Source: Kitasatospora herbaricolor | GTDB lineage: Bacteria > Actinomycetota > Actinomycetes > Streptomycetales > Streptomycetaceae | Assembly: GCF_030813695.1 (NCBI RefSeq) | Contig: NZ_JAUSVA010000002.1 | Coordinates: 496,001 to 560,000 of the forward strand | Direction: 5' to 3' | DNA: 64,000 nt | Shown: in pieces, positions 1 through 64,000 of the stretch | Layout: each line of letters begins with the position of its first letter | Numbering within the stretch: the stretch's first letter is position 1 | Made by a program: the position numbers and the translations under genes | The notes under the pieces: model-generated | What the model was told of the DNA's origin: nothing | Databases searched by the model: none | The model's input: the letters and a program-made list of their open reading frames with translations, nothing else

Positions 1-251
1 ACCGTCCGGACGTCGTACACCAGGACGGCCTCGGTCGCACCGTACAGCTCCCCGACCAGGTCGACGCCGGTGACGGCCGCCAGCAGCCCGTCCAGGCCGT
101 CGAGATGGCCGCTCGCGCTCTCGGAGGTGATGAACGGGCTGCGGAACAGGAAGCCCTCGCCGATCTGGGCGGCGGCCGTCGCGACGTCCCCGCGGAACCG
201 GGCTTCGTGGTACGTCCTGACGACGTCCCGGGTGGTCGGGTCGGTGGTCAT
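1..251 (-). CDS. NTF2/SnoaL-like protein, C-terminus beyond the window
   Basis: The reading frame runs off the left edge; 83 codons from an ATG at 251 are visible. The N-terminus (MTTDPTTRDVVRTYHEAR, later IGEGFLFRSPF and LVGELYG) has the usual start of a nuclear transport factor 2-like fold: a long helix followed by strands lining a pocket. Such proteins are small cytosolic enzymes or binding proteins with very varied substrates, so no reaction is assigned. It lies 79 bp downstream of the MarR gene on the same strand and is probably co-transcribed with it, a common pairing in which MarR controls a small enzyme. SnoaL-type cyclases or limonene-epoxide-hydrolase-like proteins are alternatives. 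Confidence 0.7.
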   Translation of the reverse strand, partial: MTTDPTTRDVVRTYHEARFRGDVATAAAQIGEGFLFRSPFITSESASGHLDGLDGLLAAVTGVDLVGELYGATEAVLVYDVRT

Positions 252-330
252 GCGGTCCTCCGGGATCGGTGGGGCGGGTCGGCGGGTGGTGCCCAAGTCG
301 GGTGCCCGGCAGGGCGGTTGACCGGACGGT

Positions 331-936
331 TCAGGGGGCCGGCCGGTCGGGTCGGCCGGCGCCCAGGTACTCCTCGATCCGGTGCTGGTTCTCGACCAGG
401 CGCAGGCACAGGTGCCGGAGGCGGGCCAGGTCGGCCTCGGTGAAGCCCTGGAAGACGGCGGACATCGCGCGCTGGGTGGGCTGCCGGAACGCCGCCAGCC
501 AGTCCTGGCCCGCCACGGTGATCCGGACCCGGACCGAGCGGCGGTCGTGCCGGTCCTGGACCCGCCGCGCCAGGCCGTCCCGCTCCAGGGTGTCGACCAG
601 GCCGGTGACGTTGCGGGAGCTCACACCGGCCGCACGGGCCAACTCGCCGATACTGAGCCCCTTTTCCTCGCCGGCCGCGCTCAGCTGCTCCTCCTCGCCG
701 GCCGCGCTCAGCCGCGCGAGCACGTCGAGCGCCCCGGCGCTGAGCCCGCGCCCGCCGGCCCCCTGCGCACGCAGCCGGTCGATCGCCTGTGAGGCCGCCC
801 GCAAGGCGGCGGCCGCCTCCAGCGCACCGGTGTCGTCACCGGCCGCGAACACCCGCATGGACGCCCGGACGCCGAGGTCGTAGAGCGAGCCGTCCAGGTC
901 GTGGGCCAGGCCCTCGGAATTATGTACGTCCTTCAT
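331..936 (-). CDS. MarR-family transcriptional regulator
   Basis: Protein of 201 aa with a MarR winged helix-turn-helix. The recognition region reads LSIGELARAAGVSSRNVTGL followed by the wing (DRHDRRSVRVRITVAGQ), at about residues 110-160. The N-terminal 60 residues and C-terminal helix would form the dimer interface. The ATG at 936 was chosen because coding character starts there and a TAGGGT -10-like box lies 11 nt upstream (953-948), suggesting a nearly leaderless transcript. A near-perfect inverted repeat (931-943) overlaps the start codon and is a candidate autoregulatory site. The inducer is unknown. It probably controls itself and the downstream NTF2-like gene. Confidence 0.85.
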   Translation of the reverse strand: MKDVHNSEGLAHDLDGSLYDLGVRASMRVFAAGDDTGALEAAAALRAASQAIDRLRAQGAGGRGLSAGALDVLARLSAAGEEEQLSAAGEEKGLSIGELARAAGVSSRNVTGLVDTLERDGLARRVQDRHDRRSVRVRITVAGQDWLAAFRQPTQRAMSAVFQGFTEADLARLRHLCLRLVENQHRIEEYLGAGRPDRPAP

Positions 937-943
937 AATGAAG
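931..943. promoter_or_regulatory. candidate MarR operator
   Basis: CTTCAT and ATGAAG form 6-bp arms around a single A, overlapping the MarR start codon. The AT content stands out from the surroundings. Assignment to MarR is by position only. Confidence 0.4.
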
Positions 944-1270
944 TAGTACCCTACCTCGGCCGGGACTACGGCGCCACCGCTCGCGACTCCCGATGCCGTT
1001 GCCGCCGAACGAATCTGATCCGCCGTCACCCGGGCCGCCGACGCCGATCCGCCGGCTTCACCCCGGGGCGGGAGCGGCCGGCGCCCCCGGAACCGCCGGC
1101 CCGGGAGCCGGACCGAAGGCACGACGGCGAGGAACGCGCCCCAGGCCGTCGAGTCCGTCCGGTGCCCGGGCGGCTCGCGTCCGAACGTTCCAGCCCCCTG
1201 AGATCCCCGCCCCGGCCCACGACCCGAAACGGGCTCGGTGGGCTCCACCCCCGCCCGCCGGAAAGCAGAC
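944..1270. other. non-coding stretch
   Basis: Upstream region of the MarR gene and 3' side of gap. It holds the likely MarR promoter at its left end. I see no reading frame with convincing protein features on either strand. Confidence 0.5.
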
Positions 1271-1320
1271 AGGGCGGTGGGTGGCGACCGGCCGGAACCG
1301 GTTGCGCCACCCACCGCCCT
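1271..1320 (-). terminator. terminator downstream of gap
   Basis: Perfect 16-bp arms (1271-1286 and 1305-1320, AGGGCGGTGGGTGGCG and its complement) around an 18-nt loop that is itself partly palindromic. It starts 49 bp after the gap stop codon. There is no T-run, as is common in actinomycetes. Confidence 0.75.
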
Positions 1321-1368
1321 GGCTCCCCCGCCCGCCGGACGCACCGGCGGGCGGGGAGGCGCGACGGA

Positions 1369-2814
1369 TCAGACCGCCGGCGCCGGGTAGGTCGGGTACT
1401 CCACGCCGGAGACGTACTGGACGACCCGGATGACCTGGCACGAGTAGCCGAACTCGTTGTCGTACCACAGGTAGAGGATCGCGTTGTCGCCCTCGACCTT
1501 GGTGGCGCCGGCATCGACGATGGAGGCGTGGCGCGAGCCGATGAAGTCGCTGGAGACCGCGTCGGGCGCGCTGATGAAGTCGATCTGGCGCTTGAGCGGC
1601 GAGGTCAGCGACACGTTGCGGAGGTAGTCGAGCACCTCCGCGCGGTTGGTCTCGCGGGCGAGCTGCAGGTTGAGGATCGCGATCGAGACGTCCGGCACCG
1701 GCACGCGGATCGAGCTGCCGGTGATGGTCGCCTCGAGGTCGGGCAGCGCCTTCGCGACGGCGGAGGCGGCACCCGTCTCGGTGATGACCATGTTGAGCGC
1801 CGCCGAGCGGCCGCGACGGTCCGACCCGTGGTAGTTGTCCAGCAGGTTCTGGTCGTTGGTGTACGAGTGGACGGTCTCCACGTGGCCGCGCAGCACGCCG
1901 TACTCGTCCGCCATCGCCTTCAGCGGCGGGACGATCGCGTTGGTGGTGCAGGACGCGCAGGACAGGATCCGCTCGTCCGGCTTGATGGTGTCGTGATTGA
2001 CGCCGTGGACGATGTTCGGGACGTCGCCCTTGCCCGGCGCGGTCAGCACGACCTTGGCGATGCCGGGGCGGAGGTGGTTCGACAGGCCCTCGCGGTCACG
2101 CCACCGGCCGGTGTTGTCGATCAGGATGGCGTCGTTGATGCCGTACGCCGTGTAGTCCACCGACGTCGGGTCGTTGGAGTAGATCACCTTGATCTCGTGA
2201 CCGTTGGCGATGATCTTGTCATTCGCCTCGTCGACGGTGATGGTGCCGTGGAACTGGCCGTGGATGGAGTCCCGGCGCAGCAGCGAGGCGCGCTTGACGA
2301 GGTCCTCGCCACCGCTGTTGCGCACCACGATGGCGCGCAGCCGCAGGCCGTTGCCGGAGCCGGCCTTCTCGATCAGCAGGCGGGCGAGCAGGCGGCCGAT
2401 CCGGCCGAAGCCGTACAGCACGACGTCGCGGGACTCGCGGCGCTCCAGCTTGTTCGCGCCCGTGGCGCCGATGACGGCGCCGGCGGTGAACTCCGCCACC
2501 GAGAGGCCCCGGTCGTCGGTCTTGTACATGGCGGCGAGCATGCCGACGTCGATCTGGGAGGGGCCGAGGTCGAGGGCGGTGAGCGCCTGCAGGAAGGGCA
2601 TGGTCTCGGTGACCGAGAGTTCCTCACCGGCTATCTGGCGGGCGAAGCGGTGGGTCTTGAGGATGCTCACCACCGACCTGTTCACCAGAGAACGGCTGTG
2701 CAGGAGGACGGTGACGTCCCGCTCCCGGTGCAGCCGGCCGATGATCGGAATCATCGCCTCCGCGATCTCCTCGCGGTTCTTCCAGTCCGTGAACACGTCT
2801 TCATTGACAGTCAC
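1369..2814 (-). CDS. gap: glyceraldehyde-3-phosphate dehydrogenase, long form
   Basis: Converts glyceraldehyde 3-phosphate to 1,3-bisphosphoglycerate with NAD(P) in central carbon metabolism. About 481 aa, well above the usual 330: roughly 125 N-terminal residues (TVNEDVFTDWKNREEIAEAM onward) precede the dinucleotide-binding motif VLYGFGRIGR. The catalytic cysteine is in SCASCTTNAIVPP, and the C-terminal WYDNEFGYSCQVIRVV is canonical. Long forms with this extension occur as extra Gap copies in streptomycetes. The GTG at 2814 (VTVNEDVF) fits the family; a TTG eight codons upstream (2838) is also possible, with AAAGG about 12 nt before it. It is monocistronic, flanked by its own terminator and that of D1. 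Confidence 0.93.
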   Translation of the reverse strand: MTVNEDVFTDWKNREEIAEAMIPIIGRLHRERDVTVLLHSRSLVNRSVVSILKTHRFARQIAGEELSVTETMPFLQALTALDLGPSQIDVGMLAAMYKTDDRGLSVAEFTAGAVIGATGANKLERRESRDVVLYGFGRIGRLLARLLIEKAGSGNGLRLRAIVVRNSGGEDLVKRASLLRRDSIHGQFHGTITVDEANDKIIANGHEIKVIYSNDPTSVDYTAYGINDAILIDNTGRWRDREGLSNHLRPGIAKVVLTAPGKGDVPNIVHGVNHDTIKPDERILSCASCTTNAIVPPLKAMADEYGVLRGHVETVHSYTNDQNLLDNYHGSDRRGRSAALNMVITETGAASAVAKALPDLEATITGSSIRVPVPDVSIAILNLQLARETNRAEVLDYLRNVSLTSPLKRQIDFISAPDAVSSDFIGSRHASIVDAGATKVEGDNAILYLWYDNEFGYSCQVIRVVQYVSGVEYPTYPAPAV

Positions 2815-2967
2815 AAGTTCATCTTTCGGGTTAGGCAACGTTCACATGGTACCTTTCGGCCACTTTCGACGAGTACGGGGACCCTCCTGATCAGCGCGTT
2901 CCCGCGAAGGCACCGCCACTGCCGCCGCAGCCGCCCCGCCGGACGGCCGGCGGGACGGCCGGCGGCG

Positions 2968-3011
2968 GGTGACCGGCGGGCCCGTCGCACCGGGCGGGCC
3001 CGCCGGTCACC
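2968..3011 (-). terminator. terminator downstream of D1
   Basis: Perfect 17-bp arms (2968-2984 and 2995-3011, GGTGACCGGCGGGCCCG and its complement) with a 10-nt loop, only 7 bp past the D1 stop codon. It separates the deiminase cluster from gap. Confidence 0.8.
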
Positions 3012-3018
3012 GCGGGGC

Positions 3019-4206
3019 CTACGGCACGGGCTGCTGCTGGGTCACGCAGTGGATCCCGCCGCCCCCGGCGCCGAGGCTGTCGATGTCGAGCTGCTCGACG
3101 ACCCGGCCGGGGAAGACCCTGGCGAGCGTCGCGCGGGCCGCCGCGTCGGCCCGGTTGTCACCGAACTGGGCGGAGACGACCGCGCCGTTGCAGAGGTAGT
3201 AGTTGGCGTAGGAGCCGACGAAGTTCGGGTCGGCCGAGCGGATGAGGTTGTAGTCGGGCCCCTGGATCCGGGACAGCGACATCGGGTTGCCCTGGGGGTC
3301 GGTGGCGGTGGAGAGGGCCTGGTACTGCTGGCGCTGGTCGTTGGACCAGACGTCGGTGTCGGACGCGAGGGGCGCCTGGACCAGCGCGGTGGCGTCGGCG
3401 AGGAACCTGGACGTCGCGTCGACGTGGTCGCCGGTGATGTCCTGGCCGCTGACCCCCGGGAACCAGACCACCTTGGTGGCGCCGTAGGCGGCGCACATCG
3501 CCGCCTCGATCTGGGCCTGGGTCCTGCTGCCGTTGCGCCGGGAGTCGACGAGGCTGCTCCGGGTGGCCATCAGCAGGCCGTCGCCGTCCGTCTCGACGGC
3601 GCCGCCCTCACCGACGAACCCGGCGGCGGTGAACGGCACTCCGGCGTAGGCCGCGACCCTCGCGGCGACCAGGGCGTCCTTGGCGTGGGTCTGCCGGTTG
3701 CCCCAGCCGTTGAAGTTGAGGCCGACGGCGTCCAGCCCGCCGGCGCCGTTGGTGCGGAACACCGGTCCGGAGTCCCGCATCCAGCAGTCGTCGACCGGGA
3801 TGGTGCCGATGACGGTGACGGCGGATCCGCAGGCGGACCGCGCCTTGGAGACGCTGGCGGAGTTCGCGCACATGACGACCGGCTCGTACTTGGCGATCGT
3901 CCTGGCGATCAGGGCGATGTTCGCCTGGACGCCCGCGAGTTGGCGGCCCCAGATGGCGGAGCTGTCGGGCCAGGCCATCCAGGTCCGGGTGTGCCGGACG
4001 GTGTCGAGCGGGACGGCGTAGGCCGCCGCCGCGGCGCCCGCCGGTCGCGGGGCACCGCCGGCCGCGTGCGCGGTGGCGCCGCCGAGCGCGGTGGCGCCGG
4101 CGGCGCCGGCCAGCGTGAGCCCGGCCGCGGCGAGGAAGTTCCTCCTGCCGAGCGCGTGCGTGGGTGTGCTGCCGGATGAGCCGTGCTGGGGGTCGTGCTC
4201 GTTCAT
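3019..4206 (-). CDS. Tat-exported agmatine/peptidylarginine deiminase family protein (D1)
   Basis: 395 aa of the PAD_porph/agmatine deiminase family, which hydrolyses a guanidinium group to a ureido group plus ammonia through a catalytic cysteine. Visible are TWMAWPDSS, DDCWMRDSGPVF (substrate Asp), EGGAVETDGDG, DHVDATSRF (His-x-Asp) and GGGGIHCVTQQQP with Cys387. The N-terminus (GRRNFLAAAG then an Ala/Gly-rich core ending AHA) is a twin-arginine signal with a signal peptidase I site, so the mature enzyme acts outside the membrane. ATG at 4206 follows GGGAGG by 7 nt. It has its own promoter/operator (4258-4292) and terminator. It is closest in wording to D2 and D7. Substrate (agmatine, peptide arginine or another guanidine) cannot be read from the sequence. 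Confidence 0.92.
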   Translation of the reverse strand: MNEHDPQHGSSGSTPTHALGRRNFLAAAGLTLAGAAGATALGGATAHAAGGAPRPAGAAAAAYAVPLDTVRHTRTWMAWPDSSAIWGRQLAGVQANIALIARTIAKYEPVVMCANSASVSKARSACGSAVTVIGTIPVDDCWMRDSGPVFRTNGAGGLDAVGLNFNGWGNRQTHAKDALVAARVAAYAGVPFTAAGFVGEGGAVETDGDGLLMATRSSLVDSRRNGSRTQAQIEAAMCAAYGATKVVWFPGVSGQDITGDHVDATSRFLADATALVQAPLASDTDVWSNDQRQQYQALSTATDPQGNPMSLSRIQGPDYNLIRSADPNFVGSYANYYLCNGAVVSAQFGDNRADAAARATLARVFPGRVVEQLDIDSLGAGGGGIHCVTQQQPVP

Positions 4207-4257
4207 GTCTGGCCTCCCGTCACCCGTCGGGCGGACCTGTCCGACCGACTGGGGAGG

Positions 4258-4292
4258 ACCGTATTATTGACCGAGCGCTCGGTCAATAATAC
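4258..4292 (-). promoter_or_regulatory. D1 promoter with perfect 32-bp palindromic operator
   Basis: Bases 4261-4292 form a perfect palindrome; the half-site is GTATTATTGACCGAGC. Read on the minus strand it contains TTGACC (4286-4281), a 17-bp spacer and TACGGT (4263-4258), a good -35/-10 pair about 50 bp before the D1 ATG. The operator therefore covers the whole promoter, as expected for TetR-type repression. TetR1 at 5975 is the likely ligand (inference). Confidence 0.8.
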
Positions 4293-4392
4293 GGACGGAA
4301 CTGCCCGGCCGGACGGTCAGGATCCTCCGGCACCGCACAGCACGACCGTTGCGGGCCGTGCCGCCCGGAACGCCGGCCCGGCCCCGGCGGCC

Positions 4393-5640
4393 CTACGGGA
4401 CAGGCTGCGGCTGGGTGACGCAGTGGATCCCGCCCCCGCCGGCGCCGACCGAGTCGATGTTCAGCTGCTCGATCACCCGCCCCGGGAAGAGGCTCTGCAG
4501 AGTGGCCTTGGCCGCCGCGTCGGCCTTGCTGTCACCGAACTGGGCGGAGATCACCGCGCCGTTGCAGACGTAGTAGTTGGCGTAGGAGCCGACGAAGTTC
4601 GCATTGGTCGACCGGATCACGTTGTAGTCCGGACCGCCGATCTTCGTGACCCGCACCGCGCCCCCGCTCGCGTCCGAGGCGGTGGACAGCACGTTGTACT
4701 GGTTGATCTCGTCGTTGTACCAGCCGTCGTGCGCGTCCTTGACGTTCGGCTGCTGGACCAGGCCCTTGCCGACCTCGACGAAGCGGCTGGTCGCGTCGAC
4801 GTGGTCACGGGTGATGTCGCCGGAGTCGATGTAACCGTCGAACCAGATCACCTTGGTCGCGCCGTACGCGGCGAGCATCGCGGCCTCGGCCTGGGCCTGC
4901 GTCATGGCGCCGTTGCGGGCCGGGTCCAGGATGCTGCTGCGGGTGGCCATCAGGGTCCCGGCGCCGTCCGCCTCGATCGCCCCGCCCTCGGCCACGAACC
5001 CCGGGACGGCGGTGAAGGGGACCCCGGCGTAGGCCGCGACGAGCGCGGCGACCTGGGCGTCCTTGGCGTGGGTCTGCTTGTTGCCCCAGCCGTCGAAGTT
5101 CAGGCCGACGGCGTCCAGGCCGCCGGTCCCGTTGGTGCGGAACACCGGGCCCGAGTCCCGCATCCAGCAGTCGTCGACCGGGATCGTGCTGATGACCGTC
5201 ACGTTGGCGGCGGTGCAGGCCTTCTTCGCGGCCGCGGCGCCGACCGGATTGGCGCACATGATCACCGGCTCGTACTTGGCGATCGTGTTGGCGATCAGTG
5301 CGATGTTGGCCTGGATGCCGGCCAGCGAGGTGCCGCCGCGGCGGCTGCCGTTCCAGATCGCCGTGCTGTCGGGCCAGGCCATCCAGGTCCGGGTGTGCCG
5401 AACGGTGTCGATCGGGACCCGGAAGGTACCGGTACCGCCCGTGGCGGTGGGGGTCGGGCTGGGAGAGGGGGTGCCGCAGCCGGGGGTGTCGGCCGCCTGC
5501 GCCACCTGGGAGGTGCCGCTGTTGGCCGCCCACACGACACCGACCGCGGTGAGCCCAGCCGCCGCCAGCACCCGCCGCCTGCCCAGCACCGGCGTCTGCG
5601 GTCTGCCGGGCCGGTCCTCCGTGGGGATCTGCTCGTTCAT
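4393..5640 (-). CDS. Tat-exported agmatine/peptidylarginine deiminase family protein (D2)
   Basis: 415 aa, the longest paralogue. GRRRVLAAAG plus a hydrophobic stretch ending near SQVAQA is a twin-arginine signal. A linker rich in Thr/Pro/Ser (about residues 48-72) precedes the catalytic domain. Active-site landmarks are DDCWMRDSGPVF, EGGAIEADGAG, DHVDATSRF and GGGGIHC with Cys407. Large blocks match D1 (THAKDAQVAALVAAYAGVPF; ANYYVCNGAVISAQFGDSKA), so D1 and D2 are recent duplicates. ATG at 5640 follows GGAGG by 8 nt. Promoter and operator lie at 5691-5719. It is probably co-regulated with D1 by TetR1 from a separate transcript. Secreted guanidine deiminase is certain at family level; substrate unknown. 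Confidence 0.92.
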   Translation of the reverse strand: MNEQIPTEDRPGRPQTPVLGRRRVLAAAGLTAVGVVWAANSGTSQVAQAADTPGCGTPSPSPTPTATGGTGTFRVPIDTVRHTRTWMAWPDSTAIWNGSRRGGTSLAGIQANIALIANTIAKYEPVIMCANPVGAAAAKKACTAANVTVISTIPVDDCWMRDSGPVFRTNGTGGLDAVGLNFDGWGNKQTHAKDAQVAALVAAYAGVPFTAVPGFVAEGGAIEADGAGTLMATRSSILDPARNGAMTQAQAEAAMLAAYGATKVIWFDGYIDSGDITRDHVDATSRFVEVGKGLVQQPNVKDAHDGWYNDEINQYNVLSTASDASGGAVRVTKIGGPDYNVIRSTNANFVGSYANYYVCNGAVISAQFGDSKADAAAKATLQSLFPGRVIEQLNIDSVGAGGGGIHCVTQPQPVP

Positions 5641-5974
5641 CTCTCGGCCTCCATGTCTGCCACCGGCGGGTCGTCCGCCGATGGATGGGAAAGCTATAAC
5701 TGACCAAGCGCTCGGTCAATACTTCTCCGACGTCTTTCCCCGGACCGCGCCCGGCCGACCCCGACGGGGCATCGGCCCAGCTCAGGCCGGGGCGGGCGAC
5801 CCGCAGGACCACCGGCCACCCGGCGGGCCGGGCGCCCGCGAAGGCCCGTCCGTACACCACCGCCGCACCCGCCGCCCCGGACAGGGGCGCGACGACCGGG
5901 CCGGCGGCCCCGATGCACGGCCGGATCGACCGCGCGGGATCCGCTGCGGACGGCCGACTCGTTACAGTTCGCGG
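5641..5974. other. divergent D2/TetR1 intergenic region
   Basis: 334 bp holding the D2 promoter/operator near its left end. The TetR1 GTG lacks a Shine-Dalgarno; a TACAGT box at 5962-5967 could serve a near-leaderless transcript. No gene seen. Confidence 0.5.
5691..5719 (-). promoter_or_regulatory. D2 promoter with TetR1-type operator
   Basis: Minus strand: TTGACC (5719-5714), 17 bp, TAGCTT (5696-5691). The inverted repeat TGACCAAGC/GCTCGGTCA (5701-5718) has one mismatch. The TTGACC, operator centre and 17-bp spacing repeat those of D1, so one regulator probably controls both. Confidence 0.75.
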
Positions 5975-6622
5975 GTGGCTACACGATCCAGCGACACCCC
6001 GTCCCGGCCCGTCCCGGCAGAGCGGCCCACCGGCCGGACCCGCGCGTCCGCGAAAGGCGAGCAGACCCGGGCCCGCCTGATCGCGGCGGCCCGGACCCTG
6101 CTCGCGGGCGACGGCAGCATCCCGTTCACCACCCGCAACGTCGCCGCCGCCGGCGGGGTCACCCACGGCATGTGCCACTACCACTTCCAGGACCGGACGG
6201 ATCTGATCCTGGCCGTGGTCGAGGACATCCGGCCGGAGTGGATCACCCCCCTGGAGGAGGCGGTCGGCTCCCCCGGCACGTTCGCCGAGCGGGCCGAGCG
6301 GGTGATCGGCCTGCTGACCGAGCCCGAGGGCGCCGACCTGTCCCGCCTGCACTCGGCGCTGCACTGGTTCGCGCTCAACGACGACCGGGTCCGGGCCGGC
6401 CTGGCGGGCGAGTACCGCCGCTGGCGCGCCTGCTTCGTCACCCTCTACCAGATACTGGCGGACGAACGGGGGGACGGACTGGACGCGCGCAACCTGGGCG
6501 AGGCGGCCGCCGCCGCGGTGGACGGACTGGCCGCGATCCAGTCGCTGGACGAGGAGGTCGACGCGCAGGCCGTGGTGCGCGCGGTCGTGCTCGGGCTGGC
6601 CTCGACGGGCGCCGGGCGCTGA
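5975..6622 (+). CDS. TetR-family regulator (TetR1)
   Basis: 215 aa. The N-terminal helix-turn-helix reads GEQTRARLIAAARTLLAG, FTTRNVAAAGGVTHGMCHYH, FQDRTDLI, at about residues 25-75. The remaining helices form the ligand/dimer domain and are not informative about the ligand. A Pro/Ser/Arg-rich 24-residue tail precedes the DNA-binding domain. GTG at 5975 fits the start of coding character; there is no clear ribosome site. It is divergent from D2 and convergent with D3. It is the only regulator between the two genes carrying GCTCGGTCAA palindromes, hence the proposed repressor of D1 and D2. It is not closely similar to TetR2/TetR3. Confidence 0.88.
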   Translation: MATRSSDTPSRPVPAERPTGRTRASAKGEQTRARLIAAARTLLAGDGSIPFTTRNVAAAGGVTHGMCHYHFQDRTDLILAVVEDIRPEWITPLEEAVGSPGTFAERAERVIGLLTEPEGADLSRLHSALHWFALNDDRVRAGLAGEYRRWRACFVTLYQILADERGDGLDARNLGEAAAAAVDGLAAIQSLDEEVDAQAVVRAVVLGLASTGAGR

Positions 6623-6674
6623 CCCCGCGGCGCCGCGCCCTGCCCGCCGGGACGGCCCCGGCCGGCAACCGCCG

Positions 6675-7862
6675 TCAGGACGCCCCGGCCGGCGGAGCGG
6701 CGGCCTGCGGCTGCTGCTGGGTGGAGCAGTGGATACCGCCGCCGCCCGCGGCGACGGCGTTGATGTCGACCTGGACGACCTGGCGGTCCGGATGCAGCTC
6801 CGCCAGGACGGCGGCGGCCCGGGCGTCGGCGTCGCGGTCGCCGAACCGGGGCATGATCACCCCGCCGTTGACGACGTAGTAGTTGAGGTAGGTGGCGAGG
6901 AAGTCGTCCCCGCCGCCGTCGATCTTCGTGAGGTCCGGTTCGGTCAGCTCGACGATCCGCAGGCTCCGGCCCTTGGCGTCGGTGGCGGTCCTCAGTACTT
7001 GCAGGGCCTGGTCGGAGGCGGTCGACCAGATGTCCGGCGGCGCGTCCGGGCCGGGCCGGTGGAGCACCACCACTCCCGGCTCGGCGAACCGCGCCAGCGC
7101 GTCGATGTGGCAGTCGGTGATGTCCTTCCCGGCCACGCCCTGGAACCAGATCACCCGCTGCACCCCGAGCAACTCCTGGAGCGCCGCCTGGATCTGGTCC
7201 CGGGTCCGGCCCGGGTTGCGGTTCGGGTTGACCAGCGAGCTCTCGGTGGCCAACAGGGTGCCCTCGCCGTCGACCTCGACGGCGCCGCCCTCCGCGGTGA
7301 CCGGTGCCTGGATCCGGCGGATCCCGTAGTGGTCGAGCAGGGCGGCGGCGACCCGGCCGTCGTTGTCGTGGGTCTGCTTGCCGCCCCAGCCGTTGAAGTT
7401 GAAGTCCACGCCGGCCAGGCCGGGCGGACCGGTGACGAACGTGGGGCCGGTGTCCCGGGCCCAGAGGTCGTCCACCTGGAGGTCGAGGACCTCGACGCTG
7501 TCGCCGCAGAGCCGCCTGGCCTCCGCGCTCTGGTCCGGGCGGGCCATCAGGACGACCGGCTCGAACCCGGCCACGGCCCGGGCCACGCCCGCGATGTCGC
7601 GCCGGACGGCGGCCAGCTGGTCGCCCCAGACCTCCTCCAGGGCGGGCCAGGCCATGAAGGTCCGGGTGTGCGGCTGCCACTCGGCCGGCATCGCGAGCGG
7701 GGCGGCGCCGGGTTCGGCGCTCGCGCCGCCGCCCGTGCTGGGCGTCGCCCCGGCCGGCGGGCCGGCCGAGGGATCGGAACCGCAGCCGTCCAGCAGGGCC
7801 ACGGCGGCCAGCACCGCACCGGAGCGCAGCAGCGTCCGGCGGGACAGGGCGCGGCTTGTCAT
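6675..7862 (-). CDS. Tat-exported lipoprotein deiminase, agmatine deiminase family (D3)
   Basis: 395 aa. SRRTLLRSG followed by a short hydrophobic core and LLDGC makes a twin-arginine lipoprotein signal; Cys26 would be lipidated and the enzyme held on the outer face of the membrane. A Gly/Ala/Ser/Pro linker leads to the catalytic domain with DDLWARDTGPTF, EGGAVEVDGEG, DCHIDALARF and GGGGIHC (Cys379). It belongs with D5 and D6 (LLATESSLVNPNRNPG-type motif), not with D1, D2 and D7. ATG at 7862 follows AGGGGAT. The upstream region lacks both TetR box types; a different palindrome lies at 7888-7903. Downstream it meets TetR1 tail to tail. Confidence 0.92.
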   Translation of the reverse strand: MTSRALSRRTLLRSGAVLAAVALLDGCGSDPSAGPPAGATPSTGGGASAEPGAAPLAMPAEWQPHTRTFMAWPALEEVWGDQLAAVRRDIAGVARAVAGFEPVVLMARPDQSAEARRLCGDSVEVLDLQVDDLWARDTGPTFVTGPPGLAGVDFNFNGWGGKQTHDNDGRVAAALLDHYGIRRIQAPVTAEGGAVEVDGEGTLLATESSLVNPNRNPGRTRDQIQAALQELLGVQRVIWFQGVAGKDITDCHIDALARFAEPGVVVLHRPGPDAPPDIWSTASDQALQVLRTATDAKGRSLRIVELTEPDLTKIDGGGDDFLATYLNYYVVNGGVIMPRFGDRDADARAAAVLAELHPDRQVVQVDINAVAAGGGGIHCSTQQQPQAAAPPAGAS

Positions 7863-7887
7863 GCGGATCCCCTGACGCCGGGAACAT

Positions 7888-7903
7888 CACCCGAAACCGG
7901 GTG
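7888..7903. promoter_or_regulatory. candidate operator upstream of D3
   Basis: CACCCG/CGGGTG arms around a 4-nt centre, 25-41 bp upstream of the D3 start. Unlike the other boxes in this region, so D3 may answer to a different regulator. Low-information site. Confidence 0.3.
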
Positions 7904-8065
7904 GTAACCGATGATAACGACGCCGGTCACCGGCCTGGGGGCCGTGCGCCACCGTACGGGCGACCGGCCCGGAGCCCGTCCGCCGGGCCGGATGTCCGGG
8001 ACGGATCGGGTCCGGGACGCCGCCGTGGGGGCGCCGACGGCCCGGACCCGGTTCGGTGGCCCGCG

Positions 8066-8938
8066 CTACAGCGCGCGGCGGGCCTCGGCGATGCCCCGCG
8101 GATCCCAGCCGGGCCTGGGAACGGAGTCCAGCAGGAGCCGGGTGTAGGGGTGCCGGGGGCGGGCCAGCACCTCGGCGGTCGGGCCGGACTCGACGATCTT
8201 CCCCCGGCGCATCACGATCACCTCGTCGGTGACGCACCGCACCACCCCGAGGTCGTGGGTGATGAACAGGTAGCCGATGCCGGTCTCGGCCCGGATGTCC
8301 GCCAGCAGGTTGAGGATCTGCGCCTGGACGGACACGTCCAGCGCCGCCACCGCCTCGTCCAGGACCAGCACGGCCGGCTCGACCGCCAGCGCCCGGGCGA
8401 TCGCGACCCGCTGGCGCTGCCCGCCGGAGAGCTGCCGGGGCAGCGCGGCGGCCTCCCTGGTGCCGAGGCCCACCTGCTCCAGCAGCTCGGCGATCCGCCG
8501 GTCGTGATCGCCGTCCGGGAAGTGCAGCCGCAGCGTCTCCCGCAGCACGGCGCCGACGGGGGTGCGCGGGTCCAGCGAGAGGTACGGGTCCTGGAAGACC
8601 ATCTGCACCTCGCGGGCCCGGGCCAGCCGGTGCACCCGGCCTCGCCGGTGCTCGGTGCGGTCCCTGCGGTGCACCAGGACCCGGCCCGAGTCGGCGCTCT
8701 CCAGGCCCACGACGATCCGCGCGGTGGTGGTCTTGCCCGAGCCGGACTCCCCGACGATGCCCAGCGATCCGCCCTCGGCGAGGGTGAACGAGACGTCGTC
8801 CACCGCCTGGACGCTCCCGTAGGCCCGGTGCAGGCCGAGCACCTCCAGAACGGTCTTCCTCATCGACGGCTCCCCCTTCGGGCTGGTCGCGGTGCCCGTC
8901 CCCGGCCCGGGGCCGGCTTCCATAGGTGCCTCACGCAT
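8066..8938 (-). CDS. dppF: Dpp/Opp-type ABC transporter ATPase, second subunit
   Basis: 290 aa. Energises peptide (or nickel/sugar-like solute) uptake from the cytosolic face. Walker A GESGSGKTTTAR, Q-loop QMVFQDPY, signature LSGGQRQRVAIARALA and Walker B VLVLDEAVAALDV are intact; the usual Pro after the Walker B Glu is Ala. The oligopeptide-transporter C-terminal extension is cut short (ends DPRGIAEARRAL). The ATG at 8938 overlaps the upstream ATPase gene by 8 bp and follows GGGGAG. Last gene of the D4-dppABCDF series. Symbol given by position and family; substrate not established. Confidence 0.9.
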   Translation of the reverse strand: MREAPMEAGPGPGTGTATSPKGEPSMRKTVLEVLGLHRAYGSVQAVDDVSFTLAEGGSLGIVGESGSGKTTTARIVVGLESADSGRVLVHRRDRTEHRRGRVHRLARAREVQMVFQDPYLSLDPRTPVGAVLRETLRLHFPDGDHDRRIAELLEQVGLGTREAAALPRQLSGGQRQRVAIARALAVEPAVLVLDEAVAALDVSVQAQILNLLADIRAETGIGYLFITHDLGVVRCVTDEVIVMRRGKIVESGPTAEVLARPRHPYTRLLLDSVPRPGWDPRGIAEARRAL

Positions 8939-9908
8939 GGACGCTCCCCTCCCCCGTCCGGTCGCTGTGGTGGCAGGCCACCCGGCGGGCCGGCTCGCCG
9001 GCCACCGGCAGCAGCGCCGGTGCCTGCTGGCTGCAGAGGAAGGTCGCCAGCGGGCAGCGGGGAGCGAACGGGCAGCCCACCAGCTCCTCCTGGAGGCTCG
9101 GCGGCCGGCCCTCGATGGCCGCGAGCCGGCCCGCGGGAGCCTCCAGCCGTGGCGTCGAGTCGAGCAGCGCGGCCGTGTAGGGGTGGCGCGGGCGGTCGAA
9201 CAGGGCCTCGGCCGGGCCGGTCTCGGCGATCCGTCCGGCGTACATCACGTAGACCCGGTCGCTGATGGCGGCGGCGAGCCCGAGGTCGTGGGTGACGAAG
9301 AGCAGGCCGGTGCCGAAGCGGGTCCGGAGGTCCCCGAGCAGGGCGACGACCTCGGCCTGGGTGGTGACGTCCAGGGCCGTGGTGGGCTCGTCGGCCAGGA
9401 TCAGCGCCGGGTCTCCCATCAGGGCGGCGGCGATCATGACGCGTTGCAGCATGCCGCCGGACAGTTCGCCCGGGTACTGCCGCAGGGCGGCGGCGGTGAG
9501 GCCGACGGCCTCCAGCATCTCCGCGGCCCGGGCGGTGGCCGCGGCCGGGGCGGCGCCGGCGTTCAGCCGCACGCTCTCGGTGAGGAAGTCCCCGATCCGG
9601 CGGAGCGGGTTGATGGCGGCCCGCGGGTCCTGGAAGATCATGGCCGCGCTGCTGGTCCGCAGGCGGCGGAGCTGCTCGGGGGCCATGGTCAGGACGTCCT
9701 CGCCGTTGACCCGGACGGTGCCCTCGGTGCGGGCGCCGGCCGGGAGCAGCCCGAGGACGCTGCGCGAGGTGAGGCTCTTGCCGGAGCCGGACTCGCCGAC
9801 CAGGGCGACCGTCTCGCGGGCCTCGACGGTGAGGTCGACGCCGGCGAGCACGGGTCTGGCGGTGTTCGGCAGGCTCAGGCGGTAGGCCTGGATGTCGAGG
9901 GTGGTCAT
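8931..9908 (-). CDS. dppD: Dpp/Opp-type ABC transporter ATPase, first subunit
   Basis: 325 aa. Walker A GESGSGKSLTSR, Q-loop AMIFQDPRAAINPL, signature LSGGMLQRVMIAAALM and Walker B LILADEPTTALDV. The C-terminal oligopeptide-transporter domain is complete, including the cysteine-containing GCPFAPRCP region that in DppD-like subunits can hold an Fe-S cluster (family knowledge). ATG at 9908 shares ATGA with the stop of the preceding permease and follows AGGAGGG. Partner of the second ATPase at 8066. Confidence 0.92.
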   Translation of the reverse strand: MTTLDIQAYRLSLPNTARPVLAGVDLTVEARETVALVGESGSGKSLTSRSVLGLLPAGARTEGTVRVNGEDVLTMAPEQLRRLRTSSAAMIFQDPRAAINPLRRIGDFLTESVRLNAGAAPAAATARAAEMLEAVGLTAAALRQYPGELSGGMLQRVMIAAALMGDPALILADEPTTALDVTTQAEVVALLGDLRTRFGTGLLFVTHDLGLAAAISDRVYVMYAGRIAETGPAEALFDRPRHPYTAALLDSTPRLEAPAGRLAAIEGRPPSLQEELVGCPFAPRCPLATFLCSQQAPALLPVAGEPARRVACHHSDRTGEGSVHA

Positions 9909-10759
9909 CGGTCCCTCCTGGCGACCTGGTCGGCCCAGCGCTCGCCGACGACGTTGAAGGCGACCACGGTCAGCACGATGGCGGCGCAGGGCAGGATCGC
10001 CGACAGGGGGTAGCCGTGCTGGACGGCGGACTGGCCGTCGAAGACCATCCGGCCCCAGTCGGGCGTCAGCGCGGGTACGCCGAGCCCGAGGAAGGAGAGG
10101 CCGGCCAGGTCGATGAGGGCGTAGCCGAAGTTGACGGTGGACTGGGCGAGGACGACGGGGGCGATGCCCGGGACGACGTGCCGCAGGCAGATCTGCAGGC
10201 CGGAATGGCCCTGCACCTGGTACGCCTCCACGTACGGACGGCGGCGCTCGGCGAGCACCAGGGAGCGGGTGAGGCGGCTGACGTAGGGCAGGTAGGCGAT
10301 GGCGAGGGCGATCACCGGGGCGAGCAGGCCCTCGCCGTGGACCGAGACGATCAGGATCGCCAGCAGCATGCCGGGGAACGCGAAGACCAGCTCGGTGCTG
10401 CGGGACAGGACGGAGTCCAGCCAGCCGCCGCGCCAGGCGGCCGCCACCCCGACGGCGACGCCGGCCAGGGTGGAGAAGGCGACCACGCCGAGCGGTCCGA
10501 GCAGCGAGGTGCGGGCTCCGAGCAGCAGGCGGGACAGGGTGTCGCGGCCGGAGGCGTCGACACCGAGCAGGTGGTCCGCCGACGGCCCGGCGAGGGCGTT
10601 GCCCAGGTCGACGGCGTTGGGGTCGTACGGTGCCAGCCAGGGGGCGAGCAGCGCGGCGAGGACCACCAGGGCGACGAAGCCCAGGCAGAGCCGGTGCAGC
10701 GGTGCGCGGCTGGTGCGGATCCGGGCCAGGCCGGGCCGGCGCAGCAGGGTCGCGGTCAT
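9905..10759 (-). CDS. dppC: Dpp/Opp-type ABC transporter permease (DppC-like)
   Basis: 284 aa integral membrane subunit. The N-terminal membrane segment (FVALVVLAALLAPWLAPYDP) is followed by the conserved HLLGVDASGRDTLSRLLLGA and then the BPD_transp_1 region with about five further segments. The EAA-type loop that docks on the ATPases lies near YVEAYQVQGHSG. The end VVAFNVVGERWADQV is typical of DppC. ATG at 10759 overlaps the stop of the DppB-like gene by 4 bp, so translation is coupled. Confidence 0.92.
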   Translation of the reverse strand: MTATLLRRPGLARIRTSRAPLHRLCLGFVALVVLAALLAPWLAPYDPNAVDLGNALAGPSADHLLGVDASGRDTLSRLLLGARTSLLGPLGVVAFSTLAGVAVGVAAAWRGGWLDSVLSRSTELVFAFPGMLLAILIVSVHGEGLLAPVIALAIAYLPYVSRLTRSLVLAERRRPYVEAYQVQGHSGLQICLRHVVPGIAPVVLAQSTVNFGYALIDLAGLSFLGLGVPALTPDWGRMVFDGQSAVQHGYPLSAILPCAAIVLTVVAFNVVGERWADQVARRDR

Positions 10760-11715
10760 GCGGCGGACCTCCTCGGCCCGAGGGTGACCCTGGGGTCGAC
10801 CAGCGGGTGCAGCAGGTCGACGACCAGGTTCACCGTCATGAACAGGCCGACCATGATCAGGGAGATGGCCTGCACGGTGGGGAAGTCCTTGGTGGTGGTG
10901 GACAGTTCGAGGAGCTGCCCGATGCCGCCGACGCTGAACGCGGACTCCACCAGAACGGTGCAGACCAGCAGGGTGGAGACGATCAGCCCGCCGGTGGTGA
11001 GGACGGTGCCGAGCGCGTTGCGGAACACGTGCCGGCGGATCACCTTGTGGTCGGAAACCCCGCGGCTGCGGGCCACGGTGACGTGCTCCTGGCCGAGGAC
11101 CTCCAGCATCGCGGCGCGGGTGACCCGGGCGAGCATGCCGATCAGGTAGAGCGCCAGGGCGACGGCGGGCAGGGTCAGGTGCCAGATCATCTGGCCGAGG
11201 CCGTCGCCGGTGCCGCCGGTGGGGAACCAGCCGAGCTTCACCGCGAACAGGCCCTGCAGCAGGACGGCCGCGACGAAGGACGGCGTGCCGAGCGCGAAGG
11301 TGGTGCTGACCAGGATGGTGGAGTCGGCGGCGCCGCCGCGCACCGCGCCGATCCAGCCCAGCAGCAGGCCGAGCGCGACGACCAGCACGAGGGCCATCCC
11401 GACCAGCAGCAGGGTGCTGGGCAGGCGGTCCGCGAGCAGCCGGGACACGTCGGTGCGGTAGGTGATCGAGCGGCCGAAGTCGCCGTGCAGGATCTGGCCG
11501 GTCCACCGCAGGTACTGGAGCACGAACGGGTCGTCCAGGTGGTACTGGGCGTTGATCGCCTTCAGCGCCTCCGGTGAGGCCGAGCGGCCGGAGAGCAGGA
11601 AGCTGGCCGGGTTGCCCGGCGCCAGGTACATCGCGCCGAAGATCACGAACGAGGCGCCGAACAGCGTGGCGGCCATCTCGGCCAGCCGGCGTGCGGCGAA
11701 TCTCAGGAAGCTCAC
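10756..11715 (-). CDS. dppB: Dpp/Opp-type ABC transporter permease (DppB-like)
   Basis: 319 aa. The N-terminal helix (ATLFGASFVIFGAMYLAPGN) and HGDFGRSITYRTDVSRLLADRL are signatures of DppB/OppB; five more membrane segments follow. The docking loop is around VTVARSRGVSDHKVIRRHVF. The GTG at 11715 overlaps the stop codon of the binding-protein gene (GTGA), so it is translationally coupled. Pairs with the DppC-like permease to form the channel. Confidence 0.92.
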   Translation of the reverse strand: MSFLRFAARRLAEMAATLFGASFVIFGAMYLAPGNPASFLLSGRSASPEALKAINAQYHLDDPFVLQYLRWTGQILHGDFGRSITYRTDVSRLLADRLPSTLLLVGMALVLVVALGLLLGWIGAVRGGAADSTILVSTTFALGTPSFVAAVLLQGLFAVKLGWFPTGGTGDGLGQMIWHLTLPAVALALYLIGMLARVTRAAMLEVLGQEHVTVARSRGVSDHKVIRRHVFRNALGTVLTTGGLIVSTLLVCTVLVESAFSVGGIGQLLELSTTTKDFPTVQAISLIMVGLFMTVNLVVDLLHPLVDPRVTLGPRRSAA

Positions 11716-13370
11716 CGGGCCGCTCCCACGTCGGCCGCCCACGGGTAGTACATGTACGAGATGGTGGTGGGCGCGCCGGTGATCCTCTTGTTCAGGAACA
11801 CGGCGGTCGGCCACTCCGCGACCGGTATCCACAGCAGCTGGTCGGAGGCGATCTTCTGGAGCTGCGCCTCGATCGCGAACCGCTGGGCGGGGTCGGCGGT
11901 GGTGGTGGCCTTCTTGACCAGGTCGTCGTAGGCGGGGTCGCTGAATCCCGCGTAGTTCTGGAAGGCCCCGGTCTTGAAGTTGGCCAGCAGGTCCAGCGGG
12001 TCGGTGATCGAGTCGTAGTACGTCTCGGGGAACATGTCGATGCCCTCGCGTGCCTCGGCCGAGGTGAAGAGCGAGGTGAAGGCGTTCGGCGCGATGGTCT
12101 TCAGCCGGACGTCCAGGCCGATGCCGGTGCCGGCCGCCTGCACGGCGGTGGCCAGCAGCGAGACGTCCTGGCCGATCGGGCTGGTGGCGACCGTGACGGT
12201 CTTGCCGGCCGCGCCCGCCTCCTTGATCAGGGCCTTGGCCCGGGCGAGGTCGGGGGTGGTGGGGGTGAGGCCCTCGAAGGCCTCCTTCCGGCTCTCCGCG
12301 GGGGCGGCCGCCCAGGCGGCGCGGGTGGTGAGGGAGCCGGTGACGGTGCCCGCGCCGCCGAGGCCGGCCTTGACGAAACCGGAGCGGTCCAGCGCGAGGG
12401 AGAGCGCCTGGCGGACCCGGACGTCGCCGAGCACGCCGCTCATGTTGGTGACGTTGACGTTGACGGTGCTCAGGCCCTCGCCGAACCAGAGGGTGCCGGC
12501 GCCGCTGCTCCGCAGCCGCTCGTAGCTCTCGGTGGGGATCAGGTAGCCGCCGTCGGCCTCGCCGGTGATCATGGCGTTGACCCGGGCCGAGGGGTCGGTG
12601 AGGAAGCGGAACTCGGCCTTGGCCGCCTTCGCCTTGGTACCCCAGTAGCTGTCGAAGCGGCGCAGTTCCAGGGACTGGCCCTTGTTCCAGGCGCCGAGCT
12701 CGAACGGGCCGGTGCAGTCCAGGCTGCCGGTGGTGCCGTAGTCCTTGCCCGCGGCCTCGATGCCGGCCTTGGCGGCCACCACGCCGGCGGCGGTCGCCAT
12801 GTACTGGTTGAACTGCGAGTCCGGCTGGACGAGCTTCACGGTGACCTGGAGCGGGCCGGTCCTGGTGACCGTGCTGACGTTCTGGAACTGCTGGGCCCAG
12901 GCGGCGGCGTTGTCGGGGTTGAGCTGCCGGCCGAGGCTGTAGACCACGTCGTCGGCGGTCAGCACGCTGCCGTCGTGGAAGTGCACGCCCGGGCGCAGGT
13001 CGTAGACCCAGGTGGTGGGGTCGGGGTTGGACGCCTTCTCCGCGAGGCCCGGGGCCAGCGTGAGCTGCGGGGTCCACCGCATCAGGCTCTCGCAGACGTT
13101 GGAGAGGATGGTGTTCTGCGGGTAGTCGAACGCGGCGATGTAGTCGAGCGTGGGGGGCTCGGCGTACAGCGCCCAGGTGAAGGAGTCGACGTCACCCTTG
13201 GCGGCGGGCGTGTCCTGGGAGAGCTGATAGGACGAGCCGCCGCCGGTGTCACCGCTCTTCGGCGGCCCGGCGCAGGCCGCGACCAGGGCGAGGGCCGCGA
13301 GGGCCGCGACGGGCAGGGCCGGCCGGCGGTGGGACGAACGGGATCTGGACCCGTGCTGGGGGTCTGCCAT
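11712..13370 (-). CDS. dppA: peptide ABC transporter substrate-binding lipoprotein (DppA/OppA-like)
   Basis: 552 aa of the SBP family 5. The signal LPVAALAALALVAACAG carries a lipobox with the modified Cys near residue 34. Family landmarks include the cluster-5 segment around VYDLRPGVHFHDGSVLTADD and TFNVNMT-like NVNVTNMSGVLGDVRVRQAL. It captures peptides or related solutes outside the membrane and delivers them to the two permeases. ATG at 13370 follows GAAGAGAG; a GTG eight codons earlier is less likely. It begins 109 bp after D4 on the same strand, without an obvious terminator between, so D4 and the transporter are probably one transcript. Preference for arginine-, citrulline- or agmatine-like ligands is a hypothesis from context only. 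Confidence 0.9.
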   Translation of the reverse strand: MADPQHGSRSRSSHRRPALPVAALAALALVAACAGPPKSGDTGGGSSYQLSQDTPAAKGDVDSFTWALYAEPPTLDYIAAFDYPQNTILSNVCESLMRWTPQLTLAPGLAEKASNPDPTTWVYDLRPGVHFHDGSVLTADDVVYSLGRQLNPDNAAAWAQQFQNVSTVTRTGPLQVTVKLVQPDSQFNQYMATAAGVVAAKAGIEAAGKDYGTTGSLDCTGPFELGAWNKGQSLELRRFDSYWGTKAKAAKAEFRFLTDPSARVNAMITGEADGGYLIPTESYERLRSSGAGTLWFGEGLSTVNVNVTNMSGVLGDVRVRQALSLALDRSGFVKAGLGGAGTVTGSLTTRAAWAAAPAESRKEAFEGLTPTTPDLARAKALIKEAGAAGKTVTVATSPIGQDVSLLATAVQAAGTGIGLDVRLKTIAPNAFTSLFTSAEAREGIDMFPETYYDSITDPLDLLANFKTGAFQNYAGFSDPAYDDLVKKATTTADPAQRFAIEAQLQKIASDQLLWIPVAEWPTAVFLNKRITGAPTTISYMYYPWAADVGAAR

Positions 13371-13479
13371 CGGTGTTCTCTCTTCCGTGCTCACGGGGGT
13401 GGCGAGGAGATCTGTCAGCGGGCTGCGGAGCTGTGGGGGCGCCGCCGCGGTGTCCCGGGGGCGGCTACGGGCACACCGG

Positions 13480-14490
13480 TCACACGGTGCGCCGGGCCGC
13501 CGGCACCTGCTGGGTGATGCAGTGGACGCCGCCGCCGCCGTAGGCGATCACGCGGGAGCGGACACCCACGACCTTGCGGCCGGGCAGGGCGGCGGCGAGC
13601 ACGGCCAGCGCGCCCTCGTCCTCGGGGACGTCCGCCACCGGGACGACCACTCCACCGTTGGCGATGTAGAAGTTGAGGTAGCCCACCTCGGTCTCCTTGC
13701 CGTTGACCTGGACGAATGCGCTCTGCGGCAGGTCGATGACCTCCAGCTTGCGGCCCCGGGCGTCGACGGCGGCCTCCAGTACGGCCCGGTTGGCACGCAT
13801 CCGCTCGAAGTCGGGGTGCGCGGGGTCGGCGGGCAGCTGGACGACGACCTTGCCCGGCGCGACGAAGGCGCAGACACCGTCCACGTGGCCGTCCGTCTCG
13901 GTGTCCAGCAGACCGCCGTACGGCAGCCAGATCACGGTGCTGACGCCGAGCTTGGCGACCAGTTCGGCCTCGATCTCGGCCTTGCTCATGCCGGGGTTGC
14001 GGTTCGGGTTGAGCAGGCACTGCTCGGTGGTGATCAGGGTGCCCTCGCCGTCGACGGTGATCGCGCCGCCTTCGAGGATCATCCGGGAGTCGATCCGCTC
14101 GACGCCGAGGCGCTCCAGCAGGGCGGCGGCGATCCTGTCGTCGGTGTCGTAGGGGTGGTGCTTCTCGCCCCAGGCGTTGAAGCGGAAGTCGACGCCGGCG
14201 CGCTCGCCCTCCAGGCCGAGGACGAAGATCGGGCCGGAGTCGCGGAACCAGGAGTCGTCCAGGGGCAGTTCGACGACCTCGACCTCGTCGCCGCACAGGG
14301 CGCGGGCCTCCTCGCCCTGCCCCGGGCGGGCGACCATGGTCACCGGCTCGAACTCGGCGATCGCCCGGGCGACCTGCGCGTACTCGCGCTTGACCTCCTC
14401 GAAGGTGTCGCCCCACAGCTCGACCCTGGTGGGCCAGGCCATCAGGCAGCCGTCGTGCTCGGTCCACTCGGCCGGCATGCGAAACGTCAT
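13480..14490 (-). CDS. cytosolic agmatine deiminase family protein (D4)
   Basis: 336 aa, starting directly with the catalytic domain (MTFRMPAEWTEHDGCLMAWP), so it is the only paralogue without an export signal. Motifs: DDSWFRDSGPIF, EGGAITVDGEG, DGHVDGVCAF and GGGGVHC with Cys324. Length and motif wording are closest to canonical agmatine deiminase (agmatine to N-carbamoylputrescine plus ammonia), but no putrescine-pathway partner is encoded here. ATG at 14490 follows TAGGAG. A degenerate TetR2/3 box (14505-14518) sits in its leader. It precedes the peptide importer, suggesting it acts on an imported guanidino compound or on peptides after uptake (inference). Confidence 0.92.
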   Translation of the reverse strand: MTFRMPAEWTEHDGCLMAWPTRVELWGDTFEEVKREYAQVARAIAEFEPVTMVARPGQGEEARALCGDEVEVVELPLDDSWFRDSGPIFVLGLEGERAGVDFRFNAWGEKHHPYDTDDRIAAALLERLGVERIDSRMILEGGAITVDGEGTLITTEQCLLNPNRNPGMSKAEIEAELVAKLGVSTVIWLPYGGLLDTETDGHVDGVCAFVAPGKVVVQLPADPAHPDFERMRANRAVLEAAVDARGRKLEVIDLPQSAFVQVNGKETEVGYLNFYIANGGVVVPVADVPEDEGALAVLAAALPGRKVVGVRSRVIAYGGGGVHCITQQVPAARRTV

Positions 14491-14504
14491 GGTGCTCTCC
14501 TAGG

Positions 14505-14518
14505 TGAATTTTCAGTCA
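14505..14518. promoter_or_regulatory. degenerate TetR2/3-type operator in the D4 leader
   Basis: TGAATTTTCAGTCA matches the core and right arm of the consensus TTGACTGAA-N2-TTCAGTCAA; the left arm is lost. It lies 15-28 bp before the D4 ATG, so binding would block the leader rather than a -35 box. Confidence 0.55.
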
Positions 14519-14631
14519 GGGTGGAGGGGTGAGGCCGGCCCGGGGCTCCGGTCGTTTCTCGGACCGGGACGCCCGGGACGGTCGGCCGCCGTCCGCACGA
14601 GGGCGGCCGACCCGGGGAGCGGGGCTCCCGG

Positions 14632-15795
14632 TCAGTAGGCGGGCGGCACGGCCGGCTGCGACTGCGTGGCGCAGTGGATCCCGCCGCCGCCGCTCGCGAT
14701 GCCGTCGATGTCGAGCTGGACGACGTCGCGTCCGGGGTACGTCGCCTGCAGGATCGCGTAGGCGACCCCGTCCGCGTGGGCGTCGCCGAACTGCGGCACG
14801 AAGACGGCGCCGTTGGCCACGTAGAAGTTGGTGTAGCCGGCCAGGAACTCCTTGCCCTTGCCCCGGATCGCCTTGGGGTCGGGACAGGGCAGTTCGGTGA
14901 CCGCCAGCCGGCGGCCCCGGGCGTCGGTCGCGGTCCGCAGGATCTCCTTGGCCTGCTCGTGGACCGCCACCCACTTCGGGTCGGCACCGGCTGCGGGGCG
15001 GTCCAGGAGCACCTTGCCGGGCGCGGTGAACCGGGCCAGGTAGTCGACGTGCGCGTCGGTGATGTCCGCACCGGCCAGCCCGGGGATCCAGACGACCTTG
15101 TCGATCCCAAGGGCCGACTTGAGCGCCTGCTCGACCTGGTCCCGGCTCATGCCCGGGTTGCGGTTGGCGTTCACCAGCGAACTCTCGGTGGCGAGCAGGG
15201 TGCCCTGGCCGTCGGTCTCCAGCGAGCCGCCCTCGCCCGTGAACGGGGCCCGGATCCGCTCGACGCCGTACTGCTCCAGCAGCGTCGCTGCCGCGGCGGC
15301 GTCGTTGGCGTAGGGCTGGTAGTACGGCGTACCGCTCTTGCCCCAGCCGTTGAAGTTGGTGTCCACCCCGGCGACGGCGCCGGGGGCGACCACGAAGGTC
15401 GGGCCGAAGTCCCGGATCCACAGGTCGTCGTTCGGGATCTCCAGGACCTCGATGCCGTAGTAGCCGCCCCGGCCGCAGGCGTACCGGGCGTCGGCGGCCT
15501 GGGAGGGCCGGGCGAGCAGGACGACCGGCTCGTAGCGCGAGATCTCGTAGGCGAGCCTGGCGATGTCCCTGCGGACCGCCGGGAGTTGGTCCTGCCAGAC
15601 GGACGAGAGTGCCGGCCAGGCCATGAAGGTGCGCTGGTGCCGCTCCTCCTCGGCGGGCATCCGCAGGGCGGCGCCCGACGGGCTGACGGCGGCGCGGGCG
15701 GTGACGGGAAGGGTCGCGCCGAGGGCCGCCAGGGGCAGCGCCGCCGCGCCGAACTGGAGCAGCCGGCGCCGGGACGGAAGTGCTGACGTGTTCAA
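14632..15795 (-). CDS. Tat-exported agmatine/peptidylarginine deiminase family protein (D5)
   Basis: 387 aa. SRRRLLQFG plus a hydrophobic core ending in TARAAV is a twin-arginine signal with a signal peptidase I-type end, not a lipobox. Catalytic landmarks: NDDLWIRDFGPTF, EGGSLETDGQG, DAHVDYLARF, GGGGIHC with Cys375. An insertion (ACGRGGYYGIEVLEI) differs from the other copies. The start is a TTG at 15795 with GGGAG 6 nt upstream; no better start lies nearby. A strong promoter (TTGACT-N17-CAGGAT, 15866-15838) overlapped by a TetR2/3 box drives it. It precedes D4 by 141 bp and may be co-transcribed with it. Groups with D3 and D6. Confidence 0.92.
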   Translation of the reverse strand: MNTSALPSRRRLLQFGAAALPLAALGATLPVTARAAVSPSGAALRMPAEEERHQRTFMAWPALSSVWQDQLPAVRRDIARLAYEISRYEPVVLLARPSQAADARYACGRGGYYGIEVLEIPNDDLWIRDFGPTFVVAPGAVAGVDTNFNGWGKSGTPYYQPYANDAAAAATLLEQYGVERIRAPFTGEGGSLETDGQGTLLATESSLVNANRNPGMSRDQVEQALKSALGIDKVVWIPGLAGADITDAHVDYLARFTAPGKVLLDRPAAGADPKWVAVHEQAKEILRTATDARGRRLAVTELPCPDPKAIRGKGKEFLAGYTNFYVANGAVFVPQFGDAHADGVAYAILQATYPGRDVVQLDIDGIASGGGGIHCATQSQPAVPPAY

Positions 15796-15837
15796 GAAGA
15801 CTCCCTGGAGGGTGCTGGGAGGTGGGGTATGCCCCGC

Positions 15838-15866
15838 ATCCTGCCCCCAACTGAAAATTCAGTCAA
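15838..15866 (-). promoter_or_regulatory. D5 promoter and TetR2/3-type operator
   Basis: Minus strand: TTGACT (15866-15861), 17-bp spacer, CAGGAT (15843-15838). The operator 15847-15866 has a perfect TTCAGTCAA arm and a six-of-nine match in the other arm. The arrangement is the same as at D7 and ATPase-tatA. Confidence 0.75.
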
Positions 15867-16006
15867 TACCCGCGAGTCCCGAGAGCCCACGCTTCGGCCC
15901 GAGCGGGACCACCGGCACCGCTCTGGACCCGCAGCCGAAGCCCGGGGCGCCCCGGCCCGGCCGTACTGAGCAGGGAGAGTCGCCGAACGGACAGCACCAG
16001 GGCAAT

Positions 16007-16024
16007 CCTGATGATCTGATCAGG
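16007..16024. promoter_or_regulatory. palindrome upstream of TetR2
   Basis: CCTGAT/ATCAGG arms around 6 bp, about 43-60 bp before the TetR2 GTG, near where a -35 box would lie. It does not resemble the TTCAGTCAA box. Possible regulatory site of unknown ligand. Confidence 0.3.
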
Positions 16025-16066
16025 AAATGCCCCGAAGCGGCCGAGCGCCGGGTAGAGTGACCGCTC

Positions 16067-16639
16067 GTGTCCGACCGTCGAACCGAAATACTCAGAGCCG
16101 CCACCCGGGTCATCACCCGCCGTGGCGTGCGCGGCCTGCGCGTGGGCGAACTGGCAGCCGAGGCGGGGGTGTCGACCTCGCTGATCTACTACCACTTCAC
16201 CGACCGGGCGGGCATCCTGCGCCAGACGCTGGAGTTCATCAGCGACCGGGCCGACCGCTACACCGCGGAACGCGACCCCGGCACACTCCCCGAGAGCCCC
16301 CGGGTCGAGCTGGAGCAAGTCCTGCTGCTGGAGCTCCAGGACACCGCCGAGGTACGGGAGAACAGCACCGCCTGGGGCGAGTTGAGGGCCAGCGCGGTCT
16401 TCGACCCGGAGCTGCGCGAGGAGCTGGCCAGGGCCACCCACACCTGGGTCCACGAGATCGCCGAGCTGCTGGGGCGGGCACACCCGGCGGGCACCGCACC
16501 GGCGCACGCGGCCTCGGCGGAGCGACTGACCGCCCTGCTGGAGGGCCTCAGCGTCCGCTGGCTCAGCGGGTCGCTCCCCTTGGACCACGCCCGCCGGCTG
16601 CTGCGGGACGCGATCGCAGCCGAGCTGCGACCGGCCTGA
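16067..16639 (+). CDS. TetR-family regulator (TetR2)
   Basis: 190 aa. DNA-binding domain at residues 3-50 (EILRAATRVITRRG, VGELAAEAGVSTSLIYYHFT). The ligand domain shares long identical stretches with TetR3 (ENSTAWGELRASAVF; LTALLEGLSVRWLSGSLPL), so the two are paralogues with near-identical recognition helices. GTG at 16067 lies 8 nt after a TAGAGT box (16053-16058), suggesting a leaderless mRNA. Divergent from D5 and followed by a strong terminator. Presumed to bind TTGACTGAA-N2-TTCAGTCAA sites at 14505, 15847, 16790, 20683 and perhaps 21663; inferred from position and from sharing these sites with TetR3. Confidence 0.9.
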   Translation: MSDRRTEILRAATRVITRRGVRGLRVGELAAEAGVSTSLIYYHFTDRAGILRQTLEFISDRADRYTAERDPGTLPESPRVELEQVLLLELQDTAEVRENSTAWGELRASAVFDPELREELARATHTWVHEIAELLGRAHPAGTAPAHAASAERLTALLEGLSVRWLSGSLPLDHARRLLRDAIAAELRPA

Positions 16640-16680
16640 GGGTCGCCCGCGCCGGACGCGGCGCCGGTTCACCGCACGGC

Positions 16681-16716
16681 GGTGGAGGCCCCTGCCGTGC
16701 GGCAGGGGCCTCCACC
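16681..16716 (+). terminator. terminator of TetR2
   Basis: Perfect 16-bp stem (GGTGGAGGCCCCTGCC and its complement) with a 4-nt loop GTGC, 41 bp after the TetR2 stop. Confidence 0.85.
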
Positions 16717-16730
16717 GCCCCCGGGCCCCC

Positions 16731-16754
16731 TCACCCTCACCCTCACCCTCACCC
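16731..16754. repeat. TCACCC hexamer repeat
   Basis: Four exact tandem copies of TCACCC between the TetR2 terminator and the next promoter. No function inferred. Confidence 0.8.
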
Positions 16755-16788
16755 TCGGGCGGAGTTCGGGCCGTTGCCGGTCGCAACT

Positions 16789-16822
16789 CTTGACTGAATT
16801 TTCAGTCAATGCGACAGTGTGG
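16789..16822 (+). promoter_or_regulatory. ATPase-tatA promoter/operator, identical to that of D7
   Basis: TTGACT (16790-16795), 17-bp spacer, GACAGT (16813-16818). The operator TTGACTGAATTTTCAGTCAA (16790-16809) has perfect 9-bp arms around TT. All 34 bp recur, inverted, at 20670-20703 upstream of D7. It points at the ATPase-tatA pair. Confidence 0.8.
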
Positions 16823-17010
16823 CTGCATCAAGACAGGCCCACTGCCCGGTACTGCACAGCCGGCCGGGTCGACCCGGCGCATCGCAACGGGCCGGGTCGA
16901 GCCAGGTCGCTCCGGGTCCATGGGCACCCCCGTGACCACCTCGGTGCGAGCCACGGGCCGATGCCCTCCCGCAGGGCGCCGAACTCCAGGACACCGGGAG
17001 AACCCCTCCG

Positions 17011-17418
17011 ATGCTTCCGCACTTGCTGACCCCGCCCGTCGGCGCTCCGCCCGGGTTCCGGTTCGACATCCGCCCGACCGCGACACCGGACGGGGTCGGG
17101 ACGGTGCGACGGCTGCTGCGCGACGCGCTCGTCGCCGTCCACCTCGACCCGGACACACCCTGCCTGCTGCTCTCGGAACTGCTGACCAACGCCCTGGTCC
17201 ACGGCGACACCGCCTCCGTGATCATGGAATTGCGGGCCGGACGCCTCCTGATCGCCGTCGCCGACCACTCCCCCGCACGCGTGGAACGACTGCCCGAATG
17301 CTCCGAGCGGACGAGCGGACGTGGCCTCGCCCTGGTGGAGGCCCTGGCCGACGCCTGGGGGGTCTCCCCCTTCGGCGCCGGCGGAAAGGCCGTGTGGGCG
17401 ACGGTCGCGGCGGCCTGA
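17011..17418 (+). CDS. RsbW/SpoIIAB-like ATP-binding protein
   Basis: 135 aa with a single HATPase_c_2 domain of the GHKL fold. N-box LLLSELLTNALVHGD, G1-like region IAVADHS and G2-like SGRGLALVEALADAWG are seen. Streptomycetes carry dozens of such small proteins; some are anti-sigma-factor kinases, most are uncharacterised. ATG at 17011 follows GGGAG by 10 nt. It is 103 bp upstream of tatA on the same strand, behind the TetR2/3-type promoter at 16790, so it is probably part of the deiminase regulon. No partner anti-anti-sigma factor is encoded nearby. Confidence 0.85.
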   Translation: MLPHLLTPPVGAPPGFRFDIRPTATPDGVGTVRRLLRDALVAVHLDPDTPCLLLSELLTNALVHGDTASVIMELRAGRLLIAVADHSPARVERLPECSERTSGRGLALVEALADAWGVSPFGAGGKAVWATVAAA

Positions 17419-17521
17419 CGGCGACGGAACACCCCGCGCCCGGCCGATCCGGCGGGCGCCGACACCCCACGGCAGCGCCGGGCGAACCCCGCCGACCTGC
17501 CGACCGCACGAAAGCACCCCC

Positions 17522-17863
17522 ATGCTCCGCAACGGACTCGACCCCTGGCACATCCTGCTCGTGGTGGCCGTGGTCATCCTGCTGTTCGGCTCGAAGAAGC
17601 TGCCCGACATGGCGCGCGGCCTGGGCAGATCCCTGCGGATCCTGAAGGCCGAGACGGCCGCCCTGCGCGAGGACGACCCCACGCCCGAGAGCGGCACCGC
17701 GGCCGAGAGCGGCACCGCGGCCGAGGGCGGTACCGCGGCCGAGGCGCCGTGCCCGGCGGTGGCCGCGCCCGAGCGAACGTCCCCCGGGCCGCAGGCCGCC
17801 GGGCCGCAGGCCGACCGGTCCCAGGGCCACCGGTCGCTGCCCGGGCACAGCGGCACCGCCTGA
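17522..17863 (+). CDS. tatA: twin-arginine translocase subunit TatA
   Basis: 113 aa. One N-terminal membrane helix (WHILLVVAVVILLFG), the hinge FGSKKLPD and the amphipathic helix MARGLGRSLRILKAE define TatA, which oligomerises to let folded twin-arginine proteins cross the membrane. The acidic C-terminal tail contains repeats of AESGTAA. No tatC or tatB is nearby, so this is an extra copy that would work with core Tat subunits encoded elsewhere. It lies between D5 and D6, among genes encoding six Tat substrates, downstream of a promoter shared with D7. Dedicated boosting of Tat capacity for the deiminases is the natural inference. ATG at 17522, preceded by a weak ribosome site. Confidence 0.93.
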   Translation: MLRNGLDPWHILLVVAVVILLFGSKKLPDMARGLGRSLRILKAETAALREDDPTPESGTAAESGTAAEGGTAAEAPCPAVAAPERTSPGPQAAGPQADRSQGHRSLPGHSGTA

Positions 17864-17916
17864 GCCCGGCGGTCGGCCCCACGCCGGGCCGGCCGACCGG
17901 GCGGACCGGGCAGACC

Positions 17917-17942
17917 GGGGCAGGCACCGAGGTGCCTGCCCC
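17917..17942. terminator. bidirectional terminator between tatA and D6
   Basis: 12-bp arms GGGGCAGGCACC and its complement around a 2-nt centre, 54 bp after tatA and 92 bp after the D6 stop on the other strand. Confidence 0.75.
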
Positions 17943-18033
17943 GTCCGCATGCCCGTTCATCGGCTCATCGGCTCATCGGTACGCCGGTACAGCTCTTTGT
18001 CCGCATGCCTGCAGTGCCCCCTCCACCCCGGGA

Positions 18034-19197
18034 TCAGCCGGCCGCCGGGGTGCCGGGCTGGTCGTGGGTGGAGCAGTGGATCCCACCGCCGCCGGAGGCG
18101 ATGTTGTCGATCTTGAGCGGGACGATGTCCCGCCCCGGGAAGTGCTCGCGCAGGATCTGCCGGGCGCGGTCGTCGGCCGGTCCGTCCCCGAAGCGCGGCA
18201 GGAACAGCGACTTGTTGGCGACGTAGAAGTTGATGTACGAGGAGACGAAGGCGTCGCCGCGGCCGGTGATCCGGTCCGGGTCGGGCTGAGGCAGCTCGAT
18301 CACCTGCAGGGGCTTGCCGTTCGCGTCGGTGGCGTCCCGCAGCACCTCCTTCGCCTGGGCCGCCGAGCGCGACCAGACGTCCTCGGGCGCACCGGGGAAC
18401 GGCTGGTCCAGCAGCACGACGCCCGGCGCGGCGAACCGCACCAGGCAGTCGACGTGGGCGTCGGTGATGTCCTGGTCCCGGACGCCGGCGAACCAGATCA
18501 CCTTCGTCACGCCCAGGGCCCGCTTGAGCTCGGCCTCGATCTCGTCCCTGGACCTGCCGGGGTTGCGGCGGTCGTTGACCACCGAGCTCTCGGTCACCAG
18601 CAGGGTGCCCTGGCCGTCGGTCTCGAAGGATCCGCCCTCGGCGACCAGGGAGGTGCTGACCCGCTCGATGCCGTACCGGGCCAGCAGCGCGCCGGCCAGG
18701 GCGGTGTCGTTTCCGTGCTCCTTCTGCTTGTTGCCCCAGCCGCTGAAGTTGAGATCGACGCCCTTGACGGTGCCGGAGTCCTCCACGAAGACCGGTACGG
18801 TGTCCCGCGCCCACAGGTCGTCCACCGGTAGGGCGACGACCTCCACCCCGTCCCCGCAGGCGCGCTGCGCGGCGTCGGCCTGGGCCGGCCGGGCGAACAT
18901 CACCACCGGCTCGTAGCGGCCGACGGCCCGGGCCAGACCGGCGATGTCCTGCCGGACGTCCGGAAGTTGACTGTCCCAGATGCCGGTGGAGGCGGGCCAG
19001 GACATGAAGGTCCGCGCGTGGCTCTCCCACTCCGCCCCGAACCGCCGGCCGGGCGGTGTTCCCCCGCCGGGCGACGCCGGCTCCGGCGCCGGCTCCTCGT
19101 CCCCCGACGGTGAGCAGGCGACCCCACCGAGGGTCAGCAGGCCGGCACCGGCGGCGGCACGCAGCATGGTCCGACGGGACAGGGCGAGATCTGGCAC
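18034..19197 (-). CDS. Tat-exported lipoprotein deiminase, agmatine deiminase family (D6)
   Basis: 387 aa. SRRTMLRAAAGAGLLTLGG followed by VACS is a twin-arginine lipoprotein signal; the modified Cys is near residue 24. A Ser/Glu/Pro/Gly linker precedes the catalytic domain with DDLWARDTVPVF (the usual Gly before Pro is Val), EGGSFETDGQG, DAHVDCLVRF and GGGGIHC (Cys375). The residues after the catalytic Cys (STHDQP) also depart from the common xTQQQP. GTG at 19197 follows GGAG by about 9 nt; longer upstream frames lack coding character. It lies 165 bp after D7 on the same strand and has no box of its own, so it is probably read from the D7 promoter. Confidence 0.92.
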   Translation of the reverse strand: MPDLALSRRTMLRAAAGAGLLTLGGVACSPSGDEEPAPEPASPGGGTPPGRRFGAEWESHARTFMSWPASTGIWDSQLPDVRQDIAGLARAVGRYEPVVMFARPAQADAAQRACGDGVEVVALPVDDLWARDTVPVFVEDSGTVKGVDLNFSGWGNKQKEHGNDTALAGALLARYGIERVSTSLVAEGGSFETDGQGTLLVTESSVVNDRRNPGRSRDEIEAELKRALGVTKVIWFAGVRDQDITDAHVDCLVRFAAPGVVLLDQPFPGAPEDVWSRSAAQAKEVLRDATDANGKPLQVIELPQPDPDRITGRGDAFVSSYINFYVANKSLFLPRFGDGPADDRARQILREHFPGRDIVPLKIDNIASGGGGIHCSTHDQPGTPAAG

Positions 19198-19362
19198 AGG
19201 ACAACTCCGAGGGGGAAGGGGTGACTTCGGCCGGGAGGCGGCGCCGCCGGGGCCCGGCCCCGGGCAGGCGGGGTCCGCACAGCGCCGGTCCGGGCAGGGC
19301 CGCGCCGGCACGCGGCAGGAAAGGACGGAACGTGATGGGACGGGACCGGGACCGGGACCGGG

Positions 19363-20526
19363 CTACGGCAGTGGCTCGTGCATGGTCGAGCAGTGGATCC
19401 CGCCGCCGCCGGCCATCAGCCGGTCGACGTCCAGCTGGACGACCTCCCGGCCGGGGAAGGCCGCGGCCAGCGCCCGCCGGGCCGCGGCGTCCTTCGCCTG
19501 GTCGCCGAACTGCGCCGTGATCACCGCGCGGTTGACCAGGTGGAAGTTGAGGTAGGAGTCGACGAACTTCGAGTCCCGCGACCGCACGGTGTCGGGACCG
19601 TCGACCCTGATGACCTGGAGCCTGCGGCCCCGGGCGTCGGTGGCCCGGGAGAGGATGTCGAACTGCTGACGGGCGTCGCGGGCCCAGACGTCGTTCCGGT
19701 CCGCCGGGGGCAGCTGCACCAGCACCACGCCCGGCCGGACGAACCGCGAGGTGACGTCGATGTGGTCGTCGGTGATGTCCTGGCCCTTGATGCCGGGCAC
19801 CCAGATCATCCTGTCGGCGCCGTAGACGTGCAGCACCGCCTCCTCGACCTCGGCCCGGCTCCACCCCCGGTTGCGGTTCTTGTTGACGAGGCTGCTCTCG
19901 GTGGCCATCACGGTGCCGTCGCCGTCCGTCTCGATCGCGCCCGGCTCGCCCACGAAGTCGGCGGCGCTGAAGCGCAGGCGGTTGCGGTCGGCGATGCCCC
20001 GCGCGACCTCGGCGTCGTCGGCATGGGTCTGCTTGTTGCCCCACCCGTTGAAGTTCAGGCCGACGGCGTCCAGGGCCCCGTAGCCGTCGCGCCGGAACAC
20101 CGGGGCGGTGTCGCGCATCCAGAGGTCGTCGGTGGGGATCGCGTCGGTGACCGTCACCTCGGGCCCGCACCGGGCGCGGGCGTCCGCGGCCGTCCCGGAG
20201 TCCGGGGCGCACATCACCACCGGCTCGAACCGTGCGACGGTCCGGGCGATCAGCGCGATGTCCTGCTGCACACCGGCCAGCTGGCGCCCCCAGACCGACC
20301 GGCGGGACGGCCAGGACATCCAGGTCCGGGCGTGCGGCACGTCGTCCGCGGGGACCCACCAGCGCGGCAGCGGTCCGTCCGCGGACGGGGCCGCGGCGGC
20401 CGCCCGGGGGCCGAGCGCCAGGCCGGCCGCGCCCAGGCCCACCGCGCCGAGGAGGGATCGCCGCGAGGGGCCGGCTCCGAAGAGGCGGCCGACGAGGGAG
20501 GGTCCCGCAGTGCCGGGGTCGTTCAT
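19363..20526 (-). CDS. Tat-exported agmatine/peptidylarginine deiminase family protein (D7)
   Basis: 387 aa. SRRSLLGAVGLGAAGLALG, then AAAAAPS, is a twin-arginine signal with a signal peptidase I end. Motifs: DDLWMRDTAPVF, EPGAIETDGDG, DDHIDVTSRF and GGGGIHC with Cys379. The EGG motif that is conserved in the other six copies reads EPG here. It groups with D1 and D2 (VWGRQLAGVQQDIALIARTV; LDAVGLNFNGWGNKQTHADD). ATG at 20526 has GGAG 7 nt upstream. The promoter/operator at 20670-20703 matches that of ATPase-tatA exactly. Three GGGACC hexamers lie just past the stop. Probably co-transcribed with D6. Confidence 0.92.
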   Translation of the reverse strand: MNDPGTAGPSLVGRLFGAGPSRRSLLGAVGLGAAGLALGPRAAAAAPSADGPLPRWWVPADDVPHARTWMSWPSRRSVWGRQLAGVQQDIALIARTVARFEPVVMCAPDSGTAADARARCGPEVTVTDAIPTDDLWMRDTAPVFRRDGYGALDAVGLNFNGWGNKQTHADDAEVARGIADRNRLRFSAADFVGEPGAIETDGDGTVMATESSLVNKNRNRGWSRAEVEEAVLHVYGADRMIWVPGIKGQDITDDHIDVTSRFVRPGVVLVQLPPADRNDVWARDARQQFDILSRATDARGRRLQVIRVDGPDTVRSRDSKFVDSYLNFHLVNRAVITAQFGDQAKDAAARRALAAAFPGREVVQLDVDRLMAGGGGIHCSTMHEPLP

Positions 20527-21031
20527 GTGCGTCTCCAGATCAAGTATCGCCCGTGTCCGGCCGGGTGCGCCGCCCGGGCGCGGGGCTCGGCCGGGCAGGC
20601 GGGCCCAGGGCGGCCGGGCCGGGCCTGAGCCGACGGACCTACGGCGATCCCCGTAAGGGCGTGCCGTACCCACACTGTCGCATTGACTGAAAATTCAGTC
20701 AAGGACGACTCCAGGGGACTGCCCCACAGCTTGAGCGGCCCCGCACCCGGGCGGCCCGGCAGCGGCGCCGAGCGGTCGAACCGCGGTTGACCTGCGATGT
20801 TCGCGCGCCTGGACCACCCGCGCGGAGCCGGCCGCGGGCGGGGCCGTCCGCAGCCCTGACGGGAGGGGGGCGGCCTCCGGCGGCATGGCGGAAGCGTGAT
20901 GCGACCCGCCGACGGACACGAACGGACCGACCGGGGCAGGGGCTCGTGGACGTACCCGCCCGGACCCTGGCGCCGCCGCACGGCGCCGGCGACCGGGCAC
21001 GGGCCGGCAGCGGGCGAGGTCCAGCGGAGGT
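20527..21031. other. D7/TetR3 intergenic region
   Basis: 505 bp. It holds the D7 promoter/operator at 20670-20703; the rest, between the operator and the TetR3 stop, shows no credible gene on either strand and no strong hairpin. Confidence 0.5.
20670..20703 (-). promoter_or_regulatory. D7 promoter/operator
   Basis: Minus strand: TTGACT (20702-20697), 17 bp, GACAGT (20679-20674). The operator 20683-20702 has perfect 9-bp arms TTGACTGAA/TTCAGTCAA around 2 bp. The 34-bp block is an exact inverted copy of 16789-16822; identity stops abruptly on both sides. Confidence 0.82.
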
Positions 21032-21613
21032 CTAGCGGCGGGCGAGCATCTCCAGCTCACCGTCGATCGCGCCGGCCATCAGCTCCCGCGCGTGGGACAG
21101 CGGCAGACTGCCGCTCAGCCACCGCACGCTGAGGCCTTCGAGCAGTGCGGTCAGGCGCTCGGCCGAGCCGGCCAGGGCGGCGGCGCCGCCCATCGGCCGG
21201 ACCTTGCCGAGCAGTTCCGCGACCTCCTGGACCCAGATCAGCGTGGACCGGGCCAGGTCCTCCCGCAGTTCGGGCTCGAAGACCGCGCTCGCCCGCAGCT
21301 CCCCCCATGCGGTGCTGTTCTCGCGCACCTCGGGAACGTCCTGGAACTCCAGCAGGAGCGTCTGTTCCAGCTCGGCCCTGGCGTCGAGCGGCGGGGCGCC
21401 GGGATCGCGCCGGGTGGTGTACCGCTCGGCGCGGTCGCTGATGAACTCCAGGGTCGACCGCAGGATGCCGGTGCGGTCCTTGAAGTGGTAGTAGATCAGC
21501 GCCGTGGACACACCGGCCTCGGCCGCCAACTCCTCCACGCGCAGCCCGCGGACCCCGCGCCGGGCAATGACCCGCGCGGCCGCTTCCATGATCGAGGTTC
21601 TACGGTCTGCCAC
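21032..21613 (-). CDS. TetR-family regulator (TetR3)
   Basis: 193 aa, paralogue of TetR2. DNA-binding domain SIMEAAARVIARRG, VEELAAEAGVSTALIYYHFK; shared ligand-domain blocks ENSTAWGELRASAVF and LTALLEGLSVRWLSGSLPL. The conservation extends into the ligand pocket region, so both may sense the same or similar molecules. GTG at 21613 lies 8 nt after TAGGGT (21627-21622), the same apparent leaderless layout as TetR2. A box variant lies upstream at 21663-21680. It is proposed to control D6/D7 and to cross-talk with TetR2 at shared operators; which protein binds which site cannot be decided from sequence. Confidence 0.9.
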   Translation of the reverse strand: MADRRTSIMEAAARVIARRGVRGLRVEELAAEAGVSTALIYYHFKDRTGILRSTLEFISDRAERYTTRRDPGAPPLDARAELEQTLLLEFQDVPEVRENSTAWGELRASAVFEPELREDLARSTLIWVQEVAELLGKVRPMGGAAALAGSAERLTALLEGLSVRWLSGSLPLSHARELMAGAIDGELEMLARR

Positions 21614-21915
21614 GGGGCAACACCCTACCCGGTGGTCCCACCCGGACAGAACCCTCGGGACTGACTGAAATTACAGTCGGCTAGAGTGCCTCCAGCATGC
21701 CCGGGCCGACTGCCCCGACCCCAGTGCCCCGAACCGGCCCCGACCGACGGGACCGGACCGCCACCGCGCGGGCCCCGCCTGACGGTGCCACGGCCCCCGC
21801 ACGGGCGCCCGCCCCTCGGCCGGACCGCCCCGGCCGGACCGCACGCCCCGGTGGCGGCACCGGCCCGGGGCGCCGCACCCACCCGAACACCCACCCCGAG
21901 CCGCCGGAGGCCATC
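21614..21915. other. TetR3/kinase divergent intergenic region
   Basis: 302 bp with the TetR3 -10 box, a TetR2/3-type box variant (21663-21680) and a TAGAGT element (21682-21687) pointing at the kinase. An ATG-initiated Pro/Arg-rich frame (21697-21915) continues into the kinase gene but looks non-coding. Confidence 0.45.
21663..21680. promoter_or_regulatory. variant TetR2/3-type operator
   Basis: GACTGAAATTACAGTC (21664-21679) is a 16-bp inverted repeat with one mismatch and keeps GACTG/CAGTC of the consensus, though the centre differs. Suitable for autoregulation of TetR3 and/or control of the kinase. Confidence 0.5.
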
Positions 21916-23637
21916 GTGACCACTGGAGACCGCACGGTCCCGCTGCCCTCGACCTTTCAACCGCTCTCGGCGGACGATCCGCGCGAGGTGGGCGGCTACC
22001 GCGTGTTCGCCCGACTGGGCGCGGGCGGCATGGGGCGGGTCTACCTCTCGTACACCCGGGGCGGCCGGCCGGTGGCGATCAAGGTCGTCCGGCCGGAGCT
22101 GGCGCAGGATCCCGAGTTCCGGCACCGGTTCGCCCGCGAGGTGGCCAGCGCCCGCCGGATCCACGGGCTCTACACCGCGCAGGTGGTCGACTCGGGGGTC
22201 GACGCCGCCCAGCCGTGGCTCGCCACCGCCTACGTGGCCGGCCCGTCGCTGCAGCAGGTGGTGGACCGGTTCGGTCCGCTCCCGGAGCGGGCCGTCCTGC
22301 TGATCGTCGCCGGCGTCGCGGAGGCGCTGCAGGCGATCCACTCGACCGACGTGGTGCACCGTGACCTCAAGCCCGCCAACGTCCTGCTCGCCGCCGACGG
22401 CCCCCGGGTGATCGACTTCGGCATCGCCCGGGCCGCCGACACCAGTGCGCTCACCTCGACCGGCCTGCGGATCGGCTCCCCCGGATACATGGCGCCGGAG
22501 CAGGTCCTCGGGCAGCCCGCCGGCCCGGCCACCGACGTCTTCGCGCTCGGCGCGCTCGCCGTCCACATCTGCACCGGTGCACCGCCGTTCGGCGGCGGAC
22601 CGGAGTCCGCCGCCATGTACCGGGCGGTGCACGAGGACCCGGACCTCTCCCGGGTGCCGGCCGGGCTGCGCCCGCTGCTCCTCCAGTGCCTGGCCAAGGA
22701 CCCCGCGCGGCGCCCCGGCACCCTCCAGATCATCGAGGCCGCCGGCAGCCACCCCGCGGTCGGCGGACACCTGCGGTTCGCCGACGGCTGGCTGCCGCAC
22801 CCGGTCAGCTCCGAGATCCGGCGCCGCGCCGACCTCCCCACGGCCCAGGCCGGACCGGACGCCACCGGAGCGCCCGGCGCCGGGCCCGACACCGCCGGGC
22901 CCGACACGACGCCGGACCCGGTCCGGGCCGCGACGGCCGAGGCCCCCACCGCCCTGGCCCCGGCTCGCCCCCCGGTCCCCGCACCCGCCTCCGCATCGGC
23001 CCCGGCAGCGGCCGACGAGCGGGGGCGGGACCGCGACCGGCGCCGGGGGTCGCGACGCCGGCGGACGACCGTCACCACGACCGTCGCCCTGCTGGTCGGT
23101 GCCGCGGGCGCGGCCGCCGTCCTGCTCTCCCCGCTGCTCGGTGACGACCTGGCTGACGCCGACACCATGGACGTCGGCCCGACCGGCGCGCCCCCGAGCG
23201 CACCCGTGACCCCGGCCCCGAGCCCGCCCGTCCCCACACCGACCGCCGCCGCCCCCGGCCCGGGCTGGACGCCGGTGTACACCGGGACGGAACTGACCTC
23301 GCCGGACCCGACGTACGAGTTCGACATCAAGTCCGGCCGGGTCGCCCCGCAGGAGAACGCCGCCTGGTACCTGGGGCGCAGCGCCGGCGAGTTCTTCGTG
23401 CCCGAGGACAGCGACACCTACATCGCCGCCGACGGCCGGCTGACGCCCGAGGACTGCGTCAAGGGCGTGGAGAGCCGGCCCGCCGGCACGCTGCCGTTCA
23501 GTACCCTGCGCGACGGCCGGGCCTTCTGCGTCCGTGACCAGGGCGGCCGCGAGGTCGCCGTGGTGCGGGTGCTCGCGGCGGGCACCGAGGACGGCGCGGT
23601 GCGGATCTCGATGGACTACTACCGCCGGAACGGCTGA
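21916..23637 (+). CDS. membrane-anchored Ser/Thr protein kinase
   Basis: 573 aa. Kinase domain at about residues 25-290: glycine loop ARLGAGGMGRVYLS, Lys in VAIKVV, catalytic HRDLKPANVLL, DFGIAR and APE (YMAPEQVLG), all intact. A Pro/Ala-rich, low-complexity linker follows, then one membrane helix (TTTVALLVGAAGAAAVLLSP, about 387-410) and an extracytoplasmic domain of about 150 residues with two Cys in TPEDCVKG and RAFCVRD, which could be the sensor. GTG at 21916 follows GGAGG by 5 nt. Adjacent to TetR3 with a box variant between them, so it may belong to the deiminase regulon; this is weakly supported. No PASTA repeats. Confidence 0.9.
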   Translation: MTTGDRTVPLPSTFQPLSADDPREVGGYRVFARLGAGGMGRVYLSYTRGGRPVAIKVVRPELAQDPEFRHRFAREVASARRIHGLYTAQVVDSGVDAAQPWLATAYVAGPSLQQVVDRFGPLPERAVLLIVAGVAEALQAIHSTDVVHRDLKPANVLLAADGPRVIDFGIARAADTSALTSTGLRIGSPGYMAPEQVLGQPAGPATDVFALGALAVHICTGAPPFGGGPESAAMYRAVHEDPDLSRVPAGLRPLLLQCLAKDPARRPGTLQIIEAAGSHPAVGGHLRFADGWLPHPVSSEIRRRADLPTAQAGPDATGAPGAGPDTAGPDTTPDPVRAATAEAPTALAPARPPVPAPASASAPAAADERGRDRDRRRGSRRRRTTVTTTVALLVGAAGAAAVLLSPLLGDDLADADTMDVGPTGAPPSAPVTPAPSPPVPTPTAAAPGPGWTPVYTGTELTSPDPTYEFDIKSGRVAPQENAAWYLGRSAGEFFVPEDSDTYIAADGRLTPEDCVKGVESRPAGTLPFSTLRDGRAFCVRDQGGREVAVVRVLAAGTEDGAVRISMDYYRRNG

Positions 23638-24092
23638 GCGGGCGCGGGCCGGAGGGCACCGGTCCAGGCGGCTGGGAGCACCCGGGGTCGGCAGACGGTT
23701 CAGCTGCGTCGACACCATCAGTTCCTCGCCGGTCAGGGACGACGCACCGCTGCCGGTGGCGAGGGCTGGGCGGGGGCAGGGCCGCGCAGGACGAGGACGG
23801 CCAGGGCCCCCGCCTCCGGTCGCCGCACGCTCGCCCAGCCGGCCGTCAGCAGCGTCAACTCGGCCGCCCGACAGGGTGTCCCGTGGCTCTCGACCATGCC
23901 GCTGCCTCAGGCAGGAGTTCGCCTTCTTCTTGTTCCCCGACGCTGATCCCGGTGTCTCCCTCGGCGTCGACGTTTTGCCATTTCGTGACCCGAAGGACGG
24001 GAGGGTCTTGACATACGGGCCGGCGGCCACAATGTTGGCCTGACGAGTCATCAGATGCGCTTGACGCTTGGCACGGGGGAACAGGGGGCTCC
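23638..24092. other. non-coding stretch with a candidate promoter
   Basis: 455 bp with somewhat lower GC in its right half. TTGACA at 24009-24014 followed 17 bp later by AATGTT is a possible promoter for the next operon. Short frames on both strands here are not convincing. Confidence 0.4.
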
Positions 24093-24509
24093 ATGCTCAC
24101 GTGGGCCGAGGCCGGTGCGTGCGGGGCCGCCGGCGGGCTGATCGTCGAGGCTGTCGTCACCTTCGGGCGCTTGCACGCCTGGCAGCAGGCGCGGCACGCC
24201 GCCAGGTCCGCCGGGGATCAACTGCCGCGCATGGCCGAGTTCGTCGACCCGCTGGCGGACTCGCTGGCCGCGCTCTTCCGCGTCCTGCTGGGGTGCGTGG
24301 CGGCATGGGCGCTCCATGATCAGATCATCGGTGTCTACGCGGCAGTGGTGGTCGGCGCCTCCGCGCCCGCGCTGCTGGCCCAGATCGGCAGGGCTGCCAC
24401 ACCGGCCGACGCCCTGCGCCCTCCGGGAGAGGAGGCGAGCGGGGCGGCGTCCGCTCCTGGTGCTCCGCAGCCTCCGCTTCCTCTTCCGCACGAGGAGGCG
24501 GCCCCGTGA
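24093..24509 (+). CDS. small membrane protein, unknown function
   Basis: 138 aa, not recognised. An N-terminal helix (WAEAGACGAAGGLIVEAVVTF), a polar stretch with HAWQQARHAARSAGDQLPR and a second hydrophobic segment (LLGCVAAWALHDQIIGVYAAVVVGA, here given in part) suggest two membrane passes; the C-terminus is Pro/Ala-rich. ATG at 24093. The stop codon overlaps the GTG of the next gene (GTGA), and that gene overlaps the third in the same way, so all three are made together. The product probably works with the Lon-like/WD40 protein, perhaps as a membrane partner; this rests on context alone. Confidence 0.7.
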   Translation: MLTWAEAGACGAAGGLIVEAVVTFGRLHAWQQARHAARSAGDQLPRMAEFVDPLADSLAALFRVLLGCVAAWALHDQIIGVYAAVVVGASAPALLAQIGRAATPADALRPPGEEASGAASAPGAPQPPLPLPHEEAAP

Positions 24510-25300
24510 GCGCCGGGTCGGTGTCGCGGCGCGGTTGGAAGTCGTTCATCGGCGCGCAGCGGCACGGCCGGCCGCGGACGACTGCGCGCGGACGGGACGG
24601 GTACACCATGGGGATGCGGCTATGGGCTTCGTTCCTCGGCCTGGACCTGCCTCCCGCGCGCTCGTTCGCGGAAACGCGGCACGAACGACTGCAGCACGAA
24701 CGACTGCAGCACGAAAGGCTGCGGCACGAACCGCTTCGGCATGAACCGCAGGAGAGCGACCCGCCCAAGGTGTCGCCGTGGACGTACGAGTCGTCGGCCC
24801 TGCCGGAGCAGGGATGGTTCGCCCTTCCACCCCTGATGGAGGCGAGCGGCCTGGCCGCGGCCGGTGGGGACGCGGTGGCCGTGGAGGCGTCGGCTCCTGG
24901 CGGGCGCGCCGTGTTCCTGCTGCGCGCCGGCGGGGGCGACCTTCCGGAGTACACCCTGGAGGTGGTGCTGCGAGGCGCCGGCGCCGACCTGCCGGTGATG
25001 TCGGTGGTCAAGTACACCGGTGCGGGAGGCGGCGAGCAGGTACTGCTGGTCCCGACGGTGCGTGGACCACTCGGCTCCGCGGCCGGCCTGGTCCGGTTGC
25101 CGGGGTTCACCGCAGGCTCGGCCGCCGGCTGGACGGCCTGTGCTCCCGCACCGGTGACGAGCGGTGCCACCTGGGACACCGCGACCGTCGCGGCCTCGGT
25201 CCGAGCGGCCCTCAACGAGGCGACCCGTGCTGCCTGGCGGCAGGTGCGGGAGCTCGTCGGCGAGGATCTGCAGGCGGTCATCGACGGCGAGTTGCGGTGA
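24506..25300 (+). CDS. unknown protein with pentapeptide HERLQ-type repeats
   Basis: 264 aa, not recognised. After an Arg-rich N-terminus comes a run of five pentads of the type HERLQ (24679-24753 approximately), encoded by near-identical 15-nt units. The remaining 180 residues look like a compact alpha/beta domain (YTLEVVLRGAGADLPVMSVV; VLLVPTVRGPLG), ending in amphipathic helices. No signal peptide or membrane helix. The GTG start overlaps the upstream gene and the end overlaps the downstream one. An ATG at 24608 could be an alternative start. Function unknown; the fixed coupling to the Lon-like/WD40 gene suggests an adaptor or substrate. Confidence 0.7.
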   Translation: MSAGSVSRRGWKSFIGAQRHGRPRTTARGRDGYTMGMRLWASFLGLDLPPARSFAETRHERLQHERLQHERLRHEPLRHEPQESDPPKVSPWTYESSALPEQGWFALPPLMEASGLAAAGGDAVAVEASAPGGRAVFLLRAGGGDLPEYTLEVVLRGAGADLPVMSVVKYTGAGGGEQVLLVPTVRGPLGSAAGLVRLPGFTAGSAAGWTACAPAPVTSGATWDTATVAASVRAALNEATRAAWRQVRELVGEDLQAVIDGELR

Positions 25301-28300
25301 CGGCGGAGGACGAACGGCGGGGCGTGAGCGACCCCGGCGGCCCACCGCCGTCCGGTCCCCCGGAGCCGTGGCGGACGAAGCGGCCACGCGACGCCCGCCC
25401 CGTCCGACTGCCGGAGCGGGCAGCGCTCGAGAAGGTGCTCCGGGGTACGGGGAGTTCGCAGGCCGCCCTGCGCGAGCTGCTCGGCGAACGGCAGCTGTGG
25501 TGGAGGTGCTGCCGCGAGGCGGTCCAGGCCGATCCCTCCTGGCTGTTCGACGGGCGCGGTGGGAGGGTGCACGCCGGGCTCCGCGCGACGGTGGCCGACC
25601 ACGCAGCCGGCGCGCTGGCGATCGCCGACCACGCATGGCAGCTGGGCAGGTCCCTGGCGTCGGAGGATCCGCAGGACCATGAGGTGCTGGCGGGACTGGT
25701 CCGGGCGTGGCACGAGAGCGGGTTGGTGTCGGCGGACGCCGCCCCAGGGCCGGCGGCACCGTCCGGGCGCGGGCTCGAAGGCCTTTCACCGCAGGTGGCC
25801 GGCGCGCTGAGGTCCGTGGCCCGGCGGATCCCGAACCACCATGGTGTCGGGGTCCGGGGCAGTGGCCCGGCCGCCGGTGTGCTGGTGATCGCCGCGCTGC
25901 TGATGGCGGGGGCGGAGCCGCGCCCGCGGCCTGCCGTCAGGGTTCCGGTGGTGTTCGGGCGCTCCGCGGGGCTGTCCGGGCCCGCTCCGGCGGAGGAGGG
26001 TGTCACCGGCGTCCTGGAGTTGCGCGAATTCCCCGCGGGCCCGGCCGGGTTGTATCCGGACCCCCGGACGATGGCAGGGGTGCGCAGCCCCAACAGCCAG
26101 TTCGCCACTGCTCTCGGCCACGCGTGGGGCACCGCCGGCCGCCGGGGCGCCGGGCGGTGCGTGCTGTGGCGCCTGGTCCTCTCCGACGATCCCGTGCCTC
26201 CGGCGCGAATTGAGGGTCCGTCCCTCGGCGCGGCCTTCGCACTCGGCCTTCGCGAAGTCCTTCGGTACCCGGCATCCCGTCGGCCCGGCCTGGCTTCGGT
26301 CCGCGGTGTGTTCCGGGGCTTGCGCCCGCGGACGGCCGTGACCGGCGCGCTCGACGGAGGCGAGCGCCTCCTCAGGGTCGCCGACCTGGACGCCAAGTTG
26401 CTGGCCGCCCGCCGCAAGGGGTGGCGTCTGGTCGCGCCGGAGGCGAACCGGCTGGACGTCGCCGCGGCTCCCGAACCCGGCGACGTGAGGTTCGCGGCGG
26501 ACCTCGGACAAGCGGACCGGTATGCCCGACGGTTCCGCCTCGGTCGGCTGGCCGTGGCCGCGCTCGTCCTCGTCGCGTCCAGCGCCGGGGGTGTCGCCCT
26601 CCAACAGCGGGACGCGGCGCGTTCCGAGCAGCGCGCGGCCCTGGTCGGCAGGCTCACGGCCGAGGCGAACCAGCTCCGGGGCACGGACCCCTCGCTGGCG
26701 GCCCAGCTCGACCTGGCCGCGTTCCGGATGCTGCCGGGTACCGGCCCCTACGCGAATCTCGTGGCGGACGGCAATGCGATCCTCTCCACCGCCACGGACG
26801 CCCACCGGCTGCTGGTGGACTCGGTGGCGTACCGCCCGCAGGGCGACGTCCTCGCCAGCGCGGGGGAGGAAGGCACGATCAAGCTGTGGAGCCTGGCCGA
26901 CCGCGCCCGACCGTCCCTCCTCGGTGAACCCCTGACCGGCTCGGGCCTCGGGTTCAACGTGACGTTCGGCCCGGACGGACGCCTACTGGCCGCCGGCGGC
27001 TACCACCAGAAGGTCCGGCTGTGGAACCTCGCGGAGCCCGCACACCCCCAGGACCTGGGCCAGCCGATCGACGCTGACGGAGCACCGGCCTTCAGTCCGG
27101 ACGGACGGACCCTGGCCACCGACGACGGCGGTGACCACACCACCGTCAGGCTGTGGAACATCGGCGACGGGGCGCATCCCACCGCCCAGCCCCAGGTGCT
27201 GACCGGAAAGACCGGCTACGCGGTGTCGCTGGCGTTCGGCCCGGACGGGCGCACGCTGGCTGCCGCCGGCAACGACAACACGGTCCGGCTGTGGAACCTC
27301 GCGCGCCCCTCGCAGGCCCCGGCCCTGCTGGATCCGCAGGGTGCCGCCGCTTCCGTCCACAGCCTGGCGTTCAGCCCGGACGGGCGCACACTGGCCACGG
27401 CCGACGACGGGAGGGTCTGGTTGTGGAACCTCACCGACCCGGACCACCCCGCCCTGCTCCCCCACTTCCTGAACAGCGGCGCGGGCTCCGCGGTGAAGCC
27501 GGCGTTCGGCCCGGACGGCCGGACCCTTGCCGTCGGCGGCGACAACGGCATCAGGCTGTGGGACCTCAGCGACCCGTCCGCCCCTGCGGCGTCGCCGCAG
27601 GTCCTCACCGCCGCCGGCGGCGTACGTTCCCTGGCGTTCGGCCCGGACGGCCGCACGCTCGCCGCGGGCAGTGCCGACGGCCGGATCACCGTGTACAGCC
27701 TGCCCGGCCGGAGTCTGCCTGTCCCGGCCGGCCAGGTCACCGGTCTCGCGTTCAGTCCGGACGGACGCCTCCTCGCCACCGGCGGCGAGGACGGCACACT
27801 CAGGCTGTGGAGCTTCACCGACTCGGCCGGCCCCGGAGCTCTGGGCCAGGCCCGGACCGGTGCAAGACCCGTGTACGACCTGGCGTTCGGCCCGGACGGC
27901 CGCACGCTGGCGACCGGTGATCTCGACGGCATCCTCAGGTTGTGGGACGTCGCCGATCCGGCAAACCCCCGAGCGACCGGTCCGCCTCTGCCGGTCGCGA
28001 CGGGCGCGGGGCCCTTGGCGCTGAGCCCGGACGGCCGGACCCTGGCCGCCGGCAGCGGATCCCACGTCATCCGGGTATGGAGTCTTGCCGACCCGGCGCA
28101 CCCCGAGCAGCACGGCGCGGCCCTGACGGACGTCAACCTCGTCGACCGGTTCGCGGTCGGTTCCGACGGGCACACCGTCGTCACCAACAACGGCGGCGGA
28201 ACGGTCAAACTGTGGGACACGGCGGACCCGGCCCACCCGAGGGAGATCGGCACGCTCGGACCTGGCGGCAGATCGCCGGAACCGCTGGCGTTCAGCCCGG

Positions 28301-28722
28301 ACGGACGCTTCGTGGCCAGCGCGAGGAACACCGCGACGGCGGTGTGGAGCGTGGCCGACCCGGTCCGTCCGGTGGCGCTGGGCTCCACGAGCGCGCGCAG
28401 CGACGTCGCGTCGCTGGCCTTCGGACCCGGCGGCCAAGTCCTGGCCTCCGGCGGCGAGGACGGCACGATCCGGTTCATCGACCCGGTCAAACCCGCCTCA
28501 CCGAACCAGCCCTTGGCGGCCCATGCCGGATCCGTCTTCGCTCTCGCCTTCAGCCCGGACGGTCACACCCTGGCCAGCAGCGCGACCGACCGGGCCGTAC
28601 GACTGTGGAACACGGACCCGGACGCGGCCGCGCGGTGGATCTGCGCCACCACCAGGAGCGTCACGGCGGACCAGTGGAAGCAGCATGTCCCCGGGGCTCC
28701 CTATCAGCCGCCCTGCCCTTGA
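25297..28722 (+). CDS. Lon(S16)-like protease domain - membrane helix - WD40 protein
   Basis: 1141 aa. N-terminal 150 residues are helical and unrecognised. Residues about 190-390 resemble the Lon proteolytic domain: IEGPSLGAAFALGL places Ser309 where Lon has its catalytic Ser, and VADLDAKLLAARRKGW places Lys367 where Lon has its Lys (compare GGLKEKLLAAHRAG). No AAA ATPase module is present. One membrane helix follows (LGRLAVAALVLVASSAGGVA, about 415-436), then 14 WD40 repeats of the type LAFSPDGRTLATGG...RLWNL up to the C-terminus, enough for two seven-bladed propellers. GTG at 25297 overlaps the upstream stop. Such architectures are known among STAND-like conflict and signalling proteins; the Lon assignment is my own motif match. 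Confidence 0.8.
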   Translation: MTAEDERRGVSDPGGPPPSGPPEPWRTKRPRDARPVRLPERAALEKVLRGTGSSQAALRELLGERQLWWRCCREAVQADPSWLFDGRGGRVHAGLRATVADHAAGALAIADHAWQLGRSLASEDPQDHEVLAGLVRAWHESGLVSADAAPGPAAPSGRGLEGLSPQVAGALRSVARRIPNHHGVGVRGSGPAAGVLVIAALLMAGAEPRPRPAVRVPVVFGRSAGLSGPAPAEEGVTGVLELREFPAGPAGLYPDPRTMAGVRSPNSQFATALGHAWGTAGRRGAGRCVLWRLVLSDDPVPPARIEGPSLGAAFALGLREVLRYPASRRPGLASVRGVFRGLRPRTAVTGALDGGERLLRVADLDAKLLAARRKGWRLVAPEANRLDVAAAPEPGDVRFAADLGQADRYARRFRLGRLAVAALVLVASSAGGVALQQRDAARSEQRAALVGRLTAEANQLRGTDPSLAAQLDLAAFRMLPGTGPYANLVADGNAILSTATDAHRLLVDSVAYRPQGDVLASAGEEGTIKLWSLADRARPSLLGEPLTGSGLGFNVTFGPDGRLLAAGGYHQKVRLWNLAEPAHPQDLGQPIDADGAPAFSPDGRTLATDDGGDHTTVRLWNIGDGAHPTAQPQVLTGKTGYAVSLAFGPDGRTLAAAGNDNTVRLWNLARPSQAPALLDPQGAAASVHSLAFSPDGRTLATADDGRVWLWNLTDPDHPALLPHFLNSGAGSAVKPAFGPDGRTLAVGGDNGIRLWDLSDPSAPAASPQVLTAAGGVRSLAFGPDGRTLAAGSADGRITVYSLPGRSLPVPAGQVTGLAFSPDGRLLATGGEDGTLRLWSFTDSAGPGALGQARTGARPVYDLAFGPDGRTLATGDLDGILRLWDVADPANPRATGPPLPVATGAGPLALSPDGRTLAAGSGSHVIRVWSLADPAHPEQHGAALTDVNLVDRFAVGSDGHTVVTNNGGGTVKLWDTADPAHPREIGTLGPGGRSPEPLAFSPDGRFVASARNTATAVWSVADPVRPVALGSTSARSDVASLAFGPGGQVLASGGEDGTIRFIDPVKPASPNQPLAAHAGSVFALAFSPDGHTLASSATDRAVRLWNTDPDAAARWICATTRSVTADQWKQHVPGAPYQPPCP

Positions 28723-28861
28723 CCGACCGGCAGGAGCGGCGGTCGCGGGTCGTCGCGACCGCCGGAAGCGGAACAGATTGTGCCGTTCCCTGTGGCATTC
28801 GGGGGTTCTGGTCGTAGATTTGCAGTCAGGAACCGTGGTTGACGATGCGACAGGAGTGCTT

Positions 28862-30016
28862 GTGGCAGGCGAAGCAACGTTCGGTACGGACAGCGGCGTG
28901 GGATCGACGATCGCTCTGCTGGAGGCGCAGTTGCCCGCAGCGCGGGAGCGGCGCGGCCGGCTGGAGGGGGAACTCGCGGCCGCCGTCGCCCGGGAGAACG
29001 CCATCATCAACGTGCTGGAGGGCCTGCGGGCCCTGTCCGGTACGCACCTCGACGGCCGGGCCGACCCGCAGGAAGCCGTCGAGGCCCCGGCCACCGACCC
29101 GACGCCGAGCCCGAGCCCGGCCGAGGCCGCGGAGCCGGTGACTTCGGCGGCCCGCGGGCAGGCCACCGCCGCGGACGGCGCGGCGGAGGGCAAGGCGGAG
29201 GGCAAGGCGGACGCCGCACCGGCTTCCTCCGAGCCCGCGGCGACGCCCGTGGCGGAACCCGCAGCGAAACCGGCTGCGAAACCGGCGGCAAAGCCCGCCG
29301 CGAAGCGCGCGCGGAAGACCGCCGTCAGGGGCACGAGCACACGCGCGACCACCGCCGCGACGAAGCGCACGGCTGCGAAGAAGGCCGACGCGGGAAGGAG
29401 GACGACCGCCGGGAAGGCAGCGGTGGTGACGAGCACCGCTCCCGAACCCGAGCAGGGCACAGCCCCCGCAGCGGTCGCCGTCGCGAAGAAGGCCACCCGC
29501 AAGAACGCACCGAAGGCGGCACCCGAAGCGGACCCGAAGGACACCGGGCCGAGGACGGTGAAGAAGGCTGCCTCGGTCAGGACGGCGGCACCCAAGAAGG
29601 CCGCGCTCAAGAAGGCCGCGCCCAAGAAGGCACCCACCGCCAAGCCGGCGCCGGCGAAGGTGGTGTCCGCGAAGGCGGTGCCCGCGACCGGCAAGGCAGC
29701 GGCCACCGTCGACGCCCCGGCCGCTGCTGCCCCCGCTCCCGGCCCCGCTCCCGTCAACACCGCTCCCGACGAAGCGGCTTCGGCCCCGGGCCGGCGGCGG
29801 CTGACCGACGCGGAGGGCGTCCTGGCGGTACTGGCCCGGGCGCAGAACCCGCTGCGCGCCCGCGAGGTGGCCGGCCTGCTGGGCCTGGACGGTGCCGACA
29901 CGACCGTCAACGCGATCCGCACCCGCCTGGAGCGCCTCGCCAAGTCCGGTCATGCGCAGCGCTCCGGGCGCGGTCTCTACACGGTGGCGGCCGACCGGCC
30001 CGGAACGGCGGGCTGA
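28862..30016 (+). CDS. histone H1-like protein with coiled coil and C-terminal winged helix
   Basis: 384 aa. Residues 10-60 form a coiled coil (IALLEAQLPAARERRGRLEG), residues 75-300 are a disordered Ala/Lys/Pro region with repeats such as AAKPAAKPAAK and KKAALKKAAPKK resembling eukaryotic histone H1 tails, and the last 70 residues form a winged helix (AEGVLAVLARAQNPLRAREV, TRLERLAKSGHAQRSGRGLY). It probably binds DNA as a nucleoid or regulatory protein, the tail non-specifically and the winged helix perhaps specifically. GTG at 28862 follows AGGAG by 5 nt. Convergent with the STAND regulator. Codon use matches neighbours. Confidence 0.8.
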   Translation: MAGEATFGTDSGVGSTIALLEAQLPAARERRGRLEGELAAAVARENAIINVLEGLRALSGTHLDGRADPQEAVEAPATDPTPSPSPAEAAEPVTSAARGQATAADGAAEGKAEGKADAAPASSEPAATPVAEPAAKPAAKPAAKPAAKRARKTAVRGTSTRATTAATKRTAAKKADAGRRTTAGKAAVVTSTAPEPEQGTAPAAVAVAKKATRKNAPKAAPEADPKDTGPRTVKKAASVRTAAPKKAALKKAAPKKAPTAKPAPAKVVSAKAVPATGKAAATVDAPAAAAPAPGPAPVNTAPDEAASAPGRRRLTDAEGVLAVLARAQNPLRAREVAGLLGLDGADTTVNAIRTRLERLAKSGHAQRSGRGLYTVAADRPGTAG

Positions 30017-30123
30017 GCCCGGCGCCGCGCGGCGAGGCCCGGCGGGGACCGGCGGCGGTACGCTCCGGCCCTGCCGGTCGGTACCGGCGCCGGTCGGCAG
30101 CAGGCCGACCGGCGCGGTGTCGC

Positions 30124-32358
30124 TCAGAGCAGGGCGTCCGCCTTGGCCCGCATGTCCGCGGCCCGTGCGACACGGAGCTGGGTGAACAGCTCGGCGGCCC
30201 GGTTCCAGTTCTCGCGGGCCTCCTCCGTCGCGCCGAGCTCCACCAGGGCGGAGGCGAGGTTGTCCAGCGCCTCCGCCTGGTTGTAGCGGTCGTGCGTCTC
30301 CTCGAAGACCTCCAGCGCCCTGCGATGCCCCGAGACGGCGGCGTCAAGGTTGCCGAGGTCCTGGTGGGCGTAGGCGATGGTGCCCCAGGCCCCGGCCTCG
30401 TAGCGCCGGTCGCCGGCCTCCCGCAGGATGGGTATCGCCTCCTCGCACCTGGCGACGGCTTCCTGGTGATCGCCCAGCTGCACCAGCCGCCAGGCCGCGT
30501 CCGTGAGGGCCCGTCCGACCTCTTCGCGCTGGCCGAGGCCACGGGCGACCGCCAGGGCGTCGAGGGCGTGCCGCAGTCCCTCGGCGGGTCGTTCCAGGTA
30601 GAGGTACACCCAGCTGACATCGCGTTCGGCACGCGCCCGGCGCTCCACGGGCAGGCGATCCAGGTGCCGCAGGACGAGGTCGAGCGGGCTGTCGACGTCC
30701 TGGAGCCGGCCTGTCTCGATGAGGGCCCGGACCAGATTGTGGCCCGCCCTGTTGATGGTGACCGGGTCGTCGATCTCCAGCGCGGCTTCGAGCGCGCCGC
30801 CCGACGCGCCGATCTCCTCGCCCCAGCGGCCCTCCACCTCGTTGTAGGCCGCCCATTCGAGCGTCAGGTCAAGGCGGTGGCGCAGCAGGGCGGGGTCCGC
30901 GGCCGAGCGTCGGACGGCGAGGAAGGCCGGATCCTCCTGGGCGTACCAGTCGAGGGCGTCCTCGCGGCTGTCGATGACGACCTGGACGACTCCCGGTTCC
31001 GGGGCGCTGATCGGCAGGGCCAGGGACCGGGACAGGAACCGGTTGGCCGCGTGGGCGTTCTGCCGCAGGTAGTCGAGGAGCCTGGCCCGGGCGGCGAGGT
31101 GGTCGTCGCCTTCCTGGTGGACCAGTTCGGTTCCGTAGGACCGCAGGAGGTCGTGCAGGACGTAGCGGCCGACGGCGTCGCGGGAGAGCAGGCTGGCCGA
31201 GGTGAGTTCGCGCAGGCGCCGTCGGGCCGCCGGCAGCTCCACGCCCGCGAGGGAGGCGGCGGCCTCGGCGGACACCGCCGGTCCCGGGTGGAGCGCCAGG
31301 CAGCGGAAGAAGTGCGCCGTCTCCCGGGTCAGCGCGTGGTACGAGTGGGCGAGCACGGCACGGACGTCGGCCCGCCGGTCGTCCCCGGACAGGGCGTCGA
31401 GACGCGGTTCGGTCCGGCGCAGTTCACGGACGGCCGTGCTGAGGGCCATCATCGGGGCCGCGCTGAGCTGGGCGGCCACCACGGCGACCGCCAGCGGCAG
31501 GTGGCCGCACAGGCCGACCAGTTCGGCCGCCGCCGCGGGCTCGGCCCGGCAGCGCTGCTCGCCGATCCGCGCGGACAGCGCCGCCACGGCTTCGGCCTCC
31601 GTCCACACGTCCAGAGAGACGAGGGCGGCGCCGTCGGTGGCGGCGAGTCCGGCGAGCTGGTTGCGCGAGGTGATGATGGTCAGGCACCCCGGGGAGGCGG
31701 GAAGGAGGGGCCGGACCTGCTCGGCGGTCCGGGCGTTGTCCAGCAGTACGATCATCCGCCGGTCACGCGTCCGCTTCCGGAACATCGCGGTGCGCTCGTC
31801 GGTGCCGGCCGGCATCTCGTTGCTGGCGACGCCGAGCGCGCGGAGGAATCCCCCGAGGGCCTCGCCGGGGTCGAGGGGGCTGCGGGCGTCCTCGAAGCCC
31901 CTCAGGTTCACGTACATCTGACCGTCCGGGAAGCGGTCGGCCACCAGGTGCGCCCAGTGCACCGCCAGGGCGGTCTTTCCCACGCCGGCCATGCCGCCGA
32001 TCGCCGAGATGACGACGTGTCCGGTCGGCCCGGAGGCCTCCTCCGCCTGTCCGAGGACGCCGGCCAGCTCAGATGCGCGGCCGCGAAAGACCGCGAGGTC
32101 GGGCGGCAGTTGCCGGGGCACCTGACGGGTGCGCCGGATCGAGGCCTGGACGAGGAGGCGCCGGGCGGGCCCCTCCAGCTCCAGGGCGTCCAGGAGTTCG
32201 TTGAGCGTGGCGGGGCGGGGCAGGCTCTTGCCACGCTCCATGTCGCTGATGGCCCGCACGCTCACCCCGGATGCCTGTGCGAGCGCCTCCAGGGTGAACT
32301 CACCGCGCCGGCGCGCCTCGCGCAGCAACTGACCGAATGTTCCTTCGTCCGTCCCCAT
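30124..32358 (-). CDS. XRE-NB-ARC-TPR STAND transcriptional regulator
   Basis: 744 aa. XRE helix-turn-helix at residues 7-62 (TLEALAQASGVSVRAISDME). NB-ARC ATPase at about 95-350 with P-loop GGMAGVGKTALAV, Walker B region MIVLLDN, sensor-like TIITSRN and GLPL-like GHLPLAVAV. A winged/helical middle section and C-terminal TPR repeats (EVGRALTDAAWRLVQLGDHQ onward) follow. Such proteins act as ligand-gated switches for secondary metabolism or stress genes. It has no AfsR-type BTAD domain. Start chosen at 32358. It converges with the histone-like gene and stands alone. Confidence 0.9.
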   Translation of the reverse strand: MGTDEGTFGQLLREARRRGEFTLEALAQASGVSVRAISDMERGKSLPRPATLNELLDALELEGPARRLLVQASIRRTRQVPRQLPPDLAVFRGRASELAGVLGQAEEASGPTGHVVISAIGGMAGVGKTALAVHWAHLVADRFPDGQMYVNLRGFEDARSPLDPGEALGGFLRALGVASNEMPAGTDERTAMFRKRTRDRRMIVLLDNARTAEQVRPLLPASPGCLTIITSRNQLAGLAATDGAALVSLDVWTEAEAVAALSARIGEQRCRAEPAAAAELVGLCGHLPLAVAVVAAQLSAAPMMALSTAVRELRRTEPRLDALSGDDRRADVRAVLAHSYHALTRETAHFFRCLALHPGPAVSAEAAASLAGVELPAARRRLRELTSASLLSRDAVGRYVLHDLLRSYGTELVHQEGDDHLAARARLLDYLRQNAHAANRFLSRSLALPISAPEPGVVQVVIDSREDALDWYAQEDPAFLAVRRSAADPALLRHRLDLTLEWAAYNEVEGRWGEEIGASGGALEAALEIDDPVTINRAGHNLVRALIETGRLQDVDSPLDLVLRHLDRLPVERRARAERDVSWVYLYLERPAEGLRHALDALAVARGLGQREEVGRALTDAAWRLVQLGDHQEAVARCEEAIPILREAGDRRYEAGAWGTIAYAHQDLGNLDAAVSGHRRALEVFEETHDRYNQAEALDNLASALVELGATEEARENWNRAAELFTQLRVARAADMRAKADALL

Positions 32359-32721
32359 CCGCAGGAAGGTAGAACAAGCCGACGCCCGCCACGGTCACTG
32401 TCCGTACTCCGGACGCTCCGGTCTCACGGGGGCTCCCGGTGGCACCACCGTGAAGGGTCCGCCCGTTCGTCCGGGCGTCGGCGCGAGCGGTCCCGCCGAC
32501 GGAACCCGTCCGAGCGGTTACCTGTCGGCGGTTCGCCTGCGCGCAGCGCCGACCGGCCCGGGCCGCCCCGGCGTACGGGCCCGCGAGGGCCGCGGGCCCG
32601 GGCCTGCTGTCCGCCCGCGGCCAAGGCCGGGCCTCTGCCTCCCCGGTGCCACCGGCCGGCGCCGCACCGGCCGGCCGACGGTGCGCCCGACCCGGAGCAG
32701 GGAACGACGCCGGCCGTACGC
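32359..32721. other. non-coding stretch
   Basis: 363 bp upstream of the STAND gene and downstream of the CGNR gene. Very GC-rich; no gene or clear hairpin recognised. Confidence 0.45.
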
Positions 32722-33273
32722 TCAGGCGCCCGCCTCACCGCTGTGGCGGGCTCGGTAGGTGGCGGCCTTGACCCGGTTGCCGCAGGTCTTCATGGCGCAC
32801 CATTCACGCCGGTGGCCGCGTGAGCGGTCGAGGTACACCTGGGTGCACTCGGGCCGGGAACACTCGCGGAGCAGGGCCGCCTCGTCGCCCCCGAGGATCT
32901 CGACGGTCTCGCGAGCGAGTGCCGCGAGCCCCTGGGCCGCGCCCCCCGTCCTGGTGGCACCGTCGGCGTGCAGGCGCAGCGTCACGGGCAGTCCCGCGGC
33001 GTGCTTGTTCACCTCGGCGACCGCCCGGGGCGGCAGCGGTTCGCCGTGGAGCCGGGCACCGACGAGCGAGTACACCGACTCGCGCAGGTCCAGGGCGATG
33101 GCGAGGTCGGTCTCGTCGGCGCCGGGCGCGGCGTCGAACATCCCGGACTCGACGAACCAGGCGTCGAGCTGTTCGGGGGTGGCCAGCTTCTCCCTCGGTG
33201 CCTCGTTGCGCCGCGCGCGGAGGGTCCCGACGAAGTCGAGGGGCAGGGTCCCGCAGGGAAAGGCATGCATCAC
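32722..33273 (-). CDS. ABATE/CGNR zinc-finger regulator
   Basis: 183 aa. An N-terminal ABATE-like (stress-induced regulator) region starts PLDFVGTLRARR. The C-terminal CGNR zinc finger has ligands in CSRPEC and WCAMKTCGNRVKAATYR, giving a four-cysteine site used for DNA binding. GTG (33273) and ATG (33270) starts are adjacent, and CAGAAT lies a few bases upstream with no Shine-Dalgarno, so the mRNA may be leaderless. Same strand as the DoxX gene, whose stop lies 79 bp upstream. Confidence 0.87.
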   Translation of the reverse strand: MMHAFPCGTLPLDFVGTLRARRNEAPREKLATPEQLDAWFVESGMFDAAPGADETDLAIALDLRESVYSLVGARLHGEPLPPRAVAEVNKHAAGLPVTLRLHADGATRTGGAAQGLAALARETVEILGGDEAALLRECSRPECTQVYLDRSRGHRREWCAMKTCGNRVKAATYRARHSGEAGA

Positions 33274-33351
33274 ATCACTATTCTGACCGGTTGCCGCCCC
33301 GACGGGAAATCCGCACCTCGGGCCGGCACGGCCAGTGCCTCGGTGCCCCGT

Positions 33352-33714
33352 TCACAGCTGGCCGGCGGCCAGCCAGACGGTCACGGCAGCGGTCGCGACG
33401 AGCCCGATGTTGAGGCCGACCTGACGGTCCTCGCCGGTCAGGTGGACGGCCGTCGCGCCGATCTGCAGGAGCACGAACCCGACGGCCGCGGCCAGGGCCG
33501 ACCAGGGCGCGATGCCGGTCGCGGGCGGCAGGACAAGCCCGACGGCGCCCAGGACTTCGACCGTTCCCAGGGCCCTGACGGCGGGCAGCGGCACGCGGTC
33601 GACCCAGGCCATCATCGGGCGCAGCTGGTCGGGGCCGCGGACCACCTTGATCGCGCCCGCGTAGAGGTAGAACGCGGCGAGCAGGCCGGCCACGGTCCAG
33701 TAGGCGATGGTCAT
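33352..33714 (-). CDS. DoxX family membrane protein
   Basis: 120 aa with four membrane helices: VAGLLAAFYLYAGAIKVV, VRALGTVEVLGAVGLVLPPA, ALAAAVGFVLLQIGATAVHL and GLVATAAVTVWLA. Fits the DoxX/DoxD-like family, small inner-membrane proteins often linked to redox or thiol metabolism. ATG at 33714 follows GGAAAGGGAAG. It is divergent from the LysR gene, a likely regulator, and precedes the CGNR gene. Confidence 0.85.
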   Translation of the reverse strand: MTIAYWTVAGLLAAFYLYAGAIKVVRGPDQLRPMMAWVDRVPLPAVRALGTVEVLGAVGLVLPPATGIAPWSALAAAVGFVLLQIGATAVHLTGEDRQVGLNIGLVATAAVTVWLAAGQL

Positions 33715-33976
33715 GTCTTCCCTTTCCTGGTCACCGTCGGTGGGTGACCCGCCGGCACCGGGGGCCCCGGAATCCGGCACGTGTGTCTGGGTGAGCGGCC
33801 GGCGGGACGGGTCCCGCCGGCGTGCGGGTGGGTGACGCCGGCTCACCGGCGGCGGTCGGATGCGCCGGCGGGCCCGCCAGCGGGACGGTCCACGGTTCAC
33901 CGGGCGTCGCGTCGTCGGTCATGTCCCGAGTGCACCGCCGGGGGCCCGCCCGTGTCCAAGACCTGTTCCACCATGC

Positions 33977-33995
33977 CGATACCCCTCGGGTATCG
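33977..33995. promoter_or_regulatory. LysR operator candidate
   Basis: Perfect 8-bp arms CGATACCC/GGGTATCG around CTC, ending 7 bp before the LysR start. It contains the T-N11-A pattern typical of LysR sites. Probably an autoregulatory and DoxX-control site. Confidence 0.6.
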
Positions 33996-34002
33996 TGGCA
34001 GC

Positions 34003-34854
34003 GTGGAGCTACGTACCCTGCGCTACTTCGTGGCGGTCGCCGAGGAACTCCACTTCGGCCGGGCGGCGGCCCGCCTGCACATGAGTCAGCCACCGCTGAG
34101 CCGGGCGATCAAGCAGTTGGAGACGGAGACGGGTGCCCTGCTGTTCACCCGCTCGCCGGCCGGCGTCGCACTCACCCCGGTGGGCGCGGTGCTGCTCGAC
34201 GAAGCCCGGGCCCTGCTCGACCGGGCCGAGCGGCTGCGCCTGCGGGTGAGCGCGGCGGCCGACGGCGCCACCATCACCATCGGCATCCTGGGCGACGGGA
34301 CGGACCCCGGCACCGCCAGGCTGGCCGCCGCCTTCCGCGCGAGCCACCCCGGTGTCGACGTCCGCATCCGCGACACCGACCTGACCGACCCGACCTGCGG
34401 GCTGCGCGCCGGGCTGGTCGACGTCGCCCTGACCCGTGCACCCTTCGACGAGACCGCCCTGACGGTGCGTGGGCTGCGCTCCGACCCGGTGGGGGCGGTG
34501 CTGCGCGCCGACGATCCGCTGGCCCGTCGCGGGCACCTGAAGCTGGCCGACCTGGCCGACCGCCGCTGGTTCCAGTTCCCGCAGGGCACCGACCCGGCCT
34601 GGCAGTCGTACTGGAACGGCGGCGAGCCGCGCGAGGGGCCGGTGGTGCGCGTCGTGCAGGAATGCCTGCACGCCGTGCTCTGGAACGGCACGATCGGCCT
34701 GGCCCCGCTCGGGCACGACCTGCCGGCGAACCTGGCCGTGGTTCCGCTGGTCGACATGGCGCCCAGCCGGGTGGTCGCGGCGTGGAACGACGGCGACACC
34801 AATCCGCTGATCCGCTCGTTCGTCGGGATCGCGACGGCCGCCTACCAGCCCTGA
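34003..34854 (+). CDS. LysR-family transcriptional regulator
   Basis: 283 aa. N-terminal winged helix (ELRTLRYFVAVAEELHFGRA, LHMSQPPLSRAIKQLE) and an effector domain of two alpha/beta lobes from about residue 90 (TITIGILGDGTDPGTARLAA). GTG at 34003 lies immediately after the palindrome at 33977 and has no ribosome site, so the transcript may be leaderless. Divergent from DoxX, which is the probable target. Ligand unknown. Confidence 0.9.
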   Translation: MELRTLRYFVAVAEELHFGRAAARLHMSQPPLSRAIKQLETETGALLFTRSPAGVALTPVGAVLLDEARALLDRAERLRLRVSAAADGATITIGILGDGTDPGTARLAAAFRASHPGVDVRIRDTDLTDPTCGLRAGLVDVALTRAPFDETALTVRGLRSDPVGAVLRADDPLARRGHLKLADLADRRWFQFPQGTDPAWQSYWNGGEPREGPVVRVVQECLHAVLWNGTIGLAPLGHDLPANLAVVPLVDMAPSRVVAAWNDGDTNPLIRSFVGIATAAYQP

Positions 34855-35004
34855 ACGGCCGGCGGCGGGCAACGGGAGCCGGCCGCGTGGTCCTCCCCCA
34901 GGCGTCCCGCGGATCCGACCGCCCGCTGCCCCGAACCCGGTGGCCGGACCCGCCCCCGGCCGATCCCCCACCGACACCGCTCCGGGGCGGCGAGCAGAGG
35001 CCGG

Positions 35005-35307
35005 TCAGGCGAGCGGTTCGGCGTCCAGCCGGATGACCTCGGCCGGTCCGGCCCGGAACGCGGGGCTGGCCGCGTCGGCCTCGATCATGTGCGGGGTGAC
35101 GTCATGGGCGGCGAGTGCGTCCTGCGACGACCACAGTTCGACGAGCACGAAGCGGTCCGGCTCCCCGGTCACCCGGTGCAGGTCGTACCGGAGGCAGCCG
35201 GGCTCGGCCCGAACGATCGGGGCCAGGCGTTCGAAGGCGGCGATCTGCTCGCCGCCCCGGCCGGGCCGGGTGGTGATCAGGATGACGAGGTGAACCGGCT
35301 GTGACAT
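35005..35307 (-). CDS. antibiotic biosynthesis monooxygenase (ABM) family protein
   Basis: 100 aa. VHLVILITTRPGRGGEQIAA, EPGCLRYDLHRV, RFVLVELWSSQDALAAHDVT and HMIEA are the pattern of the dimeric ferredoxin-like ABM/YgiN fold. Members include quinol and polyketide monooxygenases acting without cofactor as well as proteins of unknown function. ATG at 35307. Divergent from the DUF1269 gene and convergent with LysR. Confidence 0.88.
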   Translation of the reverse strand: MSQPVHLVILITTRPGRGGEQIAAFERLAPIVRAEPGCLRYDLHRVTGEPDRFVLVELWSSQDALAAHDVTPHMIEADAASPAFRAGPAEVIRLDAEPLA

Positions 35308-35478
35308 GCGCGGAAGGCTACCCGGTGCGCCGGCGGGGGGTGTTGGCCGGGTCGGCGGTGGCCCGTCCACCCCGACGGCGCCCCGGCACTCACCCTTTCG
35401 GGCCCGGAACGCGGCGCGGGCCGCCGGGGGATCCGACGATGAAGGTGCGAAACCCTGCCCGCCCGGAGATCGGAGACC

Positions 35479-35985
35479 GTGATGCCAACCCTGACGGTGT
35501 GGCGCTTCCCCACCCCGACCGGGGCCGACGCGGCCCTGGAGAGCCTCAAGGAGCTGCACCAGCAGCAGCTGATCACGGTGCAGGACGGTGCGGTGGTGAA
35601 CTGGCCGGAGGGCGCCAAGAAGCCCAGGACCCGGCACCTGGCCAACCTCACCGGCCGGGGCGCCCTGGGCGGGGCGTTCTGGGGGATGCTGTTCGGTGTG
35701 ATCTTCCTGGTGCCCATCCTCGGCCTCGCCGTCGGCGCGGCCTTCGGCGCCCTCGGCGGCTCGCTCGCCAAGGCCGGCGGCATCGACGAGGACTTCATCC
35801 GGCAGGTGCGCGAGAGCGTCACGCCCGGGACGTCCGCCCTGTTCGTGCTGAGCTCCGACGCCGTGCTGGACCGGATCCGGACGGCCTTCGAAGGCTGGGA
35901 CGCCGAGTTGATCCAGACGAACCTCTCGGCGGAGGAGGAGTCCCGGCTGCGCGAGGCCTTCTCGGAGGACCACGAGAGCCACTGA
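35479..35985 (+). CDS. DUF1269-like membrane protein
   Basis: 168 aa. Starts with a GTG-ATG pair. The first 60 residues are soluble (LTVWRFPTPTGADAALESLK); a Gly-rich hydrophobic hairpin (GALGGAFWGMLFGVIFLVPI, GLAVGAAFGALGGSLA) occupies 62-105; the end is an acidic helical tail. This is the DUF1269 pattern. Function unknown, possibly envelope stress. A strong terminator follows. Confidence 0.85.
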   Translation: MMPTLTVWRFPTPTGADAALESLKELHQQQLITVQDGAVVNWPEGAKKPRTRHLANLTGRGALGGAFWGMLFGVIFLVPILGLAVGAAFGALGGSLAKAGGIDEDFIRQVRESVTPGTSALFVLSSDAVLDRIRTAFEGWDAELIQTNLSAEEESRLREAFSEDHESH

Positions 35986-36051
35986 TCCCCACGGATCCCC
36001 TTGCTCCGCCTGATCCCCGTTGATCCACGCGAGCGGCACCCCACTGCACCC

Positions 36052-36107
36052 CACGGCGCCGCGCGGACCGGAGGGCCTCGCCGCCGTCCGGTCCGCGCGG
36101 CGCCGTG
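36052..36107 (+). terminator. terminator after the DUF1269 gene
   Basis: Perfect 21-bp stem (arms 36052-36072 and 36087-36107) with a 14-nt loop, 66 bp after the stop codon. Confidence 0.85.
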
Positions 36108-36215
36108 CGCCTCCGTCCACGGGACCGGCGGGTTCACCCCGCCGGGGGGATGCCGCGCCCGGCGGCCGGGGTCAGACTCGGTGGCGTCCGCCTTCCCGAG
36201 GAACCGGAGGCTTCC

Positions 36216-36455
36216 GTGAGCGACCTCAAGTTCGAACAGAAGCGCTCGTTGTCCCGCCTTGAGGCCGCCGACCAGCTGGAGGCGCTCGCCGCCGCCCTAA
36301 GGCACGGCGGCACCGCGGAGCTGCAGCTGGGCCCGGGGGTGCTGAGCCTGCGGGTGCCCGACGAGCTGCGCAGCGAGCTGGAGGTGGAGGTGGACGGCGG
36401 GGAGTTCGAGCTGGAATTCGAACTCAAGTGGTCGAACACCCGCCCCACGGGCTGA
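36216..36455 (+). CDS. amphi-Trp domain protein
   Basis: 79 aa. DLKFEQKRSLSRLEAADQLE and ELEVEVDGGEFELEFELKW match the small amphi-Trp domain, named for an amphipathic strand and a terminal Trp. Role unknown. GTG at 36216 follows GGAGG by 5 nt. Convergent with the lipid kinase; a hairpin separates them. Confidence 0.83.
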   Translation: MSDLKFEQKRSLSRLEAADQLEALAAALRHGGTAELQLGPGVLSLRVPDELRSELEVEVDGGEFELEFELKWSNTRPTG

Positions 36456-36480
36456 ACAAGGACGGCGGCACCCCGTACGA

Positions 36481-36498
36481 GGGGCGGGTGCCCGCCCC
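36481..36498. terminator. bidirectional hairpin
   Basis: GGGGCGGG/CCCGCCCC around TG, between two convergent genes (stops at 36455 and 36500). Confidence 0.6.
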
Positions 36499-36499
36499 G

Positions 36500-38008
36500 C
36501 TACCGGTGCCGACCGCGCCGGGGCGCCGCGGGCTCGGCCGGAGGACCGGTGGAGAACGCCTGGCGCAGAAGGATCGCCCGGTCGACGGCCGGGCGGTGCG
36601 GGGTGCCAGGCCGCTTCCGCGGCACCCGCACCCGCAGGGCCAGCGGCTGGATGGTGAGCCGCACCGGTGTGGGCATCAGCACGGCCTCGCCGTCGATGCC
36701 GACCGGGATCTCGGCGGCGTCCGACTCGACGACCACCTCGTGGGCGAGGAAGGTGCTCAGCCCCTTGGCCTGGCGGCCGCGGAGCAGGCCGGCCGCCTGG
36801 GCGGCGTTGTCGACGGTGATCGCGACGACCCCGAGCCGCCCGGAGTCGAGCCGGGCGCGTCGGCCCAGCCCGGCCGCGTCCCCCGACCCGTACGGGTTGT
36901 TGCTCACCAGCAGGGCCTTCGGGTCCTCGATCACCGGCCCGCCGTCGATCCGGACGACCAGCCGGGCGCCCTGGCGGCCGGAGAGCATCTCGGGCAGCAG
37001 CTGCAGGATGGTGCCGGTCTTGTCGTCGCGGTAGGCGGGGCTCTGCACGACGCCCGCGTAGGCGCCGAACGAGGCGTTGTTGACGAAGGTCCGCCCGCCG
37101 ATCAGGCCGAGGTCGAGGCGGATCTCGACCCCGTCGTCCAAGGCGTCCAGCCCGGCGTCCGGCCGGTCCCGGTCGAGGCCGAGGTCCATCGCGAAGTGGT
37201 TGCGGGTGCCGGCCGCGACGACGAGGAAGGGCAGCCCGAACTCGGCGGCGATGCCGGCGACCAGCGCCTGGGTGCCGTCGCCGCCCGCGACCCCGAGCAG
37301 GTCGGCGCCGCCGGTCGCGGCGGTCCGGGCGAGCGCGGCGACGTCGACCTGCCCGGGGCCCTCCAGCAGCGCGACCTCCGCGCCCAGCGACCGGGCCTTG
37401 TCGTCGAGTGCGAAGCGCCCGACCTTTCCGCCGCCGGAACGGGGATTCATGATCAGGAAGGGCCGGGCCGGCCGCGGCGTCCGGACCTCGGGCATGCCGG
37501 ACCTCGGCCGGCCCCTGGTCACCGCCGCCCTGGCGGCGGTCACCGCCGTGGCGGCCAGCAGGAGCACCAGCACGATCACCCAGAGCTGGTGCCGGACGAT
37601 GTAGTAGACGGTCACGGCGACGGGCACCGCGACGGCCACCACGGCGCAGGCCCAGCGCAGCGGGCCCCGGTTGCTGAGGAACCACCAGAGCGCGGCGAGG
37701 GTGGCCGCGAGGCCCAGGACCCCGACGAGCAGGACGGCGAGGCTGGTCAGGCCGCCCAGGAGCAGCAGCACGACGACTCCGAGCGCCGCCACGCAGGCCA
37801 GCCGGGCCAGCCAGCGCTGGGCGGCCGTCACCGGTTGCCGCGGCGCACCGGCGCTCCCGGCCGTGGACACGGCAGGCCGGGACGCGCCGGGTGCGGGGGC
37901 GCCAGGTTCGGGGGCGCCGGGCGAGGGGGCGCCGGGTTCAGGGGCGCCGGGCGAGGGGGCTTCATGGCTGCCCGCCCCGTCCCGGGCCGGAGGCTCGACA
38001 TCGGTCAT
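36500..38008 (-). CDS. membrane protein with diacylglycerol kinase catalytic domain
   Basis: 502 aa. Residues 12-45 are a GAPEPGAP-type Pro/Gly repeat; about 60-165 contain four membrane helices (LARLACVAALGVVVLLLLGG and following); from 190 the DAGK domain follows with FLIMNPRSGGGKVGR, GVAGGDGTQALVAGIA (nucleotide loop) and VVAAGTRNHFA. It would phosphorylate a lipid such as diacylglycerol, or a sphingosine-like lipid, at the membrane. ATG at 38008 follows GGAGG. Fusion to an N-terminal membrane module is larger than a typical 300-aa YegS/DgkB. Confidence 0.9.
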   Translation of the reverse strand: MTDVEPPARDGAGSHEAPSPGAPEPGAPSPGAPEPGAPAPGASRPAVSTAGSAGAPRQPVTAAQRWLARLACVAALGVVVLLLLGGLTSLAVLLVGVLGLAATLAALWWFLSNRGPLRWACAVVAVAVPVAVTVYYIVRHQLWVIVLVLLLAATAVTAARAAVTRGRPRSGMPEVRTPRPARPFLIMNPRSGGGKVGRFALDDKARSLGAEVALLEGPGQVDVAALARTAATGGADLLGVAGGDGTQALVAGIAAEFGLPFLVVAAGTRNHFAMDLGLDRDRPDAGLDALDDGVEIRLDLGLIGGRTFVNNASFGAYAGVVQSPAYRDDKTGTILQLLPEMLSGRQGARLVVRIDGGPVIEDPKALLVSNNPYGSGDAAGLGRRARLDSGRLGVVAITVDNAAQAAGLLRGRQAKGLSTFLAHEVVVESDAAEIPVGIDGEAVLMPTPVRLTIQPLALRVRVPRKRPGTPHRPAVDRAILLRQAFSTGPPAEPAAPRRGRHR

Positions 38009-38171
38009 GGATCCTCCGTAGCCGCGACGGGCGGACCGGACGGACCGGGGCCTCGCGGGCCCCGCCCGGTACCTCTGGGTTCGACGGTAGCCCCGTGTCC
38101 CGCTCTCCACCCGGTGCGGCGCGCGGCCGGGGGCACGCGCCGCTCAGGGGAACCACGCCTCGCGGGCCGGG

Positions 38172-39704
38172 TCAGTTCCAGGGGGTGACGGTCAGGGCGA
38201 TCCGGGCGTCCGCGCCGAGGACGGGGCGGATGGTCTCCGGCAGCGGGATCTCGGCGCGCCAGACACCGGCGGCGGGGTTCACGTCGGCCAGCGGCGGACC
38301 GCTCGGCGTGTAGTCGCGGATCGCGCCCTCGACGGTGCTGTTCCACACCGCCCAGACCTCGGGCGCGGCGCCCGCGGGTGCAGCGGCGGCGCCGTTCCGG
38401 GAGCCGACGTCGACGATCAGGATGTCGTCCAGGTCGGCGGTCTGCTCCAGGTGGTCGCCGAAGCTGAGGAACCCGTCCACCCTGCGCAGCGACAGCACCC
38501 GCAGGTGCAGAGCGTGCCGCACGGGGCCGGCACCCTCCCGCGGGGCCAGCCGGCTGCAAAGGAAGGTGGTCACCAGGGGGACGTCCCGCTCCGGACCGCC
38601 GTCCGTTCGGGTGCGCGGCAGCTGGACCGGGCACCAGTGGGACGCCGTCTGCTCGTGCATCACGATCGGCAGCCCGCGCACCGACAGCCGCACCTCGGCC
38701 TGCCACTCCACCTGGTCGTCGGCCGGCAGCCGGTGCCCGACCAGGGCCGAGGCCACCCGCAGGTCGCCGAACAGGAAGCGGCGCAGGTTCTGGTAACCCT
38801 CCTCTGAGTTGACCAGCCCGTAGCTGCCGCTGTGCGAGCGGTGCACGTAGGCCCGGTGCGCGCCGGGGACGTAGGCGTTGTCGATCTGCACCAGCCCGTC
38901 GCTGCGGGCCCCCACCACCGCCGAGGACAGGCCCATCGCGACCCCGTAGTCCGCAGGGTTCGTGCCGACCAGGCAGAAGACCCGCTCCGGCGGGAACCCG
39001 CCCGGCATCTGCCGGGGGTCCCAGCCCTCGGGCGGCCCGTCCCGGTCCTGGAGCCCGGCCGGGGTCAGGTACTCGTACATCCGCTCCGGCCCGAAGATGT
39101 CGGCGCCGTTGATGCCGGTCGCGTCCCGCAGGCGCTCCAGCAGCCCGAGGCCGTGCTCGAAGGCGATGCCGCCGTGCGGGGTGCCGTAGGTGAAGAGCTT
39201 GTCCACGTACGCCCCCGGGTCCTCGCCGCGCTCGGGGAGGACCTTCTGCAGCAGGCAGCGACAGATGAGGCCGCCCATCGAGTGCGCCACCAGGTGCACC
39301 CGCGGCACGCCGGCCTTGGCGCGGATCTTCTCGATCAGCGCGAGCAGGCTCCCGGCGGCGTTCTCCAGCCGGTACTCCTCCGGCTGCGCGCCCCAGCTGC
39401 TCGCGGCGGCGTCGTAGAAGCGGTGCACCCAGACGGTGTTCGCCGGCACCTTCTCGGCCGCGTCCAGATAGGCCTCCTGGCCGCCCTGGACCCGGATCTC
39501 GTAGCCCTCGTCGAGCAGCAGGCGCAGCAGCGGGCTCTCGAACTGGTAGAAGCTCGGCTTGTTGCCGGCCCCCACCCGGATGTGCGTCGACCCCTCGTTG
39601 AAGCCGTAGAACGGGTCCGCCACGGCCTTGTCGATGCCTCGGGTGTCGCCGGCGAAGCCGCGGACGTACACCACCGGGAGCGTCTCGTTGGCGGGCATGG
39701 CCAC
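38172..39704 (-). CDS. alpha/beta-hydrolase, lipase-like, with C-terminal beta domain
   Basis: 510 aa. VVYVRGFAG gives the first strand and oxyanion region; VHLVAHSMGGLICR holds the nucleophile elbow (Ser in HSMGG); TYGTPHGGI is the typical PGAP1/lipase continuation. The candidate catalytic Asp lies in SSAVVGARSDGLVQIDNA and His in HRSHSGSY or nearby. About 180 C-terminal residues (WQAEVRLSVRGLPIVM, LHLRVLSLRRVDGFLSFGDH) look like a beta-sandwich. No signal peptide, so cytosolic. Substrate unknown. ATG at 39704, preceded by a GGAGGT-like site. Confidence 0.85.
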   Translation of the reverse strand: MAMPANETLPVVYVRGFAGDTRGIDKAVADPFYGFNEGSTHIRVGAGNKPSFYQFESPLLRLLLDEGYEIRVQGGQEAYLDAAEKVPANTVWVHRFYDAAASSWGAQPEEYRLENAAGSLLALIEKIRAKAGVPRVHLVAHSMGGLICRCLLQKVLPERGEDPGAYVDKLFTYGTPHGGIAFEHGLGLLERLRDATGINGADIFGPERMYEYLTPAGLQDRDGPPEGWDPRQMPGGFPPERVFCLVGTNPADYGVAMGLSSAVVGARSDGLVQIDNAYVPGAHRAYVHRSHSGSYGLVNSEEGYQNLRRFLFGDLRVASALVGHRLPADDQVEWQAEVRLSVRGLPIVMHEQTASHWCPVQLPRTRTDGGPERDVPLVTTFLCSRLAPREGAGPVRHALHLRVLSLRRVDGFLSFGDHLEQTADLDDILIVDVGSRNGAAAAPAGAAPEVWAVWNSTVEGAIRDYTPSGPPLADVNPAAGVWRAEIPLPETIRPVLGADARIALTVTPWN

Positions 39705-40903
39705 CTCCGCAGGTCAGCACTCCTCGTCGCCCGGCAGCCGGGCGGTCGATGAAGATGGTGGAGAGTACTTGATCCGGGGATCGCGGCTGTCCAACAGCTC
39801 GTCGGCGATGCTGAATGTCCGTCCCGTTCGCCGAATCATGGGTGCAATCACGTGCAGTGACAATTCCGGGCCGAACCCACGGACTGTGTTCGCTCTCCGA
39901 ACCACGTGCCCGATGTGCCGCGTCGCCGATGGATCCGTCGAATTCCGTGCCGCGCCCGGGACATCGGTTGTCGATCTGATGGAGCAGGGTTTTCAGGCTG
40001 ACTGCGACCCGCCGAAGCCGTGGCGAACCCTCTCCTCGAAACCGGGCCCGACGGACGGACATGGATTTCGGCAGGGTCAGGGAATCGATGTGCCATCCAC
40101 TCTATGCCCGCCCCCGCGGAGGCGTCCAACCCTCCCGGCCGGTGAATTCCCGAATTCCCGAACCCCCCTCCCGGGGATCGGCCCGTACCGGGCGGGCCGA
40201 GGGACAATGGCTTCAACCCGTCAATTCCGCTCTCCCGTAGGTCGGTCGACCCCGGAGACAGTCCTGTCCACCAGGTCACCTGTTCCATGAACCGAGGCCG
40301 TCCGACCACCCCCACCCCGCCCCGCCCGGCCACGGGGTCCGGCGGACGGCACCGGCAGCGGGCGCGGTGGACGGATATTCGACTCACCGTCACCACGGCG
40401 CCCGCCGCGACCATCCCCGCCGTCCGGGGCGGCCACGGACGTGGCGTCACGGTGTGTCACCCGATCGGCTTCCCGCCCCGGTCACACCGGGGACCACCCC
40501 GGTGACGGCTACGCTCCGCACCCGGATCCGCAGGGCCGGCCGAGCACGGCGGACGAGCGCGGGCCGGACGCCCGGACACGGGCCGTGACCTTCACACCCC
40601 TGGCCCGAACACCGAGCAGGCGGGCCTGGCCACCGAGCAGGCGGGCCTGCCGCACCGCCGACCGGCCGCCAGGGCCACCCGTCTGACGGCGCGGCACGGC
40701 AGGCCACCGCCCCGGGACGGACCGGCCGCGCCGGTGCACCGACGCGGATCCCGGCCGGTACCGAGGGCGGTACGGGTGCCTCGTGGTGGTTGACTGTCCG
40801 TACAAGTCGGATCGCTCGTCGACCCGGCCCGCAGACGAGGCGACCGGCCGAGCGGCTCGGACCGGTCGTCCCCCTGCGCACCGACCGCGACAGGGGTGGA
40901 AAC
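39705..40903. other. long gene-free stretch
   Basis: 1.2 kb. The left third (39740-40010) is less GC-rich than the surroundings and has mixed codon-position bias. Short frames on both strands (for example a minus-strand 63-codon frame at 39714-39905) show no family features. A 19-bp direct repeat CACCGAGCAGGCGGGCCTG occurs at 40610 and 40631. Could be decayed sequence. Confidence 0.45.
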
Positions 40904-41101
40904 ATGATCGTTCTGGTGCTGCTCGGCGCCTTGGCGCTGACCGTCTGCGGCTGTGTCTGCGTGGTGTGGGCGGATCGCGGCGGACCTCGCTGGGTCCGGG
41001 CGGTGGCGCACGTGACCCTCGCCCTGGGTGAGACGCTCCACCGAGCCCGGAAGCGCCGCTGCCGGAGCCTGAACCAGTCGGGCGACTCCACCGGCGACTA
41101 G
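40904..41101 (+). CDS. small membrane protein
   Basis: 65 aa. One membrane helix (MIVLVLLGALALTVCGCVCV) with two cysteines, followed by a basic amphipathic tail. ATG at 40904 is preceded by GGGGTGGA. Not recognised; may be a short regulatory peptide or chance frame with good start signals. Confidence 0.5.
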   Translation: MIVLVLLGALALTVCGCVCVVWADRGGPRWVRAVAHVTLALGETLHRARKRRCRSLNQSGDSTGD

Positions 41102-41220
41102 GACCACCGGGCCGACCGGCCCCGCGCTGCCGCCGCGACCGCGTGAGCCCGGCGCCGCCGACCGGAGCGCGGCCCGGGAAATGGGTGGAGGTACCCGGCC
41201 GGAGCTGTCACGCTCCCCGG

Positions 41221-41565
41221 ATGGGTGCGATGGATGCGGTGGCAGGCAGGGTGGCCGGCGGAGCAACCGTGGAGTTCCGGCCCAGCGGCTCGTCCATGGT
41301 GCCGCTGATCCGCAGCCGGCAGCAGGTGGTGGTGGCCCCGGTCGACCCGTCGCGGCTGGAGGTCGGGGACATCGTCCTCGCCCGGGTGGCCGGGACGGTG
41401 TACCTGCACCTGGTCTCGGCCGTGGACCAGGCCAGGGGGCGAGTCCGGATCAGCAACAACCGGGGCCACGTCAACGGCTGGACCGGCCACGACCGGGTCT
41501 TCGGCATCTGCCTGAGGGTCGACGGCGTCCCCCGGACGGGCGCGGCCGCCAAGGCGCTCGGCTGA
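41221..41565 (+). CDS. S24/S26 peptidase-like protein lacking the catalytic lysine
   Basis: 114 aa. The fold of LexA/signal peptidase I is recognisable: PSGSSMVPLIRSRQQVVVAP has the Ser-Met-x-Pro nucleophile motif, LEVGDIVLARV the next strands. Where the general-base Lys is expected the sequence reads VYLHLVSAV, so His replaces the usual Lys-containing motif. Probably binds or senses peptides, or is an unusual protease; without Lys classical activity is doubtful. ATG at 41221; AGCTGT... upstream is not a clear ribosome site. Convergent with ligA. Confidence 0.75.
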   Translation: MGAMDAVAGRVAGGATVEFRPSGSSMVPLIRSRQQVVVAPVDPSRLEVGDIVLARVAGTVYLHLVSAVDQARGRVRISNNRGHVNGWTGHDRVFGICLRVDGVPRTGAAAKALG

Positions 41566-41670
41566 AGCACGGGCCACGAGCGGCCCGCCGCGCACACCCC
41601 CGGCATCCTCCGGCGCGCCGACGAGGCCCTCGACGGCACCAGCAGGCCCGCCGCCGGGACACCTTCCCCG

Positions 41671-41696
41671 GGGCGGCGCCCCCGGGGGCGCCGCCC
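41671..41696 (-). terminator. terminator downstream of ligA
   Basis: Perfect 26-bp palindrome with half-site GGGCGGCGCCCCC, 7 bp past the ligA stop codon. Confidence 0.75.
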
Positions 41697-41703
41697 GCCC
41701 GGC

Positions 41704-43758
41704 TCAGGACAGGTGGTCGGCGACGAGGTCGGCGAACTCCTCCGGGGTGAGGATCCGGATGCCGAGCTGCTCGGCCTTCGCTCGCTTGGAGCCCGCCTTC
41801 TCCCCGGCGACCAGCAGGGTGGTGCGCGAGGACACCGAGGAGGAGGCCTTGCCGCCGGCCCGTTCGACCAGCTCGTTCATCTCGTTGCGGGACAGGGCGG
41901 CGAGGGCGCCGGTCATGCTGCCGGTGACGACCACCGCCTCCCCCGCCAGCGGACCGCCCGCGCCGGAGGCACCGGCCCCCTCGGCGCCGCCCGGGGCCGT
42001 GCCGGCCGGCGCCGGCGCGGTGGGCGTGGTGACCGTGGTGCCGACGCCGTGGGCGGCGAGCTTGTCCAGCACGGGGGCGAGCTCGGCCAGCTCCTCGACG
42101 ATCACCTGCGCCTTCTCGGTGCCGATGCCGTCCACCTCGGCCAGCGTGTCGGCGTCGGCGGCGCGGATCGCCGCCATGCTCCCGAAGTGGGCGGCGATCC
42201 GCCGCGACATGGTCCGGCCGGTGCCACGGACGCCGAGCGCGCAGAACACCCGGTTCAGCGGCTGCGCGCGGGCGGTCTCGATCGCGGCCAGCAGGTTGTC
42301 CGCGCTGGTGTCGCCCATCCGCTCCAGGCCCAGCAACTGCTCCCTGGTCAGCGCGAAGAGGTCGGCGACGTCCGCTACCAGGCCCGCGTCGACCAGCTGC
42401 ACGGCCCGGGTGCCGCCCAGGCCCTCCACGTCCAGCTGGTCGCGCCCCACCGCGTAGCGGATCGACGCCACCGCCTGGCAGCCCCGGCCGCGGACGCAGC
42501 GCCAGCGCTGCTGCGTCCGGTCGATGGCGTCCCCGCAGCGCGGGCACACCTCGGGGAAGGCGATCGGCTGCTCGGCCCCGGTGCGCTCCTCCACGAGCGG
42601 CGCCTCCACCCTGGGGATGACGTCGCCCGCCCGGTAGATGAACACCTGGTCACCGATCATCAGGTCGCGGCGGGTGATGTCCGCCGGGTTGTGCAGGGTG
42701 GCGTACGTGACGGTGACCCCGTCGATCACCACCGGCTCCAGCACCGCGCGCGGCGCGATGATCCCCGTCCGGCCGACGTTCCACTCCACCTCCAGCAGCC
42801 GCGTCACCTTGTGCTGCGCCGCCAGCTTGCGGGCGACGGCCCAGCGCGGCGCGCGGGAGCCGGAGCCGGCCTGCTCCTGGTCGGCCGCGGAGTCGGCCTT
42901 CACCACCACGCCGTCGATCCCGAACGGCAGCACGGCCCGCAGGGCGGCGATCTCGTCGACCCGCTGCTGGACCTCCTCCACCGTCGCGCACCGCCGCGGG
43001 GCGGCCTGGGTGCTGGCCGCGGTGTTGGCGCCGAGGTCGGCGAGCCGGGCCAGCAGCTCGCTGTGGCCGAGGCCGGGCAGGCCGGTGGCGCTGTAGGCGA
43101 AGAAGGTGAGCTCGACCCGGTAGGGGCGGTCCTTGGCGCGCAGGGTGCCGGCGGCGCCGGAGCGGGGGTGGGCGAACGGCAGGGCGCCGTGGGCGGTGCG
43201 GATCTCGTTCGCCTTCTCGAACTGGTCCGTGGTGAGCAGCACCTCGCCGCGCAGCTCCACGTCCAGCGCCTCGCCGAGGGTGGCCGGCAGGCCGAGGACG
43301 TCGCCCGCGGCGTGGGTGATGTCCTCGCCGGCCAGGCCGTCCCCGCGGGTCAGGATCCGGGTGAGCCGGCCGGCGCGGTAGCGGGCGGCCACGGCCAGGC
43401 CGTCGAGCTTGGGCTCCACGCACCAGCCGTCCACCGGCCGGCCCAGCCGGCGCTCCAGCCCGGCCGCCCAGGCGGCGAGCTCCTCGGCGGAGAAGACGTT
43501 GTCCAGGGAGAGCATCGGCACCGAGTGCGGGACGTCGCCCACCACCGCGCCGCCGGCGACCTTGCCGGTCGGCGAGTCGGGGAGCACCTCTTCCGGGTGC
43601 GCGCCTTCGTAGGCCTCGATGGCGCGCACCAGCGCGTCGTACTCGTCGTCACCGAGCGGGGTGGAGCCGTCGGTGTAGTAGGCCGCGGCCGCCCGGACGG
43701 CGGTGGTGACGGCGTCGGCGTACGCGGCGGGAGAGGCCAGAGTGGCTGCGTCCTTCAT
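41704..43758 (-). CDS. ligA: NAD-dependent DNA ligase
   Basis: 684 aa. Seals nicks in DNA using NAD. Adenylation motif EPKLDGLAV (the Lys receives AMP), [17 protein letters not shown] fold region [14 protein letters not shown], Cys4 zinc finger CPRCG to CVRGRGC, helix-hairpin-helix repeats ([27 protein letters not shown]) and a C-terminal BRCT domain ([20 protein letters not shown]). All domains are complete. Start ATG at 43758 chosen by family length; ATGs at 43767 and 43770 are close and none has a good ribosome site. Streptomycetes may carry two LigA proteins; motif variations here (for example SVKADS-like region) hint that this may be the secondary one, which I cannot decide. Confidence 0.93.
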
Positions 43759-43900
43759 ACGGATCATCATGGCGGGCGGCACTGACATCGGGCCCGGCGG
43801 CGCACGGCCGGGCCCCTGGAGCACGCCGGCCGCCGCGGGCGCACACCAGGTGCCCGGACCACCCGGCGGGCGCACCCGGGGGCGCTGCTAGCCTGACCGC

Positions 43901-45190
43901 ATGACCGGGGAGGACGCCAGGCAGGGGAGTTCCGGCGTACCGGCACCGAGCGGTCCGCAGCGCGCGCTCATCATCGCGAGCTTCGTCAGCCGGGTGGGCA
44001 ACGGCCTGTTCAACACCGCCGCGGTGCTCTACTTCACGCTGGTCGTGCACCTGCCCGCCGCGCAGGTCGGAGCCGGCCTCACCGTCGCCGGGCTGACCGG
44101 GCTGCTGGCCGGCATCCCCGCCGGGAACCTGGCCGACCGGTACGGGCCGCGCAGGGTCTGGCTGACCTCCCTCGTGATGCAGGCCGCGACGATGGCGGCC
44201 TTCGTCCTCATCCAGAGCTGGGTCACGTTCACGCTGATCGCCACCCTGGACCGGCTGGCGGCGACGGCGAGCGGCGCCGCGGGCGGCGCGCTCGTCGCCC
44301 GGGCCGGCGGCGAACGCCCGGCCGCGTTCAGGGCGAGGCTGCGCACCTTCGTGAACCTCGGCGTGGTCCTGGGCACCCTCGGCGCGGCCTTCGCCGTCGC
44401 GGCCGGCACCCGCACGGCGTACACCGTGCTCATCCTGGCCAACGCCGCCAGCTTCGCCTGCGCCGGCCTGATCGCCCTGGCCGGCGTCCCCGACTACCGG
44501 CCCCTGCCGCGACCCGCGGAGCACCGGCGCGGGGCAGTCCTCGCCGACCGGCCGTTCATGTCCTTCGCCGCGCTCTACGGCGCCATGGGCCTGCAGTACC
44601 AGACCGTCTCGCTGCTGCTGCCGATCTGGCTCTCCGCCCGCACCGACGCGCCCCGCTGGACCGTGGCGGCGGTCTACGCGGTCAACAGCGGAGTGTGCGT
44701 GCTGCTGCAGAGCAGGATCGGCTCCCGGGTGGAGACGCCGCGCGAGGGCGGCCGGGCGTTCCGCATCGCCGGGCTGCTGTTCCTGGTGAGCTGCCCCCTG
44801 ATGGCCCTGACCGCGGACGTGCCGTCCTGGACGGCGCCGGCGCTCGCCGTCCTCGCGGTCTGCGTGCACAGCCTCGGCGAGGTGTGGGAGTCCTCGGCCG
44901 GGTTCGCGCTCGGCTTCGGGCTCGCTCCCGAGCACGCCCAAGGGCAGTACCAGGGCCTCTTCGGCGTCTGCTTCGACGCCGGGCAGGCGATGGCGCCGGT
45001 GATCCTCACGACCGCGGTCCTCGGACTCGGACACGCGGGCTGGCTGCTGCTTGGCGCCTTCTTCGCGGTGCTGGGGGCGGCGGGCCCGCCGGTGGCCGCA
45101 TGGGCCGAGCGCAGCCGCCCGACCGGCGGGGGCACCGCCGGCGCCGGGCATGAGCGACCCGCCGGGGCCCCCGTGCCCGACACCGCCTAG
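43901..45190 (+). CDS. MFS transporter
   Basis: 429 aa with about 12 membrane helices. The loop 2-3 motif reads GNLADRYGPRRVWL, the usual MFS signature. Similar in outline to drug/solute exporters of the 12-helix class. ATG at 43901. Divergent from ligA and followed at 78 bp by the cold-shock gene. Substrate unknown. Confidence 0.9.
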   Translation: MTGEDARQGSSGVPAPSGPQRALIIASFVSRVGNGLFNTAAVLYFTLVVHLPAAQVGAGLTVAGLTGLLAGIPAGNLADRYGPRRVWLTSLVMQAATMAAFVLIQSWVTFTLIATLDRLAATASGAAGGALVARAGGERPAAFRARLRTFVNLGVVLGTLGAAFAVAAGTRTAYTVLILANAASFACAGLIALAGVPDYRPLPRPAEHRRGAVLADRPFMSFAALYGAMGLQYQTVSLLLPIWLSARTDAPRWTVAAVYAVNSGVCVLLQSRIGSRVETPREGGRAFRIAGLLFLVSCPLMALTADVPSWTAPALAVLAVCVHSLGEVWESSAGFALGFGLAPEHAQGQYQGLFGVCFDAGQAMAPVILTTAVLGLGHAGWLLLGAFFAVLGAAGPPVAAWAERSRPTGGGTAGAGHERPAGAPVPDTA

Positions 45191-45268
45191 GTGCTGCCGC
45201 ACCGCGGACTCGACTACTCTTCGGCGGAGGTCCCGGGCACCGGGCCCGGGGTTTCGGTGGGGGTTCGT

Positions 45269-45721
<453 letters not shown>

Positions 45722-45869
45722 GGCGGGAGCCGAGGCGCTCGGCCCGGAACGGCGCGGTGGAGCGGGGACGAGCGGGGCGGGGCCGGGGCGACGGTTCGGG
45801 CCCGCCCGCCCGGTCCGGACCGGACTCGACGCGCGAACCGGCTCCCCCGGACCGACCCACGGGCCTACA

Positions 45870-46844
45870 GTGGCAGGCGTGAGCGTGTACTCCCCCGCGA
45901 TACCCGCCCTGGAGGCCGTCCGGCGACGGTTCGGGGCCGAGCTGTTCGCGCGGGTGGCCGGTCCGCAGGGGCCGGCCAACCGCAGCCGCATCCACGACAC
46001 CCCCGGCCCCCGGTGGTTCGGCCCGGAGCGGCCGGTCCGGGCCGTGCACGGTGACGCCTCCATGTTCATCGGCGGCCTGAGCGCCCTGCTGCTGCAGTCC
46101 CTGCACCCGGTCGCGATGGCCGCGGTGGCCGGCCACTCGGGCTTCCGGGGCGACCCCTGGGGCCGGCTCCAGCGCACCAGCACCTTCCTCGCCGTGACCA
46201 CCTTCGGTACCGCCGAGGACGCCCAGCACGCCGTCGACCGCGTACGGGCCGTCCACGAGCGCATCCGCGGAACGACGCCGGACGGGCAGCCGTACCGCGC
46301 GGCCGATCCGCACCTGCTCGGCTGGGTGCACGCCGCCGAGGTCGACAGCTTCCTCCGGGCCCACCGCCGCTACGGCGCCCGGCCCCTGGACGACGCCGGG
46401 TACGACGGGTACGTCGCGGACGCGGCCCGGGTCGCCGCCGCGCTCGGCGTCGTCGACCCGCCCCGCGACCAGCGCGGACTCGCCGCGCGGATCGACGCCT
46501 ACCGGCCCGAACTGCGGGCCACCGACGAGGCCTTCGACACCGCGCGGTACCTGCTGCTGCGCCCGCCCCTGCCGCTGGCGGCCCGCCCCGCCTACACCGC
46601 GCTCGCCGCCGGGGCCGTGGCCCTGCTCCCGGGCTGGGCCCGGGCGGAGCTGCGGCTGCCCCGGCTGCCGCTGATCGAGCGGACCGCGGTGCCGCTGCTG
46701 GGGCACGGGGTGACCAGGGCGATCCGCTGGGCGATGGCCGCCCCGGCGGCGCCCGGCAAGGCCGGCCCCGGCTCCGGTGGCGGGAGCCCCGCCGCACGCC
46801 CGGCCGCGCCGCCGAACGAGGCGGACGAACCGCCGGGGGGCTGA
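45870..46844 (+). CDS. MpaB/DUF2236-type oxygenase family protein
   Basis: 324 aa. GDASMFIGGLSALLLQSLHP, RTSTFLAVTTFGTAEDA and LGWVHAAEVDSFLRA match the oxygenase MpaB/latex-clearing (DUF2236) family, whose members bind heme b through His residues. Candidate ligands are the His of HPVAMAAVAGH and that of GWVHAAE. Helical, likely cytosolic. GTG at 45870 or 45879. Substrate unknown; the Pro/Ala-rich C-terminus is disordered. Confidence 0.87.
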   Translation: MAGVSVYSPAIPALEAVRRRFGAELFARVAGPQGPANRSRIHDTPGPRWFGPERPVRAVHGDASMFIGGLSALLLQSLHPVAMAAVAGHSGFRGDPWGRLQRTSTFLAVTTFGTAEDAQHAVDRVRAVHERIRGTTPDGQPYRAADPHLLGWVHAAEVDSFLRAHRRYGARPLDDAGYDGYVADAARVAAALGVVDPPRDQRGLAARIDAYRPELRATDEAFDTARYLLLRPPLPLAARPAYTALAAGAVALLPGWARAELRLPRLPLIERTAVPLLGHGVTRAIRWAMAAPAAPGKAGPGSGGGSPAARPAAPPNEADEPPGG

Positions 46845-47262
46845 ACGCGCTGCTCGGGGGACGGAGGGTGCCGGCCCCCGACCGGGTCGGCGTGGTGCGG
46901 CAGCGCCGAGGCCGGTGCGCGGGCGGGGCGTCGGGGCCGGCGAGGCGGGCGGGAAGGTCAGGGCCCGGACCGTCGGTCCTGGGCGGGCGGCGGGGCGTTT
47001 CCCACCGCCCGGGCGCCGGTCGGGAACCCACACCCCGGCGCGATGTGCGGCCACGCAACTCCGGCGGCTCGCCCGTCCGCCGCGGCCCCGTCAGGTACGG
47101 CGGTAGGCCCCGGCGGAGGTTGGCCGACGGCCTGTCAGCACCGCGGGCCCGGGCGCCACCGGGGTGACCGGAGGGCCGCGCGCCCACCGAGGACCCGTAG
47201 CAGGTGAGCCCCCGCAGGAGGTGTTACGTTGGCGAACTCACGTGCTATCGAGGGAGCGCACC
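46845..47262. other. non-coding stretch
   Basis: 418 bp upstream of the siderophore-interacting protein gene. No gene recognised, and no iron box of the DmdR/IdeR type seen. Confidence 0.5.
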
Positions 47263-48102
47263 ATGGCAGAGCAACCGCCCCGCAGGATCCGCAAGCCGCA
47301 CACGGCGGAGGTCGTACGCACCGAGCGGATCACGCCGCACATGCAGCGAGTCGTCCTCGGCGGCGACGGGCTCGCCGCGTTCAGCGCGGACACCTGCACC
47401 GACCACTACGTGAAGCTGTTGTTCCCGGCCGCGGGGGTCAGCTACCCCGAGCCGTTCGACCTGGAGCGGATCCGCGCCGAGTTCCCCCGTGAGCAGTGGC
47501 CGGTGACCCGGACGTACACCGTGCGTTCCTGGGACCGGGAGCTGCGGCAGCTCGCCATCGACTTCGTCGTCCACGGCGACGAGGGCCTGGCCGGCCCGTG
47601 GGCGGCCCGCGCGCAGCCCGGCGACGTGGTGCGGTTCAACGGCCCCGGGGGCGGCTACACGCCGGACCCGGCCGCCGACTGGCACCTGCTGGCCGGCGAC
47701 GAGAGCGCCCTGCCCGCGATCGCGGCCGCGCTGGAGGCCCTGCCGGCCGGCGCGGAGGTCCGCGCCTTCGTGGAGGTGGCGGGCCCCGAGGACGAGCAGA
47801 AGATCGCCACCGACGCCGAGGTGGTCTGGCTGCACCGCGGCGACCGGCCGTTCGGCGAGGCGCTGGTGGAGGCCGTCCGGGCGCTGGAGTTCCCGCCGGG
47901 CCGGGTGCACGCCTTCGTCCACGGTGAGGCGGGGTTCGTGAAGGAGCTGCGCCGGCAGCTGCGGGTCGAGCAGGGCATCCCGCGCGAGGACCTGTCGATC
48001 TCGGGCTACTGGCGGCTCGGCCACAACGAGGACGGCTGGCAGTCCTCCAAGCGCGATTGGAACGCCCAGGTCGAGGCCGAGCAGGAGACTCCCACCGCCT
48101 GA
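47263..48102 (+). CDS. siderophore-interacting protein (ferric-siderophore reductase)
   Basis: 279 aa. FAD-binding 9 domain (RITPHMQRVVLGGDGL; TRTYTVRSWDRELRQLAIDF with the RxYS-type flavin motif) followed by the SIP C-terminal domain (VHAFVHGEAGFVKELRRQLR, SGYWRLGHNEDGW). Reduces ferric siderophores in the cytosol to release iron with NAD(P)H. ATG at 47263 after AGGGAG. No siderophore transport gene adjoins. Confidence 0.92.
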   Translation: MAEQPPRRIRKPHTAEVVRTERITPHMQRVVLGGDGLAAFSADTCTDHYVKLLFPAAGVSYPEPFDLERIRAEFPREQWPVTRTYTVRSWDRELRQLAIDFVVHGDEGLAGPWAARAQPGDVVRFNGPGGGYTPDPAADWHLLAGDESALPAIAAALEALPAGAEVRAFVEVAGPEDEQKIATDAEVVWLHRGDRPFGEALVEAVRALEFPPGRVHAFVHGEAGFVKELRRQLRVEQGIPREDLSISGYWRLGHNEDGWQSSKRDWNAQVEAEQETPTA

Positions 48103-48472
48103 CCGGCGCCCCGCCGGCCCTGACTGCGGAGTTGCCGGACCGGACAGTCAACAGGCCCGCCGTCCCTGCCGGTCGGCGCCGCCCCGGCCCGATCTCCCGA
48201 GGGGCACGGGCCCCGGGCTCCCCGGCCGCCGGAGAGTGATGTCTCGGCGGCCGGGTCTGAGCCTCGGCAGTGGCCACCCGGATGCGGTTCCGCCATCCGG
48301 ACCGCGCCCCCTGCCTGTGCTCCGCCTGCCCCGCAACTTCCGTGGCAAACACCACCCTTGCTGTCCCGCGTCCGTACAGCGGGGCGACGCCCGGCAGTTG
48401 ACGGACCCCGACGCGGCGACCCCCGGTCACGACACCTTGACCGTGCGCAACGCCGTGGTCACCCTTGGTGGC
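48103..48472. other. non-coding stretch
   Basis: 370 bp between the siderophore-interacting gene and the next membrane protein. No gene or strong hairpin identified. Confidence 0.45.
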
Positions 48473-49126
48473 ATGATGGAGGACTTCGACATCCGGGGCG
48501 GCGGGGTGCCCGGCGCCGTGGTCCGCTTCGTGCTGGCCCTCGGCGTACAGGCAGGACTGGTACTGGGCGGGGCCTGGACGCTCGTGACGGTCGATCGGCT
48601 GAGCGACGGGAACCCGGTGGACCGGTTCGTGATCGCGGTGGCGTCCTGCGGCGCACTGATCTGGTCCGTCGCCTGGACCGCCCGCGATCTGGATCCGCCC
48701 ACCGTGGTGGTCGCCGTCCTGTACCTCTCCGCGGCCGCCGTGCTGCTCGGCGGCGCGACCTTCGGCCTGCTGACCTGGCTCTGGTCGGATCAACAGGTGC
48801 TCCACGACCGCGGGGTCACCGTCCCCGGAGTCGTGGGCCGGCACTGGCAGTCGGGGGACGGGGTCGGCCTCGATCCGGGGCCGCTCTTCCACTACGACGT
48901 GGTCGGGCCCGACGGCTCACGCTGGAGCTTCAGGACCGAGACCGCCGGGCAGCGGCCGGACGTCGGCGCACCCGTCACCCTCACCGTCGACCCCGAGGAC
49001 GAGGTCCGGCCGCGACGAGGGGCCCGGCCGGACGCACCGCCCTGGGGCGTCGCCACGGGTGCCCGGGACGCCGTGTTCGCCGGCGCCCTGGTGCTGGCGG
49101 TCGCCGCGGCCGCGCCCCGGCGCTGA
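48473..49126 (+). CDS. DUF3592-like membrane protein
   Basis: 217 aa. Three or four membrane helices (VVRFVLALGVQAGLVLGGAW; FVIAVASCGALIWSVAW; TVVVAVLYLSAAAVLLGGA) then an extracytoplasmic beta domain (GVTVPGVVGRHWQ, FHYDVVGPDGSRWSF, VDPEDEVRPR) like DUF3592, and a final helix. Function unknown. ATG at 48473 (48476 also possible) after GGTGG. Confidence 0.7.
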   Translation: MMEDFDIRGGGVPGAVVRFVLALGVQAGLVLGGAWTLVTVDRLSDGNPVDRFVIAVASCGALIWSVAWTARDLDPPTVVVAVLYLSAAAVLLGGATFGLLTWLWSDQQVLHDRGVTVPGVVGRHWQSGDGVGLDPGPLFHYDVVGPDGSRWSFRTETAGQRPDVGAPVTLTVDPEDEVRPRRGARPDAPPWGVATGARDAVFAGALVLAVAAAAPRR

Positions 49127-49535
49127 GACGAGACCCTCCCCAGGGACAACGGCGGCCCGTGGCAACGTGACTGACGGAGCGCCGGCTCCGCAGGGATGCG
49201 CCGGTCCCGGCACGGGCATCCTGCTCCCGGGGGGGGGGCGGCCGGCGGCCGCGCTCGCGGAAGCGGGCGACGACGGACGGGTGGCAGGCGTTCGGCGTAC
49301 TGGCGACACCGGTGGGAGAGCCGGTGAGGGAGCTGGTCCCCTGGGCGGACGGCGCCGTCGACGCCTACCGCACCCTGCCGGCCCGCCGGGCCGACCAGCT
49401 CTTCGTCCTGCGACGCGGCGTCGTCGACACGAGCGCCGGCAGGCCGAACTGCGTCAGGTCCAGGGCCTCAGGAGGCACTTCGCGGCCGCCTGCGGCACGC
49501 ACCGGCACGGGGGTCGGCCTGCCCCGCCGACTGCG
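49127..49535. other. degraded or non-coding stretch
   Basis: 409 bp that includes a run of ten G (49229-49238). Bases 49276-49500 look like gene debris, described separately. Confidence 0.4.
49276..49500 (+). pseudogene. possible frameshifted gene remnant
   Basis: One frame reads GWQAFGVLATPVGEPVRELV, then WADGAVDAYRTLPARRADQL with protein-like composition; after about 49430 another frame takes over (RQAELRQVQGLRRHFAAACG). No good start or ribosome site. Not recognised. Confidence 0.3.
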
Positions 49536-50411
49536 TCACACGGGTCGGACCACCGCGTCGGCGCCGGCCGGTCCGGCCGGCGGCTCGACCGGGAGGACGC
49601 GGTCGGGCCGGCCGGCGTCGAGGGCGGCCCGGTGCGGGTAGAGGCGCCAGGTGTCGCCGTCCCGCCGCACCACCGGATCGGTCCAGCTCTCGGTGAACCG
49701 GGGCACGAGGACCTGCGTGGCGGCCCGCTCGACATCGTGGACGACCACCGAGAGGATCACATGGCCGAGGTGGCCGAAGGTGAAGTCCTGCTCGGGGTGG
49801 TCCTCCGGGCCGGCGGCATCGACCACGTAGAGGCGCTCGTCCACCCAACGGCCCGACTCGTCCAGCCAGGCCCCCTCCGCCACCGGGACGCCGTCCACCC
49901 ACAGGCTCACCCGGTCACTGTCGGTCCGGTCGCGGAGGTGCACGGCCCGATGCCGGTCGTCGGCGGTGAAGCGCACGGTGAGCCCGAACTCCGTCCAGCA
50001 GTCGAGGAAGGCGTCGCAGGCGCCCGGCACCGGACCGCAGCGGCTCGGCCGGGGCCCGGCGTCGGGCCGGCGCTCGGGGTCGAGGGCGCAGGTCCAAGGC
50101 TCCCGGCAGGACCGGTCGATCCGCCGGGTGCAGCCGAGCCCCAGGGCGGCGCAGTCGCGCGGCGAGGCCCGGGACAGCAGCTCGGCGAGCCGCTCCCGGT
50201 ACCGGGCGTCCCCGACCAGGCTGCGGATGTCGCCGCCCGCGTCCGTCCACCAGACGAGCAGGTCGCCCCCGCCCGGCGAGCGCCGCAGCCACTCCTTCCA
50301 GTACTCGCCGCGCTCCCCCCAGCGATGGGGCGCGGCCGCCACCGGGGGGAGGGCCTCGGCCGGTTCCTGGGCGTGCTCGCGCGCGTCCTTCCCACTCCGT
50401 CGCCATCGCAT
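49536..50411 (-). CDS. hypothetical protein
   Basis: 291 aa, not recognised. Contains many Trp and several paired Cys (LGCTRRIDRSCREPWTCALD, SRCGPVPGACDAFLDC) in the first half and a beta-rich second half (GLTVRFTADDRHRAVHLRDR, VSLWVDGVPVAEGAWLDESG). No signal peptide or membrane helix. ATG at 50411; a longer upstream frame is possible but lacks coding features. Confidence 0.6.
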   Translation of the reverse strand: MRWRRSGKDAREHAQEPAEALPPVAAAPHRWGERGEYWKEWLRRSPGGGDLLVWWTDAGGDIRSLVGDARYRERLAELLSRASPRDCAALGLGCTRRIDRSCREPWTCALDPERRPDAGPRPSRCGPVPGACDAFLDCWTEFGLTVRFTADDRHRAVHLRDRTDSDRVSLWVDGVPVAEGAWLDESGRWVDERLYVVDAAGPEDHPEQDFTFGHLGHVILSVVVHDVERAATQVLVPRFTESWTDPVVRRDGDTWRLYPHRAALDAGRPDRVLPVEPPAGPAGADAVVRPV

Positions 50412-50565
50412 CGGCCGCCCCCGGCTCCCCCTCGACAACCGCCGCACCGGCGCTCGGCGGACGGACCGGACCGATCCTAGAACGGCCGCCCGACAGCGCC
50501 CGGGCAATTGCGCCCCGGCCGGCCCCGCCCGGTCGGCCGGGGCCGGCGATCACCCGGTCACCGGA

Positions 50566-51468
50566 TCACGGACCGTCAGCGACCGGCGCCCCCAGCAGCT
50601 CCACCTCCTGAGGGGTCAGCCGCAGGCCGGCCGCCGCGATGTTCTCGTCCAGGTGGGCCGGGTCGGTCGTGCCGGGGATGGCCAGCACGTGCGGCCCGCG
50701 GTGGAGGGTCCAGGCGAGCCGTACCTGCGCCGGCGTCGCGGCGTGGGCGCGGGCGACCGCCCGGACCCGGTCGTCCCGCTCCTGCCCGGCGGCCGCCTCG
50801 CGGCGCAGTCCGGCGACCGCGAAGAAGGGGACGAAGGCGATGCCGAGTTCACCGCAGAGGTCCACCAGGCCGCTTTCGTCGGCCCGGCGCCAGTCGAGTC
50901 CGTAGGAGTTCTGCACGCAGACCACCGGGGCGATCGCCCGGGCCTCGACGACGTGCTCGGGGCGGACGGCGGAGAGTCCCAGGTGCCGGATCAGACCGGC
51001 CTCGCGCAGCTCGGCGAGGGCGCCGAAGTGCTCCGCGACGGACGGCATGCCGGGACCGTTGCGGCGCAGGTTCACCACGTCGAGGTGGTCCCGCCCCAGC
51101 TGGCGGAGGTTCTCCTCCACCTGGCCGCGCAGTTGGTCGGGGCGGGCCATGGCGTGCCACTCGCCGGACGGATCGCGGCCCGGCCCGACCTTGGTGACGA
51201 CGACCACGTCGTCCTGCCCGGTCGACAGCGCGCGGTTGACGAGCTCGTTGGCCGATCGCAACGGGGAGAAGTAGAAGGCGGCCGTGTCGATGTGGTCGAC
51301 GCCCCGGTCGACCGCCCGGCGCAGCAGACGGACGGCGTGGTCGCGGTCGATCGGCGGGCCGTCCGAGTTCCCGGCCATGCCGTTGCCGGTCAGCCGCATC
51401 GCGCCGTAGCCGATCCGGTTGACCTCCTTGTCCCCGAGCTTCCAAGTCCCCGCAGCCGCCGCGCTCAC
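50566..51468 (-). CDS. aldo/keto reductase
   Basis: 300 aa TIM-barrel NADPH oxidoreductase. NRIGYGAMRLTG, VDHIDTAAFYFSPLRSANEL (catalytic Asp and Tyr), VVTKVGPG (Lys), and LAIPGTTDPAHLDENI at the cofactor end. GTG at 51468 by family alignment; the ribosome site is weak. Substrate unknown. Confidence 0.9.
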   Translation of the reverse strand: MSAAAAGTWKLGDKEVNRIGYGAMRLTGNGMAGNSDGPPIDRDHAVRLLRRAVDRGVDHIDTAAFYFSPLRSANELVNRALSTGQDDVVVVTKVGPGRDPSGEWHAMARPDQLRGQVEENLRQLGRDHLDVVNLRRNGPGMPSVAEHFGALAELREAGLIRHLGLSAVRPEHVVEARAIAPVVCVQNSYGLDWRRADESGLVDLCGELGIAFVPFFAVAGLRREAAAGQERDDRVRAVARAHAATPAQVRLAWTLHRGPHVLAIPGTTDPAHLDENIAAAGLRLTPQEVELLGAPVADGP

Positions 51469-51781
51469 TCTGCCGTGTTTCCCTTCGCCTTCGCGGACGG
51501 CAGTCCGCCGCCTCGCCGGAACCTGGAGTATGAGGTGCCGCAAGGCGTCCCGACAGGGCCGCGGGACGGGCGAATTGTCACACCCGGCTCGGGAACGATC
51601 AGTCGCGGCCCAGCCGTTGGACCTGCTGAGAGACGCTCGGGGAAGCAACGGAAGGCCGTGCCTGACCGGCCTGGTCGCCGTGACCGTCAGCGGGGTGCGA
51701 CCCTTGGGACATCCTGGTCGTTCGCTGCCGGACGATCACAGGCGCCCCGTCGGGATCCGCAACGACCGTGAGGGTGACCGG
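51469..51781. other. non-coding stretch
   Basis: 313 bp between divergent genes. No gene recognised. Confidence 0.4.
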
Positions 51782-52081
51782 ATGGACAGCAGCCCGCAGA
51801 CCCCGGCGGCGACCGGAGCCCGCGGCGACCGACAGGACAGCTGCGGCTGCTTCGACCAGGGCCGGGCGACCGACCGACGGCGGGTCGTCTGCGACGGACC
51901 GGTCACCCGGCCGCGCCGGGTGTGGATCTCCCTCCGGGTGGCCACGGACGTCCTGCCGCTGCTGGTCAACGCCTGCTCCGTCGCCTGCGTCGCCGCGCTG
52001 CCCGCCCCGCCGAAGGGCTATGTCCGCGGCCCGCACTCGGGCGGCCCGGCCGTCCGGCAGCCGACGGCCGACTACTGGTGA
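51782..52081 (+). CDS. hypothetical small protein
   Basis: 99 aa, not recognised. Polar N-terminus with SCGCFDQGRATDRRR, then one moderately hydrophobic helix (VATDVLPLLVNACSVACVAA) and a Pro/Gly tail. AGGGTG precedes the ATG. May be a real small protein or a chance frame. Confidence 0.4.
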   Translation: MDSSPQTPAATGARGDRQDSCGCFDQGRATDRRRVVCDGPVTRPRRVWISLRVATDVLPLLVNACSVACVAALPAPPKGYVRGPHSGGPAVRQPTADYW

Positions 52082-52162
52082 CCCGTCCGGCGGCGGCCGA
52101 CCGGTGGTCGTGGGGCGGCGTACGCCACGCGTCCGCCCGGCCACCGGGGCCCGAACACCCGG

Positions 52163-53755
52163 TCAGGAGGCCTCGGTCGGCCTGACCGCTTCGGCGGCCC
52201 CGGCCCGCTCGGCCCGCCCGGCCGGGCCGGTCCGCCAGATCAGCGGGAGGACGAGGGCCGCGACCACCGCGAGCAGGCCGGCCAGGCCCATGGCGCGGCC
52301 CGCGCCGATCGCCTCCACCTGCTGGAAGGCGGCGGTGATCGCGTCGCCGGTCGCCTGGTCGACGGAGGAGAGGATCTGATCGGCCAGCTTCGAGTCGGTC
52401 ACGGCGTTGCCCAGTTGCTGGGCGTCCGCGTCGGACAGGCCGGCGGCCTTGGCCCGGTCGATCGCCTGGTTGGTCTCGACGGCCTGCTCGACGGCGACCG
52501 TCACGGCGACCCCGAAGGCCCCGCCGAGCATGCTGGTCACCTTGAACATCCCGGAGGCGGTACCGGCCAGCTCCTCCGGCGGCCCCGCCACCGCGGTGTC
52601 GGACAGCGGGATCGACATCAGACCCAGGCCCGCGCCGAGCACCAGCAGGCCGGCGGCCAGGATCGCGTAGTTGTAGTGCCGGCCGATGATCGCGGCCACC
52701 AGCGTGCCGACGCCCAGCAGCAGCACGCCGATCACCACGGGCAGCCGGGCTCCGCGCCGGGCGGAGACCCGGCCGCCGAACGGGTTGAACAGCAGGATGG
52801 TGACGGTCGAGGGCAGCAGCAGGAGCCCGGCCGCGACCGGTCCGTAGCCGCGGACCTCCTGCAGGTACAGGGTGAGCAGGAAGCTCACCCCGGCGAAGAC
52901 GATGTTCATGACGGAGTTCGCCACCAGCGCGCCGCAGAACGGCCGGGACGAGAACAGCCGAAGGTCGATCAGCGGGTCCGGCAGGCGCTTCTGCAGGTAG
53001 ACGAACAGGCCCGCCAGCACCACCGAGCCGATCAGCAGGCCGATGATCAGCGGGTCGGTGAAACCCTCCTCCTGCCCGGCCGTGCACCCGTAGAGCAGGC
53101 AGAACGCGGCCAGCGCGCTGGTCAGCAGGCCGGGGACGTCGATGTGCCGGGAGGCGTTCGGGTCGGTGGACTCCACCGCGGCCCGGCGCACCAGCCAAAG
53201 GCCGACCAGCGCCAGCGGGGCGTTGATCCAGAAGGTGGAGCGCCAGCCGAGCAGGCCGGTGAGGACGCCGCCGACGGCGGGGCCGGCCGCCTGGCCGACC
53301 CAGGCGACGGCCATCCAGGCCCCGAACGCCCGGGGCTGCTCCTCCGGCGGGAACATCGGCGGGATCAGCGCCAGCGTGGCGGGCAGGATCAGCGCGGCGC
53401 CGACACCCATCGCCCCGCGGCCGACGATCATGCCGGTGACGCCCGGCACGAAGGCCGTCGCCAGCGAGACGGCGCCCATCACCAGCAGGCCGATCTCCAG
53501 CATCCGCTTGCGCCCGTACACGTCGCCCAGGCGGCCGGCGGCGAGCACCAGCGCCCCGGTGGAAAGGCTGAAGGCGTTGTTGGCCCACTGCAGGTCGGGA
53601 AGCGAGACGGACAGTTCCTGGGAGATGGTCGGGACGGCCACCCCGAAGTCGGCGAACGACAGCCAGACCATGCCCGCCGCGACGCACATCCCGGCCAGCG
53701 CCTTCCAGCGGTGCTCCGAGTAGCCACGGTGCGACAAGGCTGTCGGACGGTCCAT
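52163..53755 (-). CDS. DHA2-type MFS drug exporter
   Basis: 530 aa with about 14 membrane helices. GRLGDVYGRKRML is the loop motif, WRSTFWINAPLALVGLW the DHA2 motif. A 50-residue insertion before the last helix (AIDRAKAAGLSDADAQQLGN) is typical of the class. Proton-driven efflux of hydrophobic cations or antibiotics is likely. ATG at 53755. No regulator adjacent. Confidence 0.92.
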   Translation of the reverse strand: MDRPTALSHRGYSEHRWKALAGMCVAAGMVWLSFADFGVAVPTISQELSVSLPDLQWANNAFSLSTGALVLAAGRLGDVYGRKRMLEIGLLVMGAVSLATAFVPGVTGMIVGRGAMGVGAALILPATLALIPPMFPPEEQPRAFGAWMAVAWVGQAAGPAVGGVLTGLLGWRSTFWINAPLALVGLWLVRRAAVESTDPNASRHIDVPGLLTSALAAFCLLYGCTAGQEEGFTDPLIIGLLIGSVVLAGLFVYLQKRLPDPLIDLRLFSSRPFCGALVANSVMNIVFAGVSFLLTLYLQEVRGYGPVAAGLLLLPSTVTILLFNPFGGRVSARRGARLPVVIGVLLLGVGTLVAAIIGRHYNYAILAAGLLVLGAGLGLMSIPLSDTAVAGPPEELAGTASGMFKVTSMLGGAFGVAVTVAVEQAVETNQAIDRAKAAGLSDADAQQLGNAVTDSKLADQILSSVDQATGDAITAAFQQVEAIGAGRAMGLAGLLAVVAALVLPLIWRTGPAGRAERAGAAEAVRPTEAS

Positions 53756-54153
53756 CAACCGGCTCCCCAGATCTCGCCGGCCTGTCGCCGGGGCGGACCT
53801 CCCCACTATCGGGGCGGGGCCGCCGCGTCACCGGTCGACACCCTGGGGAGCGCCCGCGACTCCACCGGACGGACCTGCCGCGGAGGCGGTTCCGGGGGCG
53901 GCCGCGTGCGCCGGCCGGTCCGCGACCGGCAGTTCCCGGGGCACGGGCGGCACCAGGGCGGTGGCCGGAGGGAACCGCGGCGGCTCCCCGTGGGGACGGG
54001 CGACCGGGAAGCCGTTCGCGCCGGAACGACGCAGGCCGGGCCGCCGCGGACGCTGTCGGTCCGCGATGGCCCGGCCGGTACGACCGTGGCGCGGCGGGGC
54101 CGCCCTGCCGGGCCGGCCCCGCATCCGCACCCCACTGCCGCGGGGGCGGGGAA
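53756..54153. other. non-coding stretch
   Basis: 398 bp upstream of the exporter and after the cyclophilin stop. No gene recognised. Confidence 0.45.
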
Positions 54154-54648
54154 CTACTCCACGATGCCCGAGCCGTCGATGACGATCTTCGCGCGGGTGT
54201 TGCCGGACTGGGAACCGAGCGACTCGATCTTGGTCACCAGGTCCTGGCCCTCGACGACCTCGCCGAAGACGACGTGCTTGCCGTCGAGCCACGGGGTGAG
54301 CACCGTGGTGATGAAGAACTGCGAGCCGTTGGTGTTGCGCCCGGCGTTCGCCATGGACAGCAGGAACGGCTTGTTGTGCTTGAGGGTGAAGTTCTCGTCG
54401 GCGAACTTCTCGCCGTAGATGCTCTTGCCGCCCGTGCCGTCCCCACGGGTGAAGTCACCGCCCTGCAGCATGAACTCGGGGATGACGCGGTGGAAGCCCG
54501 AACCGGCGTAGCCGAAACCGTGCTGGCCGGTGGCCAGCTCGCGGAAGTTCTGCGCGGTCTTGGGCACGACGTCGTCGAAGAGCTGGAAGACGATGCGCCC
54601 GGCGGCCTCGCCGTCGATGGTGATGTCGAAGTAAACGTTTTGAGACAT
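54154..54648 (-). CDS. cyclophilin peptidyl-prolyl isomerase
   Basis: 164 aa, the size of a single-domain cyclophilin. Active-site landmarks [15 protein letters not shown] (Arg, Phe, Met, Gln), [11 protein letters not shown] and [12 protein letters not shown] (Trp, His) are all present. Cytosolic, no signal. ATG at 54648 with AAGGA 5 nt upstream. Catalyses proline isomerisation in folding. Confidence 0.95.
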
Positions 54649-54997
54649 GTCCTTATCCTGCACCATCTCACCGGCAGGCACCGCATCGTCCGCCCCGAAG
54701 ACATCACACGGCACTCGCGCCCGGCCGCACGGGGCCGTCCGGAAACAGCCCGGGACCACCCGCCCACCGCGCTCGTCACCAGCCCCTGCCCGGCGCCGAC
54801 GCAGGCACGGACCAGGCCGGGTACGCAGGGCGGGTTTCGGCCGCGCCGGGCCGTTCCGGGCAGGTCGGGTACGACCGGCGGCTAGGGTCGCGGTGGGAAC
54901 AGGCTCATGGCGGGACGACCTTGGCGGGCCCGTCAGGATGAGCCGCCGTCAGACCCCGGCCGGAGCAGCCGGGATGGAACCCGAAGGAGGCGCCGGA
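54649..54997. other. divergent promoter region
   Basis: 349 bp between the cyclophilin and FAD monooxygenase genes. No gene recognised. Confidence 0.45.
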
Positions 54998-56215
54998 GTG
55001 ACGAGGATCATGGTCGTCGGCGGTGGCATCGGCGGTGCGGCGGTGGCCCTGGGGCTGCACAAGGCCGGCTTCGAGGTGACCGTCCACGAGGCCCACCCGG
55101 ACGGCGGGGACGACGCCGGGGCGTTCCTCACCCTCGCCAGCAACGGCATGCGCGCACTCGCGCAGCTCGACGCCGCCGCGCCGGTGAACGGGCTCGGCTT
55201 CCCGCTCAGCACCATGAGCGTGCTGGACGAGGGCGGCCGGGAGCTGGCCACCGTGCCGCTCGGGGAGCACGACCACCCGCCCACCCGCTACCGCTGCCTG
55301 CGGCGCGCCGAGCTCGGCGAGGCCCTGCGCGCCGAGGTCCGCCGGCGGGGGATCCCGCTGCGGCACGGGGAGCGGCTCACCGGTCTCACCGAGAGCGCCG
55401 GGGGTGTCACCGTGCGCTTCGCCGACGGCGGTACGGCGCACGCGGACCTGGTGGTGGGGGCCGACGGGCTGCACTCCGCCGTCCGCTCGCAGCTCGACCC
55501 GGACGGCGACCGGCCTCAGTACGCGGGCCAGCGCGTCTTCTACGGGTACACGGCCGACGCCCCGGCGCCGTCGGGCGGGCCCGAGGACCGGATCACCATG
55601 GTCCGCGGCAGCGGCGCCGCCTTCGGCTACGCCCACTCCCCGGGCGGGGAGGCCTACTGGTTCGCGCGGGTGCCCGGCCCGCCGGCGAGCGCCCAGGAGC
55701 TGGCCGGCACCGGGCCGGACGGGTGGCGCGAGCAGTTGCTGGCGCTGCTGCGCCCGGACCGCACCCCCGCCGCGGACATCGTCGCGGCGACCACCGACCG
55801 CCTGATGGTGACCAACGCCCGGCACCTGCCGCCCGGTGGCCGCTGGCGCGGGCGGCGCGCCGTCCTGCTCGGCGACGCCGCGCACGCCGCGTCACCGGCC
55901 ACCGGTCAGGGCGCGTCGATGGCCCTGGAGGACGCGGTGGTGCTGGCCAAGGCGCTGCGCGAGGCCGGCCCGGACGGCGGTTCGCCCGCCGCTGCGCACG
56001 AAGCGGCGCTGGCCCGCTACGAGGCCCTGCGCCGGCCCAGGGCCGAGCAGAACACCGTGACCAGTGCCCGGCTCACCGCCGGCCGCACCGACCGGCCCTC
56101 GCCCGCCGCGGCTCCGCCGCGCGACTCCGAGCGGCCCGCACCGGGCGTCGACGCGGACCTGCTGCGCCTGCTGGACTGGGACACCCCGCTGCCCCCGGCC
56201 GAGCTGCCGGCCTGA
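54998..56215 (+). CDS. FAD-dependent monooxygenase
   Basis: 405 aa. GGGIGGAAVALGLHKAGFEV gives the FAD-binding start, VVGADGLHSAVR the DG motif and VLLGDAAHAASPATGQGASM the GD motif of class A flavin hydroxylases. Uses NAD(P)H and O2 on an aromatic-like substrate, unknown here. GTG at 54998 follows AAGGAGG by 7 nt. No regulator next to it. Confidence 0.92.
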   Translation: MTRIMVVGGGIGGAAVALGLHKAGFEVTVHEAHPDGGDDAGAFLTLASNGMRALAQLDAAAPVNGLGFPLSTMSVLDEGGRELATVPLGEHDHPPTRYRCLRRAELGEALRAEVRRRGIPLRHGERLTGLTESAGGVTVRFADGGTAHADLVVGADGLHSAVRSQLDPDGDRPQYAGQRVFYGYTADAPAPSGGPEDRITMVRGSGAAFGYAHSPGGEAYWFARVPGPPASAQELAGTGPDGWREQLLALLRPDRTPAADIVAATTDRLMVTNARHLPPGGRWRGRRAVLLGDAAHAASPATGQGASMALEDAVVLAKALREAGPDGGSPAAAHEAALARYEALRRPRAEQNTVTSARLTAGRTDRPSPAAAPPRDSERPAPGVDADLLRLLDWDTPLPPAELPA

Positions 56216-56618
56216 GGCGCCGCCTCGGCGGACGGGCCTGACCGGGCCAGGCCCGGCGGCGCGCGCACCCTGCTCCCCCGCTGCTCGTCCCCGGCGCTAC
56301 TCGTCCCCGGCGCGCTCCGTGGCGGGCCGATGATGTCGGCCGACCCTGGGAGCCGCGCCCGGGACGGCACCCCGCGCGACCGGCGCGGCTTGCCCCCTCG
56401 GTCGCGAAACCCTGCGCGTGGCGTCCGGACCACCTCCCCGGACCGGACCTCCCAGGATGTCACGGCGCGGCCCCCCGTGTCCCAGGATCCGGTGCCGGTG
56501 GGGTCGTTGTCGGACCCGTCTCCTACGCTCTTCTCCTGCGGTCCCGGCTGCGTCCGGGCATCGGTTGGTCCCGGCCCTGGCGGCGGGGGCCGTTGCCGGG
56601 ATGGAGGGGAATGCCGTG
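56216..56618. other. non-coding stretch
   Basis: About 400 bp. GGAGGGGA (56603-56610) is the ribosome site of the next gene. Otherwise nothing recognised. Confidence 0.45.
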
Positions 56619-57788
56619 ATGGACCGATTTGATCTCCTGGTACCGGGTGAGGAGCCCGCCCGAAGTGTGGTGCTGGCGCTCGGCGCCCGTGGACATCAGG
56701 AGGTCGCCGTCCAGGAGGCCCGCCTGGTGTACCCGGACCAGGCCTCGGACGCGGGCCGGCGGGTGGACGGCTGGTGGCACGTGATCTCCTTCGCCGACGA
56801 CGAGGGCCTGGCGTCCGGAGGGCACTACGGGTGGGAGCGGGTGGCCGTCAACACCGTCGCGCGTACCTTCGGCGGCTACGGGGTCGGCTACGGCACCGGC
56901 TACCCGGAGGCCGGCGCCGTCCCCGTCGGGCCGAACGCCCTGGTCCGCGAGGTGGACCCGTCCGCCGCCCGGGAGGTGCGGCGGCAGATCGTCGCGCAGT
57001 TCCCGTCCCCGCAGGAGGACGCCGAGCCACAGCCGCCGCTGGCCTGCGCGGACACCGGCCGCACACTGCCGCCGCTGCAGGACTCGGTGTACGCGGCCGC
57101 CCGTGAGCTGCACGAACGCGGCGGGGCCGGCAGCGAGGTGCTGGAGGAGTGGCTGACCGCGCCGACGCTGCCCGACGACGACCCCGACGTCCTGCTCGAC
57201 CTGGCCCACAGCGTGATGTACGACGGGGCCTGCGACGCCGACAGCGCGCTGCACGTCCCGCTGCTGGCCGCCGTCGCGCTCCGGCCCGACGTCCCCTCCG
57301 GGTGCCGGGCCCGGCTGATCACCCTGCTCTCCGGGGCCGCGACGCTCGCGGACCGCCGGGCCGCCGCGGCCGCCGACCGGCTCGCGGCGCACGGTCTCGT
57401 CGCCGCCGAGACGGCCGACGAGGCGGCGCCCCGGCTGGCCGTGGAGGCGGTGGCACCGGCCCTGCTGGCGGCCTGGTCCGGCGGCGACGAGGCCCTGCGG
57501 TTCGCCCTCGCCGGGCTGGCGGCCGCCACCCGCGCCGCCGGATGCACCGACCGGATCCGCGCCCTGACCGGCGGCCGGCCCGACGGCCCGTGCCGGGACG
57601 CCCTGCTGCTGGCGGCGGCACTGTCCGAGGACAAGTCCGCCGAGATCGACCAGGCCGTCGCGTACGTGGTCCGGCGGGGCCGTCTGCAGTCGCTCGACCT
57701 GCCCAGCCCGCTGGCGAGCCCGCGCGCGGCCGCGCTGGACCTGCTGCTGCCGCTGCTGGAGAGCGAGGCCTCCCGGCTACCGGTGTGA
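56619..57788 (+). CDS. hypothetical protein with C-terminal helical-repeat region
   Basis: 389 aa, not recognised. The first 110 residues form a mixed domain (LLVPGEEPARSVVLALGARG; GWWHVISFADDEG); the rest is alanine-rich helices (DPDVLLDLAHSVMYDGACDA; PLLAAVALRPDVP) of HEAT-like length. No membrane segment. ATG at 56619 (GTG at 56616 also possible). Confidence 0.7.
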   Translation: MDRFDLLVPGEEPARSVVLALGARGHQEVAVQEARLVYPDQASDAGRRVDGWWHVISFADDEGLASGGHYGWERVAVNTVARTFGGYGVGYGTGYPEAGAVPVGPNALVREVDPSAAREVRRQIVAQFPSPQEDAEPQPPLACADTGRTLPPLQDSVYAAARELHERGGAGSEVLEEWLTAPTLPDDDPDVLLDLAHSVMYDGACDADSALHVPLLAAVALRPDVPSGCRARLITLLSGAATLADRRAAAAADRLAAHGLVAAETADEAAPRLAVEAVAPALLAAWSGGDEALRFALAGLAAATRAAGCTDRIRALTGGRPDGPCRDALLLAAALSEDKSAEIDQAVAYVVRRGRLQSLDLPSPLASPRAAALDLLLPLLESEASRLPV

Positions 57789-58001
57789 GGGCCGGCGGCG
57801 CCGGCCCAGGCGCGGCCGCGCGCGGCGGGGCGCTCGCGCAGGGGCTGAAGGCCCTCGACCTGGTCGACGGGCACCGCCCGCCCGGCCGGCCGGGCCGTCG
57901 TACCGGGGAAGGGCGAACGGTCGTTCCCGGCCGCGGGGCTGCCCACGTCGTTCCGCTCGGTGGAGTCCCGGACCGCCGGTGCCGGGGTCGCCTCCCCATC
58001 G
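57789..58001. other. non-coding stretch
   Basis: About 210 bp, extending with the duplication to 58183. No gene recognised; no toxin partner for the following small protein is seen. Confidence 0.4.
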
Positions 58002-58191
58002 GCCTTCGGGAGTCTCTGAACGACCGACCGGGGTCGGGACGCGGCCGGCCCGGGGCCGTTCGAAAGGCCGGGTGGCGCGCCGGCCGGACTACTCGCGCCT
58101 TCGGGAGTCTCTGAACGACCGACCGGCGTCAGGACGCGGCCGGCCCGGGGCCGTTCGAAAGGCCGGGTGGCGCGCCGGCCGGACTACTCGC
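58002..58191. repeat. 95-bp tandem duplication
   Basis: Two copies (58002-58096, 58097-58191) that differ at only two sites near their start (GGGTCGG versus GCGTCAG). The right copy contains the stop codon of the 70-aa gene at 58184; the left copy is intergenic. A recent slippage or unequal-crossover product. Confidence 0.9.
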
Positions 58192-58396
58192 CTGCCAGCC
58201 GGCGGAAGTGCTCCTCGCGGATCTCCTCCCACGGCCGGCACTCCTCCGGCGCGGGCAGGCCGTTGAGGGCGACGTCCTCCAGGACGCCGGCGAGCGTCGC
58301 CGCGCGGTCACGCTCCTTGGCCGCCAGGGCACGCAGGGCGTCGGCCTCGTCCTCGCTGACCGGCTCGCGCACGGGCGGTGCGTCGTGAGTCGTCAT
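58184..58396 (-). CDS. small acidic helical protein, antitoxin-like
   Basis: 70 aa: ADALRALAAKERDRAATLAG and PAPEECRPWEEIREEHFRRL are helical and charged, reminiscent of RelB/Phd-type antitoxins, but no toxin gene follows. ATG at 58396 with GGAG 10 nt upstream. The 3' end lies in the duplicated unit. Confidence 0.6.
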   Translation of the reverse strand: MTTHDAPPVREPVSEDEADALRALAAKERDRAATLAGVLEDVALNGLPAPEECRPWEEIREEHFRRLAGE

Positions 58397-58666
58397 CCTG
58401 CAGCTCCTTCGCGGCGCCCGGCCGGGACGCCGGTTGCCGGCGACGCCCGGCACAGCGCCGCCGTCCCTGCTCCGCCCCGGGGTGGCGGCCCGGAACGCCG
58501 TACGGCCCTGGCCGTCCGTCAAATGTAGCGGGACGGCCGCCGCGACCGGGTGAACTCCGGGAGTTCGGGCCTGCTTCTCCGCAGCGAGGAGCGGAACCCG
58601 CCGCCTACGAGTGCCTTCGGCACGGTTCGGCGCCGGCCGAAGCGAGGCGCTCCTAGAGTGAAGCGC

Positions 58667-59560
58667 ATGACCACCGCAGCCCACGAGTTCACCCGGTACG
58701 CCGACATCGGGACGGCGCTCGCCGACCCGCGGCTCGTCCCGCTGCCCGCCGAGCCCTCCGCCTGGCGGCCGACCGGCCCGGGCGACACGAGCGGCGGAAC
58801 GGGCGGCGAAGGGCGCATCGCAGGGGGCGGCGCAACGGGCGGCGACGACGCGGCCGGCGCGATGGCCTGGCTGCGCGCCACCGTCGCCCGGTTCAGCTCG
58901 GGCGAGGCACACGCCCGTCGGCGGGCCCTGGTCGAGGCGGACTGCGCGCGGCTGGACCCGGCGGCCCTGCGCCTGGCCCGGCGGCTCGGCAAGGAACCCT
59001 TCCTCGTCTCCGTGGACGTGGAGGGCGGCTTCAGCGACGACCCGTCGGAGGTGGCCGAGCTGGCCGGTGAGCTGGCCGCCGCCGGGGTGGCCGGCATCAA
59101 CCTGGAGGACGGCCGGGCCGACGGCTCGCTGGCCCCCGTCGCGCTGCACGCGGCGAAGATCACGGCCGTGAAGGCCGCCGCCCCCGGGCTCTTCGTCAAC
59201 GCCCGTACCGACACGCACTGGCTCGGCGGCCACGAGCGGGAGACGACCGGCCGGCTCGACGCCTACCAGCAGGCCGGCGCCGACGGGGTGTTCGTCCCCG
59301 GCCTCGCCGACCCCGAGATCATCGCGGACCTCGTCCGGCACCTCGGCGTCCCGCTGAACGTCCTGCACTCCCCCACCGGCCCGGCGTTCCCGCAGCTCGC
59401 CGACCTCGGGGTCGCCCGGGTCAGCCTCGGCTCCCTGCTCTACCGTCTGGCCCTCGGAGCCGCCACCGCTGCGGCCCTCGCCGTCCGGGCCGGCCGCCCG
59501 GCCACCGGCCCGGACACGCCGCTGCCGAGCTACGCCGAGGTGCAGCGCCTCGTCCGCTGA
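58667..59560 (+). CDS. P450 N-terminus fused to truncated PEP mutase/isocitrate lyase-type barrel
   Basis: 297 aa. Residues 1-100 read like the start of an actinomycete cytochrome P450 (YADIGTALADPRLVPLPAE, WLRATVARFSSGEAHARRRA). At about residue 105 (LGKEPFLVSVDVEGG) it switches to the isocitrate lyase/PEP mutase family: GINLEDGRADGS, LFVNARTDTHW, GVFVPGLADPE, ARVSLGSLLYRLAL and SYAEVQRLV. The first third of the barrel and the whole P450 heme domain are missing, as expected for an in-frame deletion joining two genes. It could instead be misread low-similarity N-terminus. ATG at 58667. Confidence 0.75.
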   Translation: MTTAAHEFTRYADIGTALADPRLVPLPAEPSAWRPTGPGDTSGGTGGEGRIAGGGATGGDDAAGAMAWLRATVARFSSGEAHARRRALVEADCARLDPAALRLARRLGKEPFLVSVDVEGGFSDDPSEVAELAGELAAAGVAGINLEDGRADGSLAPVALHAAKITAVKAAAPGLFVNARTDTHWLGGHERETTGRLDAYQQAGADGVFVPGLADPEIIADLVRHLGVPLNVLHSPTGPAFPQLADLGVARVSLGSLLYRLALGAATAAALAVRAGRPATGPDTPLPSYAEVQRLVR

Positions 59561-59619
59561 CAGGGGGCGGGCGGGCAGGCCTCCGGGGCACCGGTTTGCC
59601 CGCCCGGGCATGGGCTTGA

Positions 59620-59638
59620 GTCTCCCGTAGGGGGAGAC
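59620..59638. promoter_or_regulatory. MerR-type operator
   Basis: GTCTCCC/GGGAGAC around GTAGG, just before the MerR gene and following a TTGAG element. This is the dyad-in-spacer layout typical for MerR control. Confidence 0.6.
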
Positions 59639-59652
59639 GCGAAGGTGAGGCC

Positions 59653-60591
59653 ATGAACGGGGACACGCTCCACTCGATCGGTGATCTGGCCCGGCGGACC
59701 GGACCGACCGTCAAGGCCATCCGGTTCTAAGCCGATTGCGGCATCGTGCCGCCCACCCGGCGCAGCCCGGCCGGCTACCGCCGGTACGGCACCGAAGCCG
59801 TCGTACGGCTGGAACTCGTACGGACGCTGCGTGACCTCGGCCTGGACCTCCCGACGATCCGACGGGTAGTGGACCGGGAGCTCCCGCTCGCCGAGGTGGC
59901 CGCGGCGCAGGCCGAGATCCTGGCGGTGCAGATCAAGCTGCTGCGCCGACGGCACGCGGTGCTGACGGCGGTGGCCAGGCGCGGCTCCACCCCGGAGGAG
60001 ATGGACCTCATGCACCGACTCGCCGCACTCACCGAGGACGAACGCCGCCGGCTGGCCGGCGACTTCCTCGACGCCGTCTTCGGCGGCCTGTACACCGACC
60101 CCCGGTTCGCCGGTATCGCCCGCTCGCTGACGCCCGAACTGCCGGAGAACCCCGCGGCCGAGCAGGTCGAGGCGTGGATCGAGCTGGCGGAACTCTGCCA
60201 GGACAGGGACTTCCGCGCCGTCGTACGGCGGCTGGCCGAGCTGTACGCACAGCCGCGGGCCGACGGGGGCCGTGCAGGCCTGCGCCGCGACCTGGTGGCG
60301 GCCGCCCGCGAGCAGGCCGGCCCGGCGCCGGCGGCGGGCACCGGTCCTGCCTCGGCCGGGGCAGGACCGGTCGTCCCGGCGCTGCTGGCCGAGTGCGCGG
60401 CCACGCTCGGCCGGCCCGCCGACGAAGGGCTCCGGCGGCACCTGCTGGAGCGGCTGGAATCCGCGCACGACCCCCGCCGGGAGCGGTACCTGCGGCTGCT
60501 CCCCGTGGTCAACGGCTGGCCGGCCCCGGAGAGCCTGGCTCCGGTGTTCGACTGGTCCCTGCGGGCCTTGCGAAGCCCGGCCGCCGGGTAG
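59653..60591 (+). pseudogene. MerR-family regulator interrupted by a TAA at codon 26
   Basis: Read through, this encodes a MerR protein: HSIGDLARRTGPTVKAIRF-stop-ADCGIVPPTRRSPAGYRRYG. The expected residue at the stop is Tyr (FYxxxG in this family), so TAC to TAA (59728-59730) is a one-base change. The downstream frame (59746-60591, 281 codons) is intact: VVRLELVRTLRDLGLDLPTI and a C-terminal region with helical segments. A GTG at 59746 could restart translation, but the product would lack the first DNA-binding helices. The ribosome site GGTGAGG and the operator at 59620 remain, consistent with a recent loss. A sequencing error is possible. Confidence 0.8.
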
Positions 60592-60672
60592 CCGGGGCGG
60601 TGGCCTGGCGGCCCGGTCCGCGAAGGGGCGCCCGCCGGCCGGGAGCGGCCGGGCCTGTGCCAAGGTGGCCCG

Positions 60673-61365
60673 ATGAAGACCATCGGGCTGCTGGGCGGGA
60701 TGAGCTGGGAATCGACCGCGGAGTACTACCGTCTGCTGAACGTGTTGACGCGGGAGCGCCTTGGCGGCCTGCACTCGGCCAAGTGCGTGCTCCACTCCGT
60801 GGACTTCGCCGAGATCGAGGCGCTGCAGAGCGCCGGACAGTGGGAGCGGGCCGGTGAGGTGCTCGCCGAAGCGGCCAGGTCGTTGGAGGCGGCCGGCGCC
60901 GATCTGCTGCTGATCTGCACCAACACCATGCACAAGGTGGCCGGCCAGGTGGCCGCGGCCGTCTCCGTGCCGCTGCTGCACCTGGCGGACACCACGGCGG
61001 CCGCGGTGCTCGCCGCCGGCCTCGGCAAGGTCGGGCTGCTGGGCACCGCCTTCACGATGGAGCAGGAGTTCTACCGGGACCGGCTCGCGAGCCACGGCCT
61101 GGACGTGCTCGTCCCCGGTGCCACCGGCCGCGCCGAGGTGCACCGGGTCATCTACCAGGAGCTGTGCCTGGGGATCGTCCGCGAGGAGTCCCGGGACGCC
61201 TACCGGGCCGTGATCGCGGACCTGGTCGCCGCGGGTGCCGAGGGCATCGTGCTGGGCTGCACCGAGATCGAGCTGCTGATCGGCCCCGAGCACAGCCCCG
61301 TCCCGGTGTTCGCCACCACCAGCCTGCACGCCCGCGCCGCCGTGGACGCCGCGCTGGCGGACTGA
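60673..61365 (+). CDS. aspartate/glutamate racemase family protein
   Basis: 230 aa. GLLGGMSWESTAEYYRLLN, LLLICTNTMHKVA (first catalytic Cys) and VLGCTEIELLI (second Cys) are the signatures of the YgeA/aspartate racemase family, which inverts the alpha-carbon by two-base chemistry. ATG at 60673. No peptidoglycan gene nearby. Confidence 0.9.
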   Translation: MKTIGLLGGMSWESTAEYYRLLNVLTRERLGGLHSAKCVLHSVDFAEIEALQSAGQWERAGEVLAEAARSLEAAGADLLLICTNTMHKVAGQVAAAVSVPLLHLADTTAAAVLAAGLGKVGLLGTAFTMEQEFYRDRLASHGLDVLVPGATGRAEVHRVIYQELCLGIVREESRDAYRAVIADLVAAGAEGIVLGCTEIELLIGPEHSPVPVFATTSLHARAAVDAALAD

Positions 61366-61580
61366 CCGCCGGCGGGTCGCCGGGCGCCCGCGACCGGCCC
61401 GGGGGGCCGGGGCCGCCCTGCCGGGGAGCCTCGTCCGCCCTCTCGTCGCGGGCGGACGCCCAGCCCGGTGGCGAGCACCCGCCCCCTCGTGGTCGGGCGC
61501 CGGTGGCGGCCCCCGGAACCGGCGGCCGGTCCCGACGGATCCGCCCGGCCCACCGTCCGCCGGCGACACCGGGAGAGACG

Positions 61581-62279
61581 TCAGGCCCGCCCGAGGCCCG
61601 TCCAGTCCTCGCCGTCCGGGCCGGCCATCAGGCCGCCCCAGTAGGCGATGGCGACGGCCTGGGCGCGGTCGCGGGCGTCGGTCTTCGCCAGGACCCGCTT
61701 CATGTGGGTCTTCACGGTGGACTCGGCGACCACCAGCAGAGCGGCGATCTCCGCGTTCGAGTGGCCCTCGGCGGCCAGTTGCAGGACCTGTCGCTCGCGC
61801 GTGGTCAGCCGGTCGAGCCGCGGGTCCGGGGCGGCGGCCCCCGGCGGGGCGGGGCCGCGGGCGACCAGGTGGCCGACCAGGTCGCGGGTGACGGCCGGGT
61901 CCAGCAGGGCGTGGCCTTCCGCGAGGGTGCGGACGGCGTCGATCAGCCGCTCCGGCGAGGCCCGCTTGAGCAGGAAGCCGCCGGCGCCGGCCCGCAACGC
62001 GCCCCAGACGTAGTCGTCGTGGTGGAACGTCGTCAGGACCAGCACGCGGGTGGCCAGTCCGGCGGCGACGATCCGCCGGGTCGCCTCGATCCCGTCGATG
62101 CCCGGCATCCGGACGTCCATCAGGACGACGTCCGGCGCGAGGGTCCGGCACAGCTCGACCGCCAGCAGCCCGTCGGCGGCCTGACCGACCACCTCGATGC
62201 CGTCCTCGGTGCCGAGCACCAGGGCCACCCCGGCCCGCAGCAGGGCGTCGTCGTCCGCGACCACCACCCGGACGGTCAT
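61581..62279 (-). CDS. NarL/LuxR-type response regulator
   Basis: 232 aa. Receiver domain with DDD near the start, phospho-Asp in VVLMDVRMPG and Lys in LLKRASPE; LuxR helix-turn-helix at about 150-215 (LTTRERQVLQLAAEGHSNAE, VAESTVKTHMKRVLAKTDAR). ATG at 62279 overlaps the kinase stop by 4 bp (ATGA). Output targets unknown; the divergent gene at 63882 is a candidate. Confidence 0.93.
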   Translation of the reverse strand: MTVRVVVADDDALLRAGVALVLGTEDGIEVVGQAADGLLAVELCRTLAPDVVLMDVRMPGIDGIEATRRIVAAGLATRVLVLTTFHHDDYVWGALRAGAGGFLLKRASPERLIDAVRTLAEGHALLDPAVTRDLVGHLVARGPAPPGAAAPDPRLDRLTTRERQVLQLAAEGHSNAEIAALLVVAESTVKTHMKRVLAKTDARDRAQAVAIAYWGGLMAGPDGEDWTGLGRA

Positions 62280-63553
62280 CCGAGCGGAAGCGTCACCCGC
62301 AGCCGGAACCCGCCCCCGTCACCTCCCCCGTGCTCCAGGCTGCCGCCGAACATCGCGACCCGTTCGGCGATGCCCAGCAGCCCCCGGCCGGGGACGTAGC
62401 CGCCGGGCACGCCGCACCCGTTGTCGCGGACCAGGAGGTCGAGCACCCGGGCCTCGGTGCGTACGGCGACGGTCACGGTCACCTCGACAGGGCCGGTGCC
62501 GGTGCCGGCCCGGCCGTGCTTGACGGTGTTGGTGAGGGCCTCCTGGACGATCCGGTACGCGGAGCGGTCCACGGTGCGGGGCAGGTCGCCGGCGGCGGGA
62601 TCGAGCCGCGCGGTGACCCGCAGTCCGGCCTGCCCCGTCCGCCCGATCAGCCGGGGCAGGTCGGCGAGACCGGGCTGCGGCCCCGGCCCGGGCGCGGGGG
62701 CCGGGGCGGGCAGGACGCCCGGGCCGGGGCCGGACCCGAGCTCGGGCGGCGGGCCCTGACGGCGGAGCAGGCCGAGCACCCGGTCGAGCTCGTCGAGCGC
62801 CTCCCGGCCGGTGTGCTCCAGGCCCGCCAGCAGCTCCCGGGTCTGCTCCGGGTCCCGGGCCAGGACGCGGCGGGCGGCACCGGCCTGGACCAGCATCACG
62901 TTCAGCGTGTGACCCACCAGGTCGTGCAACTCCCTGGCGATCCTGGCCCGTTCGTCGACCACCACCCGGCGGCGGAGCAGCAGGCGGGCCCGCTCCCGCT
63001 CCTCCTGGCGCCGGGCGGTGGCGAAGCCGACCGCCCAGGCCAGCAGCCAGACGAAGAGGACCCCGGCGGGCACCGCCGGGTAGGTGTGGGCCAGGCCGGC
63101 GAAGTACGCGGCCATGCCGGGCAGGACCACCACCGGCCCCAGCAGGGCCCGGCCCCGGGTCGCGTACAGGCCGAGCGAGTACAGCCCGACCAGGTTGGCG
63201 TACGGCGAGAGCGGGCTGGGCAGGACGAACAGGGCCTCCGCCGACAGCGCCGCGGTGCCGGCCAGGTAGGCGGCCAGCGGCGCCCTGCGGCGCAGGGCGA
63301 GCGCGCCGGCGAGCAGCACGCTGAGGGCGAGCGCGGGTACCGGCCCGACACGGATGTCCCCTGCCGCGCCCAGGCGTTCGGTGGCCATCGCGGCCAGGAA
63401 GGCCGAGGCTGCCGCGCCGTCCACGACGGCGGCGGGTGGCCGGGCCGCCCGAAGCGCGGCCGGCAGGCGCCGGACGGCGCTCATGGGACCGCGCTCGGGC
63501 CGGGAAGCGGCCGTGGCCGTGGCAGGGGCGGGGGGTGCGGGGGCGGCGGTCAT
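62276..63553 (-). CDS. sensor histidine kinase, HisKA_3 type
   Basis: 425 aa. Four to six membrane helices in residues 25-175 (LALSVLLAGALALRRRAPLA; LLGPVVVLPGMAAYFAGLAH), then HisKA_3 with phosphorylated His in ARIARELHDLVGHTLNVMLV and an HATPase domain (AYRIVQEALTNTVKHGRAGT; DNGCGVPGG; GRGLLGIAERV). No obvious extracellular sensor, so the membrane region may sense. Start at 63553 uncertain; ATG at 63484 also possible. Confidence 0.9.
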   Translation of the reverse strand: MTAAPAPPAPATATAASRPERGPMSAVRRLPAALRAARPPAAVVDGAAASAFLAAMATERLGAAGDIRVGPVPALALSVLLAGALALRRRAPLAAYLAGTAALSAEALFVLPSPLSPYANLVGLYSLGLYATRGRALLGPVVVLPGMAAYFAGLAHTYPAVPAGVLFVWLLAWAVGFATARRQEERERARLLLRRRVVVDERARIARELHDLVGHTLNVMLVQAGAARRVLARDPEQTRELLAGLEHTGREALDELDRVLGLLRRQGPPPELGSGPGPGVLPAPAPAPGPGPQPGLADLPRLIGRTGQAGLRVTARLDPAAGDLPRTVDRSAYRIVQEALTNTVKHGRAGTGTGPVEVTVTVAVRTEARVLDLLVRDNGCGVPGGYVPGRGLLGIAERVAMFGGSLEHGGGDGGGFRLRVTLPLG

Positions 63554-63881
63554 GACCCCGCGCAAGGCCGCCCGGAACGAACCGGGGGCCGGTCGGGCAG
63601 CGGCGCCGCGAAGTCCGGGGTGCCGGTGGGCGTCAGGGGTACGGGCAGGGGTGCGTTCGACGTCGGCAGGCTCATCGCGGCTCCGGTGGGTGGTGCGCAC
63701 CGCGACAGCGGTGAACGCTCCGGACCCTAGCGGGGCGGGGTGCGCCGCACATCGCCCCCCAGGGGTACGACGGCCCTGCCCCCGTCGGGGTAGGAGGACG
63801 GCGGGTACCCCGCCACCGGTACGGGCGCGGGCCCCGGCCGGGGGACGTGGGCGGCCCGGCCGGGTCCGTAGCGTCCCCGGC
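63554..63881. other. divergent promoter region
   Basis: 328 bp between the kinase and the next gene. An extended frame upstream of the kinase is likely non-coding. No operator recognised. Confidence 0.4.
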
Positions 63882-64000
63882 ATGAAGCCCGCCATGAACT
63901 CCCCCGCCCCTGCCGACGCCCCGTCCGACCCCCGCCGCCACGGACCGCCGGCCGGCGGTCTGCGCCGGGCCGGGTGGATCGCGATCACCGCCTCCGCGAC
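63882..64000 (+). CDS. N-terminus of a gene cut by the window edge
   Basis: 39 codons from ATG at 63882 (a second ATG follows four codons later). Pro/Ala-rich start, then GLRRAGWIAITASA, which may lead into a membrane segment. Divergent from the two-component system and a likely target of it. Confidence 0.5.
   Translation, partial: MKPAMNSPAPADAPSDPRRHGPPAGGLRRAGWIAITASA

Follow-up and report, generated by a model that had tools for sequence, protein, structure and literature searches.

An extra tatA gene and Tat-signalled deiminase genes share a repeated, putative TetR operator-promoter in Kitasatospora herbaricolor

Tat genes lying beside their substrate gene are known from Bacillus subtilis: in phoD-tatAd-tatCd, the neighbouring cargo PhoD has TatAdCd as its specific exporter (PMC3827258), and these Tat genes act for it in a phosphate-linked nutrient condition. 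In Streptomyces, the available parts of one report give one to three copies of tatA in 11 genomes, in clades tatA1, tatA2 and tatA3 (e.g., SCO1633 and SCO3768); those parts describe no link to a cargo regulon (PMC5001237). A TetR-family repressor is described for the Pseudomonas aeruginosa aguBA operon: AguR, in the portion of the source at hand, binds between the −35 and −10 elements and is released by agmatine (PMC4287709). The Streptomyces peptidyl-arginine deiminase (PAD) of citrulassin lasso peptides, WP_064069847.1, is encoded outside the peptide cluster (PMC9266682, PMC8498205, PMC12971885), and an actinobacterial PADI type has been reported (PMC8826395); in the PMC12971885 main text, the one examined for these terms, "Tat" and "TetR" occur zero times. 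No link between TetR, TatA and a deiminase was found in the open-licence literature among the matches listed, which for broad terms are part of all matches. Likewise, no title among them was relevant to agmatine deiminase with twin-arginine export or to Kitasatospora together with TatA and a deiminase.

We analyzed a 64,000-nucleotide stretch of DNA (the window) from the soil bacterium K. herbaricolor in which an extra tatA, encoding TatAx, lies among deiminase and tetR genes (Table 1). As in the B. subtilis locus, a Tat gene sits with presumed Tat cargo. However, B. subtilis has a whole TatA-TatC pair there, whereas here TatA stands alone in a genome with one TatC, the presumed regulator is a pair of TetRs, and the cargo is a set of deiminases. 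The locus resembles aguBA in combining a TetR-family protein, here a predicted repressor, with agmatine-deiminase-type genes, and in an operator that overlaps the promoter; it differs in its several operators, its pair of TetR paralogues, the Tat signals on its deiminases and the presence of tatA. The citrulassin enzyme is likened to these deiminases by its description only. Extra tatA copies are already known in Streptomyces from the accessible part of the literature; here such a TatA lies behind the presumed operator of its presumed cargo.

Table 1. Features of the cluster, with positions in the window
Feature	Position	Strand	Remarks
Oligopeptide-type ABC importer genes	8066..13394	-	SBP_bac_5, BPD/OppC-type permease, two ATPases; Pfam, four ORFs
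D4, PAD_porph	13480..14490	-	PF04371 394.9 bits; no signal
Weak fourth operator-like site	14500..14519	-	5 mismatches; just upstream of D4
D5, PAD_porph	14632..15795	-	PF04371 357.5 bits; twin-arginine signal SRRRLLQFGAAALPLAALG, by eye
Third operator	15847..15866	.	3 mismatches; between D5 (-) and tetR1 (+); equivalents in relatives
tetR1	16067..16639	+	TetR_N and BetI-type C-terminal domain; Pfam PF00440, PF13977
Promoter/operator copy 1	16789..16822	+	palindrome 16790-16809, -35 TTGACT, -10-like GACAGT; upstream of ATPase-tatA
Small HATPase_c_2 gene	17011..17418	+	PF13581, histidine-kinase-type ATPase domain; first gene behind copy 1
Extra tatA (TatAx)	17522..17863	+	113 aa; no adjoining tatC; PF02416 53.6 bits vs 21
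D6, PAD_porph	18034..19197	-	PF04371 346.8 bits; Tat lipoprotein-type signal SRRTMLRAAAGAGLLTLGGVAC, by eye
D7, PAD_porph	19363..20526	-	PF04371 322.1 bits; twin-arginine signal SRRSLLGAVGLGAAGLAL, by eye
Promoter/operator copy 2	20670..20703	-	palindrome 20683-20702; upstream of D7-D6
tetR2	21032..21613	-	tetR1 paralogue, protein 75% identical
Weak operator-like site	21661..21680	.	4 mismatches; between tetR2 (-) and divergent Ser/Thr kinase gene (+)

A preliminary description of the window had reported exact inverted 34-bp copies of a promoter/operator whose identity ends abruptly, one driving ATPase-tatA and the other D7 and probably D6. The repeat and its placement were borne out: the copies are reverse complements with 100% identity over 34 nt, ungapped extension stops at the repeat borders, and the gene layout agrees. 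Self-palindromes excepted, no other exact inverted match in the window is as long, and ~1e-8 such 34-mer pairs are expected there by chance. The 34-mer holds a 20-bp palindrome, TTGACTGAATTTTCAGTCAA, which overlaps the −35 element. The proposed −10, GACAGT, is separated from TTGACT by 17 nt and fits the sigma-70 consensus poorly, yet it is conserved in relatives. A promoter consensus scanner found none between 15700 and 21800, the proposed −10 included, and a conventional sigma-70 promoter was thus rejected. Among the relatives compared, the promoter form of copy 1 occurs at five ATPase sites, including that of the window, and 40 of 41 D7-type operator sites, again including the one in the window, have at most two mismatches.

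The 9.58-Mb genome contains just three operator sites with up to three mismatches, all within this cluster, copy 1 being found with none; 20 Markov shuffles yielded zero sites even at five mismatches or fewer. Sites of the D4 type were found 45 times in relatives at up to five mismatches, 34 of them at up to three, and weak sites precede TetR2 in many relatives. No site with five mismatches or fewer was found around D1-D3, which also carry Tat signals, and a single regulon of all seven deiminases was rejected on these grounds. An equal effect of tatA across D1-D7, as anticipated in the preliminary description, is therefore not predicted.

Both regulators belong to the TetR family, having TetR_N plus a TetR C-terminal domain, and score far below the BetI equivalog TIGR03384 (50.0 and 46.7 bits against a cut-off of 201.3). 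Their recognition-helix regions are nearly identical, and tetR1 relatives at E ≤ 1e-30 were found in 23 of 61 genomes. D4-D7 match PAD_porph PF04371 over its full length (322-395 bits; cut-off, 25). Assignment to AguA was rejected, as all fall under the TIGR03380 cut-off of 381.8 (D4, 349.7; D5, 286.2; D6, 240.9; D7, 228.6; D3 scores 281.1). Agmatine deiminases and Porphyromonas-type PADs are among the solved relatives of D7, the one protein compared in this way. D4 is presumably cytosolic, and the importer genes downstream of it plausibly form one operon, judging from layout. From layout, too, we infer that the HATPase_c_2 gene and tatA are co-transcribed.

To all appearances the palindrome is the operator of a TetR regulon conserved in Streptomycetaceae, which in relatives comprises agmatine-deiminase-like enzymes, both Tat-signalled and signal-less, and often urease. 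All three elements, an operator (≤4 mismatches), a TetR and a PAD_porph gene, were present in 37 of 40 loci of relatives and in 74 of 82; as the loci had been found by TetR or by operator, only the remaining elements are independent in these counts, and the named operator loci form a capped set, the 80 best among at least 171 confirmed candidates. A screen of 391 genomes from the order found exact sites in nine (reversed control, 0/391), and the eight exact-site loci outside this genome contain a deiminase in 8/8 cases and a TetR in 7/8. By a simple pattern, in which matches with no M[AS]WP motif were skipped and loci were counted, some from one contig taken twice, 40 of 53 scored D7-type matches are devoid of a Tat signal, so the promoter twin of tatA does not always drive Tat cargo. 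Three of 69 D4-type matches scored positive, at least one seemingly by read-through of DNA upstream of the gene.

By profile score TatAx is a TatA family member, with a predicted pore function; it exceeds the cut-off of the NCBIfam TatA equivalog NF001854 (88.5 against 72 bits). The genome has three TatA_B_E matches: TatAx, one in tatA1-tatC (C2:7498863-7499919) and tatA2 (C2:4165441), and TatAx as the housekeeping copy was rejected on this basis. The earlier label "solitary" fits TatAx, which has no tatC beside it, with the nuance that tatA2 is a second solitary copy. The only TatC (C2:7499263) lies within the tatA1-tatC operon; an arrangement of the TatAd-TatCd type, with its own TatC beside the cargo, is thus absent from this genome.

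Of 70 Kitasatospora genomes, 12 have such an operator upstream of an extra TatA, and at least three layouts occur; the 12 include G028, in which the link is drawn across a contig gap. Among the matches listed, 15 of the 70 genomes together contain 18 extra TatAs by manual count (at least 70 bits, with one tatA2 set aside for each genome); 12 of these have the operator and six have none. Operator-ATPase-tatA occurs in four genomes (G028 by inference), tatA and a deiminase diverging around one palindrome in five, operator-tatA next to a deiminase that has a site of its own in two, and operator-tatA alone in one. Where tatA directly follows the operator, 8/8 cases show TTGACT-17/18-TACGGT or TACGCT, and the ATPase is absent. 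Its recurrence in further genomes and layouts shows that the link is no local accident. Thirty-four other tatA stretches (208 kb, some overlapping) contain no site at up to four mismatches; among these controls are one of the two G009 genes and the G030 pair, in which one gene encodes an extra TatA.

All 12 genomes with TatAx have at least seven PAD_porph genes, against 0/49 with TatAx among those with six or fewer; the Fisher statistics of this association ignore relatedness, and the cut at seven was chosen after the counts were seen. Conversely, nine of the 21 genomes with at least seven deiminases have no operator-linked TatA, which makes TatAx an accessory element. TatAx is absent from 21 of the 33 genomes with at least four deiminases. 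Together with genome G021, where an operator-ATPase unit is found and tatA is absent, the nine genomes indicate that TatA is dispensable and that the ATPase may be the target there. A single family that travelled along with its promoter may account for the 12 TatAx: a branch with support 92/85 separates them from the rest when five divergent non-operator TatAs and tatA1 are left out, whereas in the tree with all TatAs they require three changes and two non-operator TatAs nest among them.

These observations bear on how the shared promoter should be read. We consider it likely that the 34-mer serves as operator and promoter in a local TetR regulon whose enzymes deiminate guanidine groups both outside and inside the cell, probably for nitrogen scavenging. 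The two TetR paralogues would bind one and the same palindrome, covering the −35 and the spacer, and would repress D4 (with the importer), D5, D7-D6, ATPase-tatA and tetR2. Upon induction, several Tat-signalled deiminases would be made at once along with extra TatA, which would join receptors built on the single TatC, provide more pore-forming subunit and let export capacity rise with cargo load. The best reading is thus an inducible supply of TatA matched to cargo load, which we hold to be probable as a whole, with TetR binding, repression, co-transcription and export benefit as its predicted steps. Of the co-control proposed in the preliminary description, the common operator recurring in relatives stands, and sequence comparison gives good support to the prediction that a Tat subunit is regulated jointly with its presumed cargo; "dedicated secretion" was too strong, given one TatC, a regulon with signal-less enzymes (D4; urease in relatives) and an accessory TatAx.

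A truly dedicated translocase, with TatAx pores for the deiminases only and tatA1 and tatA2 serving other Tat cargo, is unlikely. The branch mentioned above and the motif ETAA, present in 12/12 operator-linked TatAs where tatA2 has ETKA, set TatAx apart, and the Streptacidiphilus loci described below point the same way; yet the non-operator TatA of G021 has ETAA too, the TatAx core is nearly the same as that of tatA2, many genomes have the same Tat-signalled deiminase types and no TatAx, and with a single TatC any export must use a shared receptor. It is similarly improbable that tatA merely sits downstream of the ATPase as the real target, co-expressed to no purpose after duplication of a tetR-operator cassette. 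The inverted repeat of tetR1 and tetR2 (I1; 585 nt, 74% alike in DNA), the location of each operator after a co-oriented tetR and the operator-ATPase unit of G021 would fit such an origin, but the eight genomes in which tatA comes straight after the operator and has a conserved −10 of its own, with no ATPase, and the confinement of TatAx to deiminase-rich genomes argue against it. Gene conversion or recent copying could produce exact identity with an abrupt end in the absence of regulatory constraint. However, the palindrome with a downstream GACAGT or GAGAGT is kept at both places in relatives whose flanks have diverged, and the promoter pair already differs in G016 (in the centre and the −10, GAGAGT/GACAGT) and in G028 (just beyond the −10). 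This conservation makes gene conversion very improbable, and it was rejected along with a chance repeat.

In two Streptacidiphilus species, Tat sets (tatBAC and tatAC, respectively) adjoin the same TetR. Streptacidiphilus melanogenes has a second tatB-tatA-tatC set divergent from TetR2, with a weak site (4 mismatches); in S. anmyonensis, tatA-tatC diverges from a Tat-signalled deiminase, and no site with up to five mismatches was found in the gap between them. TatC adjoins the deiminase at locus L248 and TetR2 at L246, and two of four Streptacidiphilus genomes have a second TatC away from deiminases. A search with a 16-base core gave hits in 7/14 genomes (reversed control, 2/14). The Streptacidiphilus case for a Tat link is one of adjacency, and these loci are closer to phoD-tatAd-tatCd than the Kitasatospora locus is. 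A tentative proposal, to which we give slightly less than even chances, is that Streptomycetaceae have repeatedly placed Tat subunits (TatA alone in Kitasatospora, whereas Streptacidiphilus has TatBAC or TatAC) in a nitrogen regulon of deiminases and urease under TetR control. Export capacity would then be induced together with a heavy load of Tat cargo and scaled to it, in some loci from a single palindromic operator that would drive tatA in one direction and the cargo gene in the other.

The reason for which many bacteria have more than one TatA gene is not well understood, and the level of TatA is considered limiting for Tat export. In this cluster a common operator couples one TatA to one set of cargo, and as this pairing comes in several layouts and in natural plus and minus strains, a direct test of cargo-matched TatA supply is possible. 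For actinobacterial secretion hosts, the pairing also provides a candidate cassette by which Tat export might be boosted on induction. For the organism itself, the arrangement suggests that export capacity would be increased exactly when the cargo is made.

Comparison of the window with itself bore out the preliminary description of exact inverted 34-nt copies in which identity ends abruptly, the match breaking off at both borders; about 1e-8 exact inverted 34-mer pairs are expected by chance in the window. Each copy is built on a 20-bp palindromic core, TTGACTGAATTTTCAGTCAA, with TTGACT inside its half-sites, and GACAGT lies 17 nt downstream of TTGACT. The 34-mer reads as a putative promoter whose −35 box and spacer are covered by the operator. 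The palindrome containing TTGACT agrees with the earlier assignment of −35 and operator, but a consensus promoter scanner did not accept GACAGT as a −10 box in the window, and the case for a promoter thus rests on conservation. In the eight genomes where a tatA stands directly behind the operator, all eight have TTGACT and TACGGT or TACGCT, with a spacer of 18 nt in five and 17 nt in three; TACGGT and TACGCT are better putative −10 boxes than GACAGT in the window.

A scan of the 9.58-Mb genome found three operator sites with at most three mismatches, all in the window, no further site at that level, and none with the reversed pattern. The window holds two weaker sites, a level reached by no site in 20 Markov shuffles. 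The five sites stand before D4, D5/tetR1, the small HATPase_c_2 ATPase gene and tatA, D7-D6, and tetR2/a Ser/Thr kinase gene; the window scan found none for the deiminase genes D1-D3. TetR1 and TetR2 share 75% of their residues and have nearly identical helix-turn-helix segments (VSTSLIYYHF and VSTALIYYHF), so the simple reading is that both would use one operator.

Coordinates of features in the window and in relatives' loci (L-numbers)
Feature	Sequence	Position	Remark
34-nt inverted copies	window	16789-16822; 20670-20703	
Operator sites, at most three mismatches	window	15847; 16790; 20683	
Weaker operator sites	window	14500; 21661	
Extra tatA (TatAx)	window	17522-17863	
Ser/Thr protein kinase gene	window	21697-23634	divergent from tetR2
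Another Ser/Thr protein kinase gene	L069	8065-9837	between TatAx and TetR1
S. melanogenes tatB-tatA-tatC	L246	842-2784	locus partly unread (N)
S. anmyonensis tatA-tatC	L248	9461-12065	
tatB-like ORF	L178	9648-9884	between TetR1 and operator; gene behind operator starts like urease gamma (by eye), cut by contig end
Urease gamma/beta genes, examples	L131; L150	11934-12641; 3009-3743	
Two tandem 95-nt copies, 98% identical	window	58002-58191	
Perfect self-palindrome, 36 nt	window	4259-4294	D1/D2 gap
Perfect self-palindrome, 26 nt	window	41671-41696	

The window groups with Kitasatospora, and the closest named TetR1 relative among the matches listed is K. indigofera JCM 4646 (96%). Operators with at most one mismatch occur in 25/70 genomes of the genus (reversed control, 0/70), and exact ones in 9/391 genomes of the order (control, 0/391). 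Operator (at most four mismatches), TetR and deiminase occur together in 37/40 and 74/82 loci of two sets that have some contigs in common, the operator being absent from one and four loci, respectively; because each locus was picked by its TetR or its operator, independent support comes solely from the elements not used to pick it.

The genome has a single TatC, adjoined by tatA1, and a second solitary tatA, tatA2. TatAx passes the TatA equivalog model and is closer to tatA2 than to tatA1. Among the matches listed, 15 of 70 Kitasatospora genomes carry 18 extra TatA-like genes besides one tatA2 each, and an operator with zero to three mismatches precedes 12 of the 18, or their transcript. The layout is operator-ATPase-tatA in G000, G016, G051 and, presumably, across a contig gap, G028; a single palindrome between divergent tatA and D6-type deiminase genes in G026, G037, G040, G047 and G069; operator-tatA beside a deiminase having a separate site in G025 and G064; and operator-tatA in G068. 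The other six, and 34 other tatA stretches scanned (both G030 genes included), have no operator. All 12 TatAx genomes have at least seven PAD_porph genes, making 12/21 such genomes versus 0/49 with fewer (Fisher, 2.8e-8), and the association holds within the 33 genomes with at least four (0.0017), in tests that ignore relatedness and with the cut at seven picked after the counts were known. TatAx lies on one side of a 92/85 branch in a tree without five divergent other TatAs, and its grouping needs three changes when these are included; the trees are compatible with one or several origins.

Seven of the genome's eight PAD_porph genes lie in the window, with oligopeptide-type importer genes between D3 and D4. 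D4-D7 score far above the Pfam cut-off for PAD_porph and all fall under the NCBIfam AguA equivalog cut-off; their substrate is thus not narrowed to agmatine, and agmatine, another guanidine compound or arginyl peptide ends are candidates. By eye, the window's D5, D6 and D7 carry twin-arginine signals and D4 does not. In relatives' loci, a simple pattern scored a Tat signal in 13 of 53 D7-type matches; the same regulated enzyme type seems to be secreted by some species and kept in the cytosol by others.

The observed sequence, site set, conservation and linkage suggest a model in which TetR would repress the regulon, a guanidine compound would act as inducer, and ATPase and tatA would share one transcript, so that Tat capacity would go up on induction. 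The preliminary description went further, to a secretion arrangement dedicated to the deiminases. The evidence stands against TatAx as a strictly dedicated translocase: it would have to work with the only TatC, the regulon has signal-less members (D4 and 40 of the 53 D7-type matches), and 21 of the 33 genomes with at least four deiminase genes lack TatAx.

Tat matches occur in 12/82 relatives' loci, seven clear (L109, L116, L122, L143, L145, L149 and L178) and five weak; four weak ones were inspected, none of them clearly a Tat gene, and urease ORFs overlap two of these four. In Streptacidiphilus melanogenes, tatB-tatA-tatC is divergent from TetR2 with a weak site (four mismatches) between them. 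In S. anmyonensis, tatA-tatC and a Tat-signalled D2-type deiminase gene next to TetR2 run divergently; no site with up to five mismatches lies between tatA and the deiminase gene (the nearest, with five, precedes TetR2), so the link there is adjacency only. This species also has a tatB-like ORF flanked by TetR1 and a two-mismatch operator. NCBIfam confirmed both TatCs (175 and 183 bits; cut-off, 133), both TatAs (82.5 and 79.6; cut-off, 72) and one of two TatB-like stretches (107.8; TatB-type cut-off, 96), the second falling below (73.5). All four Streptacidiphilus genomes searched have two TatCs, versus one each in four other genomes; the second lies away from the deiminases in S. jiangxiensis and S. 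fuscans. The 16-base operator core occurred in 7/14 genomes of the genus search versus 2/14 in the reversed control.

The elements are known singly. Published work describes Tat genes linked to cargo in Bacillus (PMC3827258), multiple tatA genes in Streptomyces (PMC5001237) and repression of agmatine deiminase by a TetR protein in Pseudomonas (PMC4287709). The Bacillus case likewise ties a Tat gene to its cargo, whereas here the gene is a lone TatA. Among the matches listed, the literature gave no precedent for a lone TatA tied by an operator to an exported deiminase set in several layouts. Urease gamma/beta genes, absent from the window, lie in the TetR/deiminase stretch of 47/130 loci, with an operator at most 400 nt upstream in 19 of the 47. 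Their presence suggests that the regulon serves to free nitrogen from guanidine compounds.
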